From assembly GCA_018398765.1 (NCBI GenBank), contig JAHBMJ010002929.1, forward strand, positions 1-64,000: DNA of 64,000 bases, written 5' to 3'. The position numbers and the translations under genes were made by a program. The notes beneath the pieces were generated by a model. It ran no database searches, was not told where the DNA came from, and saw nothing but the letters and a program-made list of their open reading frames with translations. This DNA comes from Chromera velia (lineage: Eukaryota; Sar; Chromeraceae). Shown here in pieces: positions 1 to 64,000 of this stretch (the first letter of the stretch is position 1; the number at the start of each line of letters is the position of its first letter).

Positions 1-2
1 CT

Positions 3-545
3 GAATTCGAAGCAGTATTGCCGGTAGGTCTTTCCGGACACGAGGATGCAGACATGGGAAGCGGAGACTGTCAGTGGGAGATCAGTCAGAAAGCAGCATC
101 CCTTTTCCCAGAGTCAGCGCCGTTCATTGCCGGAGAAACTGAAGTTGCCCCCATGAGGATTGGGATAATAGAATTGACCCGAAACGCAGGAAAGCCAGAG
201 AGAAAGAGAGAGAAGCAGAAAGCAAAGAGAGGGGCAAAACAAACGGAAAGACATGCAACGCTGCTGAACACGATGCGCTCAGCTCGCGCTCAAGATCATG
301 AGATGCCTTCCGGTAGAGTTCCATATAGAGAGGGATTCAGTGCACAGACACCAGAAGTGGGGAGACGAGTTAGGCCTGTCTGCACTGGAATTCGATCAGG
401 CCTGACGGAAAGAGAAAGAGTGCAACTGGTATTTGAACGCCAAGAGCGAGAACGTACTGCTGCCTTAAACATGATAAGGCAGAACATGATGAGGCAACAG
501 CGTTCAGGTGTGACCGAATGGAAGGGGTATAGCCGACAGTCTTGA
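3..545 (+). CDS. 3' exon of an unrecognised gene, cut by the left edge
   Basis: An open frame runs from the window edge to a TGA at 543-545, about 180 codons. I recognise no domain. The product is polar and rich in Arg, Lys, Glu and Gln, with a basic stretch around residues 60-85 (GKPERKREKQKAKRG) and a C-terminal helical, charged segment (TERERVQLVFERQERERTAALNMIRQ). No convincing acceptor is visible before it, so it may begin upstream. It lies 1.1 kb before the retroelement and could be the last exon of a host gene or a chance open frame. Composition and length favour real coding only weakly. Confidence 0.35.
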   Translation, partial: EFEAVLPVGLSGHEDADMGSGDCQWEISQKAASLFPESAPFIAGETEVAPMRIGIIELTRNAGKPERKREKQKAKRGAKQTERHATLLNTMRSARAQDHEMPSGRVPYREGFSAQTPEVGRRVRPVCTGIRSGLTERERVQLVFERQERERTAALNMIRQNMMRQQRSGVTEWKGYSRQS

Positions 546-1672
546 GATCAGATTGAGGAGACGGTATTCACCCCGCTATAACAGCCCCATTTGCGTGTTT
601 GATCATCTGTTCCATGCATAGAGCCCATTTATTTTTTTTTTCAGCTGCGTCTGCCTTTGACTTCATCTGCATGGCCGTGCGGACACGGCCTGGAGGAGAG
701 GGGGCATGTGTGTAGGTAGGAAAGAGGCAGTGCATCTTTGTCCCTCCACCTGAGCAGAAGTGAAATGCAGGATGGACAAGAAAAAGAGAGATGAGAGCAT
801 AATATGAGAGAGGAGTCGAAAGACATAAGAAGAAGAGAAGACAGAATGTTCCAAATCGCTGGGCAAAAGCTTCAAACATCATCAAACGTCCCGAACCCGG
901 TTCTGACAATGCTCTGTAGAGACATGCACGTCAAGCCTGATCGCTCTCGTCTTGTGAAATAAACCTCGCAACCCCTGTCTGAGTTCAACAGCTGAGTACA
1001 TCCATATGAAAGTGTCGGGACGACACTCTGGGGGAGGTGGCACGTTACATTGTGAGGTTGTAGGCATTGTCAGAGCTGCACGTAGTGCGCGCATGTCGAG
1101 CGTATGGCGTATATGTATGTACATGTATGCATTGTATTAATTGGTTCGCATGCAAGTCAATTCAGAAATACAGTCTTGCCTGTGTGTAAGACTAAAGAGA
1201 AGTCCGAACAATACATGTCCGACCCTCAGATCTTATAGCCCCGTACGTTAGCAGCGCCATAACTCTACGGTGTCTGTTTTCAGAATACTTGACCCAACCG
1301 CCACCACCATGTCAAGATGTGTCAGACACCTCACGCGCGATCTGAACAACAGGGACGGAGAGACAACTGTTGGACCTGAGTGGCCACTTCGAACTTCCCA
1401 AAAAAGAAAACATCTGGCCAGTCTGCCCCTCCAAACACACAGCAGCAGCAGTAGCAGCAGCAGCAGACTGTACAACAGAGACAGACGCAGAGAGAGAGAA
1501 CATCGTTCCAGAGGCACCGACAGCTTCCTACTTCTCATTACTCCAGCGCCTCCAACACTTGCCCCAATAGGCACACTGAAAGGATAACATCTATGCAAAC
1601 TACAACGCAGACTCGCTCTGCCCACATACTGATTGACAGGTTCTACAGCCTCTTTCAGGCGTAATAGGTGGT
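546..1672. other. spacer without a supported gene
   Basis: Short open frames occur on both strands around 1250-1625, including a CAG/Ser run at 1440-1467, but none has start, splice or family support. The segment ends where the first terminal repeat of the DIRS-like element begins. Confidence 0.5.
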
Positions 1673-2014
1673 ATGGTAGTTCTGGCAGAGCGATACAGAC
1701 AAAATATTGGAAGCGGAGCCGGAACTAAGGCTCAGCTGTAGATAGCCCGAAAGCAAGCGACGGCCTACGATGGCGGTGCCTACTGTGTCTGCGTTCCTCG
1801 GTTGGCGCCGCCTAAGGTATCACAGATATAGCTATTTTACCCTCTGAGGCTTAAGGAGCGTGCGCATAGAATCAAAAATTCCCTGAATATCATAGAAATC
1901 GGAAAGGGTTTCTGAACATCAGCTCTTGGCCTCGAGGCAACATTGTCAAAGAAGAGAGTCGCTCAATCCGTATGCTTGGGGTAGCGGATACCTCAGAAAG
2001 AATCCAAAATTTAC
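1673..2014 (+). repeat. split direct repeat A1 of the DIRS-like element
   Basis: This 342-bp sequence matches 9832-10167 in direct orientation over its whole length, with about 33 substitutions and one 6-base gap by my alignment. It starts ATGGTAGTTCT and ends AAATTTAC in both copies, and similarity stops sharply outside. Confidence 0.9.
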
Positions 2015-2438
2015 TGTTGGTTGGTTGTTTCGCCAGCAGAAAGGGTAGGTGGAGCAAGTAAAAGGCTCACCATGTCATTGTCATCCTCGGAGACTAGCTG
2101 GAAGGCAGACGGTTGCTCAAGGCTGTTAACAGATCGATCAAGTCAGTTAGAGCAAGCCTATCTCAGCAGAACCTCCCTGAACCTAAGTGCCACTAGCTTG
2201 AAAAAACATAATCAAGATGATCTCTATCTGCGGCATCGTTTTTCAAGAGACTGTCCAGATATACGGCTTTGGCTTTCAAGACACCGTAAATGATCCACGC
2301 CTGCGACGTGAACTTTCAAGCTTATCCAAAAATGCGGCTTGAACTTTTAAGTGGTAGTTAGGTTCAGGGAGGTCCTCAGTAGGGTCTCTCTGAAAGAGAG
2401 TATACAGCCTGCGAGTTAAGAAAACATCTATATGATAT

Positions 2439-3958
2439 GTGCATGGTGTGTTCTGTGCGCAGGTTGTCAAAAAGGTGCTCAGTGCTGACACCAGAGATGG
2501 TGAAGAAGGACAGCGACAAGGCCACCCCCTCGAAAGAGGAGCAGACCCTCCAGACGGGAAAGAAGGTTGTTCTCCCAAAAAAGGGTCATTGACAAGCGAA
2601 ATGAAAGGGGGCGGTGAAACCAGATGAGTCAAAGAAGCCCTAGGAGGGTAAGAAAGAGAAGAAAGACCCTGGGGCTCCCAAAACAGAGGCGTCTACTCAA
2701 CAGATGCAGAGAGAAACAAAGAGAAAGGGAGGAGAGGAGAAGAAAGTAGAGGAGAAAGGGAAGGAACAAGCCCCAGTTCAAGTGGTCGAGAGCGATAGCG
2801 AGCTCGACATCATCCCTCAGAAAAAGAGGAAGGAGGAGTCGAAGAAGAAGAAAGGGGGTAAGGTTATTGAGGAGAAGGAGTCCGACCCTGACAGTTCAGA
2901 GGACTCATCGGATTCCTCTTCATCATCAGCCAAAGACGGTCACCACGGTCCCTCCTACTTAGGGGAGCATGCGGTCAGTACCATCGTGTTGATGAAGGCA
3001 AAAGGGAAGGGGTTAGAGAGACGTGGCAGGAGCAGATACAGAGAATGCTCGACTCGATCGGGCATTTTCACTTAGCCCCCGTGTCCGCACAAGATGCAAC
3101 ATCGGTCCTCCCGACCGAGGGGTGGATCGCACAGGCATTGATTAGGTTGTCCAGCAGAGAGCAGAAAAAAGCTGGGGAAGCTACTGGCTACAACTTTTCG
3201 GACCCACCCACGGTGGGGCGATCATGGACAGCAAAGAGATTAAAGTGGGCCACTCAGGCAGAAGAAGCACTCGCTAGAGGGGACAAACGCAAAGCCGTGC
3301 AATGCGTAATAAAGGCAGTCGCAGCAGATAAGGTGGTATGTTTCTTAGGGGCCTTGGATACAGACAGGGTCCTCCAAAAGATGGCTCTGTCCGCCATGGG
3401 AGAGGCCTTCGAAACTATCGCCGACAGGGTCTGAACCCTCCGCCCTCCTCACGCCTCCGACATGATTGCACTGTTAGTATGGGATCTGGCAAAGCGGGTG
3501 GCAGTGTGTGAAAGGGAGGCACATGGCGGGGGCAGCTTTCCTAGCCGGGGAGGCTATAGAGGGAGTAGAACACCAGTAAGCAGATGGGTCCTGGAGACGC
3601 AACCCCGTTCAGGGGGAGGAGGTCAACTAATAGGTTGGGGTGGGGTAGCAGCAGCAGCGTCCACTACCCGACCTTCTCCATTCCTCAAACAGCCAGTGTG
3701 GCACTCTCGAGCCAGGTACAGGCAGGGCCTAAGTGTGGACCTAGTTGCTACCTGAGAGCGAGGATGCCGGGTCATGAGGACAGAAAGACAGACCATGCCC
3801 CAGACGAATGCCCAGTCAAAAAAGCAGTAGAGGCGAAGGGGCCTAACACAGAGGAAAGCTGGGTGTGGGAGACGGCAATCAGAGGAAACGCAAAGTTTGA
3901 GAAGCAGGCGGCAGAGAGGAGATGGCGCCAGGGGTTGAGAGCAATGCACTATCAGTAA
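2439..3958 (+). mobile_element. gag-like region of the DIRS-like element, fossil
   Basis: Open stretches encode a highly charged Lys/Glu/Ser-rich part (about 2700-2940) followed by a globular, helical part (about 3045-3430) and a Cys/His-containing tail near 3750-3800. Position between the first repeat and the reverse transcriptase, and composition, suggest the structural (gag-like) gene. No gag family is recognisable by eye. Confidence 0.5.
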
Positions 3959-5141
3959 GAGAGGGGAAAGGCAGCAGACCGAACGATGTTGAATGACTTA
4001 ATGAGTCTGGATGTTAGCTGATTGACTCGGTGTGTTTGTGTGCAGAGCTGTCCCCTACCAACCTAGCGAGGAATTTGGCGTATGAGGTGAATGCGCTACA
4101 CCACTGGCAGGACCTTACCGTCAACGTCCTATGATTTTTCCCTCCCGATGCATAATCGACGTGTGCGAGGATGTGTCTGTGCATGACTGCCAGCAACGGG
4201 ATATTAGTGGTCAAAAGAGGTTGTGTTGATTCACATTGGGGCATGAGAGAACGGGGGAGTGTTCAGGAGGTTAGAGAGTCTAAACCAAAAAGAGAGAGTG
4301 AAGGTGGCAATGGTTGATCGGCCGTCAGAGGCGTCTATCAGTTGACTCAGTTCTCACACTGTTGTTGAGCGAGGACTGACGAGAGGTCGTGAATGGTATT
4401 AAACGTAGAGTCTTTAGACGGAGGTCTAAGATAGGGCTGAGTGTATGAGTAACCAAGCAGCCTAAATGGGGTCACGAGGGGCGAGGATAAATTGAGTAAG
4501 AGATGATACCTAATTTCCTGTGCGGTTTAGAACAGTCAAGCACAAGTGGCCTACCGTCGGAGGTCATAACAAGACCTTTGAACGGGTTCATGTCATAAGA
4601 GTATCATTGATTGGGTTACGTTGAACGAGGGCGAGGCATCGATATGCAATGTATCTTGGTTGGATCGATGTGAAACCTAGTGCAAGGTAAACAAAAAAGT
4701 AATAACTTAACTAATAGATAATGCATTTAGATCCGTTTAGATCATGTAGAAGGTTAACGTTCAATAAGGAGAAATAGTTAACAGTCTACATGATCAAACA
4801 AAAAAAAAATATGAGGAAGAAAAAATAAAATTACTACAAAAATATGTAGAAAGGTGTTGGATGTAAGATATAATAATTGATAAATGTATAAATTATTGAA
4901 TGTAGGTCCCTCGAAGTCGATAGGACTTCAGAAAGACCAGATAGAAAGACTCTACTTCAAGGATGATGATGATGAGGGTGAGTCAATAGGAGAACCATGG
5001 GCAATATCAAGGAAAGGGGATCCACTGCCCTTACTAGTAAGCAGAGGGCTAATACAGTTGAGGGAGTGGCGCCTGCCAGAGCCTTTAGTACCCCCACTAG
5101 CAGGGTAGATCAGTGCGGACCGGTGGGAGAAGGGGCCACAA

Positions 5142-7067
5142 GTGAAAGCCGATATTATAAAGGAGATGGGGTTGGATGCAACAGTAGCAAAAGGACTCAA
5201 AGAAAGGTTTCACATCCCACTGAGGTGGTGGCCTGAGAGATATCACCAAAAAAATTATTCGTCTTTGTTTAAGTTTGGATCGAAAGTAGAAGAAGAATTT
5301 AAAAGATTAGTTAAGGAGGGAATAATTGAGAAGTATGAGAAAATTTTCTATGTTGTTTCCCTTCCAGGGGCAGTCCCAAAAGTAGATATAGGCAAACCGC
5401 GCGTCATAATAGATATGATGGCATCGGGCATTAACCCCACCACTCAAAACACAGTGATGGGACTCCCATCGATCAGACATGGGCTGAGGAGCCTACCCCT
5501 CGGAGGGTATATGACAAAATTAGACCTCCAGAATAGGTATTTCTATATCAGAATCTACCCAAACCATGTTGATCTGTTGGGTTTCTACAATCCGTTTGAT
5601 AAAGAGTTTTATTATAATAGATACCGGGTACTTTGTTTTGGCCTGAAGTTTGCGCCATTCCTATTTTAAAGAGTCATGGAGCATATTCAAGCTTTATTCC
5701 ACCGCCATGGCTTGAACTCGGCAAAGATCATGTTATTCACATATATTGATGACTTTTGGATTGGCGCAGAGACAAGAGAAGAGTATGAGGAAGCAATGAA
5801 CCTTATACTAGCACTATTAGAAAAAATGGGGTGGAAAGTTAACGCAAGTAAAACAGTGGGGCCAGCACAAAGGCTCGAGTTTATAAGCATTGGAATAAAT
5901 TTCAAGCAGTTGCTTCTATTTATTTCAGAGAAGAAACAAGAGAAAGCTTTGGCAAGAATTTGGGAATTGAGGGAAGAAGCAACCAAGCACGAAGGGTTAG
6001 TTACAGTGACAACATTGTTAAGGGTGGTTAGCCTACTAAACCACCTCCGACTTATTGTCACACATAGAGGGTAACATTTATCACCGTTTTGGAAAGAGGT
6101 AGCCCTCAATAAATAACCTAAATCCAGAACTGAATGGCAGAAGTAGAAGAGAACCGAAGTAAAATTGTCAGAAGAAATGAGTGAGGCACTCCACTGGTGG
6201 TAGCTAGCACTTCAAGCAAGCCCTACGAGATGTTTGTATCCTACTCCGACAGGAGGAGTAGATACATGGGAAGCAGATTGGCTGCCAGATTAGAAGTTGT
6301 GTAACATCCCCAAAAGGGTCCAATATTAAGTGATTACAAGTGATGCCACAGGACCAGGGGGTAGAGCCCTCTAGAAAAACACTCCGATCTGGTGGGAGTG
6401 GTCAGGGGCTTAAGCCACAAACTCATCAAATTGGAAAGAAGCAAAAACGGCAGCAACTACCCTGAAGATGTTTACTAACCGCTACCCAAATGAGTTTAGA
6501 GGGTCAAAAGTTGTCATCAGATCCGATAATTCAACCACTGTACAGATTGTTAACAAACGTCACAGTGAGACAGGGGCTTTAGGGCAAATAGTCGAAGAAA
6601 TACAAGCAATCAAGAGATGGTTCAAGATGGAAGTAGTTGCCTAGGTAGTTGCAACCCATATTCCGGGAGAACAAAATTCTGTAGCTGACTTCCTATCATG
6701 GCTCGGGGCATTTCATTTGCAGTCTGAAAAACTGCAAGACGGAGTAATCAGACACATCAAGCATCAACTTCAGATGCTAAAATTAGAAATTAGGAAGAAA
6801 TTTAAGGGGAAACAAATTGATATTTGTTGCCTGGGGGCAGATAAATATAAATCAGCACTAGATGAATCGCAGGAACCGAGAGTGCTGGTCCTTCCGTCCA
6901 CAGTGTGGCAGTGCGTGAAGCAGCCTAGCATTCAGTCGGATGGAGCCCCGACGCTAGCCCTGACGTCAATATGCTTGCACCGCATGCCAGTAGGGAGTAA
7001 AATATTCAAAGTTCAAGACCCGCTAGAGTTGTTAGCCCCCCAAGATGAAGAGGAACAAAGCAGATGA
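5142..7067 (+). mobile_element. reverse transcriptase and RNase H region, fossil
   Basis: The reverse transcriptase fingers and palm are recognisable (KPRVIIDM near 5395, a KLDLQNRYFYIRI palm segment near 5520, and YIDD at about 5743). An RNase H-like stretch follows at about 6490-6710 (RSDNSTTVQIVN and HIPGEQNSVADFLS), in the style of DIRS-order elements. The region is broken. Confidence 0.8.
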
Positions 7068-7572
7068 AAGCTTGAAGTGCAGCGGGGGGAAGTGTTGAAA
7101 GAAGAATGGGAAGCAAGATTGTTGTTCACTTAATAAAAAAATGTAGAAAGCACCCGTGGTACTGTAGTTTGCCGAGACTGTGTGTCAGTTGAAGAAATAA
7201 TGCAAAACGGTTGCATGCTCATCATACAAAAAAAAAAACATGTGAAAGAGTGGGCATAGTAGATGCGAGCTTTTAGACTAAATAGACCTATGCATGAGCA
7301 TTGGCTCAGCTTAAACTCATTATATCAATCAAATAAACATAAAATTATATATCTCAATAAAAGGGAGTGCAAGTCGGATATATGAATGTAACACATTAAC
7401 CGTTTTAAACAGGTCTCTATGCATAAAATAACTTGCAGGTAGCGAATGCGCCTCCAAGTCGCCGAGGAGTAGCCAGAGGAAAGACCGTCATGGTCTTCAA
7501 AGTTTAGAAAGACGGCGATCATGTCGTTAATCAGCTCTACCCCTGAAACTACAGAAGGAAGGATACTCATCA

Positions 7573-7962
7573 ATGGAACAGATTATTGAGGAAATAAAAG
7601 AACCAGTGGGGTCTACCTCATTAAACGTATTAGTGGAGACAGCGTGGGAGTTGGAAGGGGGTGCATTAGAGGAGAATATAAAAGAAAGATACGAATACGT
7701 GATAAAAAAGCTGAAAGAGTCAAACTCAGAACTGCTGCCTATGGACACAATTGACAAAGTGAAAATGGGATTTGCCCATCTGAAAGAGAAAAAAGGAGAA
7801 GAGAGAGGAGGACTGATTATTATGGGTTACCACCTCCACCCCTTGATTATTATTGATCGGTCTATAGGCTATCATGCAATGCATGAGTCTAGGACAATGC
7901 TGTATTGCCCCTTTGTCAGACCTACATCATTCATCGGAGTGGGGCTGCCGTCTGCTAGCTGA
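7573..7962 (+). mobile_element. uncharacterised internal open stretch of the DIRS-like element
   Basis: A 129-residue open stretch lies between the RNase H and recombinase regions. It is Glu/Lys-rich and helical in its first 75 residues. I recognise no domain. It could be part of the recombinase N-terminal region or unrelated sequence inside the fossil. Confidence 0.3.
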
Positions 7963-8500
7963 AACCTGGCGCCTGAATCATGACGCTTAATCGATTTAAG
8001 TGCCGTCCCTCACTATAGAAGGCTGCGACAATCAAACCAATCCAAGATACTGAAAGCAGACAGAGCAAACCAGTGAAGAGGGAGAAAAAAGATTGGGATA
8101 GATGTATGAAGAAGGCGTTCAAAGGGTCAAAGGGATGAACAATTCGGAAAAAGACCGTTTGGTCATTGTGCTCGCGTCTTTTATCTGTAAGAAAAGAGGA
8201 AAAAGAGATGACAAGGAAAGAAAACAGAGAAATAAGAAATAGAATCAACTCCCATTGCTAAGCTTTATACTCAGTCTGTTCTCACAGCCACGTTGCAACA
8301 AACTTGCCCATTTGAAGACCAGGTCGGTCACCCTTTCCTTCTTCTGCTGGATAGTTTTCGAGCGTGACAAAAGCCCGCACAGCGCGTGTGACTGCATGAT
8401 GGGAAAGACATATCAAAGGAGAGGTTCTCTCTACTGAACGCTCGTTCTTCCCCCTCTTTGAACTGTTCGAGAAAGCCAATCTCGTCTTGAATCTGATCCC

Positions 8501-9452
8501 ATGCCCTCTGATGCCAAAACTTCTTTGCTGACTTGGAAACGACGGCGGGAGTCGTCATCTGATGCACCCGAGTTATATTATTTCTGGAAGGGGTTGAAAA
8601 ATTCGATGGACAACAGAGTGAAAGAGAAATTCACATTGAAATTGGAAGAAATAGATAAATTAATAGAGCACTGGTCAAAAAAAAAGAGGTTGGATGGGGT
8701 TAGGACTAGGAGTCAGGAATGGAGCAATTACAGTCCTATCCTTCTTCCCAGCAAAGAGAGTGGGAGAAGTGTTACATCTTTAGAGAGAGGATGTAGACAT
8801 TTAAAAAAAAAAAACCCGCCTCTAGCAGTAGTGAAAATTCACAGATCGAAGAGAGATACATGGGAACAGAGACGGATTGCTCCTATTCCTTTGTGGCCGA
8901 GGGAAAGAAAACCCAGAGGGCAGATTCTGATTCGATACATGAAAATTGCGCCAAAAGAAGGGAACTTTTTTCAAAATGTGGATGCTAGGGGGAAGAGGTG
9001 GACGGGAAAAGAGTTCAGAAGGGATACGTGGTAGAGAGCTTTGTGGAAAACAATTGAGAAAGTGCTTAATTCCGGGTTGAAATCCGACAGATTTCATAAC
9101 ATACTCACTCACAGCAAGCGGACATACAGCAACCAGAAGGGCCAAGATCCCAGTAGATGTCGGGATCGATCTTTTGGGTCACAGTAGTATGAATGTGTGG
9201 ATGGCTTATGGGAAGTGAGATACAGAAGAGCAAGCAAAATATGTTGCAAAACTGTATGTGAGGAGAAGGAGAGGGTTATTTAGCCGAAGGGGCAAACTTA
9301 TGGTTGACAATGTTGGAAATGCGAATATCGAGGGCTTGATGTCATCTGATCATGAGACTAATTACACCAAAGTAACCAGACTGCAGATCGACTCTTGCAT
9401 GCCGAACCTTAAAGTAAGTCAACAGCTGATTATACTAACACATACATATTGA
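8501..9452 (+). mobile_element. tyrosine recombinase region, fossil
   Basis: The catalytic C-terminal signature of tyrosine recombinases is visible near 9150-9200: a hydrophobic strand followed by LGHSSMN and a downstream Tyr, the usual LGHSS...Y box. This enzyme type defines the DIRS order. The region is broken, and the upstream part is assigned only by position. Confidence 0.6.
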
Positions 9453-9688
9453 TATTTTCATTGTCAATGACCGGGGGTAAAATAATGTTAAAAATATAAT
9501 TCTGTCAGCAATTTTATTATATGTCCCACACCTAATAATATCAGTGTGCACAACCCCAAAATTTTATATATAGAATTGGATATTATATTAGCCGGCTGCG
9601 GAAAAAAATTTAAATAATGGAAGGTAGACTTGGGCTACCTCCCGATATATGACGTCGGAGATCTGTGAGGGTGTGGGGGTATAGGGAT

Positions 9689-9788
9689 GGAGAGGCTTAC
9701 CCTGCTGGCAACGGTAGCCTGCCAAAGGGTCCATGGTAGGCTAGTGTCGCTAGCGGGTATACCTTAGGCTGGCAGACAAACCAGACCT
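9689..9788 (+). repeat. split direct repeat B1
   Basis: About 65-100 bp beginning GGAGAGGCTTACCCTGCTGG recurs directly at 10315 and in inverted form at about 10392-10492. It lies just before A2, as expected for the B1 block. Confidence 0.8.
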
Positions 9789-9831
9789 ATATCACAAACA
9801 GTAGAGCACGTGGTAGGGCACGAAGGCTGGG

Positions 9832-10167
9832 ATGGTAGTTCTAGTGAAGTGACACAGACAAAATATTAGAAGCAGAGCCGGAACTAAGGCTCAGCCGTAG
9901 ATAGCCTGAAAGCAAGCGACGGCCTATGATGACGGTGCCTGCTGTGTCTGCGTTCCTCGGTTAGCGCCGCCTAAGGTATCACAGATATAGCTATTTTGCC
10001 CTCCGAGGCTTAAAGAGCACGCGCGTAGAATCAGAAATTCCTTGAATGTCACAGAAATCAGAAAGGGTTTCTGAATATCAGCTCTTGGCTTCGAGGTAAC
10101 AAAGAAGAGAGTCGCTCAATCTGTATGCTTAGGGTAGCAGATACCTCAGAAAGAATCTGAAATTTAC
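9832..10167 (+). repeat. split direct repeat A2
   Basis: Second copy of the A repeat, 336 bp, in direct orientation relative to 1673-2014. It is flanked by B1 on the left and B2 on the right. Confidence 0.9.
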
Positions 10168-10311
10168 CTACCCACCCTCCCGGTAGATCTCCGGGCCCGG
10201 CCTGAATTCCAGTCTGGGCAAGCACCGAGATGGTGTCCCGGTGCACCATTCGTCATAACTGGTTGGGTGTGTCTATCACATCACACAAAGAGATGAGTCT
10301 GCTAGATCGGG

Positions 10312-10494
10312 GGCGGAGAGGCTTACCCTGCTGGCAACGGTGGCCTGCCAAAGGGCCCATGGTAGGCTAGTGTCGCTAGCGGGCATGACCTAGGTCTGGT
10401 TTATCTGCCAGCCTAGGGCACGTCCGCTAGCGATACTAGCCTACCATGGGCCCTTTGGCAGGCTACCGTTGCCAGCAGGGTAAGCCTCTCCGCC
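10312..10494. repeat. 183-bp palindrome formed by B2 and an inverted B copy
   Basis: The left arm 10312-10382 and right arm 10424-10494 are reverse complements over 71 bp with only a couple of mismatches, around a 41-bp loop. Both arms are copies of the B repeat. Cruciform formation is possible. Confidence 0.9.
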
Positions 10495-10537
10495 GGTGTT
10501 TAGACTTCTTTTTATCCTTTTGACCTCTGCAATGCAG

Positions 10538-11296
10538 CTAAAAGATCTCAGCAAAGACCAGGGTGATAAGATGAAGGGCTTACACGATGACATGTCTGCT
10601 TTCTCTTCCTTTTTCACGCAGCAGAGGGCGGAGACTGGTGGTCTGTTCCAGAACGTGTCTACTCTCACGTCTCTGTTGTCTGCGCAGGGGGGTGAGGTAA
10701 AGGGCTTACAAGTCGACGTCTCTGCTCTTTTCTCTCTCTTGACTCAGCAAAGTGGTGAGGTGAGGGGCGTGCAGGGAAAAGTCTCGTGGCTGGAGGAAAC
10801 ACAACTAAACCGACTCAAACGTGAGTGGGAAAGGAAGCCCCCGGGTAGGAGGGAGGAAGGGAGGGAGGGAGGGAGGGAGGGTGTCTTCGTTTCATGTAAT
10901 GTTAACTCTTGGTTAGGATCGGTGCATCAGGGGTAATCTCCATGTCAAAGAGGAAGCTTGAATGCTCTCACCTATGGCGTTGGTTTTTCTTTTATTCGAG
11001 ATCCTTTTCGGGGGGAATCCTTGTCGTTTGCTTTATCCTCTTAACAGTGAATGTGATTTAATTATGCAATCATGAGGAAAATTCTGAAGTGAAATCCGAT
11101 CTAACCTCCGCCCACACAGGCCACAAAAGATGTTCATGCCCCTGCTTCATATTTTTGGCTGTCGTTTGCAGATAAGTACGTGGTACTGTTGGTTTGCCTG
11201 ACGCTTCTGGTGGTGGCGCTGAACATTGGAATCATCGGATCAATCGCTCTTGGTTACACTGTGATGGGCTTCAGAGTGAGGGTCTGCAGAGTTTAG
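10538..11296 (+). CDS. C-terminal exons of a coiled-coil, tail-anchored membrane protein
   Basis: Two exons, 10538-10820 and 11172-11296, join in phase (donor gtgagt, acceptor tttgcag) and end at TAG. The first encodes three to four copies of a 21-22 residue repeat (GEVKGLQVDVSALFSLLTQQ and variants), three heptads each, typical of a parallel coiled coil. The second encodes a single membrane helix (YVVLLVCLTLLVVALNIGIIGSIALGYTV) and a short basic tail, RVRVCRV. The likely product is an anchored rod with its N-terminal part outside this window or lost. The upstream intron side runs straight into the DIRS-like element and its palindrome, so the 5' exons are either further upstream across the insertion or gone. 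The family is not recognised. Confidence 0.55.
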
Positions 11297-11854
11297 AAGA
11301 AGAGAGGGAAACGCAGCGAAAGAGGGAAGCGGGACAGCACGGTGACTCAGGAGAAGTGCAAAGAGCGCGGTCGTATCCATCATGAAGCTCCCGGAGTTGT
11401 TTGTATTCAAAAGTAAGTGCATTCGAACCAAACAATCCGCATCCATTCAGCCAGTCACGACAAGAAAGGCGTACTTTTATGGCCTGACAGTACCCATGCA
11501 CCATAATCTGATTGATTTCTCTCTAACCAGTGCGTTGTCCTTGGTTCGAGGTGTCCGGTCTCTTCCTTTTTTTTTTCTGCCTTGCAGTCTACATCTTTCT
11601 GTTCGAACGGCGAATCAAGTCCAAAATAAATTTGGACTCCCACCATTTGTCAGAACTTTAGACTTCATCCGCTTTAAGTTTTCGCTTCTTCAAAATCTCT
11701 CTCCATCAGTCTATCTCTCTCTCTTGATCTGAAGAAACAGACAGCCGCGTTTGCTCATATACTAGATATGAATTGATTGAGCTGGTCTGCACAGTGTCCT
11801 TCCGACGTGTTTCCTTTTTGGTCGATCGACCTCTCTTGTTAATCTATGACTCTA
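11297..11854. other. spacer without a supported gene
   Basis: Low-complexity open frames on both strands only. No splice-consistent coding chain is visible. Confidence 0.4.
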
Positions 11855-12346
11855 TACAGATAGATAGACAGACAGACAGATAGCCCGACCGACTGACCGA
11901 CAGACAGACAGACAGACAGACTGACTGACTAATCGACAGACAGATAGCCTGACCGACCGACCGACCAACCAACCGACAGACAGACAGACAGATAGATAGA
12001 CAGACAGACAGATTGATCGACAGACAGACAGATAAACAGACAGATAGACCGACGAAAAGACAGACAGACAGACAGACAGATTGATCGACAGACAGACAGA
12101 CAGATAGACCGACGGAAAGACAGACAGACAGACAGACTGACAGACAGACCGCCCAACAGATAGACAGATAGACCGACAGAAAGATAGACCAACAGAAAGA
12201 CAAACAGAGCGACAAACAGACCAACAGACCACCAGAAAGACAGACAGACAGACAGATAGACCAATAAAAAGACAGACAGACACACAGACTAACAGAGAGA
12301 CCGATAGACCGACACACCGCCAGAAAGACAGACAAACAGATAGACC

Positions 12347-12377
<31 letters not shown>

Positions 12378-12497
12378 TGACCGACAGAGAGACTGACAGA
12401 CAGATTGATTGACAGACAGACAGACAGATAGACTGACGGAAAGAAAGACAGACCGACAGACCGACTGATAGACACACTGACAGACAGCTAGACTGAC
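11855..12497. repeat. (GACA)n tetranucleotide satellite
   Basis: About 640 bp of degenerate GACA/GATA/GACC repeats on the plus strand. Open frames through it (SVCLSVCLS on the minus strand) are repeat translations and not genes. Confidence 0.95.
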
Positions 12498-13210
12498 GAA
12501 CAAATTTAACTCTGAGGAGTGATCACTCCAAGGGGAAGGGGATCTAACATTCAGAATGATAATCAGAAATGACTCTTTTCAATCACGCTTCAATCAATCT
12601 TTAAGTTCCTATAACTAATCTCGGATGTTATCATGCAACGTATGCGCCTTATGCATACTCCATTCTCCTTCTTCCCTCCCTCTGCATGCTCTGCACATCT
12701 CCTGCAGCCCCCTGGAGTCCGAGAAGGAGACAGATTAAAAAGATTGAGGAGAAACAGAGGGAGAGAGGGACCGACCGAGTGAGGCTGAAGGAAAGAAGGA
12801 TGGATGGAAAAGTAGACCCCTCTAACTCCGTAATCAGTAGACAAAAAGCCTGACAACAACTCGGTGTATATGCTTAACAGTCGCGGGTGGAACCCTCTCC
12901 TGTGGCTGGCTTGTTTGGCACCGGAACATGGCATGCTACTGGCCACGTCTCTTTTCTTTGACGTATCCCGGATGGTGCAGGCAGTGGAGTGCCACATCCT
13001 GGACTGGGGAAGCGGGTATTTGCTGTCTGTCTAGGCAGTGTCCCTCCCAACAGTGGGTGGAAGACCAGAGAGAACTTTTCGTCGACCAGTCACTGTTCGA
13101 CCCAAACAACACAGTTACTGTGGGTCTAGCTTGGTTGGTTTAAAGGATCGTTCGGGAGGGACCTCTTCCAGATTGCCCTGGGCTTTGTCTTCTAAAATGG
13201 CAAATTTATA

Positions 13211-13345
13211 GTGCACAGCTATAACCCGATCAGCAACAACTGTTGGGATGCGATCGTGGTGGGAGCCGTCGCTCTTGGAGTCCCCGAACATGTTGCGAGG
13301 ATTCCTGCTAGCGTAGAGCTAGCGGCCCAGCTTTTTGGCAGAGGA
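13211..13345 (+). pseudogene. fragment resembling the C-terminal part of a PPPDE/LRAT-like fold
   Basis: The frame encodes HSYNPISNNCWDAIVVGAVALGVPEHVARIP. The YN..SNNC motif followed by a hydrophobic helix resembles the catalytic-Cys region of PPPDE (DeSI-type) or related papain-like proteins. A possible acceptor (tatag) precedes it. Downstream it fades into GAGA low complexity and an N gap. Upstream candidate exons (12930-13140) do not chain convincingly. It could be one exon of a poorly assembled gene or a remnant. Confidence 0.25.
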
Positions 13346-13435
13346 GGAGAGGAGCAGGACACAGAGGAGAGAGAAAAGGGGAGGAAGAGAGAAAAGAGGG
13401 AAGGGAAAAGGGGAGAGAGAGAAAGGGGGGCGGGC

Positions 13436-13497
13436 NNNNNNNNNNNNNNNNNNNNNNNNNNNNNNNNNNNNNNNNNNNNNNNNNNNNNNNNNNNNNN
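13436..13497. other. assembly gap (62 N)
   Basis: Sixty-two Ns, flanked on both sides by G-rich sequence. Confidence 1.
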
Positions 13498-15140
13498 GGG
13501 GGGGAAGGGCAATGCTCATTCCCTTGAAGTCCTTTTCTTTTCTCTTCACTCTCTCACTCACATGGTAAATTCTTTTCTTTTTTTGTCTTTCCCTTCACCT
13601 AGTCCCTTCACTCTGGAATGCTCTTCATGTAGCGTGCTGTTGGCATACAAACTTGTGTTCATGATTCTTGTTTGCGTACGTATGTCTCTGTCATTCACTT
13701 TAATTCGTGCTATCCTTCACCCTTGTCAGTTTGGAAGAAGCACTGAGGGCGGATGAAATTTAATGCCTTCCTCCCACCGACCATGCTCTTTCTCTAGCTT
13801 GGCATGGCTCTTTATTTTTGTATACACATTCATGCATGCATATGTTGGCACGTGAGACATGCAGGCTAGAAAAATCAAAAACAGACAAACCGACCTAGTC
13901 TGACAGGAAAGCGAGAACACAAGTTGAAGAAAGGCAGAGAGAGAAGGGGGAAGGGAGCGCTTCTTATGAGGGTGAAATCCAAGGGAATGCAAGCAAGGAG
14001 CGGGCAAAAAGGGAGAGGGCCAATCTTCAGATCGATTAATTAAACAAAATGAATTTTGATTCTCGACCCATTCCTTCACTTCCCCTGGATTTCACTCTCA
14101 AGCTGAAAATAGTGGGCGCCCTTTTTTTACCTCTAGCATGTATATAGCGTTTCTTTCTTCAGCTTACAGCGTCCTGCTAATTCAACGTGTTTGACTTTCA
14201 TATCTATCTCTCCAGTTTTTACTATTTTAAAAGTGAAATGGCTCATTCCCCTATCCCCTCTCTACCGGGTCTGCCCGTTTGTTCTTGATCTAGTTCTTGA
14301 CAGTCCTATTGTTTCTCTGCGTACGTGAGGGTGTACTCTCGTGCACTCATGTGTATATCTAATAGACGTATAGATCGATAGATATAAATACAGTGGGTCA
14401 CCCAGAATTAAACCAATGAACAAGATGTAATCAGTCGGGTACAATTGAAGAGAGGGCATCGCTCAAAAGTCTACCAATTAAGTCTTTCTCTCCACCTTTC
14501 TTTCTTGATCCCTGAGACAGAAGGGAAGAGAGAAACAAGATCTGTGTATGCGCTCTTGTATTGATAGCTCTTGTCCATCTCCTACAATCAAGCAATGAAT
14601 TGAGTACCTGTTTTTGATTTTTTTCTTTGTTGGACTTCATTTTTATCGATGTAGTATATCAAAAATCGACTGGAGATGCAATTAAACATATCAATTAAGA
14701 CATGTATATACATATAAACAATATTTTCTAAGCTTCGTTATATCTAGCACTGCATTCTCTAGCTTGTATTGGGTAAAAAAAAACCAATATAGGACTTCAG
14801 TATTAGCTTTTTAAATCACATACAACTCACTAAGTTATTTAGTGAATTAATATGTAATGTAATGTGATACCTGGTGTAATACTTTAGTATTACAGTAAGA
14901 AATCAATGTAGACTCTGGATGTTTTCAGTTTAGTTTTCAGTAAACGATCAGTAACCCCTGAGTTAACCCCTCCCCCTGCCCCTCCCCCCTTTGCTCACTT
15001 CTTTAGGCCAGTACGTCCTTATAGACAGGGTACGCAAAAGAAAAAGATGTAAACTCTTAATTCTTCAACTATAATTCTTTCACTGGTTCTTTGAATCAAT
15101 GACAATAAACGTACTTGTATAAAAATCATTGATGAATCTA
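13498..15140. other. spacer without a supported gene
   Basis: AT-rich toward 14640-14980. No coding chain, RNA gene or mobile element that I can support. Confidence 0.5.
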
Positions 15141-15149
15141 ATGATTTTA

Positions 15150-15253
15150 GAAGAAGAAGAAGAAGAAGAAGAAGAAAAAGAAGAAGAACAAGAAGAAGAA
15201 GAAGAAGAAGCAGCAGCAGCAGCAGCAGCAGAAGAAGAAGAAGAAGAAGAAGA

Positions 15254-15286
<33 letters not shown>

Positions 15287-15405
15287 AGAAGAAGAAGAAG
15301 AAGAAGAAGGAGGAGGAGGAGAAGGAGGAGGACGAGGAGGAGCAGAAGGAGAAGAAGCAGAAGAAGAAGGAGGAGCAGAAGCAGAAGAAGAAGAAAAAGA
15401 TGAAC
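15150..15405. repeat. (GAA/GCA/GGA)n trinucleotide array
   Basis: About 255 bp of trinucleotide repeats in blocks (AGA, GCA, GGA). It keeps all frames open and creates artificial poly-Glu/Ala, poly-Leu and poly-Ser frames. Confidence 0.95.
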
Positions 15406-16103
15406 AAAAAAGGAGAAAAGGACTTGTAGAGGAACAGGAAGGGAAGAGCGCTCCTGCACTCTCAATCAGGGAAAGACGAGAGGGAGGAGAAAGAAAAACA
15501 CAGTGCTGGAATACTGTGTGAGACTTGTGAGATTTCAACTTCTCTATCGGCGGGCTCTTACACAAGACCATTACGTTATTTTTCTGTTCAAGCAAAGTTG
15601 GAGGAGGAATGACATCCAATTTCCAGAAATCGCTCTTGATTGGTTTTTCATTTGAACAAAGAAGCTTCCTGCATGGTTGATCAATCCTGGGCAGAGAGAG
15701 AGTCAGTCAACTGAAGTGTTTGTTCTTTGATCAATGCAATGAAAACTGCATTCTCCCTCCGGATTCGAAGCTTACCGATGGATGGCGTTTCCTTTCTTAT
15801 TTTTACTTCTTTAGTACCCCACCAATCTGACGTCAAGGTGGCCCTTTTACGGTCGAGCGTTGTTAGTTCCTTCTAGTTTTCTTATCTTCTCACGGCTCTC
15901 TTTTGATCTTTTTTTTTTCATTGATTGCCCGCCTCTCTTGCTCTACCTCTTCACGACCGAATCTCCCGTGCCCTTCTGTTCATTTTGATTTGAATACGCG
16001 CTCTGAGAACGTCAATCCATCTGCAGCAAGGCCCCAGGGCCAGTCAACGAATCAGGTTGTGTGTCTGGCTAGTGTGGCAATGCTGGCTGCTCCATCGGTT
16101 CTC
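15406..16103. other. spacer downstream of the minus-strand secreted protein gene
   Basis: No coding support. It should contain the 3' untranslated region of the gene that stops at 16104. Confidence 0.4.
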
Positions 16104-16793
16104 CTACGGCCCTGTCTGGTCTGGGACCTGACAGGCGCAATCTTCCGAGTTAAGGTCAAGGCGCTGGCAGAACTTTTTGGGAGAACGGGAGTCGTAGTCG
16201 CGCACTCTGCCGCAGGAATCCCCAGGGTACATGTCCTTGCGGTTGCACACTCCCTCACTTCCCGCTCCGCAAGGAGCTTTGGACATGTCTGCTTCGCACG
16301 TGCAGATAGGATACGGAAAACCTAAAACGTAGTACCCGGAATTGTTCTTACAAACATACCAACTCTTTCCGCGCTTCTCTTCTGCCAGTCCCTCATTGCT
16401 GAACATCTTGGTGTTGTAGTTCTCGCACTGAGTGTTGACTTCGACACCCCGACAGCCCAGTTCGCTTCCTCTTTGGGTCTCGTCTCCAGACGTGTTGAGA
16501 ATTGCGCCTCCGCACACATTGATGGGGTCCAATCTTTGCTCGTATTTTTGTTCGCCTGTCACCTCATCTTTGACTTTTCGGCAGTACCTTCTCTTCCAGT
16601 CCGGCATTCTTGGCTTGATGTTATTGTCGATTTCCTCCTGGGTTGCCGCAAACTTATCGCAGCCGATAATTGCGTTCTGATGGTATATCGTAGCTGCGCG
16701 TCCCTTCTCAAGCTCGTGAAGTCTTCGTGCGTTGACAACTTCGGCCGTCACGAAGACGAGGACGAAGAGCACGCCTGAAAAGGGTAGCCTCAT
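16104..16793 (-). CDS. cysteine-rich secreted protein, single exon
   Basis: A 229-residue frame with an ATG at 16793 and no intron. Residues 1-22 (MRLPFSGVLFVLVFVTAEVVNA) form a clear signal peptide with cleavage likely before RR. The mature part has about 15 cysteines, several in CxC or C...C spacing toward the C-terminus (ICTCEADMSKAPCGAGSEGVC and DCACQV), which suggests a disulfide-bonded extracellular domain. There is no second membrane segment, so it should be secreted or sit in the endomembrane lumen. I do not recognise the family. It is transcribed divergently from the DUF2009 gene, with about 0.9 kb between the two starts. A longer frame with no start evidence is not needed. Confidence 0.7.
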   Translation of the reverse strand: MRLPFSGVLFVLVFVTAEVVNARRLHELEKGRAATIYHQNAIIGCDKFAATQEEIDNNIKPRMPDWKRRYCRKVKDEVTGEQKYEQRLDPINVCGGAILNTSGDETQRGSELGCRGVEVNTQCENYNTKMFSNEGLAEEKRGKSWYVCKNNSGYYVLGFPYPICTCEADMSKAPCGAGSEGVCNRKDMYPGDSCGRVRDYDSRSPKKFCQRLDLNSEDCACQVPDQTGP

Positions 16794-17687
16794 GTCTGTC
16801 TGGTCTCAAAAAGTCGAAGAGGGTATGTCAGTCAGGCGGTGTCACGATCCACAGTGGACGCGAAGGAGAGGATCGATTTGTACTAAGGTGCTCTGGTGGT
16901 TGTACTGAGCGCCGTCAGTGTCGATTGAATGGGTGAATGGCTCAACAAAGAGGGCCGGCCTCGTTGGACGTGAGCTAAAGTGTCAGAACCATGCATGCAT
17001 CGACTCGCTCGATCTAGCTGATCGAGTTCGATCCAGATCTGCATGTAAATATGCATGCATTAATTTGGACGTACATATATATATATATATATATATATAC
17101 CAAATTAAGGTTTAAGAAAAAAACCGATACATATATAACCGATACACATGCATGCATGTATGCATGCATGCATGTGCACCATACATGCATGCATGTGCAC
17201 ATCGTATAGCAAAAGCGTGCGCGCGGATTGCGCGCGCGAAAAGCGAGAACACTATACATGTCGCCTCGCGGGTTTAAAGGCGCGCGCTATATAGCTGCAT
17301 GCCCATGCATAGCTGCCCCGGCGCCGGCATGGAGTCGATCATGCAAGCGGCTCAATAGCGGCTCATGGGTGCTCACACGTGCTCACTGTGCTCAGTGCAA
17401 GCCATGTCATGTCGCATCGTAAGTACATGCACAGACATACAACAGAAAAGGGACGCTCTCAGCGAAAGAGGAATCAGGGAGCCGTGCTTGCTTCTTTGCA
17501 ATCGATCGAAACACTGAGACGGTGTTGAAGTAGATTCGTTTCAGAGTTTGTCTCTTTTGCTGGGCCATCCCCTTTTTTTTGCCGTCCTTCCCCTCCCAAG
17601 AAGAGACCGGCCAGACGCCAGTCAGATAGGGACATCGCCAGACAAGCAGGGCGAGAGACAGGGGGAGAAAAGGAAAGCAGACAGAGA
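16794..17687. promoter_or_regulatory. divergent intergenic region rich in TGCATGCA
   Basis: The region lies between two head-to-head genes. TGCATGC palindromes cluster near 16991, 17050, 17143-17200 and 17295-17310, together with a (TA)n tract at 17076-17098 enclosed by inverted TTAATTTGG/CCAAATTAA arms. TGCATGCA-type words are bound by some ApiAP2 factors in Apicomplexa, so a bidirectional promoter is a reasonable inference. There is no TATA box I would defend. Confidence 0.45.
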
Positions 17688-19480
17688 ATGGCAGAGACAG
17701 ACCACCAAGAGGTCCACGACCGTCTCGTCCACGTCCTCGAAGGAGAGGATGCTGCCCTGGACGGAGCGGAGAACGGAGACGAAGGGGAGGCTGAGGGGGC
17801 AATGGGGGGAGGACAGGAGGGGGTGAAGATCGAGAACCTGAAGCCTGAGCACATCGCCGTCTGGAGAATTTTACCCGAGTCGAAGAAACTCAAACGTGAG
17901 TGATTAAATGAAGAAGCAGAGGGAGACGGGAAGGGAAGAGGCGCCAGATACCCGCAAGGGAAGAGGCAGAACAGAGTCTGCACAGTGCCTTTTGTCCTTG
18001 TAATTCAGCGACCTCTTTTTTTTGCATCGTTTTTGGCAGGGGGTAGGCAGTTAAATGGGAACCTTACCGTCTGAGCCTTATGAACGGTCAAATGACTGCT
18101 TGTGTGATTGTTGGGTCGAGGTACAGGAAGGTGTGCGTTTGATTATTTTACCCTGTTCATCTGAGTGAATGCGTGCGTGAGTGCAGTGCTGGACGAGTTG
18201 CTTGTGAAGGCCTCGTCGGAAGGTTTCTCTTCTGCCCTGCAGAACGTGGGAAAGGAGGAGATAGAGGCACTCCAGAAGGTTCGTGGGTTGGACTGGAGTG
18301 TGTGTGTGGAATCAGACGGAGGTTTTTCTTTGCTTTGTGTTTCGTGCAGAGAAAAACCGTGAATCAGACTGCTCTCCTTCCTTGTTTTTGTTGTGCCATA
18401 CTCACTCCCAAATCGTCTATCTTCTCTCCCCTCTAGTTCTTTGTGCCCACAACGTTTCTGTCTCGTCAGCGATTCCATTTCATCCCCCCCGGATCTCTCC
18501 TCCCCCCTCTCTCCCTGCCCTCCTTCCTTCAGTACGACACACAAAAGTCAAAAAAATATGCGACCGAAACGTCTTCTCCTTCCTTCTCCCTGCAGATCAC
18601 AGACGACCAATACACCACAGAGGAAGGAAAGGCGGGAGACGGCAAGGCAGGAGGGAAGCGGGACGGGAACGCTCTAGGGGTGGACGACCAGGAGGAGGGG
18701 GCTCCCACCGCAACAGGAGGGGGCCGCTCCGTGGCTGCACACACCGAGACGAGCTCCTCTGTGCAGGTCTGTCAGACACACACATGGTTTGGATAGGCAA
18801 AGAGAAAGACAGGGCGGAAAAGACGGAGAGACAGAGACACTCACTGCCTTCCCTCCCTGGCGTTGTTCTGCAACATCGTCTGCACGGGAAAACAAGGAGG
18901 TGTTTTTTTTTTTCTTTCACCCTCCCCGCTGTTTGACTAAAGGAAAACGTGAGTCCTTCTCCTTTTTCTCCTGTCTTGTCTGTACGTGCAGGGGGATGCG
19001 GCCAACGGAGAGGCCGAGGAGGCCGCCGCCGCCACTGCTTCTGGCGCTGCCGCATCTCTGACTCGCATGGGAAGTGCGGACTCGGAGGCCGACGCCTTGT
19101 ACCTGAACATGAGCAGGAAGGCTAAGCAGGTGCCCATGAGACTCACATATGACGGTCGGTCAGCTGAGAGGGTCTGACTTTCAGGTAAAATGGATACGAA
19201 CTTTGCAAAGTCTTCTTTCTTCGAGTCTCTTCCTTCGTTCAACTCAGCTGTCTGACCATGTCGGCTTCTCCCCCCCCTCTCTCTCCATTTGGGGGGGCGT
19301 CTGTTTCTGTTTCCTTCCGCACTTTTTCTTTCTCGTCGTTTGGTCCTTCCTTGACACTAAGCATCGAAACTACATTCCCCTAGACTGAGAGTATAGAGAG
19401 GACACGGAGCAGGGCAAACAAATGCCGGAAGCAAGGAAAACACTCACAATTCTTCGATCCCCTTTTTGTTATTGTTATTG

Positions 19481-19515
<35 letters not shown>

Positions 19516-22500
19516 TGAAGCAGAGCGTCACTTCCTCCGTCTTCTGGAGTCTGCCTTGAACGTATCGGAGTACACAGACAAGATCGACATCCTCCACTCA
19601 GGAGGGTCCAAGGCCAGGAAGATCGGACACCAGATCAGACAGGTAGGTGGGTGAGTAGGTAGGTGCTTAGTTGGCAGGCAGTCGGGAGGGAGGGAAGGCA
19701 GAGGGACTGTCTGTGGGTGGGTGGAGGATCGATGGGGGTTTCGTGCAGGCGTCTTCAAATTCAAATTCGGGGGCGTGTGAGTGGACCCCCGAATGAATGA
19801 ATCATTTAGTCCATCCATGCCTCACGCGATTGTTCCGATCTGTCCTCCCTCCGCTGTTTCTCTTCTGTTCTGCTTCCGTCTCACTGCAGGTGTGTGCGAT
19901 CCTCTCGGGCTTGGTGGTTGCTCACGATTATCAAGCAGGTCAGTCAGCGCAACAGGGAGGTGTGAGGATGTAGGAAGGCCTTCCCCCCCCCCTCCTGTCT
20001 GGAAGGACTCAGCTTTGTTTGTCTGCTCTCTGTTTCGCTCCAATTTCTTTCCCCCTCTCTTCCTCTCTCTCTTCTGCTGCCTGATGGATGGATGAGTGAG
20101 TGCTGCAGGTCAGAAGTTGATCAAGGAGAGAGACTTCGAGGAGAACCGGGACTTCTTCCAGAAGTGCTTCGAGATCGGCAGACGGTACAAGATCCTCAAC
20201 CCAGAGAGGATGAGAGACAGCTACGGTCAGAGGGAGGAGGGGGGGCGGGAGGGGATTGGCGGATTGAGGGAGGGAATCGGGAGTGACAGACAGACAGACA
20301 GACATAGTGAGAAGAGAAGCAGAAAGGTGTGGAAGAGTCAGAGTGCGAGTCTGTTGGCAGAAGAGCGGGCATCCATCTATAAATGCTTATTTGAGTGAGG
20401 GAGTGCGCCCTTCCTTCCTTCCTTCCTTCCTTCCTTCCTGTTGAAAGGAAAGGAAAGGATGGCAGACACGAAAGAGAAAAAAGGGAAAACCGGGAAACTC
20501 AATCCGTTCTGTCAATCCAAACTGAACGACACAAATGCCCATCTGGTGCGAGGCCAAAACCGACAGGAAGGTTGTACTCTGTGCTGTGTTTTTGCCCAGC
20601 ATGAAGGAAGGAAGGAAGTTGTTCTTTCCAAAGTCCAAAGGAATGAGCGAATCAATGAGACACAAAGAGACAGACAGAATGAGCCTCAATGTCTGTTCTC
20701 GTTTCCGCAGAGCAACCGAATACGCTCCTCTGATTTTCTCTCGTCAACCCTCTCTCTCTATCGTACTTCCATTTTTCCTCCCTTCCTCCTGTTCCTCCCT
20801 CAGGCAAGTTGGTGTACTTCCTTATGGACTCCCGGAGGCCCGAGATCAACCAGCTCCTCGAGTTTGACTGCGTTGTGCCCGGTCAGTCAGTGCCTGCCTG
20901 GCTGCCTTGCTGGCTGGCTGTACGTCTGTCTGAATCTACACAAAGGCGCATTTGCCGTGTATAGATAGGCAAGGGACTCGAAAAAATAAATTTGGGAGCA
21001 CGCTTTCATGACACTCGAATGTTGCTCTTCTCTCTCTACGCGGCATGCCTGTCCTTTGCATGTTGCGCTTTTCTCGCTCTCTCTCTCTCTCTCTTGCCTG
21101 TTTTGTCTTTCTGGCTCTATCTCTCTCTCTCTTGTATCTGCGCCTGTTGGATGAATACACTGTGGGCCCTCTTCTATCTCTGTCTGTCGATGGTTTCGTC
21201 CCTTAATTGTGTTTTCCCCTTCCTTCCTTGATTCATTCATTCGTTCATCATTCGTTCAGTGAAGACGGTATGGACACACTTGAAGGAGAGGAAGAACGGG
21301 AAGGCCCTCCTGAGGGATCCTCTGGTTGAACACGCCACAAAGGGTCGGTCTGGTCTGGTCTGGTTTGGTTTAGTTAGACTTGGAGGGGTAGGGGGTGGAT
21401 GCATTTATGCTCTCCTCGTTACACAAAGGAGTGGAGGGGGACGTGTTCGAAAGGGGAGGACGATGATCCGTTCGTTGGTTTTCTTCAACATTTTCCTTTT
21501 TGTGGTCTCTCCTTTCGTGTCCCTCCCTGTCGGTCTGCCTATGTGAGTGGGTCCACCTGTTTCCTTTCCTCTCTTTACCTTCTCTCTCTCTTTGGCTTTG
21601 ATTCATTCTGTCTGTGCTTGCTCTCTTGATCATTCATTCATTCATTCTGTGTGTGTGTGCAGAGATCATGCCCGAAGGAAGGGACAGGGCTGAGATCCAG
21701 AGAGAAATAAAAAAGAAGGAGGTGAGTGAGCAGGAAGCAATCAAATGGACGCACGCACAGAAAGTTCCTTCCCGCGTAGCGACTTAGCAAAGACAGTGAA
21801 AAAAAGCAAAGGAAGCGAAACGAAGAGGGACAGTCAGTGTCCTGCCCGACCGACTGCTCATTGTCATATGTGTGCGTTCGTAAGCTACAGATTGCGCGTG
21901 TCTTCTGCCGTTTCTTCTTCCCGCCCTTGATTCGTCCTGCTTCCTTTTCGCGGAAAAGGACATTTTCACACCAAATGATACCCATGAAATGACGCTGGAA
22001 AAGGCAAATGTTGATATACGAAAAAAAAAAGGAAGAAGGCAACCCCCCCCCCCCCNCCCCCCCATGCGTGCCTCTCGTTTGCTCTGCATGCAGAACGCCA
22101 TAAAGCACCTCGCGAGGAAATACGCAACAAAAAAGAACAAAAAGAAAAGAAGCGTCTACCACTGTCAGTCAGTCGGGAGGAATCATTCAGAGCACACACT
22201 CACAAACATCAACACAATCACATTCTTCGACTGTTCCTTCTCTTTCCTCTGCATCCTTCCCCTCGCTTCGTTTTTGGATTCTCTCCCGATCCTCTGTCTC
22301 ATTCATCTATCTGTATTGTCAGAATATTGTCTGTTCGACTGCCTGCGTACGTGCCTCCCTCCCTACACACACACGTGCAGCCCTCTACTTCTACAGCTAC
22401 TTCAACCAGAACGACAGCGACGACAGCGACGACGCAGGAGAAGAGGACGGAGAGGAGTCCCTTCTCCATTTGACGGAGGACGACATCGAACAGTCTCTCT

Positions 22501-25500
22501 ACTCACTGGGGGACCACAACACCTTCCTCAGGTTCAACAGGCAGCCGGTCGACAGGCTTCTGTGGTCGGTCAGCAACCTGCAGGAGTAGCTGGCGGAGAG
22601 GCATGCATTTTCGTTCATACAGAATTCTTTCATACAAATGCATACATTTTCTTTCATACAGAATTCTTTCATACAAATGCATACAAAAAATTCTGTATGA
22701 AAGAAAATGCAGGCTTTTGTGGTCGGTCAGCAATCTGCAGGAGTAGATAGAGGAGAGGAGAGAGAGGGAGCGAGGGAAAATGAGACGGAAAAAAGAACAG
22801 AAAACATGCATTCCAGATAGAAAGAAAGACAGCCAGAAAAAAAGAAAACGAAAAAGAATGGCAAAAAAAGAAAGGCAGACAGACAGAAGCAAAGAACAAA
22901 CGAACGAATGAACGAACGAAAGGAAGGAAGGAATGGAAGGAAGGAAGGAAGGAAGGAAGAAAGAAAGAATGAAAGAAAGAAAGAAAGAAAGAAAAGAAAG
23001 GAGGGAAGGAAAGAAGGAAGGGACGCTCCTCTTTTCCTTTTTTTTGCTTCTCTTCTCTCCGTCTTTTGCGGACTTCTGCTCTCTCTCTCTCTGCCTGCTT
23101 GACTGACTGACTGACTCACTGCCTGATTTCAGTTAATTTCTCCTGATGATCTGATCACCCAGGAAGGAGCTGTTTGTTGTTTATGACGGAAAGGGAAAAG
23201 AGCTTCAAACCAGGCGGAACCAGAGTACGCAGGTATCCATCCCTACGCGCTCTGTATCCTTCCTGTGTACACATGTGTTTGCTCTGACATGTGTGACATA
23301 CCTGCATTCATTCATTCGATCTGCCTGCAGGTACATGAAGGAATTTTTCGACCCCGAGGAGGCAGAAGACCGGTTCTCTCTGGACATCCGCTCTGGAAGG
23401 GGGGGGGCCAGACTGACGCACAACCACAGGAGGCAGTTCACATACGTGCTACAGGTTTGTTGGTCCGTTGACCTTCATGTCTCTCTCTCTCTTCATGATT
23501 GTCCCTGTCCCTCTTTGTTACTGACTGAAAGAGACGGCAGAAAGAAAGAAAGAAACACGCGCTTTTGGTCTGTCACTCAGGCATATCAATTTGAGCGACC
23601 TGTCGCTTGTGTTCGCCCTGCTCTCCCACCTTTCTCTTTCCTTTCTTTCTTTCTTTCTTTCTTTCTTTTCTCTCTCTCTCTCTCTCTCTGTGCATATCGG
23701 TAAGATCAGTTGCCTGATTGATGCCTGCCTGTTTGCCTTTTTTTCTGCCTGCCTGCAGACTCTGACACTCTGGAGGGAGGTCCTCCACGAGATGTTCATT
23801 CTGTGGCACAAGGCGGAGGCGGACCTGCTTAGCTCGGACAACGGGTATATCCTCAGGGACACGGGGCAGGGCCTCAACAGGTAGGACACATAGTCTGTCT
23901 GTCTGTCTGTCTGTCCGAAAGAAAGGAAGTGTTTCGGAAAAAGTGAAGTGAGGGGACATGCATGAGGGGACACCCTCTTGTCTGTCTGTGTCTGTGCAGA
24001 GTCCAAGCCGCCCCTCAGGTGTCCCGTGTGATGCACCTGATAGTGAACAGAGTGAAGGAGAAGGTGGGGGGGTGGGTGGGATCCTCCGTGATCCATTTGG
24101 GAGACCATAATGTGCCGAACGCTCTGATGTTCATCGACAAGTCAGTACGTACGTGGGTCGGTTCGGTGGGGTGGTGTATAGACAGCATGCGGTGTTGTAT
24201 CTGTCCTTTTCTTTTCTGTTCCTTTGATACTGGCAGGCTCTTCCCTTTCCATTCACTCTCAATCATTCCTTCCCTTCCCCCCCGAGGTGTGTGTGGGGGG
24301 CGGGCAGCAAGAAAAACACACGAACGAGTCATGAGGCTTTTCTCGAACGCACAAACAAAAGCAAAAACCCAAAAACCAACGAAGCGACCGGACGCCTGCA
24401 CGCATGCATGCAGGTACGCCCAGTGAATACAGAATACTTGAAATAAAATCTGTATGAGAGAGAATAAATGCATGCAGGTACGCCCAGGTTCCCCGCATCG
24501 TGGGCCCCCTCGTTCTCTGTCTGGACAAAATCCCGGATGTCGTGGAGAGCAGCCAGCCTCTAAAGAAGTCAGTCGGCATTTACTTTCATACAGAATTTGT
24601 ATGTATGCAAAAAAAAAAGGATGTCGTGGAGAGCAGCCAGCCTCTGAAGAAGTCAGTCAGCGAGGGAGTGAAGGAAGGAAGGGAGNGGGGGGCAAAAGGG
24701 AGAAGGGACCATGAAGGAAGGAAGGAATCATCGTGTCTGTCTGGAATGACGAGCATTTTTGTTCATTGAGAGAGAGAAGAGAGCAAGGGTCGTGGTTTGT
24801 GTCTGGTTCCTTCCCGTATTTTCTTTCTTTCTTTCTTTCTTTCTTTCTTTCGTTTCTTTCTTTCTTTCTTTCTTTCTTTCTTTTCTTTCTTTCTTTCTGT
24901 CGACGGGTCCTTCCTCTTCTTTTCTTCTCTCTTTTTTCTTTCTTTCTTTTTCTTTCTGCCCCTTTCTTTCTCTTTTCACACATCGAAAAAAACAAAGTGA
25001 ATGTCGATCGATCCGTCCAATGAGTCGAAGGAAGGAACGAAGGAAGGAAGGAAGGAAGGATCGAAAAGCTCGGTGAAAGTTCGAAATAATCTAGTCATCT
25101 TGTGTCTATGTAAGTAAAGCCTTTCACCTTTGGTCCTGTGACGCACGCACGCACGCACGCAGGTTTATTGACAACGCCTACGGTGGAGTGGAGAATTGCC
25201 AGAAGACGATCCTGACCGATTTCTTCAGACACGCCTTCGACGGGTCTGGGGCGGACAACTTCTTCGATGCCGGTAGGTGAGTAGGTGAGGGACGAAAGAG
25301 GGATGGATGGATGGATGCATGCCCAAGGGAGGGAGGGAGGGAGGGAGGGAGGGAGGAGAGGCATCCATCATTTGTTGTCAACAGGGAGGGAGGTTTTTGC
25401 GCAGAGAGAGAGCCTTTTCTTTCTGAACATCCACAGGTTCGATCAGTCAGTTCTCTGCATTCGCTTTTTCCTTTTCCCCCCGTCTTTGTCGATTTACTTT

Positions 25501-26452
25501 GCACGTCCCCCCCCCCCCGTTTTTGTCTTGAGAATCGGACAAATACGTTGTGGCACTGTATCAAAGGTGGGTGCCGCATTGCGGCGGTCCGTGAAGCAAA
25601 ATGGAACGAAACAGCACAAAAAAACTGGATGGAAGGAAATATGGAGCTTGTCTGGCTACCCATACCTCCGGACTCCCGTATGTGCGCTTGCAGGCTGCAT
25701 GTGGGCATATGAGTATTGAGGAAGTGGGTGAGAAAGTGCTTGCCTGCGTGTCTGTCTGTCTGTCTGTGTGCGCTTAATTCATTGTGTGCAGGTAGCTGCA
25801 TCGACGGACGTCTCACGAGTGCCTGGAATTGGTCAGTCTCTCTCTCTGTCTCTCTCTGAATCCCTGCCTGCCTGTCTGTCTGTCTGATTGATGATGTTAT
25901 GTATATAAAGCAAAGAAGGGAAAAGAAGAAACAGATAGTCTGTCTGATGATCTGTCAGTGAGCTGAGCGAAGTGCATGTCAGGAGGAGAAAAGAAAGCAG
26001 AAACCTGTCGGTCATCCATCGCTTTATCACATTCGTGAATCGGCCTTCTATTTCAACCAGTATTTTCGGTCTGGCCAAGTGCTGAGAATGTCCATTTCCG
26101 TCAGGCATCCTGTAGAGCACTCTTTCGGACGTATCGCGTTGGTGGCGCTGCATGCCAGAGTTGAAAGGTTGAAGAAAGAGAGGTTGAAGAGAGAGGAAAG
26201 AAAAAAGGAATTCATTGGGAGGGAAGCAGAGACAGCCCTCTGCTCTGATTGGGTCGCTGTTGCCTTGATTCTCTCACCCTGCTTGTTTGCCTGCCCTCTC
26301 TGTATGTGTCGATAAATCTATCTATCTGCCTAGCTGTATCACCTCCTGCTGCCCCCTGCCTGCCTGCCTGCAGGTGTGCGAACGTGGAAAAGAAACATTA
26401 CTTCCCCGTCTTCCTCCTCACAGGCTTCACGGGATTTGACGGCAAATTCTGA
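17688..26452 (+). CDS. DUF2009 family protein, 19 exons
   Basis: Exons: 17688-17895, 18187-18278, 18596-18766, 18992-19154, 19524-19642, 19890-19938, 20109-20225, 20804-20881, 21260-21343, 21663-21721, 22094-22163, 22381-22564, 23331-23454, 23759-23880, 24000-24140, 24478-24567, 25163-25272, 25792-25831, 26374-26452. All phases agree and give 699 residues. Residues 1 to about 195 are acidic, Gly/Ala-rich and variable. From about 205 to the end the conserved domain is continuous: ERHFLRLLESALNVSEYTD, CAILSGLVVA, EIGRRYKILNPERMRDSYG, RDTGQGLNRVQ, GSSVIHLGDHNVPNALMFIDK, DFFRHAFDGSGADNFFDAGS and FLLTGFTGFDGKF. These match my memory of DUF2009 (PF09418), a widespread eukaryotic family without a known function. 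There is no signal peptide or membrane helix, so it is probably intracellular. Exons 12 and 16 carry unusual splice-junction duplications. Confidence 0.92.
19482..19515 (+). repeat. (CCTG)n next to the exon 5 acceptor
   Basis: Eight CCTG units end a few bases before the acceptor of DUF2009 exon 5. Confidence 0.9.
22553..22746. repeat. palindromic mini-element with duplicated donor junction (copy A)
   Basis: A 37-bp direct duplication (22553-22589 and 22710-22746, two mismatches) contains the last bases of DUF2009 exon 12, its GT donor and a CTGCAG. Between the copies is an AT-rich insert with terminal inverted repeats near GCATTTTCTTTCATACAG and two tandem 41-bp internal units. Confidence 0.85.
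22905..23020 (+). repeat. (GAAG/GAAA)n intronic array
   Basis: Tetranucleotide purine repeats in DUF2009 intron 12. Confidence 0.9.
24404..24487. repeat. palindromic mini-element with duplicated acceptor junction (copy B)
   Basis: A perfect 20-bp direct duplication (24404-24423 and 24468-24487) covers the acceptor CAG and first bases of DUF2009 exon 16. The 44-bp insert between the copies has inverted ATACAGA/TCTGTAT arms, the same core word as copies A and C. Confidence 0.8.
24535..24658. repeat. palindromic mini-element with duplicated donor junction (copy C)
   Basis: A 40-bp direct duplication (24535-24574 and 24619-24658, one mismatch) covers the 3' end of DUF2009 exon 16 and its GTCAGT donor. 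The 44-bp insert holds the palindrome GCAT...CATACAGAATTTGTATG...ATGC and an A run. Confidence 0.85.
24822..24955 (+). repeat. (CTTT)n intronic array
   Basis: Pyrimidine tetranucleotide repeats in DUF2009 intron 16. Confidence 0.9.
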
Positions 26453-28796
26453 TGACGTGTTCTCCCTCTGTAGTGTGGGAGAAGAAAACAGGCTAGCCGG
26501 GTGCCTGTCTGTGAGTTTTTGGAATTTGTCGAACAATAAGAGAGAGAGAGAGGAAAAAGCGGAAGGGGGAGAGGGGGGCATGCATTGCATCAGGGGAGAG
26601 AAGTGGGGCTGCACCGTCAAACCGTGCTTACACGATACACAGACACAGAGAGCCTGCCAGACAGATGCTGTTTGGGTGAGGGGATAGGAAGGAAGAGCGT
26701 TGAGGGGATTGTGGGCCGGCGGTCATGGGAAGAGGGGGCTGAGATGTATAGCAGCGCGTGGCAGGGCCCCATCCGAGCCCAACAGTCACCCTTCGAATCC
26801 ACAAACCTGGCAGTGCTCTCTCTGCCTTTTCCTCTGGCAGCACAGGGGCATGCAAAGGAAAAAAAATCGGGGTCGAATTAAGCCCTGCAGGGCAAAAGTC
26901 TTTCGATCATGCATATGGCCGAGGATCGAGGCTGGAAGGGAGCATGGCCGGACTGTGCGTTCCCCTTTTCCTCAAACGATCGATGCGAGTAGAGTAGACG
27001 AGAATTCTGGATGGAAAGAGGAGGCAGCATGCATGCATGCATGCATGCATGCATGGAGGATCTCTTTTGTTAGCTGCAATTAACCTGCACGATCCGAAGG
27101 GACGGAGATCAAAAGTAAAGGAGCTAGGGGAGAGTTGCAGGATTGCAAGGGTAGTCTTTGTCGCTCCGACATGTGATCGAATTGCAGTGCATGTATATTT
27201 GATGGAACCACATGCAGTTTTGGAACATGCATGTGTCTACATGCAAGCAAATCACCATGTATGCAGTCACTTCATCTAGCACTTCATACCCAAGCTGTAA
27301 CCCAGCCATTCATCTGAACCGTAACATTTCTAAAATATTTCAGGTATTATTTCTTAAACCAGTTAAAAAACGAGTTTTGGTGTACATAGGTTCATCTGGT
27401 CCATACATGCATGTAGCTAAATTTATCTAGTATCTACTATATAAGTTATGTATGATGTAACATATTTACCAATATTGACTAACTTTGAAGAATCTATTAT
27501 AATGATCATCATCAAATCCTAGGCGACCAATACAAAAAAAGAGAAAAATAAATGCCAAAATCTCATTTTTAGCTTTTTTCTCTTTTTTTTTGGAAAGCTG
27601 TGCATCTGCATGATGATGTCGCACGCCGTGGCTAGCAGCCCGCGGGCTACCGCGGGCACTCGAATCGTGACTCGATCGAGTCCCCGGCCGCCGCAGGACC
27701 CCCATGCGTGCAAACCGGCAGCGTTACCGGCTGCAGGGTTGCATGCGTGCGTTCCCAGCCAGCAACTTCGCTCAAATTCAGTCAAACGCCTGCAGGCAGC
27801 GGTTTGTCTGACCTTAGGGCCTTTTTGCCTCAAACACCAGCTTCGATCTAGCAGCCTACTGCAAGTTGCTTAACACGCCAAGCCATCTGCCTTGCTACAC
27901 ACCGTTACTTGAGCCTACATTCACGTTCAAAAAGGTAGAAAGGCGTTTCAGCGGCCTCGGGTTTCATAAGGTCGAAAAAGAGGTCGGCATGGCATGCGAT
28001 CAGGCTTCAGATTTCCAATTCAGAACCGTTCGAAAGTCCCGTCTACAAGCGCCTGTGTGTTTCCACCTACTAATGGCTGTATTTCAGAAGCTTTATCTCC
28101 TGTTCTTAAGCCGTCTGCAGCTCACAATTGCTTCACTTGAGCAGAATGTTTTTCTAGAGAGTTCGACACTGCTATTCCTGGAGCATTGGTCGGGATAGCA
28201 CTGTCCAGTCAGTTCCAGTTTCTTTGAGAACGCCTTGTCCCCTCTTCAAGAACTTCACCCTCTTCAAAAGATGCTATTCTTTTCCCTTATCAGTGACTTT
28301 GTCACACCATTCGATCGCTTGAATGCATCGTCGATGCATATATATACTGCCTGTGCATTGGTGTTCTGACTGCTTCTCACCCACCCTGACCCCTACATTA
28401 TTCATCCCATGTATCGTCCCTTTTGTCTCACTGATTCTTCCCCTGTTGCTCCACTGTTTATATACGCGCTCTCATTCATTCAGTGTTTGCTTTCTGGCTT
28501 TCTGGCTTTCTGGCTTTCTTGCTTTCTTTCTTTCTTTCTTTCTTGCTTGCTTTCGTGCTTTCTTGCTTTCTTGCTTGCTTTCTTTTTTTCGTTCTGTTGC
28601 GGGCAAGACAGAAAATCTGCCCGGCCGGAAGTTTCTCTCTCGTATTTCCTAGTCCTGCAGTCTCTGGTAGGTGAGCTCTGTGTCTGTTTCTTTCCTTGAC
28701 TATTTATTAATAGGTCTTTTTGTCTGTGCACATCGTTTTGTGCATGTATCTGTGTGCGTGCGCGTGCGTGTGTGTGTGTGTTTGTGTGTGTGTTTG
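26453..28796. other. spacer without a supported gene
   Basis: It contains (TGCA)n at about 27028-27055, a GC-rich island at 27620-27760 and a (CTTT/CTTG)n array at 28495-28585. Open frames exist but none chains by splicing or resembles a family. Confidence 0.45.
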
Positions 28797-28797
28797 C

Positions 28798-30654
28798 AGC
28801 CTGGAAGCGGGCCAAGACAGAAGTTTGTTGTGGCTTCTTGCGGTCAGATCCTCTGGACGGGATTTGGGTACTGGGAGGAGCCAGTGACGAGGAGGACAAT
28901 TCTTGGAAGGACTTGCCTGGTCGTCTACCCTGATGTGGTGGGCATCTCCCGGCACCCAGAGGAAAAGCCTTTCATCTTCTTCCCCAGGGGGCAATTTTCG
29001 ATCAGAGGGGGGAGTGTTGGAGAAGACCGAGCGATGGAGATTGAAGGGTACACGTAAGGGGTGTTGATGAGGGCATCAGATCGCGAAGTGACGATCTTCA
29101 ACGGAGCGGCTCGATTCACTTTCGTGGCTCTAGCCCCTGCCCTTTCAAAAGAGGAGTCAGATGTAGTGCTTGCGTGTACTGCCAAAAATGTGCGTCCCGT
29201 CGAAGTGGTGGGAGAGGGGATGCGGCGCTTCTGCCGTTGAAGTGGGGGGGACGGTGAGGGTCCAGAAGAAGGGGCTTATGGATGTGAGAAGAGAGGAGGG
29301 GCGAAGGGGGTGGCCGTGGAATTTGGGATATGGCGATGGTCGGACCGATCGACCTATCTCACTTCGGTTTCCGAGGTCGTGTGTGTCCTCGGAGGGCCCC
29401 GGTTCTTTTGCACACACAGCGGGACCGCCTCACTGTGTGACGCGGCCGAGCTGACGGACGTCCGATTTCTCGTTGGGCAATTCGGGAGGCAAACGGATTG
29501 GGGTAGCGGGTGTAGTTCTGCAGTTGCCAGTCAGGCCTTTGCCGCCGGCAGCTTGGAGGCGGTGTGCGGTTCGGTCACACTAGGCCGAGAGGTCCCCAAC
29601 GTGTCGGTGCCCAGGCTCCGAGAAGTGACGGGAAAGCTCACCATCCATCCCGGGGCGGATGGTCAGGGTTTCAACTTCCCCGCACTGGAGAGTGTGGGGA
29701 ATTTGACGTTTTTCCGCAACGTCTCGATGCCCCAGCTCCGAGAAGTGACCGGTAAGGTCGCAGCCCATAGTCTTGCGGTGGACTTTCCAGCCCTAGAGAG
29801 AGTGGGAGATGGGGTCGAGGTTTCGTACATCAGCAACCTGACTTCTTTTTCTTTGCCCTCTCTCTCCTCAGTCGGCCCATCCGGATGAACGTGCAGGAGA
29901 ACGGGGGGTAAGTGAACATCAGTCCCCCTCTGCTTCGTGAGTCTCGCGGCTCCGTGGTGGTCTCGAGCAACCTGGAGTTTGTGGCAATCGACCTGTCCCG
30001 CTTGGAGTCGGTGGGGGGAAGCGTTGTTATTCAGGACAACGCTGGGCTGGAGGAAGTGCGCCTGCCTGCGTTGGAGTCTGTGGAGAAGGATGTCGAAGTG
30101 GGAGGAGCGGCAACGTGGATTAGAGGGGGAACCCGCCCAAACCCCCACATGTCGATTAGGGGGTATGGGAGTATAGGAAGGGGTAGAAGGGGAAGGTGGG
30201 TAGAGAGAGCGAACCCGAATTTGAGGACTCTTGCCCTCAGCTCCTTGTCGTCTGTCGGGCAGGATCTCCTCGTGACCCACAACCCGGCCCTCGAGGTCCT
30301 CACTTTCCGCCAGTGCGCCTCGGAAGAGGGGGAGTGTGCAGCCCCTCTGACGGTTGGAGGACGGGTTTCGGTGCAAGCGGTGGGGGGCAAGAGTGAAATT
30401 TCCTCGTTGACAGCCCTGCGGTGCGTCCACACCGGTGACCGTTCCGTTATCACACAGCGTGGGTTGACGGCCTCTGAAGCGCTCTGTGCACTCTGAGAGG
30501 AGTGCGGTTCCTGTTCGGCAACCTCCGCGCTGAGGGGTGCGACGAGACAGAAATGCAGGACCTCGCAGCAGAGTCTACTGATCTTCGTGAGGTCTCGGGG
30601 GACTTGATCCTTTCGGGCCAAACAGAAGAAAACATCACCATGGGCGCGTTGGAG
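28798..30654 (+). pseudogene. broken receptor-L-domain (ECM33/SPS2-like) repeat protein
   Basis: Three plus-strand frames carry repeats of the form 'L.SVGG.L.I..N..L..L..P.L', for example LRSV-type units in FPALESVGNLTFFRNVSMPQLREVTGKV and RLESVGGSVVIQDNAGLEEVRLPALESV. This is the receptor-L-domain/ECM33-like beta-helix pattern of cell-surface proteins. An acceptor (tttgcag) precedes 28801. The coding line meets in-frame stops at 29055-29057 and about 29236, changes frame near 29880, meets another stop near 29910, changes again near 30495, and is lost in a (GAAA)n array at 30655. Short introns do not restore it. It may be a decayed host surface-protein gene. A badly assembled gene is the alternative. 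Confidence 0.6.
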
Positions 30655-30656
30655 AA

Positions 30657-30688
<32 letters not shown>

Positions 30689-30798
30689 AAAAAAAAAAAG
30701 AAAAGAAAGAAAAGAAAAAAAGAAAGAAAGAAAGAAAGAAAGAAAGAAAAGAAAGAAAAGAAAGAAAGCAAGAAAGAAAGAAAGAAAGAAAGACAAAA

Positions 30799-30830
<32 letters not shown>

Positions 30831-30868
30831 AAAGAAAAAGAAAGAAAGAAAGAAAGAAAGAAAAAAAA
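30655..30868 (+). repeat. (GAAA)n array
   Basis: About 214 bp of GAAA repeats at the 3' end of the broken L-domain gene. Confidence 0.95.
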
Positions 30869-31261
30869 TCTAGTAATCTAGTAATGTGGTTACAGTTGAC
30901 TTCCCTGCACACTGTCAACTTTTTACTTGTCGGGCTATTTGTCTGTTTCGTTCGATGTGTTCGTTCGGTATTCCAGAGACTTCGAAGAGAGCAGAGCAGT
31001 CTAAGTGAGTCGATATGCATGCATGTATCAATTCACCTCACTTCAATTCAGACTGCCGGCGTCGATCTTTCCGTCTCTGTCGCCGGGCGGCATGGGCGCG
31101 CGCTCCGAATTTTATTTTTCTTTGAAGGGCCACGCGCACTCACGCCTGCGTGCAGTTTATTTTCGTCCCCCCGGCTGCCCGACTTCCCCACCATGCACAC
31201 CATCATTCATACACATTGGCGACGCACAAAGTTGAGTGAGTGAGTGCGTGTGTGCTTGCGC

Positions 31262-31269
31262 AGGAAGGA

Positions 31270-31305
<36 letters not shown>

Positions 31306-31310
31306 CAAAA

Positions 31311-31342
<32 letters not shown>

Positions 31343-31376
31343 AAAAAGAAAAGAAAAGAAAAGAAAGAAAGAAAAA
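31262..31376 (+). repeat. (GAAA)n array
   Basis: Second GAAA array, with the same sequence theme as 30655-30868, including a shared GACAAAAAAGAAAG interruption. Confidence 0.95.
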
Positions 31377-33380
31377 CAACCGAACATCTCCGATCGAGTC
31401 GTGAGCCCCTCAGTTATGGAGTGCATGAGGGCCGGCAACTGCTGCATGCATGGGCCCGGATTCGTTCGCGCTGCATGCACTCCTGAATTTTTGGCAGGCC
31501 CCTCTGAGACAGTGAATTTCGTGCGTGGTCAAAATGAGTGCGTGTTATTTCGTGCATGGGTCGGGATTCGATCGTGCGCAATGAGACTGCATGTGCATGT
31601 ACCGCATGATGTGCATGTTAAAGCTGCATGCATGCAGACGTGATGGGGGGCCAGGGAGAGTGTAGAGAATGTAATGTGCCTTCAGCCCTCTTCTGATCGC
31701 GAGACTTGGAAAGCTGGTAAACTTGTCCCCTTTGGCTAGCCCTTTGGTTCAGTCTGCATGGTGCAATACATCGGATTCCATCGCGCTACTCTGGGGTGCC
31801 TGGTGTGTGGTTTGTGCTAAGGTTTGTGTAGTAACGTACTTTGTTGTCTTTCGTGCGTCTCCGTGCATGTGGAGTATGCATGCGGTAGTATGCGGCATGC
31901 GTGATTGATCTACTGCATTTGTATGTATAGACCGCAGGAGAAGATTCGATTTTCGAGTATGCGGATTGCAATATTGCATGCAAATGCATGTCATGAGGCC
32001 GGCTTAAAACTTAATTTAATTTAACTTAGCCTTCAAATTTATATCTAGATTTATATATTGATTTTGCACTAGGTTTTGTAAATATCTAGGCAAATATAGG
32101 GATGAATAGCAATGATAGCATTCAATGATGTGACCTAGTGCTGGGAAAAGGTTCAAGTTTCAAGGTTCAAGGTTCACTTCGAAGTAATGAGCCTGAATCA
32201 GGTTCAAAAATAGGTTCAAAAACAGGTTCACTTTTAATTAATAGAAACCTCATTTTTTCGTGTTATTTTATGCCTTTAAATTAGGCTTTAATGCATTTTT
32301 AGAACGTTTTATTGTAGAATCTATGCCTTTGTAGTGTTTTTAAATAGTTTAAATCAATATTTACGCTCATATTAGGTGCTAGTCTCAAGTTATTCACTGT
32401 TTATAGTCGAAAATTAGTAATCAAAAAAGCCTGAAAAAATTGGAAAATACCATAATTAAATTTATATGATCGTATCAATCATGACAATTTAGTCACCATA
32501 AGACCGTCACAGCATTTTTTTCTTTCTTTCATCTACTCATTGGTTGCCCTCACGGCCCCCGCTCCCTGTTAAGTCACGTATACTTCTTTACTTCTGCAAC
32601 CGTCAGCATGAGTTTTCATGCTGATATATAATGCTGACATATGCTGACATGCGTCTGTCCGACACAACAGATTGAACCGGCTGGGGACAGTTGCTGTGCG
32701 CGTGGCTCCGGCTCTTTATTTCACCTATATCGGCCTTGTGCCAGTGGCCGCGCGTCTGGCCTCGAAAACAGGTTTAAAACAGGTTCAACAGGTTTAAACC
32801 AGGTTTAACAGGTTCACTTTTTCAGATTTGAACCTTTTCTCAATGAACCTTTTCCCAGCCTTAATGATATCCCGAGTTCAAGTTTTGCTCCGCCGTGGTC
32901 CAGTCACTCTAGTGCCCCGGGTCCACTACCAGAGGTTGGCTCATAAATCAAAATCTTGGGATCGAAATTATCAGTATCGATATTGCATTAATTAAATACT
33001 AGATCAAAAGATAAGTGATAATTGAGGAATTTAGTGGTGCTCTACAGTACTGCATGTCGCCAATTTATCTTAGATAAGATAGAATTAATATTTAAAGTTG
33101 CCCATAGAGTTGCCCTGCCCCAGGCCTACGGTACACTGCCGGGCCTCAGGCTTAACGATTGAAATATCGAGTACCGGTCTTAGATAACACATTAGTGTTA
33201 CTGTGAGTACAGTGTTTGGGATTGTTTAAGGGAGGAGATCTTTCTCAAATGGTCAAAGTATTAAAGAATTGAGTCCGCTAAAAAGGCTTTAGGGGATATA
33301 TTTGGGACTATTTCTTAATATAGAAACAAATAAACACACAGATACAGACATACAGACATACTTCGACGTGTATCTAAGAA
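31377..33380. other. AT-rich spacer holding one MITE
   Basis: No gene is seen. TGCATG words are frequent from 31440 to 31990. A hAT-like MITE occupies 32141-32858. Confidence 0.5.
32141..32858. mobile_element. hAT-like non-autonomous DNA transposon (MITE)
   Basis: The ends are inverted: CTGGGAAAAGGTTCA at the left and TGAACCTTTTCCCAG at the right. CTGGGAAAAG-type ends are common among hAT superfamily elements. Subterminal AGGTTCA/AGGTTTAA words repeat many times near both ends. There is no transposase frame. If the element is extended to 32131-32860, the flanks TCAATGAT and TTAATGAT could be an imperfect 8-bp target duplication, the hAT length. Confidence 0.7.
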
Positions 33381-33398
33381 ACACAGACACATAGATAT

Positions 33399-33402
<4 letters not shown>

Positions 33403-33437
<35 letters not shown>

Positions 33438-33457
33438 CACACACACACACACACGCG

Positions 33458-33493
<36 letters not shown>

Positions 33494-33495
33494 GG

Positions 33496-33529
<34 letters not shown>

Positions 33530-33544
33530 TAGACACACACACAC

Positions 33545-33591
<47 letters not shown>

Positions 33592-33607
33592 TAGATAGAT
33601 ACACACA

Positions 33608-33680
<73 letters not shown>
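33403..33680. repeat. (CA)n, (GACA)n and (GA)n compound microsatellite
   Basis: Nearly 280 bp of alternating dinucleotide and tetranucleotide repeats. It generates artificial long frames on both strands. Confidence 0.95.
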
Positions 33681-33681
<1 letters not shown>

Positions 33682-33848
33682 CAATATTAAAAGTGTCGAA
33701 AACGGACGACATAAAAAAAAAAATGCAAAAAAGTGATCATTCGTCAAGTTTGTGCAATATGCTTTTGAGGTTGTTTTTACCAACTGTTCAGCACAGAGTC
33801 TCTTTGACATTCATCGATCCCCACGCTGTTCTCACTGCAGATTTTATG

Positions 33849-36800
33849 TCACCCAAGAAGCCACGTCTTTCCCTGCGGCCCTTCAGTCTCTCCTGACTTG
33901 ACGGGTTCGCTTGTCCGTCTCGGGACCCCGTATGGAATGGGGAGAGACGTTGGAGACCTTCTTCCAGACTCGGCCTTTCTTTGGCGTCTTTTTCTTCTTC
34001 GTTGTTTTCCACTTGAAAGCGATGCTTTCTTGGAATTGGACTTATCCAAATCATCCAACTGGGCCTGTAATCTCCTGAGTGCCTCGTCTGCCTCTTCTTC
34101 CGTTGCGGGTTTGAAGACTTCCTCATTTGGGTCGTCCGAGCCTCCCGTGATCCTCTTGTCCATCTGCTCTGCTGGGAGCGTGCACTGGAGGGGAGAGAGG
34201 AGATCGAGTACCTCGGTACGCTTCCGGGGCATTAGATCAACGTCAACAGAGGAAAAGGGAAAGCCACTCGCACAACAGAACTCAACAGCACAAGGAAGGA
34301 AACCGTCACACTGAGGTGAGTCTGAGGGTGGTGCCTCCCCTTCTGTCGACTCTTTTTGTCGTCTCTCCTCCAGTGCCTCCTTTGCTGCTTTTGCTTTTTC
34401 GATGTCTTTCTCCAGTTCGTCGCACCTCACTGAAAAGAGAAAGCTCGATCCTCCGCTCCCCCTCTCGACACAGAAAGAGACGTACAGAGGCACAAGAGAA
34501 CAGAGGGCAAAGACGAAATCGGGGTGCTTGTTGCGGGCTGCCCTCATGACGTCGACAAGTTGAAGGGAATATCTGCACGTGCACACGGAGGGAGGCAGGC
34601 AGGCAAGCGGGGAGGCAAAAAAAAAAGAAAGACCTAAAGGAAGCAAAGAAGAAAAAATCAAACAAAGGAGGAAAGGAAAAAAGGAAGCAGAAACCAAAAA
34701 AGAGGACCTCATCCACAGATCTTTTTTTAAATGAAACGATACGCCAACAGACCCGCCAATCATTTACTCGAAAGTTTGCAAATCCCACTTTCAAGCGGAC
34801 AGAGGGACAAAGGGAGAGGGAGAGGGGGAGAGGGAGAGACGGGCACATTTTCGACGGGCCAACTGAGACAGGGTGACTGACTGACTGACTCACTTTGTTG
34901 TGTAGTCCAAGTAATCCGGCTCCTCGAGTCCCTCGAATCCAATTTCTTTCCCCTCAGCAGCACTCCACCCAGCATCCGTAACCAGTCCCTCTACCTGCAT
35001 GTACGTATACACAGAGGCACACACACGCACGTATACACGTATTTGTATATGGGTGGACAGCCAGATCTGCCTACAGGAAAGCATCCAGAAGGAAATAGAG
35101 AGAAGGGAAGAGAAGGGAAGTGCCATGCATGCAGAGAAGAGCGACAGAGATGGGAAAGGGAGAGAGGGAGAGAGAGAAAAAGGCTCAATACAAATGGATT
35201 GTCCATCGGGAAGGAGTTTTGCGGCATGCAATTCTTTCTGCAGTCCTCCCGGCCTCCACCATTGCTTAATTGCCTTCTCTCCCCGCCTCGTCTGAAAAGA
35301 CTAACCAAATCCTTCAATTCGTCCACCACGTTCTTCTTGAACCTTCCGAGAAACTCCACCAAAGAACCGCCTGCCGTCGATTGCTTGGCGACAAACTCGG
35401 AAACCTACGCGTACACGTTCACACGTACACACAAGGAGACGTGTGTCTCAAACAAAAAACAGCGAAACAAACTTTGTCTATCATGCATTGACCAGAGAAA
35501 AGAAAAAAAAGACATCATGCATTGACCAGAGAAAAGAAAAAAAAGACATCATGCATTGACCAGATAAAAGAAAAAAAAAGACATCAGAAAGCACCAGAAG
35601 AGACATGAGTACGCACACACTGCTCCACAGGGGGACAATCAGTGCTTGCGAGCGGATGGGCAAGCAATGAACTCAGAAAAGCATGCTTGTGGAGACAGAC
35701 AGCCAGCAAGGCAAGAAGGTGTCACCTTTACCTGGCACAAAAGAGGAAAAGCGGTAACATTCGTCCAATCACATGCAGCACGTGTGTTGAAGTAGCGAGG
35801 AGGAGCAAGGTCAAGCCCAGCGACCCATCCATCTTTCTGCTCTATGAATCTCTTTTGGCATGCAGCCAGCAGAAACCTCATGGATGAGAAGAATGCCTGC
35901 AGAAACGCTCTCCAATTCTCTTCCATAGACACACCCGGCCACCCTGGAGGGTACTCACACACTCTCCTCGAAAATCAAAAGACACACAAAAGAGTTAATT
36001 CGCGTCTGTATCGACGCGACTCCCGATGGATGCACAACCCCACCTCAATCAGCTCACGTTGTCTTTCTGTGCATGTGCGCGCGAGCACGCGTGTGTGTGT
36101 GTGTGTGTGTGTGTGCATGTACGCCTGTGTGTGACCCTCTCTGCCCCATTTCTTCCACAAACAAAGAAGTTCCGCCGGCAAGGACATTCTCTCTCTCTGC
36201 CTGACCTTGCAGGTGTCTTCGACCCCTCCGCACTCTGTCTCCATATTGCTGAGGGTCCACGCGAGGGCCTTCACCTGAGGCTCTGACAGGAGACTCTTCT
36301 TATTGCCTTTAGAGTATTTGGAGATCAGGTGCTCAATCGGAAGTGGAGGGGGCACGCCAACAGCCCTGCAGCAGTATCTCAGAGGCATGCCCAACAAGTC
36401 GCACCGCAGGGGCTTGTGAAGATACGCCAACCCCCACTCTGTGCGCTCTGCTTTCTCTTCTCCCTCCTGCTGTGTTGCTCTCTCTCTCTGCACTTTTGCA
36501 TCGCAGCGCTGGGAGGCTTCGTCTAGGGTGATGGGGTCGTTTTGAAAGTCTTCGTAGAAGTCAAAGAGGCCCTCTGAGCGTGTCTCTGCATCCTTTTGAA
36601 GGGAAGAAGAAGGGGAGGAATAGGGACTTCCCCAATCTTCGTCGCATAGGCAGACGGAGGCAGCTTGTCGGTTGGACAACAAGTCTGGAGACAGCTGCCC
36701 CCTGTTCATTTTTTCCATTCCGTTGAGAATCTGTTGACTGCTGGGGTCTTGGGAGGCCTCGTTGGGGTTCTGACAGAGACTTTGGAAGAGGGTAAAGACC

Positions 36801-37031
36801 TCGCACATCTGCAGAAGGAATTGATGCATTTATTTTCATAAAATTTATGAAAATGAATGCATGCACAGAGCCTTTGGAAGAGGGCAAAGACCTCGCACAT
36901 CTGCAGAAGGAATTAAGAGAAGAAAGGTCGAGATTCAACGTAGAATGAATGAAGCAAAGAGATCGACGCTGCGTTTGTTGTTTTTATGGCAGATGCGGAT
37001 TTATTTGTATTTCTCTGTCTCTCTCTCGCAT

Positions 37032-37067
<36 letters not shown>

Positions 37068-37324
37068 TGTGTGCGTGCGTGCGCGCGCACGCACTTTTGT
37101 GTCTCCGCAGCCCGCGCTCAGACAAGATCACGTGTTTCTTTCGCCCAGAGCCCTTCGTTGCATGCCAGCTCCTCGAACGAGCCAACGACTGAAAAAGCTG
37201 CTGATAGCCCAATTCACTTTCTGACCTTCCCCAGCGTGCCCTCATCCTTTGAGGCCAAAAAGAAACGGAAAGACTCGAGGAGGTCGGGAAGACCCGCACG
37301 GACAGCTGCACTCGTCGTTATCAT
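33849..37324 (-). CDS. unrecognised intracellular protein, 7 exons
   Basis: Exons on the minus strand: 37226-37324, 36206-36808, 35732-35953, 35306-35404, 34894-34994, 34486-34572, 33849-34425. The phases are consistent and give 595 residues starting MITTSAAVRAGLPDLLESFRFFLASKDEGTLGK. I do not recognise the family. The first half is mixed globular with scattered cysteines, and the middle has helical stretches (VEFLGRFKKNVVDELKDL, YSLQLVDVMRAARNKHPDF). A coiled coil follows (CDELEKDIEKAKAAKEALEERR). The C-terminus is basic (KQRRRKRRQRKAESGRR), a plausible nuclear localisation signal. The acceptor of the 35953 exon (tgtgag) is the weakest junction. Intron 1 carries a duplicated acceptor with a palindromic insert. 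Confidence 0.7.
35483..35585. repeat. three tandem copies of a 34-bp unit
   Basis: The unit begins ATGCATTGACCAGAGAAAAG and repeats three times with one substitution and one extra A. It lies in an intron of the minus-strand gene. Confidence 0.95.
36773..36914. repeat. palindromic mini-element with duplicated acceptor junction (copy D)
   Basis: A 50-bp direct duplication (36773-36822 and 36865-36914, two mismatches) covers the acceptor and first 30 or so bases of exon 2 of the minus-strand gene. The 42-bp insert is a near-perfect palindrome: GCATTTATTTTCATAAA facing TTTATGAAAATGAATGC. Confidence 0.85.
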
Positions 37325-37414
37325 CGTCACCAGCCTGCGTGCGTCAGGGATAGGAGAAGGCGTGCCAATGTGAGAAAAGAGGGGGGGTTGCAATCCTTGT
37401 TTGCCTACAGTCGT

Positions 37415-37554
37415 TGTAACCAGACTGAAATTGAATCTAAAAAAGTTGATGTAACCAGACTGAAATTGAATCTAAACAAGTTGATGTGACCAGACTGAAA
37501 TTGAATCTAAACAAGTTGATGTAACCAGACTGAAATTGAATCTAAACAAGTTGA
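37415..37554. repeat. four tandem copies of a 35-bp unit
   Basis: The unit begins TGTAACCAGACTGAAATTGA. Four copies differ at only a few positions. It lies just upstream of the start of the minus-strand seven-exon gene. Confidence 0.95.
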
Positions 37555-38509
37555 TGGAAGGAATGCTGAAACAGCATACCGAGACCGGGTCCTTTTGACT
37601 CTTTGCTGGATCTCTTTCAGAGAAAACTCAACTGATTATGTTTTCACTGATTCCTGCAGTTGTCCTCTTCCCATACAATCACGGACAGGGATCGATAGGC
37701 ACGCATGCATGCGTATATATATACCTGAAGTCGGGAGACAGACTGGCGATGGAGGGCAGTGCAAGGTTCGTGAATGCCCTCTGGTTCGCTTTTTTGAGTT
37801 CCAATTTCTTGGTTTTCATTTCTTTTTGTTCGTCGTTTTGTTCTTCAAAAGAAGCAAAAACCGGTTCTCCATCGTGCCATATGATCTGTGGAGAGACAGA
37901 GAGAGACGGAAGCAGAGAGGCGGTCGCATTATGACCGGGCATGTTCTCTCTCTGTGTCCTGCGACCATCAGCGCTCACAAACAGAATGAACAAGAGAGAC
38001 CTTTTGAGTAGACGGAAAAGATAGGCTGCAGTCATTGAGAACAAAAATGATCAGTGGTCTGTATAAAGCGGCATACAAGCGTGCTTTAATTCCGTCTCCA
38101 CTAGGTAGACGCAATCAAAAGATCCGAGGATTGGTTCCAACTGAGACTTCCGTCCAGATCGCTTCTAACAAGTCCATTCGGGAACGTGTTGCTAGCTCTT
38201 GCTGCGCTTGAACATCTTTGATCGAATCCATAATATACTGGCACTACATGCAGTACTGCATCAAATCGCTTGAAAATTGAAATCGGTTGGGATATCATGC
38301 ATGTATATATATATTGCATGTATTAATATGTATAAAATTCATGCAATGCATGATCGCGATTAACGAAAAAAAAATAACAGTCAATACAGCGCAGCGCGGC
38401 CGGCCGGGGGGCCGCGCGGGGGCCCTCCGCGCGCCCGCCGACGCTATTCGAGAGAAGATCCCATGCATGGATGCGACATGCATGCGTGATCATGCATGCA
38501 CAAGTTGCA

Positions 38510-38971
38510 GTGGCATGCATGCAGTGGCCCTGTCATCATCTGAATCGCTCTTGGAGAAATTCTTCGGATCCATCGCAGCCTGCGCTAAGTTCCAGCAAGG
38601 AAGGCTCTCTTACATAGACAGACCAAATGTACGTAGAAAGGACCGTTGCTCTCTCACACGCTCTGAATGAAGCCGTTGGTGGGCAAAATTGATTTTCACT
38701 TCATACACCTCATCGAAGTTTTCTGTGCCAGTCCACCAACAACCGTCTCCCCTTGAGTGTCCCAGCGTCTTTCTTCTGCCTTCTAACGGCAGCGCCCTGA
38801 TCGATCGGGTGGTGGCGCTGGCCTTTTTTGGGTGCTTTACTGTACTGTCTTCCCTGTACGTGTGGATTTGGTTTTGTACGTTTAGAAAAAGTGAGTCCGA
38901 GATATATACTCGGAGAGACCCAGCTTAAATTCGAAACTCTGTTCCTTGCGCAGGGTGGAAAGAAGGGCAGT
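38510..38971 (+). CDS. C-terminal exons of a small tail-anchored membrane protein, tentative
   Basis: Three segments chain: about 38526-38630 (VALSSSESLLEKFFGSIAACAKFQQGRLSYIDRPN, donor gtacgt), about 38720-38891 (FSVPVHQQPSPLECPSVFLLPSNGSALIDRVVALAFFGCFTVLSSLYVWIWFCTFRK, donor gtgagt) and 38955-38971 (RWKEGQ, stop). The second contains one strong membrane helix near the C-terminus followed by basic residues, an architecture like the gene at 10.5 kb. No start codon or family is recognised, and the acceptor atcgaag is unusual. It ends 35 bp before the start of the zinc-ribbon gene. Confidence 0.35.
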
Positions 38972-39006
38972 GACTACAGACTCACAGGTCGACCACTCCG
39001 ATCACG

Positions 39007-40390
39007 ATGGCTTCGATGCAGAGGCAGATCAGTCTCTTCTTTATCGACGAAGGAAGGGACGCTGTGGAGGCCAGGGGGTGGCAGGAGAAACCGAACGGTC
39101 AGCAGAACTTTCCTGCCTGTGCGGTATTTTTGGTGTTGGGGCACGTGTCCGCAGTCAGCGCAGGGGTAGGTAGACGGTGTTCTACGGCCTGTCTGTATAT
39201 CTCTTGGTTGAGTTTGATGCATGAATTGAGATCTGATAATCGGACTCCTTGCAGGTCAGCAGCTGCTCCGTTTGCGGGACGTTGCCGTCTCCGTGTACCT
39301 CACCACCGGCAGGGTCTGCTTTCAGGGGACGAGAAGGAATGAGTACGAAGCCAAATTCGAGGCATGGAGGGCCCGCCCTTCTCGGCCTCAGACTCAGCCG
39401 GAACCTCAACCTGAGCTAGAGCCAGAGCCAGATGAGGCTGCGACCACCCGTCTGCCCGCCATGCCGACTCAGGCTGTGCCTTCTGTGGGTGGTGGGGGGA
39501 CTCAGATGGTCCCTCTGGGTGGGGGTGGGGGTGGGGGGGCGACTAGGCGATCGGGTCAGAAGAGCACATTGGAAGAGTGCAATTTGTTTCTGCAGGAGGT
39601 AGAGGGGAAGCAGGGTGACCCCTCGTTGTGGTGGGAACAAAAGCCCAACACCCAGCTCCTTGCGAGACTGTCTCGTGTGGGGTATGGGAACATAAGTTTC
39701 TACACGACCAAGCAAACTCTGCTGATCCAAGGGAGGGACCAGGACCAGATCCGAGCGTGTTTCCTTTACTGGAGGGCGGAGAGGATGCAGAGGATGTTGG
39801 AGGAGGAGATGGAACTCCAGAGGGTTGCCCGCCTGCAGGCACAGGCAAACAGAGAGAGGGAGAGGGAGGATAGAGAGAATGTACCGCCGGTGGAGTCTGA
39901 AAGCAGACTGCCCACAGACACCGACAGAGACCCCTCCGTCTGCCGTCCCCCTCCTGCCAAGAAAAGAAAGACGAAGGAGACAGAGAGACAGAGGGAGCGT
40001 GCGTCACAGTGTCTGCACTGCCAACGGGCCCTCGAGGGAGGTCAAGGTCACTCGGTGTTCCTCGGGCAGACCTTCTGCCGTTTCTCCGGAAAGTGGCAGT
40101 GCAACAAGGAAAGCTGCAGAGGGGGGAGGGGGCAGAGACGGACGTGGTTCATGTTCGCTCTGAAGCTGCAGGGCCTTCCCCCCTCGTCTCCTGCCGCCTT
40201 CCCTCCTGAGCACTTCCCTGACTGTCTGAACTGTCGGGAGAATTTCGACGTTGAGTTGGTGGACTCCTGTCCTCCTGGAGAGAGGGGGGAGCACCAAGAG
40301 ATCCGCACCACACACAGACCCCACCAGAGACAGCTCTGCCCCCTGTGCAGGAACGGGTACAGATGCCCTCGGGCAGGCCTGGGGGGGTAG
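39007..40390 (+). CDS. 3CxxC-like zinc-ribbon protein with a duplicated N-terminal module
   Basis: Two exons, 39007-39097 and 39255-40390 (donor gtcagc, acceptor ttgcag), give 408 residues. Residues about 10-70 and 140-206 are two copies of one module: W.EKPN.QLL.RL....S.Y.TT....QG......A.F..WRA. A Gly/Pro/Glu linker separates them, and a helical Arg/Glu-rich segment and a basic PAKKRKTK (nuclear signal candidate) follow. Residues about 283-402 carry CxxC pairs (CLHC, CLNC, CPLC) and GKWQCNKESC, resembling 3CxxC-type zinc fingers. The role may be nucleic-acid or protein binding in the nucleus, by inference only. The ATG at 39007 gives the only frame that matches exon 2 in phase. Confidence 0.72.
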
Positions 40391-41182
40391 AGGGAGGGAG
40401 GGAGAAAGGGAGGGACTGCAGGCCGGAGAGGAATTAAGGGGAGGAGAGGAGAGAGGCATGCATGTTGAGCTAGGTTGATTTCATGTCAAGAGACGAAGAG
40501 GGTTTGTAGAGGAGGAAAGTCGAGAGGGAAGGGAGAAAGACAGCTACAGAGAACCGAGCAGGAAAAAAAAAAAAAGAGAAAGAGAGAGAAGGAGTTGAGT
40601 TGACTGTCTAGTATCCGACTATCTTCAGCTCTGGCGTCTGACCTCAAATCTCGACTGAGGGAGGGACTCATATCCTTTCATAAGGATGAAACTTTCCCTC
40701 TAGATTGGCTTCTGCACCATCAGGTTTTCTCTGTGTTGCTTTCTCTTTTGTCCTCTTTCTGTCTCTCACTTTCGGAGGGAGGGAGGGAGGACGTGGGGGG
40801 ACATTGGGGAGACTCTGAGCTCACAGTGACGTGCATGGCAGCATCCGCATGTGATTGATTGATTGCATTTTTATGCATTAATTTTGTCGATCGATCCATC
40901 CATTGGCCTGCCCCCTCATGTGAATGATCGATCCAGTTCGTTCTATCTCTCGACCCGTTTTGGTGTTATCGTATTTAATTCCATGGAAGCGCAAACAGAC
41001 ATTTGTTGTTTATTGGCAAATCTGTCATCATCAGACAGAAGTCCTGGCTTTGTATCTGCATGTGCGTCTGCCGCTGTGTAAGGGGTACTGTACATGTGTC
41101 ATTTCATGAATGTGTGTAAGTCTCTCTCTGTCCCTTTCTCTTTCTCTTTCTCTCTCTCTCGCTCTCTCTCTCTCTCTCCCTT

Positions 41183-41227
<45 letters not shown>

Positions 41228-42260
41228 GTGCACGTGTGTGTGTGTGTCTAGGTGTGTGTGTGTGTGTGTGTGTGTGTCTAGGGGTGTGTGTGTGTGTAGG
41301 CATGTGTGTGTGTGTAAACATCGACAAACCTAACAATAGAAGATTTGTTACGTATTGTTTTAAAATATTATGCAATCTGAATAATGTTGAATTATGTTAG
41401 TATTAATTTAATATTAGTTGTGAAGCATTATAGCTGCTTTAATTCAAACTTCTGTTAAATTTGATTCATTCAATGTTTTATTATGTTTTAAAGATTGATA
41501 AGCGTTGTACATTGTTTCTTGAAGGTAAGTTGCATTAGTATTAGGATAGGATAGGATTTATGTTCTAGGTTGCCCCGCAGTCCACTGCCGGGCCTCGACT
41601 TGCACCATCTTAATTTAAATGAAGGAGAGAAGTTAAAACAGGTGATTGATTAATAAGTGATTTACTTATACCCTACAGCACTGTCACCGTTTTCTTTTAG
41701 AGGTTGCCCCCGCAAACGCGACGGTATTGAAGTTTAGGTTTTCTAAAACTTGCGCTAAAACTGCAGTCTGCACACGGACTTGCATGCATGCAGGCCGGGC
41801 TCTCAAAACCCGTTCGGCCGGGTTCCGCGCCCTGCACGCGGCCGATCGCGCTGGCGCGTGCGTCGATATCCCGCGACCCGCGTCAAAATCGGGTAATCGG
41901 CTATATATATATAGGCCGGTCGCAGATCCGCGGTTTAATTCTCAACAAGCATGCATGCATGCATGCATGCAGTCATCTTCAGATCATGATCCTCGTACAC
42001 ACGAACGTACGTAGCTATGCACGTACATTTGGCACAGTAGCTATAGGGCAGAGATTGTTCTCTGTTTACTCAGTTTGTTTTAGAGGAGTGTAGTGACGGC
42101 GGTAATTTCAATTTCGGTCTTCGATCACTGACTGGATACTTTCGAGGTGCATGCATGCATCAGTAAGGTAGACGGTGGGTACCAGGAGAGTTCCGTCTCT
42201 CTGCATGAGTGTTTGTGTTTCAACTTGACTTCTTGGAAGGCCAGCAGACCGACCCGAGCG
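40391..42260. other. spacer before the lysyl-tRNA synthetase gene
   Basis: Contains a (TC)n(GT)n compound microsatellite at 41120-41320 and TGCATGCA runs at 41948-41972 and 42148-42160, the latter about 100 bp before the synthetase ATG. No gene is seen. Confidence 0.5.
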
Positions 42261-44057
42261 ATGAGCAATTCCCAGGAGGAGGGAGAGATTGAAACGCCCC
42301 CTGCTGCCGTAGCAGAGGGAGGGGGGGGAGAAGGGGAGGGTGGTCTCACTGCAATCAGCAGTAGTGAGCAGAGGAGACAGAAAATTGCAGAGCAGAGGGG
42401 GCAAAGTAGACCTATGGGCCCAAGGGCCGCAAGAGCAGAGGAAGAGATGGACCCCACGGCCTACTTTGAGAACAGAACGAGGAGCTTGGAGGAGATGAGG
42501 CGGCAGGGAGTGTCTGTGTACCCCCACAAGTGGCCTGTAAACTGTTCCCTCCCCTCCTTTACCGCACAATACAGTGGAATGGAGGACGGAGCCATGGATG
42601 AGAGTGTGGAAGTCATTGTGGCAGGGCGAGTTCTGAGCACACGTGCTTTGGGACAGAAGATGCGATTCTACACGCTTTCGGGAGACGGCGTGACTGTCCA
42701 GGTGGTCGCAGCTTCGCAGCACCACGACCCCTCCACAGGGGCCTTTGCAGAGATTCATAGCCGTCTCCGAAGGGGAGATGTCGTTGGTGTGAGGGGGTTC
42801 CCTGGGAGGACCGATCCTTCCACTTCAAGAAGTGCAGAGAGGACTAGGGAGAGGGGGGGGTTGTCTGTCTTTGCGAGGGAGACCGTGCTTCTGTCCCCAT
42901 GCCTCCATATGCTCCCGACAGGAAGATACGGTCTGAAGGACCCAGAAGTTCGATTCCGGCAGAGGTACCTAGACCTTCTGGTCAACAGAGACGCCAGGGC
43001 GACCTTTCAGATCCGTGCCCAGATTGTGAGTTTCTTGAGACGCTTTCTGGAGTTGAGGGGATTTCTTGAGGTGGAGACGCCGATGATGCACATGACCCCT
43101 GGGGGGGCCCTTGCGCGTCCGTTCATGACTCACCACAACGAATTGGACTCCAGGCTGTTCATGCGGATTGCCCCCGAGCTCTTCTTGAAGATGCTCGTGA
43201 TAGGGGGGCTGGACAGAGTGTACGAGATCGGGAGGAATTTTCGAAATGAGGGCATCGACCTCACCCATAACCCCGAGTTCACGACCTGTGAGTTCTACAT
43301 GGCGTATGCAGACTACACCGATCTGATGGACATCACAGAAGAGCTCATCTCCCAAATGGTAATGTCGATCCACGGCTCCTTTCAGATTCAGTACCATACA
43401 GGAGAGATGGAGGACACAGTGGATAAACACGGCACACCCCGACGCACTCCCAAGCCCCCCGTGACTCTCGACTTCACCCCCCCCTTCCGAAGGGTGTCGA
43501 TGGTAGACGAGATAGAGAGGGTCTCGGGGCAGAGAATCCCCCGACCCTTCGACTCCCCTGAGGCCCTTTCGATGATGAGTGCCTTGCTTGAGAGGGAGGG
43601 ACTGGACTTACCCCCCCCACACACTGCCGCCCGTCTTCTTGACAAGCTCTCTGGTCACTTTGTGGAGGATCACATCAGGGAGAGGCCCACGTTCATCACA
43701 GACCACCCTCAAGTGATGTCCCCTCTTGCAAAGGGACACCGTGAGAGAGGTCTTACTGAGAGGTTTGAGCTCTTCATCTGTGGCAGGGAGGTCTGCAACG
43801 CCTACACAGAGCAGAACGATCCCTTCAAGCAGAGGGACAGCTTCAACGCACAGGCCCAAGCGAAGGCCGAAGGAGACGCGGAGGCCTGCGAGGTCGACGA
43901 GGCCTTCTGCAGGTCTCTGGAGTACGGTCTGCCTCCCACTGGGGGGTGGGGAATGGGCATTGACCGCATGACGATGTTCTTGGCGGACAAGACGAACATC
44001 AAGGAGGTCATCCTGTTTCCTGCCATGAGACCTGCTCAGCCAAGTGGAACAAGGTGA
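42261..44057 (+). CDS. KRS: lysyl-tRNA synthetase, class II, intronless
   Basis: Charges tRNA-Lys with lysine for translation, probably in the cytosol. The frame gives 598 residues from the first ATG. Residues 1-65 are a Glu/Gly/Arg-rich eukaryotic-type extension, and about 115-215 form the anticodon-binding OB fold ([22 protein letters not shown]). The class II core follows: motif 1 near 262-275 ([15 protein letters not shown]), [16 protein letters not shown] at 281-296, motif 2 at 322-348 ([28 protein letters not shown]) and motif 3 at 556-574 ([19 protein letters not shown]). All key residues appear intact and the length is normal. The frame stays open upstream to about 42147 but has no earlier ATG. 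There is no organelle-targeting peptide from this start. It has no introns, unlike its neighbours. Confidence 0.97.
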
Positions 44058-45807
44058 TGAATGCATCATGATGGTGCATGCATGATCATCAGGGGCTTCA
44101 GAGAAGTAATCAGGGAAGCCTAGAGGGAACCGCGTCAGGGCTAGCCATCTGCTAGGCCGTCTGGGCTCTAATCGATGAACCCAGCGGCTACGCTCAGAGT
44201 AGTACTCATCGTGTAAATCCTACTACGGATGAATTGATCTGACATATACCATAGCTATCAGAGTCACAGTCAGACATATTGAACAGGGTTACTACGTAGG
44301 AGAAAAGGTAGGTTATTGGCTTCCCACTGCAGTCAGTTTAATATGAATCAGAACTTATGATAAGAACTACGTGTAGGACTAGGTGTAGGAGGTTTTCTTA
44401 TATACGTACGTTTGGCATGTTAATGAATTGATTCAATTGAAATTGTTTAACAGTGTTACTTAAATTTTTTTAAAAGTTTTTTATATATTTTTTCTATAAT
44501 TTTTTTTTGATGCATGAACTGGCAGTATTTCTAGCAGCATTTCATTATATTGCACTGAGCTCTAGACTGAGCTACTATTGTATAGGTAAGCTTTCTAATC
44601 GCATTTAGGAGTAATTAGAAAAATTGGAATGCCCTTGTCTTGCCTGGTGGTTCTCCTTTCACCTTCCTCCTTCAGACTAGCCTTCGGACTTGTGTTGGGA
44701 GGGGGGAGAGGCATGGTGGATCATCATCCGATCATACAAAGAACACTGTGCTCACTGCCCTGCAAAATTAACTGCAATCAAAGGTAAAAACGTATAATCG
44801 ACGATGCACTGCATCGAATTATATTGATTGACTGAGTGCGTATGAACAGAGCAGCTTCGTTCCAAACTCTAACGACTGACAGAGAGAGTGAAAGAGAAAA
44901 CAAGAATTGGTGAAAGAGTCTATAGAGCAAGATAGACTGCTACAGTAGGACGCTGCAGGAGGAAGAGGTATTGAAGAGGAAGAGACATACATGAGAGAGC
45001 TCGTTTCGTTCATTTTTGACCGTGGGCCAAAGAAAGGGAGTGCATTGATTAAAGCTTGTTTAAAATTGAAATGAGTGCATATGTCTTCAAGTTATGTGGT
45101 TATAACAGTTCAGCCTGAAGCTTCTGGCAGTTTATAGGCTGCGGGGGGTTGTGGTGGTTCATGCTTATACGGAAGCAGGCTAAGCTGTGGCGGCAGTTGG
45201 GTGGCTTGCTTTTGACAATGCTTCATCTGTCTGCAACTGCATGCATGGGTTGCCATTAATTTACCTTTGGTTTCGGAGTCTGATTCTAGGCTAAACCACT
45301 GTGACAATTAAGTCCGTACTAAGGAGGTAAGCCTGAGTCTGGGCGCCGCACATAAAAAAAAAAATTATGCGTCTTCAACTTTTTTTTTTCTTTTTTTAAA
45401 GTCAAAAGTTGAGTTCACATTTTGTGTGGGAAAGTAAGTTTCAGAGTCGCAAGTGTTTCTTTTCCTTTTAGAGACACTTGAAATAAAAAAATAAAAAGAA
45501 AGAAAAAAAAAATTAGGTCTTCCCAACTTTTTTTATTCTTTTTTTTTTCTATATGCGGCGCCTAGGCCTGAGTAAAAAATAGGATTGAAATGGAATCATT
45601 AAAAAATTGTAGGTCCGATTAATAATAGGATTTATGTTTCAAGAGTCATTCAAGACTAATTCAAGTTCTCCCGCGGTCCACTCTTGTCGCTTCCAAGCGT
45701 GGCGGATGGAGCCTGGACTCGCTGCGGCAGTCTGATTATTTGAGAAAAAGCAGTCATAAACTCAAAGCGTCTTACGATATCGATATATGACAGATAGATT
45801 CTTCTTT
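44058..45807. other. AT-rich spacer without a supported gene
   Basis: No coding chain. Poly-T and poly-A tracts flank 45345-45555, where two inverted halves (TTATGCGTCTTCAACTTT... and ...ggtcttcccaac) suggest a small degraded repeat. The right part holds the 3' end of the minus-strand oxygenase gene. Confidence 0.4.
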
Positions 45808-48671
45808 TCACTGGGAGAACGGTCCTTCCTTTTCCTTCCAACCCCCCCGGCCATGGTCCAGGCTGGAAACATACTCCCTAGTATCCTCAGGGTAGTAGCG
45901 AGGCAGCAAGCGCTCTGTCTCAACCCGGGCAGACTTGGGGAGGCGCACCATCATCACTGCATCTCTGTACATGTACAGAGCATTCGAGCCTGTGTTGCCC
46001 CAGATATACTCTGCACCAAAGTCCCTTCTCTTCTCTTCACCTGCCTATACGGCCACCAGATTTCGTCGTCCTCCTTTCTCGAAGGCGGACGGACAATCAG
46101 AGAGGGAGACGGGAAGGGGACAAGGCCAGACCGCATTCTACCCTCACTACTTTCCTCTGGATTCTCAAACCGCACAGCCTCCGCGTCCTCCTCATCACCC
46201 ACAAGAGACGACAAGTAACGCGGCCAGCGACCTGGGTCGCCCTGTTGCCCCTCCCCCCCGTCAAAATCGTACGGGCCCCACCCCACCCACTCGCCATACG
46301 AGTATGCATGTTCAGCAATGTCTCCAACAGTCTGCGCGGTCAATAAAAGCCGTGGGAGGGGGGATTCTTTGCATCCGCCGGGAACGTGACCCTCCATGGC
46401 ACCGCACTGGAGAAAGCGCGGAGGTCCTGGAGGTGCCGACAGCCTCTCAACACAGGTCTGAGGATTTTGGGAATTTTCCTCAAGTGAATGTCTTCAGGCA
46501 GGGGGACGGTCTCAGGCTCCTCTCCTGAGTCTGCTGCTGCTGCGTCTTCTTCGGGGGCGGGACCCGAACCGGAAGCGGTCTGATGGACTGCACCGGCGGC
46601 ACTGTTTGGGGGCATAGTGTTAGTATTAGTATCTGCTGTTTGGTTCGCATGATCTTCCAGACCACCCCCGTTTTCTGCATCATCATTTTCCTCCTTCAAG
46701 TTCTGTGATTCCTTTGACCCAGCATTCGCTTCTTCCACTCGGAGTTCGTTGCCTTCCTCGCCCTCCCCAGAAACCCCCGCCGCCTCCGCTGCCTGACCTC
46801 CAACCTCTCCCTTAGAGTCAGGCTCTCCTCCCACCAGTGAGCCTGCAGCTGCTGCTGCTGGTGGTGGAGGTGCTGGTAATACTTCACTAGCAGCCTGCTG
46901 AGGCTGAGGGGGGCCTCCTATGACAGTATCCATTGGCGTCGCCAGGGCCCAAAGTCGTTACTCCGTCACGATGTCCCCCCTCCACACTGCTCCCTCCGTC
47001 TGAGGCGTCCCCATCTGCTGAGGGTGCGGTGAGGAGGTCGCGCAACCAGCTGACTGCCTGCAGAGCGAGGCCGCTGTAGTCTCTCTCCTTCTCTAGGGCT
47101 TTTGCTGTCTTCAGGCAGAAAGAGGGAGGCTGGTCAGGAGCCTTAACTGGATCAGGGATGTGAAGGGGAAACCATGCGAGACGGACGTTGCCCTCCACAT
47201 CGTAGCCATAAGCACAGGGGGTACGTTTCTGCTTTTCTTCCTCCCTCATTCTCTTCCATTCCTCTTCTTTCTTGTAGACAACTGCAGCACTCTGGAAGAT
47301 CATCGGGGGCTCTCCGACTGCTTTTCGGATACCCTCATAGACAATTCGGTCGGCCCCAAAAATCTGTGCGTGCCTCTCTATGGGAAGGGGCTTGCCTCTT
47401 TGAGTACCATAGAAGCTGTAGGTGTTGCGCATAGGGATGATGAGCCACTCGCACGGAGCGACCGTTCCTTCCCCCTCCTTCCCCTTCTCTTCAGTGGGAG
47501 GGTGTACAATTCTGCCGAGGGAAGCTGCAACAAAATCCTCCAGGAAGATTCGGGAGGCCAAGAACCTGCCTGAGGTTTTGAGGGCACACAGAGTGACTGC
47601 ATCTAGGAAGGAAACGAATTCCTCAAGAGCCTCTCCAGGCATCTGCAGGAGGGGGAAGAAGAGAAAAGTCCCCCCGCTTGAAGGGGAAGGGGAAACAGAA
47701 TGATGATCGGCCTCTGAAGTCTCCTGCTGAAGAGACTCAAAAGAGCGCTCCTGAGGAGGAAAAGGAACGGAATCGGAAGACAGCACAGACCTTCTGGCAA
47801 ATCGAGGACCTTCTTCCATAACCGGGAGCCCCCCCTTGGCATCTGCACAGCTGATGTTGAAAACAGCAGTCACCCTCTTGCCCCCCCTCATGCTTGTCAC
47901 CTCATGAAACACAGAGTTTATCCAACAACACCAAGACCCACCCCTCCCACCAGACATCCACTGCTCCCCCGTCTCCCCAGAGGTGGAAAGTCTTTCAATG
48001 CCCCCCCCCTTGCACGCTTTCACGTCTCCTGTGGCCGCAGCTGCAGCAGTTGCTGGTGCTCCCCCCTCCCCAAACTGTGTCTCCTGTTCTGCATCTTTCC
48101 CGTCTTCATCCTCCTCCTCCACCCATTCCTCTTCGCTTTCGTCTTCCTCATCCCCCTCTCCATATTCTTTCCGATTCAGCAGCTGCCCTCCCAAAAATTT
48201 GAGAGTCCCGCCTCTGCATTCGCAGCCGCAGTCAACCGCAAGTGTGAGAATGTGCCCGTCTCCCTTTTTGCTGTCTCTGTGGGGTTTAAAGAAATCCCCC
48301 TGTCGGTAGACAAGCAGCTTGTAGAACTCTGCAGAGAGGGAAGAAAAGGGCGCAAGCTTCCGCTGCACCTCATCCAATGCTTCCTGCAGCCCCTCAAAAT
48401 TTACCTCCACAACAGAGACGTCTGTCTGTACGGTGGAACGCACACCCAAGTCCTTCACGTCCTCCGTCCCCTTCCCGCACGGGGCCGTCTCACACACGGA
48501 CACGAGAGCGGCAAGGTCGTCGGGATTCTTCACGTTCAGCAGCTTTCTCTGCTCCTCGTCCCCTTCTGAGCCGAGACGGAGTTTGATGGTGGGGACATGC
48601 TCTGAAACACCGGAGCACCAGAGAGCATTCGGAAGACCGTCGAGCACTTTCTGAAAGGCTTTGGCTGTCAT
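45808..48671 (-). CDS. 2-oxoglutarate/Fe(II) oxygenase domain protein with a long acidic C-terminal extension
   Basis: The first 594 codons (48671-46887) are continuous. Residues about 113-275 form the jelly-roll oxygenase core of prolyl-hydroxylase type: EFYKLLVYRQGDFFKPHRDSKK supplies the H131-x-D133 iron ligands, H256 in VFHEV is the distal ligand, and R266 in GKRVTAVFNI is the 2-oxoglutarate anchor. An insert of about 85 residues, partly acidic, separates the two ligand strands. Substrate and location are unknown. Coding then continues in other frames: Glu/Ala-rich (46933-46340), then 46340-46050, then 46050-45808 (YIWGNTGSNALYMYRDAVMMVRLPK), ending at TGA. The first two frame changes sit at runs of six Cs, so assembly error is likelier than decay. 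The third is unexplained. Confidence 0.75.
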
Positions 48672-49203
48672 TCTTTCAATTATTCTGTCTCAATAATAAG
48701 CTTTTTCGTTCCGGTCTCAGATAAAGAAATGCGCACGTCTTGATCTCCCTCTGAGCGTCTACAAGGAGACGAAAGGACTCGACCAAGAAACACCACGAAG
48801 AAGACCACCCATATACCCTCCCGACTCTGCAATCAATTGTCTGGACGCCAGATTAAATCTTCGGCAAAGACAGGAATTAGTAGGAAGATGTAGGAAGGAC
48901 CGATTTTCTCGAGTGCCGTCTCCCTTGATTTTTTGTCACAGACGCGGTGAAAATTTTGGGCGCAAGGCGCGTTTCCTAGCCTGCCTAACCGAGTTCGATC
49001 CTCAACGCTGCTTCAATGAATGTAACGTCGCTATTTCATATACAGTCGGCTGTGGGCGTGTGATTACTAAGCGGAACGCCGAGACCTCTTCTCTTAAATG
49101 GCGTGACAGTTGGTTCTCGTGTATATTTTGAACATAATGTCCCTCTCTGTCAGAGTCTCTGGGTGAAAAGACCGGCCATGCACCTAGTCTTGCGACGCAT
49201 GTG
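48672..49203. promoter_or_regulatory. divergent intergenic region between oxygenase and nuclease genes
   Basis: About 530 bp separate two head-to-head starts (48671 minus and 49204 plus). No clear promoter element is visible. A shared promoter is inferred from the geometry only. Confidence 0.3.
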
Positions 49204-50104
49204 ATGGGGATCCGGGGTCTCTCCAAGATCCTCCGACGGCACGCCCCCAGCGCAGTCGAGGAGAGGCAGGTGGAGGACCTCAGAGGCCTGCGCATCGCAT
49301 TCGATGCCGCTGTGTGCATCTACCAGTGTCTTGCTTCCTCTGTGGGGCTGGAGACGAAAGAACGGGAGTCACAGAGTCCGTCTCCGCCTCCCGTCTTTGA
49401 GGGAGGAGACGGGACAGCTGTGACGACATCAACAAGCCCATCCTCATTGCACTCGGAAGGCAGCAGCCACCTGCTTGCCAGTCTGCTCTTGCGAGTGGCC
49501 CGTTTGATAGAGGTGCGTNNNNNNNNNNNNNNNNNNNNNNNNNNNNNNNNNNNNNNNNNNNNNNNNNNNNNNNNNNNNNNGGGGGGGGGGGGGGGGGGCA
49601 TTCTCTGTGGGAGCGTTTGTTCAAGTTCCGTCAGCATCTTTCTTTGGCATGTTGCCCCTCAGCTCTACTTGTTCCATGCTTCATTCCTTTGTGATCTTGA
49701 AGGTTCTCTATTATCTCGAATGATTCTGAGCATCGGTGTTTGTTTTTCCTCCCAGAAGCCCCCTCCGCCCTCTTATCGCGTCGTTCTCCTGCGCCACAAA
49801 CAAGCACGCACACGTTCGTCCTCAGAAAGCCTTTCACGTACTGCTGGCTAGCTTGTTTCTTCTCTCTTGCTTTGTGTCGTGCGTCCGTTGATGTCCCCCT
49901 TTTTCGATCTCGCATACATAGGAAGAACATGCTGCTGAAGTGTCTTTCTTTCCTCGCTTTTTTGCTTTGTTTGTTCGTTTCCTTGTTCCTTTCTTGCATC
50001 CTTCCGTACGTCCACTTCTGCCTGCATGCATCATTAAAAAAAGGAGTCTTGTCTGATTATGCAGACATGACCCTCGTCGGTCGTTCAGTCTCTTTCAAGG
50101 CATT

Positions 50105-50146
<42 letters not shown>

Positions 50147-50928
50147 TGTGGACTGGCTTGAATTGTGCAGTTGGGAGTAAAGCCGCTGTTCGTCTTCGAA
50201 GGCTCGACTCCGGAGCTGAAGAAAGAATTGGCCGAACGTAGACAGACTGCCAGGCAGGCTGCAGGTGAGCGTTTGCGTCTTGCAGTGGCATCGGGAGAGT
50301 CGCAGGAGGAGCAGAGGCGGTGGCGGCAGAGGGCGTTGAAATGCTCAGAAGCTCACATAGAGGATGCCATGGGGCTTTTGGACCTTTTGGGTGTACAGAC
50401 TTTGAGGGCTCCTTTCGAGGGGGAGGCTCTGTGCGCCCTGCTGGAGAGGGCAGGGAGGGTGGACGCTGTGGCATCGGAGGATCTGGACGGGTTGGCTTTT
50501 GGGGCCTCTGTGCTTTTCCGGTCAGTCGGTCGGTCGGTTGGTCCTTTCTCCTTGATTTCGGTTCTCTCTCTCCCTCCCTCTGAGCAGATTGAGTTGGTTG
50601 TGCATGGGGGGGAATCGGATCTCTGTTCTCTTTTTTCTTTCTGGTGAGAGGTCGAGGTCTGCGCTGTTTTTGATGTTGGAGCGGTCGGAGACGCATGAGA
50701 ATGCATGGGATGAGTGAGAGAAAACATGTTTGCATCACCTGTGAGTCAGGCCCTCTGCCTGCAATCTCCCACGACAAGAAAGAATGCATTGCGATCGAGA
50801 AAGGAAGGAAGGAAGGAAGGAAGGAACAGGAAAGGACGGATGGATGCTCAGCTTGTGATGTCAGCATTTCTCTCTTCCTCTTGGTGTCTGTCTCCGTGTG
50901 CCTGTCTGCCCCTCAGTCTGTATGTCCA

Positions 50929-50960
<32 letters not shown>

Positions 50961-51034
50961 TGTATGTGTGTGTATGTGTGTGTATGTGTGTGTGTGTGTG
51001 TGTGTGTATGTGTGTATGTGTATGTGTGTGTGTG

Positions 51035-51076
<42 letters not shown>

Positions 51077-52768
51077 AGATACGTCCATCAGGCAGTCTCT
51101 CCATTAGCCTCCAAGACCCTCGAACGGTTCTCTCTTCCTGAGGCTCTTTCGAAACTCCGCCTGAAGAGCCAGGCGGAGTTTGTTGACTTTTGCATTCTGT
51201 CTGGGTGTGACTATCTTCCCACCATTCCGGGAATCGGGCCCGAGTCTGCCCTGTCGTTGATGAAAAAATTCAAATCCATAGAGAAAGTCCTGGACAAATT
51301 GGATGCGAGACGGCACAAGGCCCCGTCTGCTGATTTTCTATCAGGTGTTGTTGAAGTCAGAGATTGGTTTCTTAATCCTCCTGTAGACTCAACCACAGAC
51401 CCTGCGACAGTAGGGGATGTCCTCTCATTATCTGAGAGAGTGAGTCGATACAGATCCTCCTCACAAGAGAGTACAAGTGAGGGGTGTTCTGAGGTTTTTC
51501 CTTTTCCCTTCCGACCGTCAGAGGCAGTTTCTTTCCTCGAACAGAGGGGGGTCTCCGAGAGCACTGCCAGGAGGGGAGTGAGAAGAATCGCCCGAGCGAT
51601 TGAGGCAGAGGGGCGGCATTTGGGGATTTCTTTCCCTTCTTCTTTGTCTTCTGCGGGCCTTTTGACGGCAGCTGCAGTCTCCGTTAAGGGAAGGCAATTG
51701 GGCAGCAGGACGAGGAGGGGGCCCGGGGGGTCTCCAGATTCTGTATCAGCAGCAGCAGGATTAAATTTTGTCAAGTCGAGGGAGGCTGCAGGGGAGAGGA
51801 AGAGGAAGCAGGCAACCCTTGAGAGCTTTCTGTCAACAAAATCCCAAACAAAGGGACCAAGGGAAGCCCCCGACTCCGACGCAGAGTTGAACTCCGAGTC
51901 GCCCTCTCTCGTTGTGCTTTTTCAAGAAGAAGGGGAGGGAGAAGAGAGAGACAACGGAACCTCGAAAAACCTTCAAGCAGGAAAAAGCAAAGAGAATCAT
52001 GTGAATGGAACATCGACACAGTCAGAGTTGTGCCCTCGAGAGAATGCAACAAAGGGAAAAGAGGTGTCTCCTCACCAGTCCCAGCCTCTCTCAACTAGAC
52101 CCATTCGAAAAAGTAAAGAAGAGCTCCATAGACATTCCTTCTCGTTTCCTCCCTCACGCTTTGCCTCTCTTGCGTCTGCAGCGAAGAGACACCCTCAGCT
52201 TTCTTCTTCTTCCTCTTCGCCGTCACCTCTCTTAGATCAGCTGCCCCCCCCTTCGCTTGCAAAAAGAGAAAAGAGAATGAAAACCACAAGTGATTCCCTC
52301 CTTCCTGAAATTCAAAACAACTCTGAAGCTGTGCCCTTTCTTCCTTCCAGTCGCTGTCTCAATATGAATCAAGCAGACCAAATACAGCCACAAACGCAGA
52401 GAAGCAATCTAAAGCCGAAAATAAGACTGCCCCCCTTCCCCTCTGCCGTCAGTGAAGGAGTGAGTGCGTCTCAACGTGCTCGCACGCAAACGAGACCTCC
52501 GAAGATTACCCTGCCCCCCCCCACTTCGCACAAGAAGACAAAGAAGGTGTCAATAAGCAGAAAAGGAAAGGGGGTGAGTAGACAGCAACACAAACAGCAC
52601 CAGTCCTCTGGAGGGAAGACGACGAAGGTGCAGTCCCGTCTTCTCATTCGTCAGACCCCCGAGTCTCTGCTCAGCCTCAGTAAGCCTGCTGCCATTGGGT
52701 CTCAGAGTGCCTCCATGCGGTTGGGGGGTCAGAGAAGTGAAGGGAGAGAGTATGAGGGGGGGCTGTAA
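49204..52768 (+). CDS. FEN1: FEN1-like XPG/Rad2 structure-specific nuclease with a long C-terminal tail
   Basis: Exons 49204-49512, 50171-50520 and 51079-52768 give 782 residues. It should cut 5' flaps in replication and repair in the nucleus. The N domain starts MGIRGLSKILRRHAP and has D34. The I domain has E186 and E188 (PFEGEAL), D207 and D209 (SEDLDGL) and D264 (LSGCDYLPTIPGIG). At the place of FEN1 D86 there is E113 (VFEGSTPELKKEL), a conservative metal-ligand change. An extra 25-30 residues of Ser/Pro-rich loop lie between D34 and E113. QATLESFL at 464-471 resembles a PCNA-binding box. The rest, about 310 residues, is a disordered Ser/Lys-rich tail. FEN1 is usually near 380 residues, so this may be a paralogue. 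Intron 1 contains an N gap. Confidence 0.9.
49519..49580. other. assembly gap (62 N)
   Basis: Sixty-two Ns inside intron 1 of the nuclease gene, followed by 18 Gs. Confidence 1.
50930..51074 (+). repeat. (GT)n array abutting the exon 3 acceptor
   Basis: About 145 bp of GT/GTAT repeats end directly at the TCAG acceptor of nuclease exon 3. Confidence 0.95.
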
Positions 52769-53012
52769 AGGAGGTCAGGGATTCGTTTCTCTGGGTGTGG
52801 GGATTCGAACTTCTTCCTCTTCTGCACGACCTCGAGGGGTGTTAAAAGGGGCTATGTGTCCGCATTCTGTCACCGCAGTTGCGTCGTCTCTGTCTCGAAA
52901 GCCCTCTCGTCGGGACAGTCCGGCAACCAAACCAGATGAAAAGCATCGCTCCGGGAAAACAGAAGATGGGGGAGGTCGGACGGAAGTCATTGACTTAACA
53001 GAATTTGATTGA
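52769..53012 (+). CDS. possible true C-terminus of the FEN1-like nuclease in a shifted frame
   Basis: Right after the TAA at 52766-52768, the +1 neighbouring frame stays open and has the same Ser/Lys/Arg-rich composition as the tail. It ends with EVIDLTEFD, a textbook SUMO-interacting motif (hydrophobic V-I-D-L followed by acidic residues), then TGA. The two frames meet at a run of seven Gs (52755-52761). One G fewer would join them. This could be an assembly error, or chance. Confidence 0.4.
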
Positions 53013-54959
53013 GTCCATGCATGAGATGCGATTGACTGATTCAGCAAATTTACTAGCAAATTTAGAGCAACTTCTTACCAGAAAGTTAATTTTATGGTAT
53101 ATGCGTCAAACTTCAGCCTGCATGTTTTATAACATTTCTTGGGTATATTTTGTTAGCGTTACATTTCTAGATACTCTAAAGAATGTCCGGTAGAATGTCC
53201 GTTGATATCTGGTGAAAAAGTTTGGTTAGCAGGCATTCTGACTTACCTTTTTGGAAAGTGAAATTAACGCGGTAAAAACTTACTATTTTGAAAAGGTTTG
53301 GTTGGTGGATCTCGAGAAATATACGGAGTCTAAAGCTATCTAAAGCTCAAATTTGGTGTACAAATTAAGCGGGCTTAAAGCGCCTGGAAGCAAGCACTAA
53401 CTTTGCAGATTTTTAGCATTGCATGGAGTGTGCGCAATGCGTGCGACTTTACCGTCTCGAAAAGATGGCCCGATCCAGCAATACCGTGCCAAAATACAGA
53501 ATTTTGACACACATAAGTGAAAATGGTTGTGAAAAATGCATAAAAATATGTGAAAAAAGAAAAAATGTGAAAAAAGTCTTGTAAAGATGTTGATTTAGCT
53601 AATTTCGAAGGTAAAAAAGTTTAAATTACAGTAATTTTTTTTATTACAATGTATGTTTAAGAAAATTTAATGTTATACACATAATATGCATAGCTGACTC
53701 ATACGCCGCCGTGGCTTAATTGCCCCCCCCTAAAACTTGACTCTTGAACAAAAAATAAAATAAAAATTGCTGCATATATAGGAAGTTTTAAAAAATGAAG
53801 TGTTCTGGTCTACTCTTAGCCCGCTTGGCCTCGAATAGGGCAGAAGGATAGGGGTATACCTAGAAGTTGAAGTCTGGTAGTAGATTCAGAGTCTTGAAGG
53901 CGTGAGTCTAAGTCTTGGAGTTCTGTTACTGCTCTCATGATCACTGTTCTTGGATTTGCGTGAGGGACTCAAGCAGGGTGGAACCTCAACCTCAACATAA
54001 ATAAAAGACAGAACTCGATTCAAGATTTTCAACCTCGATCGTACTGTTCTTTTCCATTATCAAAACACTTTTTTAAGTTAAAAAAACTGGGTTTTCATTT
54101 TTTTTAGGGGGGTTGCGTGCCACTGTAGTGGAAGCTCTAGTGGAAGCTAAGGGGGGGAGGGGGGGGTCTTGCGTGCCACTAATACTCAAATGAATTTGTA
54201 CGTGGCTCCTTAGCTTGATATCAAATGTTTTAGATGTGTTTTCTTTTCAAAAAGTGTCTGTTGTATGATAGCTAGTATAATGCCTGTTTATAATATTAAA
54301 GTGATAAGCATTTTAAGTTTGAATAGCATGTACAGTCTAGTTACTGCTAATATTTAGTTTAACTTAGTCCGAGTCTGCTTTACGTTAGTAGTAACTTGGA
54401 GAAACTTTAAGTCTTAGACTAGCAGAAAGATCTACAGCTTCTCAAAGAGCACAATTTTTGAACTGTTTGACATCTTTGTTCTCGAGGATGTTGCTCGGCA
54501 GTCTGGGATTGCCCTCAGAATGATAGATGGGCTGAGGGCAGTTATTGAGTGCTCCAACCACCCAATCAAAGAGTTATTGATCAAGCGACTGAACCGCTGT
54601 CGTTTGCTCTTCTATATTGCAAGTGGTAGGGGGTTTCCTGACGCTCTGCCAGGGCTTTCTATCCAAGCAGAGGCATGTAAGCACATGCTTTTTAAACAGA
54701 ACTGCGACTCTCCACAACGAACTTCCAGACAATGATCTTGAGCCGTCGGCCTTGGTCATCAATCATAACTGCCTGAATGTTGCAAGCAACAAGCTGCATA
54801 TAAGGTTGGTTAGATAAATTGAAACAGAAGTGGAGAGAAACTTTTAAGGCTTTTTAGACAACAATTGTGAGAATTGTAAATGATGGTAGGGGTCGTATTC
54901 TGTTTCTTGAAGGAGGTTCCATTTCTTAGTCGTGGCAAGTTCATATCGAATTCTCTTTA
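53013..54959. other. AT-rich spacer without a supported gene
   Basis: Only a short unassigned frame at 54520-54735 and a hairpin of TGCCCTCAG/CTGAGGGCA around 54509-54540. No family match. Confidence 0.5.
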
Positions 54960-55215
54960 GTTGCCTCCCTCCCTCCCTCGCTATCGGGCCTCGTAAACTC
55001 CGGTCTCCCTCCCTCTCTCCTTCTCTCGCTACCGGGCCTCGTGAACTCTGGTCTCCCTCCCTCTCTCCCTCGCTACGGGGCCTCGTGAACTCCGGTCTCC
55101 CTTCCCTCCCTCCCTTGCTACCGGGCCTCGTAAACTCTAGTCTCTCTCCCTCTCTCCTTCCCTCACTACCGGGCCTCGTAAACTCCGGTCTCCCTCCCTT
55201 CCTCCCGCCATCGTC
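54960..55215. repeat. minisatellite, about five copies of a 45-52 bp unit
   Basis: The unit is approximately CTACCGGGCCTCGTGAACTC plus CGGTCTCCCTCCCTCTCTC. Copies differ by a few substitutions and length changes in the CT-rich half. Confidence 0.9.
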
Positions 55216-55616
55216 AAATCTCCCCCTTGATTGAAGTACAGCGTCGAGGGAGGCCTTTCCTCTCTTTCCCTCTCCTTCATATTCTTATTCATTCATTAAT
55301 CCTTCGACAAAAGATAACGTTAACATGTCTTATGTTCTCTTGTCGCCTTCCGTTAGGTCTTCTAGAAGTACTAGCTGGGGCCGGGAATTGGGGAGTGCCA
55401 GCCAGAAGCAGTCTCGTTGACCGAAGAATCAATTCCTGACAACTGCATGGGAGGGAGGAACCATCAAGTATATAAAAGGACGTCAATCCACGCACACGCA
55501 CACACATACACAGGCAGTCTACTCATTTCTTTTCTACCCTCTTTCTCCAGGCAGACAGAGGTACAAAGCCATGCAGGATAATGAATGCTTCAGTTGCATG
55601 CCTGCAGATCTTCAAT

Positions 55617-55617
<1 letters not shown>

Positions 55618-55695
<78 letters not shown>

Positions 55696-55792
55696 GCGTG
55701 TGCGTGTATGTGTGTATGTGTATGTGTATGTATGTGTGTGTATATATGTGTGTGTGTGTATGTATGTGTGTGTGTGTGTGTGTGTCTTACGG
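55618..55792. repeat. (CT)n and (GT)n compound microsatellite
   Basis: Dinucleotide arrays that create artificial open frames in all three plus-strand frames. Confidence 0.95.
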
Positions 55793-56161
55793 TGTGTGTT
55801 ACGGTGTTGGTGTGTATCGATCTATCTCAATATCGACCTATCTATCCATCTATCTCTTTGTTCATCAATCTATTCTTTTTTTGTTCTCTTTCTCTTTTTC
55901 CGTTGTGTCTGCTTGTATTTGTGCATGGCGTATCACGTACAGCAATCTGTATGCCGTGAACACTTGGAACACGTTGAACTCAGTAATGAAACTCAAAAGA
56001 ATTGACATGACGGTATCTGACTGAGTCGCACAGTAAGATATGAAAAAGGTTATACACGCGCGTAGACTTATAAACAGTTGCCATGGCATTTCCCCGTTTT
56101 TAGCATCGATAATGAATTTACCGTTTATATGCATGGAGGGACACGTGATGACACGTGTATG

Positions 56162-56195
<34 letters not shown>

Positions 56196-57423
56196 TATAT
56201 ACATACATATACAATGTCATGCGGCAACATATGGGAATTATTTGATGTGCAAGCATTGGTGTATTGATAAGCATTGCAAAGTAGTTGGAGAACTCAATCA
56301 GATTAATAAAATGAAAAAACTTTGGCCGCTTACAGGTAAACCAACTGATGGGGCAATGTTTGTATTTATGTAAAACAAATAAACGCAAACATACTTTATT
56401 ATATAGTAACTTTAAGTTTGTTTATTATCTTTTCTTATAGGTCTTTTCAGACTTTTCAGTTCGTTTATCGAGACTTTAGTAGGAGTCACTTTACGATGCA
56501 GGTATAGCTAGAATTTTAGGGGATTTTAGCTAATTAATTAAGAATAAATAAAGTAGAAGAGTTTGAAAAGAAGCATCCTGGCTTGAATTAAGTAGAAATC
56601 AAAGTGAACTGCTGTTATAAAGAACCAAACTGCCTCGTGCGTTGCTGCCGAATGCTAGACGCCTATTTATAGGCCGATGACGATGGCGTATGATGATGAT
56701 GAAGTGAATCTGTAGTTAGATTCATTATTATTTTTTTTTACAAAAAAAACTTACAAGATTTTTTGGGTTTTAACTACGTCGTTACTACGATTTTAAAAAA
56801 TTTTGTGGTAGTATTTTGGCTAGGATTCTAAAGAGAAAAGTGTCGTTAAGTAACGCAGAATGTCGCACATTAACATATGTCATTTCATTACCATATTAGT
56901 GCCTCACCACTTTCACATATCTATACATAATGTTGTGTGCCGCTTTCAAAGTTGCTAGTGAGGCTATAGTAGTGAAAGACCACCCGGGCCAGTTCATACG
57001 CACTGGCACTCTACCGTATGATTACTTAAGCTAGTACTTAAGTGGGCAATGAGCAGTTAGGTGGCCCTCAATTATGCATGAATACGCCAAGCAAGAGCCG
57101 CCATAGTTCTGCCCTCCCCGCCTCCATGCTCTCGTCGAATCTCCCCCGGTGCGTGACTACATTTGGACCAACATTGATCGAAGTCTGTCGAAATTCACTC
57201 AGCCCCCCCCTTCTTTCAGCAGTATGCATCAACGAAGGCTGCATGTACTCCTCTCGCCCCCCCCTCGCACAAAGAAAAGCTACCTGGCCACTCTTCCTTT
57301 CGCCTTATTTGCTACTATCAGCTTCTTTGCATGCAAAATTTGAACTGAATTATCCTCTAGGCCCTTTCTCCCAACACGAGAAGAGAAGAGACGTCCATCT
57401 AAACGTGCTTAAATAGAATCAAA
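55793..57423. other. AT-rich spacer without a supported gene
   Basis: A (TA)n tract at 56162-56187. No coding chain. The right end holds the 3' region of the minus-strand coiled-coil gene. Confidence 0.5.
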
Positions 57424-58654
57424 TCAGAACAGTCCCGCTCTCAGTACTTCACTCCACACCATCTCATCTGCCCTTCTCTTTTCCTCCGCAACTCTTGCTT
57501 GTTCTATTCTCTTTTTTTCCGCAACCCTGGCTTCTTGCATCGGATCCCTCTTCGTTCTCTGCTCTGCAGCCTCGGCAGCCCTCTGTGCCTTCTTCCGTCT
57601 CTCAGAAGGCTGCCCCGACTCTAAGTAGGCTCGCACTCGGAAAAGGACGCCACCCGTCCACCTCTGCACAACAGCCTCAGCCCGAGGATCTGTTTGTGCC
57701 CCCCTAGGACCTGCCGGAGCAGTGCTTGTAGGGGTGTCATTCAGATTCTCTGGGGGGGTCTGCATTACCTGCATCCCGTTCTGCGGTGCTGATGCCTGCT
57801 TTTTCGGCTTTGGGTCTGCTTGCTGGACTGTAAACTCCCTTCTTTCATAGGCCTTTGAGAAAAAATCCTCAGAAGCCTGCCGACCCTGCAGCTGAGTCTC
57901 TGTTTGCTCCCGAGGCGCTGCTCTTCTCATTGTGCCAACGGGACCATCTCCCGCCCCGGCCTCTCCCTGCCCCCTCTGCGCCTCTATAGCCTCCTACCCT
58001 TCATTTACCCCCCCCTCCCGACAGCTTCTCTCTACCTTTTGTGTTTTCTTCACTTCGGGCCGAGGACAGGAGCACCAGGATGAGGCCAAACCCGCAGGCA
58101 CAGGCCTCACTCTCTCGTCTGCTACGATGCAGAGGACACGCAGGTGCTTTTGGACTGTCTCATCCTGTACCAGAGCTCTGTAGACCTCTACCTTCGTCCT
58201 GATGAGCTCAGCCAGGAAGACGCGGACCCCCTCTGCAATGAGGGGCATCTGCATTGCCTCCAGCATCTGCGGGCTCATCATTTGCGTCCCCGGGACCCTA
58301 TTCAGACGACACGAGGCGACGTAAGCCTCGCAGTCGCTCTCAGTACTAGTGCACAGAAAAACCTTTTGCAAATCGGCGTGCAAGTTTCATTACAAACAAC
58401 GGCTGGTCGCAACAGGGGGTCTTCAAAAAGTGGCTCAGCTCCTCTTCCAAGCGGTTTCTGGCTGCCTCAACATCCCCATCTGCTTCTTTCTTTCTGCAAC
58501 CTTCTGCCCCCCCCCCTCTCTGTGTGCTCTGAAAGTTCGAGACAGAGTCAGCCGTCTCCTGCCGATCTTCCTTCTCTAAAGGCTTCAGCAACCTTTCCGC
58601 CTCCTCTGCTTCCCGCTTCCTCGCAAGCCTCTCCCTCAAAATTTCTTTTAGCAT
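57424..58654 (-). pseudogene. coiled-coil protein gene with an interrupted reading frame
   Basis: Starting at the ATG at 58654, the frame encodes MLKEILRERLARKREAEEAERLLK..., a charged helix, then FLKTPCCDQPLFVMK. It shifts by one base near 58385 into LHADLQKVFLCTSTESDCEAYVASCRLNRVPG...RVFLAELIRTKVEVYRALVQDETVQKHLRVLC. A single in-frame TAG lies near 57994, beside a run of eight Gs. The same frame continues as EAIEAQRGQGEAGAG...MRRAAPREQ and ends in a Lys/Arg/Glu-rich coiled coil (KKAQRAAEAAEQRTKRDPMQEARVAEKKRIEQARVAEEKRR). The product would be about 410 residues and is not recognised. A 52-nt intron at the TAG was tested by eye and fails on phase. Either a decaying gene or an assembly with two errors. 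Confidence 0.5.
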
Positions 58655-59291
58655 TTTCGCCGCAGAAGAAAGAAGCACGAAGTCACGGAAAAGGAGAGCA
58701 GGGGAAAAGGGGGAAAAATATAAGCTAGGGTCTCAAAAAACATGTGTGAAGGACATCCTAATTAAATTCCCGATGGCCGGTCTCCCCCTCTCTGGCCTTT
58801 TCTCTACCGGAAACAGCGACTGCCGGACAGTCTGCGTTCCCTCTTTCTGCGTTCCCACGGAATTCTCTGATCTGCCAAGGCTTTCATTAAGTCACTGACA
58901 TGTCACTGACTTACTCCAGGAGAGTTCATTCGAACGGACATGCATGGCATGATTGTGCCCCGGCATGCCCCGGCCACGCGCCGCGCGCGAGCGCGCGAGC
59001 GCGCGCCCCCCCGACAAAATTTTCGGATGGATGGTTTGCGTGCCTGGCTTGCGAGCCTCGAGATAATGCCCAAGCCATGCCCAAGCCTTCTGCCATCTTC
59101 TGTCCCATTTGTGAAGGTGAAACACACTGCAGTATACATTTATCCTTCTTCCGGCTGGTGTGTGTGGTGTGCGTGCCCCGGGTCTTTGCCGGTGTGTGCT
59201 TTATTTAATTTGTTTTCCCCTTTGAGCGCTCAAGTTCATCGTCCAGATCCGCAAGAGCAATTTCAGTCGGTCAGCAGCCAATCAGATCAAA

Positions 59292-61110
59292 ATGGGGAAC
59301 TCCGACAGCAAGGCCAACTTCAGGGAGCAGGTCGAGAAGCTCCTGAATGAGAGCGTTTCGTTCGATGACGAAGACGTGAGTTGAGTGCATAGAGTGTTTT
59401 CAAGGTGCACGTCCGTTGTTCATCCGTCTCTTCCTTTCTGCCATCCACTTCTTCCCTCACGCTCCGATGGTCGCTTCGGTGCAGACCAACACGCATGTGC
59501 ATACAAGAAAAAGGGTGTTGGGGATGTGCACTCCCTCTTCATGAAGAAAATTTGGGAGGGATCCCTGCTGGGAAAGGGAAACGATCCCCGCCCCCCCCCC
59601 GCCCGCCTTTTGAATCTTTCTGTATCAGTGTTGTCTTCTTGCCTCTCTACGTGACTAAACCAAGGCTCTCCCCTTCTTTCTCTGGCTTTCTCTCATTGTG
59701 CTCTTGTATGTCCTTGCCGATCTCTTTTCACCTCCTTTCCCTCCTCCCTTTCGCCTTCTTTCCATCCACGCGTGGGTCCTCCTTTTCCCCTTCCATCTTC
59801 TTGTTCCCCCCCCCACATCCACTCATGCCGATTGTATCCCGCCTGTGGTATTGGAAGAATGAATCTCCTTGCGCCTAGGCCTGTGCAATTTCTTTCCCAC
59901 CCATGCATGAGGGTTTCCATCCATCCATCCATCCATCCACTCCGTAAGACTTTCACGGACGCCGAATGTCGGTCCTCTGGCTCCACCGAAGGACTCATTC
60001 CTTCCTTCCTCCCTTGCCTGATCCGGCTGCATGCGTGCAGTACTGGGCGAATCTGCTGGTGCCTAACCTCTCTCTGGAGGACATTTTTGAGATGATCTCC
60101 CCCAACGACGTTCGGAAACTTCGGAAGGAAAAACAAGACAACGCCGTGGCTTTATTTCGAAGGGTGGGTAGGCGGGTGGGTTGGTCAACAGAAAACCGAA
60201 AAGGAAGGCTGCACGGGGTAAGAGAAACACCGGAATGCTGACTGACCGACGCCATGCATATGTGCAGGTCTCGACCGAAAAAAAGGTCTCTGTGTTTTCC
60301 CGTCAGTTGTTGGCTGAGAAAGTACAGTTGTCAGGAGTTTTTCCTTGCCCTTCCCTCTACCTTGTGCTGAAGAGGTTGCTCTCTTCTGTCAGCAAGGAGC
60401 GTGCTCCTCGACCTGTTTGACCTGTGACAACTTGCAATCAGACCTCTGCTCTGCCCGTAGGTGCGTGGGTGTCTGTGTCTGTAAGTGAGAGAGCATCTAG
60501 ATGCACACACACACTCACACGGGTTTGTTAATTTTGAGTGAATGAATGAGTGAATGAATGAATGTATGAATGAATGAATGCAAGAATGAATGAATGAATG
60601 AATGCAAGAATGAATGAATGAATGAATGAATGAATAGTGAGTGAGTGAGTGAATGAGTGAGTGAGTGAGTGAGTGAGTGAGTGAATGAGTGAGTGAGTGA
60701 GTGAGTGAATGAAGGAGAGACTGACTAAATGATGGAGTGAGTGAGTGAGTAAGTGAATGAGTGAGTGAGTGAGTGAGTGAGTGAGTGAATGAGTGAGTGA
60801 GCGAGTGAGTGAGTGCAGCTGATCCGATGTCTGAGGAACACCTGTTTGTGGGCGAGGTCTGCCGAGGACCCCCCCACAGAGACTCTGGCAGTCACATCGA
60901 CGGTGCTGCGGATGCTGACGAGGCTGATCCCATTCATGTTCGAGGAAAAGGGGGACGGTCAGTCGGTCTGCATGGAGGGGGTGTGAGAGTGCTTCTTGTG
61001 GGGGGGGGCATACTGGGAGGGTTTCTCGATCGTCTTTTTCTTCCCTCCCTTTCTTCCACTTTCTTCACGCCATTTCTTTTCTTCTTTCTTTCTTTCTTTC
61101 TTTCTTTCTC

Positions 61111-61150
<40 letters not shown>

Positions 61151-61151
61151 T

Positions 61152-61191
<40 letters not shown>

Positions 61192-63602
61192 TGAGTGTCT
61201 GTCCCATCTTTTGATCCTTTGTTTCGTGTCTCCCATGCAGAAGAATTTCTTTCTTTTATGGGTCTGTCTTTCTTTTTCTTGCCTCTCCTCGATGCATCGT
61301 GTGCGTTCGTTCTGTTGTAGTCTTTGTTTGTTGTGTGCATGAACGAACGAACGAACGAACAATTTGCGCAGAATTTTCGAATTCTCTTTTCTGGGGCCCT
61401 TTCGTGTTCGACTCCGACCTTCCCCCCGAGATGGCGGAGGTGGCAGAGGCAGAGGGGCAGGTGGGAAGACAGTCACTGGCCGCACAGCTGCTCCACTACC
61501 TGATGAGGCTCCTGTTCCTGAAGAAATTCTCCGTCAACGCACCCGGAGTTGTGCTGGCAGCAAAGGAGGTCGGTCGGTCGGTCGGTCAAGGGGAGGGGGG
61601 AGATGGGAGGAACCAAAGGAGAGTTTTGAACAGACTGATTATTCGGGTGTCTGCACTTTCTTCCTCGTCCGTCTTGATTTCTTTTTTAATTGCTTCGATC
61701 GTCCTCACCCATTCACTCCCTCGCTCCCTCCCTGCATCCATCCCTCGGTGCTTCCATCGCTTGACTGCATGTCTGGTCCCTTCAGCCAGCAATTCCGTTC
61801 TGTTCCGTTCGTGTGCCTTGCACGGCCCTCTCTTTCTTTTTCCTTTTTGCGTTTCCTCTCTTCTATCTGTACCATTTGGTGTCTCTGAGTTATCTTTTTT
61901 TTTGTTTTGTTTATTCCTTCTCCCGTCTGCTCTCCTCTCCGTCTCTCTCTCTAGCAGCCTCTCCCTCAACATAAAGTCGACACGCGATTCGTCTGGCAAG
62001 GTCAGTGGTGGAGAGTGGAGAAGAGCAGAAAGAAAGAAAGAAAGAAAGAAAGACAGAACGAAAAAAGGAGGGAGTGACGAAGGGAAGCGGAGCATACAGA
62101 AGGAAGGAAGGAAGGAAGGAAGGAAGGAAAAAGAATCCACCAAAGGAGGGTCTCACGAAGGAAAGAAGAAAGATTTGTGTACTTTTTCTGCGTTTTCCTC
62201 CTGTGTGCTTTTTCTCTTCTCTTGCTGTCTCTATTGCTTGTCTTGCATGCCCCCCTCAGCTTCGTCTGGTCCCTGTCTCCACTTTTCTCCCTCCATCCTC
62301 TCTCTCATGTACACACCGTTTACTTTATTGAACACCAACTGGCGTTTCTTTTCTTTTCTCACTTGTTTGATCTGAGCTGACACGAACGAACGAACACCTC
62401 CAGGGGGAATCGGTACGGCGGCAGAAGCTCCGAACTCTTCAACTAAACAGATGCTGAAGAACAGAACCGAGGTGCTGAGATGCTTGGTGGTCTGCCTTTC
62501 GGGGCCCCTCTTTCAGGTTCGTCGGTCTCGCCACGTGCCTGTCTGGCTTTCGGTTCTCCCTCTCTTTTTTTCGGTCTTCTTCCTTCTTTCTCCCTCTCTT
62601 CCTAGCATCTGTCCATTCACCTACCTGTCCACCCATCTATCCATCCTTCGGCAAAGTGCCTTTTCGTGAGTTTCTTTTGTGGTGTACATACATCGACGAC
62701 AGAATTGCTCTGTCCTCTTTCTGTTCCTGTGTACTGTCTTTTTTTCTTCTCTTTATTTTTTTGAATTGCAGACGATCGACGAGTACCAAAGCTCTGTGCC
62801 CCTCTGGCTGCGGGTCTTCACGGACGGCAAGCTGCCCTACACAGGTACGAAAGCACCTACACCCTCTCCCTTTTCGAGTGTTTTTCCATCTTTCTTTTTT
62901 TCCTTTCTTCCGATCTGCACTTCTTTGTCTTCTGGCCTCTTTCTTCGCTCCTTTCTTTAGTCTCTCACTCGTCCTTTCCATATGCCTGTCGTAGACTCTC
63001 TCTGTCTGTAGTGGAAAGAATGGGTGGATAGATAGATGAATGAATGAATCAATGATTGAATGAATAAATGAAGGAATAAATGAATGAATGAATGAATAAA
63101 TGAATGAATAAATGACTGCAGCGAACCTGTTCTGTTCACTGACGAGCCTCGTGGCTGCGTACCCCGTCCAAGTGAGTGAGTGGAGCAATGAATAAGTTCA
63201 TTCACTCAGAAGAGGAAGGCTTTGTTTCCGGCCTTGTGTCTTTCCTTCTTCAGGCGAGCGGAGATTTGTGAGTGCTCTACTCGCTGTGTGAGCTAGTCTC
63301 TTTCTTTCTGCTTTTGCGTGTCTCTCGCTCTAGCTCCGTTTTTTTGAGTCCGGCTCTAGCCTTCTCTGCCGAGCTGGCTTCAGGATTGAGGGTGAACGGA
63401 AAGAGATGAAAAAGAGCGCTCGTTTGACTGCATGCATGCAGAGCTCTCTCTGCCTTTCCATCTTTCCTCTGGCATCCGCTAAGTTCTTTCTTTCTCTCTT
63501 CTTTGTTCCTTACAGAAAAAGAAGTTGCACACAAACAATTTACGGTTTGAATATCTTGTCCCTTTCTCTCGCTTCCCCCGCCTCTTTTTCCCTCTGTGTG
63601 TC

Positions 63603-63642
<40 letters not shown>

Positions 63643-64000
63643 TGTGTGTGTGTGTGTGGCTATGTATGCAGGGCTCGATGCTTCCCTTTTCTTCCCCCGT
63701 GATGGCGTCTCCAGAGGGGCAGGAGACGGTCGACGTGACCCTCCAGCTCCTTTGCATCTTGATGGACTTCAACCCGGAAATCCACACAAATGATCCCATA
63801 GCGGCCGGTAGGTGAGCTAGTGGGAGCTAGAGTGTGTGAGCAGGGGAAATTAAAGGGAGGGAGTTTGACTGAATGATAACTAAGTGAAGATGTGTGCTTG
63901 ATGGGTTCTGTGTATCGCCGAAGTTCCTCCCTCTAGGTGTTGTTTGTCCGTCGTCTCTATCGATCGGTTTCCGCAGAGGGCAGGCAGATCGCCTGGCAGC
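59292..64000 (+). CDS. HID1: HID1 family protein, N-terminal part, continues beyond the window
   Basis: Exons: 59292-59375, 60041-60163, 60268-60321, 60819-60957, 61372-61568, 61955-62000, 62404-62516, 62772-62844, 63122-63171, 63672-63807 and 63977 to the edge. All phases agree, giving about 346 residues so far. The start MGNSDSKANFREQVEKLL fits the HID1 N-terminus, where Gly2 is myristoylated in known members. ISPNDVRKLRKEKQDNAVALF, TSTVLRMLTRLIPFMFEE, FSNSLFWGPF, KNRTEVLRCLVVCLSGPLF and NLFCSLTSLVAAYPVQ align with the family in order. HID1 is a Golgi-associated peripheral membrane protein needed for dense-core or regulated secretory vesicle formation in animals. A related role at the Golgi is inferred here. 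The small exon 6 (QPLPQHKVDTRFVWQG) is supported by phase and by the family's W-x-x-G-x-G segment. Confidence 0.92.
60537..60812 (+). repeat. (GAAT/GAGT)n array abutting the exon 4 acceptor
   Basis: About 275 bp of tetranucleotide repeats that run to GTGAGTGCAG, the acceptor of HID1 exon 4. Confidence 0.95.
61080..61194 (+). repeat. (CTTT)n intronic array
   Basis: Pyrimidine tetranucleotide repeats in HID1 intron 4. Confidence 0.95.
63033..63114 (+). repeat. (GAAT)n array near the exon 9 acceptor
   Basis: GAAT/AAAT repeats ending six bases before the acceptor of HID1 exon 9. Confidence 0.9.
63605..63659 (+). repeat. (GT)n array near the exon 10 acceptor
   Basis: GT repeats ending about 12 bases before the acceptor of HID1 exon 10. 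Confidence 0.95.

What the first reader, a model, noticed from the sequence alone, without database searches (positions are those of the whole stretch)
22553..36914. A family of tiny palindromic inserts that duplicate splice junctions
Four inserts (22553-22746, 24404-24487, 24535-24658, 36773-36914) share the same plan. Each has an AT-rich palindromic core (44, 44 and 42 bp, plus one of about 110-120 bp) with GCATTT(N)TTTCATA or ATACAGA arms, flanked by a 20-50 bp direct duplication of host sequence. Every duplication contains an exon-intron boundary (two donors, two acceptors), in two unrelated genes on opposite strands. Duplication copies differ by 0-2 bases, so the events are fairly young. 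Known DNA transposases leave 2-11 bp duplications, so 20-50 bp is unusual. The pattern resembles introners, where an insert plus duplicated splice signals makes or reshapes an intron, but the targeting of existing junctions is different. This may be an undescribed element class or a repair process that copies junctions.
Basis: partly seen in the sequence, partly recalled or inferred. Interest (0 to 1): 0.88.

Follow-up and report, generated by a model that had tools for sequence, protein, structure and literature searches.

The report
Splice-site-duplicating mini transposons in Chromera
The alga Chromera velia carries a large family of tiny palindromic mobile elements that copy an unusually long piece of host DNA when they land, often including a splice site, so the insert can be spliced out of the message and at one site appears to form a new intron.

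Summary
The four inserts (42-108 bp, AT-rich) lie between 20-50 bp direct duplications that contain a splice junction (three confirmed by a public protein, one inferred). They belong to a genome-wide family in Chromera velia CCMP2878: a 16-base arm core occurs 656 times exactly in 178 Mb. Of 68 further loci found by element similarity alone, 66 pass a test for flanking duplications; 19 of 600 fake loci do. Duplications are 15-62 bp without boundary motif; the two arms co-vary within a copy; tips are ragged with microhomology; at least 11 of 76 loci are tandem [duplication+element] arrays. The acceptor motif TGCAG lies in 26 of 65 duplications against 6.7 expected in the same loci; donor enrichment is weaker and shares a raised control. 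At L022 the element sits inside an open exon, and the public protein is a chimera of the two duplication copies: donor from one, acceptor from the other, i.e. a new intron in the gene model. Best reading: an introner-like, non-autonomous inverted-repeat element whose very long target-site duplications supply splice sites. The integrating enzyme is unknown. New variant of a known kind, with an unexplained integration step.

The parts
22553..22601 (+). E1 target-site duplication, copy 1 (exon side); contains the last 12 exon bases and the donor (exon ends 22564) of the PF09418 gene
   Evidence: junction by public protein P0121
22602..22709 (.). E1 element, 108 bp, with inverted-repeat arms GCATTTTC(G/T)TTCATACAGAATT / AATTCTGTATGAAAGAAAATG and an internal repeat
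   Evidence: seed of the genome search
22710..22758 (+). E1 duplication, copy 2 (5 mismatches)
24404..24423 (+). E2 duplication, copy 1; acceptor ATGCATGCAG|GTACGCCCAG
24424..24467 (.). E2 element, 44 bp, diverged arms ATACAGA/TCTGTAT
24468..24487 (+). E2 duplication, copy 2 (identical, exon side); exon resumes at 24478
24535..24574 (+). E3 duplication, copy 1 (exon side); exon end and donor AAGAA|GTCAGTC
24575..24618 (.). E3 element, 44 bp, ends in ten A
24619..24658 (+). E3 duplication, copy 2 (1 mismatch)
36773..36822 (-). E4 duplication, exon-side copy; acceptor CTGCAG|ATG on the - strand (inferred)
   Evidence: open frame; no Pfam hit
36823..36864 (.). E4 element, 42 bp, strong hairpin
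36865..36914 (-). E4 duplication, intron-side copy (2 mismatches)
17688..26449 (+). host gene of E1-E3: PF09418 (non-canonical E2 ubiquitin-conjugating C-terminal) protein, 19 exons by alignment of P0121 (edges approximate)

Best explanation
A high-copy, non-autonomous mobile element family of Chromera velia. Each copy is two near-identical inverted arms (about TGCATGCATTTTCTTTCATACAGAATTC...) around a short variable centre, mostly 42-190 bp in all. Shown: nearly every copy examined is bounded by a 15-62 bp direct duplication; splice signals lie in the duplication; at the one exonic site with a public protein the upstream copy gives the donor and the downstream copy the acceptor, so element plus one duplication unit is an intron in the gene model and the protein runs through. 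Inferred: insertion at two staggered nicks 15-62 bases apart, followed by fill-in. Inferred: when the duplication spans an existing junction, the exon-side copy keeps a complete splice site and the element is hidden in the intron (as the public protein of the window gene shows for E1-E3). Inferred: element ends are joined by 1-3 base microhomology, suggesting annealing-primed synthesis, and the second arm is renewed from the first (hairpin copying), because arms co-vary. Not known: the enzyme.
For: Family: 656 exact 16-base arm matches (309 + 347) against 0 for the reversed control; four loci in 194,276 bases fetched at places I picked without knowing their content, besides the four in the window. 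Duplications: 39 of 39 and 27 of 29 similarity-found loci reach score 15 against 19 of 600 fake cores; the two misses, an array (L077) and a 16-bp duplication (L078), still show a pair; one pass (L048) is a satellite unit and L068 is complex. 63 pairs: length 16-62, median 35, 28 identical, 67 mismatches in 2208 bases. Arms: 4.9% mismatch within a locus, 9.3% between loci, 0 of 5000 permutations (34 of 38 loci scored). Junctions: TGCAG in 26 of 65 duplications, 6.7 expected from windows of the same loci, 0 of 5000 draws; 23 against 5.0 after trimming 4 bases per end. Public proteins P0121 and P0241. Exon sides with a Pfam hit over its cut-off: L084 kinase, L071 ankyrin, L006 RCC1, L094 FAD_binding_2; L064 MIP just below it.
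Against: No autonomous partner or enzyme was found; 15-62 bp variable duplications with ragged tips are not what a DDE transposase usually leaves (recalled). Donor enrichment by motif is modest (14 against 5.6 untrimmed; 7 against 4.4 trimmed by 4), and a reversed-donor control is also raised (17 against 9.4; 11 against 7.2; 19 against 8.6). Non-acceptor TGCA is also raised (18 against 8.5; 11 against 6.7 trimmed; TGCAC/TGCAT 29 against 10.4; 7 against 2.65). Splicing at acceptor-type sites would have to skip an intact upstream acceptor copy. Only one new intron (L022) is backed by a public protein, and that is a gene model; no reads were seen. Every locus in the two large sets resembles one of two query elements.
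Confidence: 0.78

Rival explanations
1. Target-primed reverse transcription: a LINE-type reverse transcriptase copies a small hairpin RNA of the element into nicks far apart, giving long variable duplications, microhomology and variable ends.
For: The genome has many reverse transcriptases (1759 first-look candidates for PF00078, 150 scored), some with longer alignments (about 700-825 nt) that I read as LINE-like without checking; variable duplication length and ragged, microhomologous tips; E3 ends in a run of A. Primate retro-DNAs are a precedent for DNA-transposon sequence moved by LINE machinery (PMC11195612, abstract).
Against: Most copies keep both arms, without a general A tail; no boundary motif. 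Duplications of LINE copies in this genome were not measured. Only 1 GIY-YIG hit, so an endonuclease-bearing Penelope source looks unlikely.
Confidence: 0.35
2. A DNA transposase with an unusually wide stagger moves the element (a eukaryotic counterpart of the bacterial IS1202 group, whose duplications are 16-28 bp).
For: Long inverted repeats, arm-only small elements, duplications on nearly every copy examined. IS1202 group as precedent for long duplications with TIRs (PMC10132070, passages).
Against: Tips are not fixed and length varies from 15 to 62. No MULE transposase (PF10551, 0 hits); other transposase families were not searched. I recognised no kb-sized element with such duplications in the repeat list of the 258 kb sample, which is not a rigorous test.
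Confidence: 0.3
3. Break-repair capture: staggered breaks, perhaps linked to transcription, are filled in and a hairpin DNA fragment is captured by microhomology; the element is a favoured filler rather than a self-moving unit.
For: Microhomology of 2 or more bases at 10 of 23 right and 17 of 28 left junctions that could be scored (about 16% expected by hand calculation for independent bases); no target motif; broad length distribution.
Against: In the 258 kb sample the short AT-rich palindromic inserts between duplications are this one family; other pairs listed were protein repeats, tandem or low-complexity stretches, or widely spaced pairs (L010, L011, L013, L014, L016, L019-L021). Random repair should capture many sequences.
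Confidence: 0.25
4. The junction excess is only purifying selection: insertion is random and copies inside exons are lost.
For: Exonic copies would break genes unless spliced; L022 and perhaps L034 are exonic copies that can be spliced.
Against: Deep-intron copies should be equally harmless, yet junction copies are over-represented. In the PF09418 gene 3 of 3 insertions at junctions has chance 0.005 even if only introns and junctions are tolerated (approximate exon edges, and the gene was noticed because of these insertions). Trimmed acceptor count 23 against 5.0 in the same loci.
Confidence: 0.3

Closest known systems
Introners (introner elements), surveyed in PMC9860276
   Same: Small, low-GC, often TIR-bearing, spread in many genes; can recruit splice sites from the duplication; can make introns without changing the protein (L022).
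   Different: That paper gives 3-9 bp duplications for previously characterised families and 4-8 bp in its examples; here 15-62 bp. At L022 both splice sites come from the duplication, and many copies sit on existing junctions. Chromera is not mentioned in that paper's main text (supplement not seen).
Amoebophrya introner elements (PMC7789003)
   Same: Alveolate; inverted repeats of 8-20 nt plus direct repeats at exon-intron borders.
   Different: Direct repeats of 3-5 nt and no family-specific inverted-repeat motif reported; here one conserved arm and much longer duplications.
MITEs (miniature inverted-repeat transposable elements)
   Same: Two arms, no coding capacity, high copy number.
   Different: MITE duplications are of fixed short length and tips are fixed (recalled); neither holds here; no autonomous partner found.
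IS1202-group insertion sequences (PMC10132070)
   Same: TIRs with unusually long duplications (16-28 bp).
   Different: Bacterial and coding; relationship not tested.
Retro-DNAs (PMC11195612)
   Same: DNA-transposon-like sequence with longer duplications.
   Different: By its abstract they lack TIRs and have poly-A tails and a TT/AAAA site; these have TIRs and no such motif.

Membership tests
Introner | Many similar copies in one genome, in genes | tested here: met
   exon homology at several loci
Introner | Insertion itself creates a spliceosomal intron | tested here: inconclusive
   Met at L022 by public protein P0241; L034 by open frame only; many other copies lie on existing junctions
Introner | Duplications of the length reported for characterised families (3-9 bp; not strictly defining) | tested here: not met
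   15-62 bp
MITE (DNA transposon derivative) | Terminal inverted repeats | tested here: met
   34 loci scored of 38; 4 left out because arms were not recognised; E3 arms differ at 10 of 22 places
MITE (DNA transposon derivative) | Fixed, superfamily-specific duplication length | tested here: not met
MITE (DNA transposon derivative) | Fixed element tips | tested here: not met
MITE (DNA transposon derivative) | Coding partner with the same arms | tested here: inconclusive
   none recognised in 258 kb; three spaced arm pairs fetched were separate small elements; only the first places of the 656 were listed
LINE-mobilised (SINE-like) element | Endonuclease motif at the nick | tested here: not met
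   the Y/R bias next to the duplication follows from how its edge is defined
LINE-mobilised (SINE-like) element | 3' tail and 5' truncation | tested here: inconclusive
   A-run in E3 only among window copies; both ends ragged
IS1202-like | Related transposase in the genome | not tested
   not searched

The most novel reading that the evidence does not exclude
A new integration pathway aimed at splice junctions: an element whose insertion uses two nicks 15-62 bases apart at transcribed exon-intron borders (for example in R-loops or spliceosome-occupied chromatin), so that each landing duplicates a complete splice site and is invisible to the host. Long duplications would then be the adaptation that lets a transposon live in gene-dense DNA and seed new introns.
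Probability: 0.3. Interest if true: 0.92.

Novelty: new variant of a known kind. Interest (0 to 1): 0.78.

Why it matters
How new introns arise, and how transposons survive inside genes, are open questions. Introner families described in the survey read here have short duplications. Here a single family in a relative of apicomplexan parasites leaves very long duplications that can copy both the exon end and the splice signal, sits on existing junctions as well as in an exon, and has identical duplication pairs at 28 of 63 loci, hence recent activity. That makes intron gain and junction targeting directly testable in a culturable alga. The integration chemistry (inverted arms, 15-62 bp variable duplications, microhomology, arm renewal) matches no eukaryotic transposase class known to me.

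Tried and rejected
Rejected: (1) chance direct repeats (no pair in 30 shuffles); (2) tandem protein or satellite repeats, which explain the window's other pairs; (3) a nick motif: the pyrimidine|duplication|purine bias follows from the maximal-match definition of the duplication's edge; (4) targeting by the element's own TGCA tips alone: the acceptor excess remains after trimming 4 bases per side, although non-acceptor TGCA is also mildly raised; (5) a known RNA family in window 22300-25000 (none); (6) the same 20-base arm in viral contigs (none; records of this genome may be left out); (7) a 1.36 kb autonomous element suggested by equal arm spacing on two contigs: they proved to be unrelated small elements; (8) endonuclease-bearing Penelope elements (1 GIY-YIG hit) and MULE transposase (0 hits).

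My first gene model put the E1 donor further downstream; the homologue alignment showed extra residues, and the public protein fixed it. Rows dropped: one search used 35 of the 39 first-set loci (L023, L025, L032, L048 left out as arrays or satellite) plus 8 from the sample; one search used 28 of 29 (L068 left out, units typed for L065, L077, L090); searches used 65 loci, leaving out L023, L025, L032, L041, L048, L065, L068, L077, L088, L089, L090. One search scored only cleanly truncated tips (23 right, 28 left, of 59 loci); its permutation null is too low because the edge definition adds chance matches, so the report uses a hand-calculated null. The six elements on L093-L095 are in no count. 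Papers: passages of PMC9860276 (and its section 7), PMC7789003, PMC4501334, PMC10132070, PMC11782384 and PMC3296678; abstracts of PMC11195612 and PMC5488345; the rest search listings only.
Full report
What is in the window. Four inserts of 108, 44, 44 and 42 bp (E1-E4) lie between direct duplications of 49, 20, 40 and 50 bp with 5, 0, 1 and 2 mismatches. A scan for nearby direct repeats that knew nothing of the finding returned these four as the only pairs around an AT-rich insert; the rest were tandem arrays or a repeated protein region. Shuffled windows gave none in 30 of 30.

Organism and gene. E1-E3 lie in one gene. A typed join of its exons found a public 699-aa PF09418 protein, P0121 (its label is cut at 'Tax=Ch'), whose pieces match the window's exons, with differences at exon edges. 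A second public protein, P0241, identical to the query over its aligned part, is labelled Chromera velia CCMP2878 (the taxid is merged into Chromera velia). The assembly held here has 177.8 Mb in 4040 contigs; the published one has 193.66 Mb in 5953 scaffolds (PMC4501334, passages). P0121 joins exons at the junctions inside the E1 (donor), E2 (acceptor) and E3 (donor) duplications and contains no element residues, so the gene model uses the exon-side copies (for E2 the copies are identical). E4's acceptor is inferred from an open frame and a CTGCAG motif; its protein has no Pfam hit.

A genome-wide family. In the window plus 194,276 bases fetched at places I picked (258,276 in all), eight loci show the same plan: E1-E4 and L005, L006, L007, L016. 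Of 21 arm-like motifs in that sample, 19 belong to these loci; two weak ones (window 27003, L013 9900) do not. A DNA search with the E1 element gave about 40 loci (40 of 131 first-look candidates scored); 39 were fetched. A second search with the L034 element gave further loci (40 of 191 scored); 29 new ones were fetched and at least one (C2001) was not. These 68 loci were chosen by element similarity only. With one rule for a flanking duplication, 39 of 39 and 27 of 29 pass, against 19 of 600 fake cores. The exact 16-base arm core occurs 656 times in the genome, its reversed control 0 times.

Anatomy. The arms read about TGCATGCATTTTCTTTCATACAGAATTC and its complement; the centre varies. Arm variants such as TTTAC/GTAAA occur in both arms of the same copy: mismatch 4.9% within and 9.3% between loci, 0 of 5000 permutations (34 of 38 loci scored). 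The tips are ragged. Where a tip is cleanly shortened, the next canonical bases tend to be present in the host: 2 or more bases at 10 of 23 right and 17 of 28 left junctions, against about 16% expected for independent bases by hand calculation. Duplications of 63 loci are 16-62 bp, median 35, with 28 identical pairs and 3% mismatch overall; the pooled first set of 43 spans 15-62, median 38. No base preference at the edges survives the definition bias. At least 11 of the 76 loci are tandem arrays of [duplication + element] (L005, L007, L023, L028, L032, L056, L077, L086, L087, L089, L090).

Splice junctions. TGCAG lies at 13 of 18 intron ends of the PF09418 gene. It lies in 19 of 43 duplications of the first pooled set against 5.0 in random windows and in 8 of 28 of the second set against 2.7. 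With windows from the same loci as control it is 26 of 65 against 6.7, and 23 against 5.0 after trimming 4 bases per end, 0 of 5000 draws in both. TGCAG or one of five donor hexamers is in 36 of 65 against 11.9. Donor hexamers alone are 14 against 5.6 untrimmed but 7 against 4.4 trimmed, and reversed-donor controls are also raised (17 against 9.4; 11 against 7.2), as is non-acceptor TGCA (18 against 8.5; 11 against 6.7). So acceptors are firmly enriched; donors rest more on individual genes. Exon sides supported by a Pfam match: RCC1 at L006, kinase at L084, ankyrin at L071 over their cut-offs; MIP at L064, PRORP at L054, methyltransferase at L043 and WD40 at L078 below them; FAD-binding (succinate-dehydrogenase-like, recalled) at L094 over its cut-off and a WD40-like piece at L095, where a second piece had no hit. 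Within the PF09418 gene, three of three insertions on junctions has chance 0.005 if introns and junctions are equally tolerated, with the caution that this gene was noticed for its insertions. L005 reads by eye as intron interior.

A new intron. At L022 the flanks minus the insert form one open exon on the minus strand, and a distant paralogue on another contig (29% identity, one in-frame stop) aligns in one piece across the site. The public protein P0241 carries, upstream of the junction, a residue coded only by the upstream duplication copy and, downstream, a residue coded only by the downstream copy. The gene model therefore splices from a donor in copy 1 to an acceptor in copy 2, and the element plus one duplication unit is the intron. 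L034 has the same layout with GCAG|GT in the duplication, but only by open frame and without a Pfam hit.

How it works. Shown: element, long duplication, splice signals in the duplication, one new intron in a public gene model, repeated occurrence on existing junctions. Inferred: staggered nicks with fill-in, microhomology joining, arm renewal through a hairpin, unequal exchange between duplication copies making arrays. Why junctions are preferred is open: exon-biased insertion with loss of unspliceable copies, or true targeting. Because intact acceptor copies persist upstream of the element, the acceptor-type sites need RNA data.

Known or new. Introners are the closest kind. The survey read here (PMC9860276, section 7 and passages) gives 3-9 bp duplications for previously characterised families; Amoebophrya elements have 3-5 nt direct repeats (PMC7789003, passages). 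Direct repeats of 4-30 bp (mean 11.4) near splice sites of 213 introns are reported in PMC11782384 (abstract and passages). A full-text search for Chromera with introner found 1 paper, the Amoebophrya one; a wider search with chromerid, MITE and introner terms found 4, none of them by title about Chromera elements. A search for unusually long duplications with inverted repeats listed 8 papers, of which I opened three: IS1202, retro-DNAs and HERV-K. Supplements and subscription papers were not seen. That transposon duplications can provide splice sites is also recalled from plant work. I file this as a new variant of a known kind, with an integration step that fits no class I know.

Noticed in passing
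L007:1502-2041, L005:314-652, L090, L056, L028: Tandem arrays, in L007 five elements between six duplication copies, period about 95-120 bp; the repeated host segment often carries a splice motif, so arrays may multiply splice sites.
   Followed up: partly
L048 (C3725:66810-67580): An element inserted in a roughly 45-bp tandem satellite, so the flanking duplication equals the satellite unit.
   Followed up: no
whole genome G000: 1759 first-look reverse-transcriptase candidates (PF00078), 150 scored, many with long open frames; LTR-like pairs in the sample.
   Followed up: no
window 11867-12498, 35480-35578, 37415-37556, 54964-55206: Tandem repeats unrelated to the finding.
   Followed up: no
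window 29241-30496: Repeated protein region (leucine-rich-like by eye) giving one of the direct-repeat pairs.
   Followed up: no
element arms: The arm contains ATACAGA, a stretch also in U6 snRNA (recalled); seven bases, probably chance.
   Followed up: no
window 24404-24487 (E2): The duplication reads GCAG|GTAC, so copy 1 could act as a recursive splice point (acceptor followed at once by a donor).
   Followed up: no
L094, L095: Two small elements each within about 1.5 kb; both L095 elements have duplications with TGCAG on the minus strand of a WD40-like gene.
   Followed up: partly
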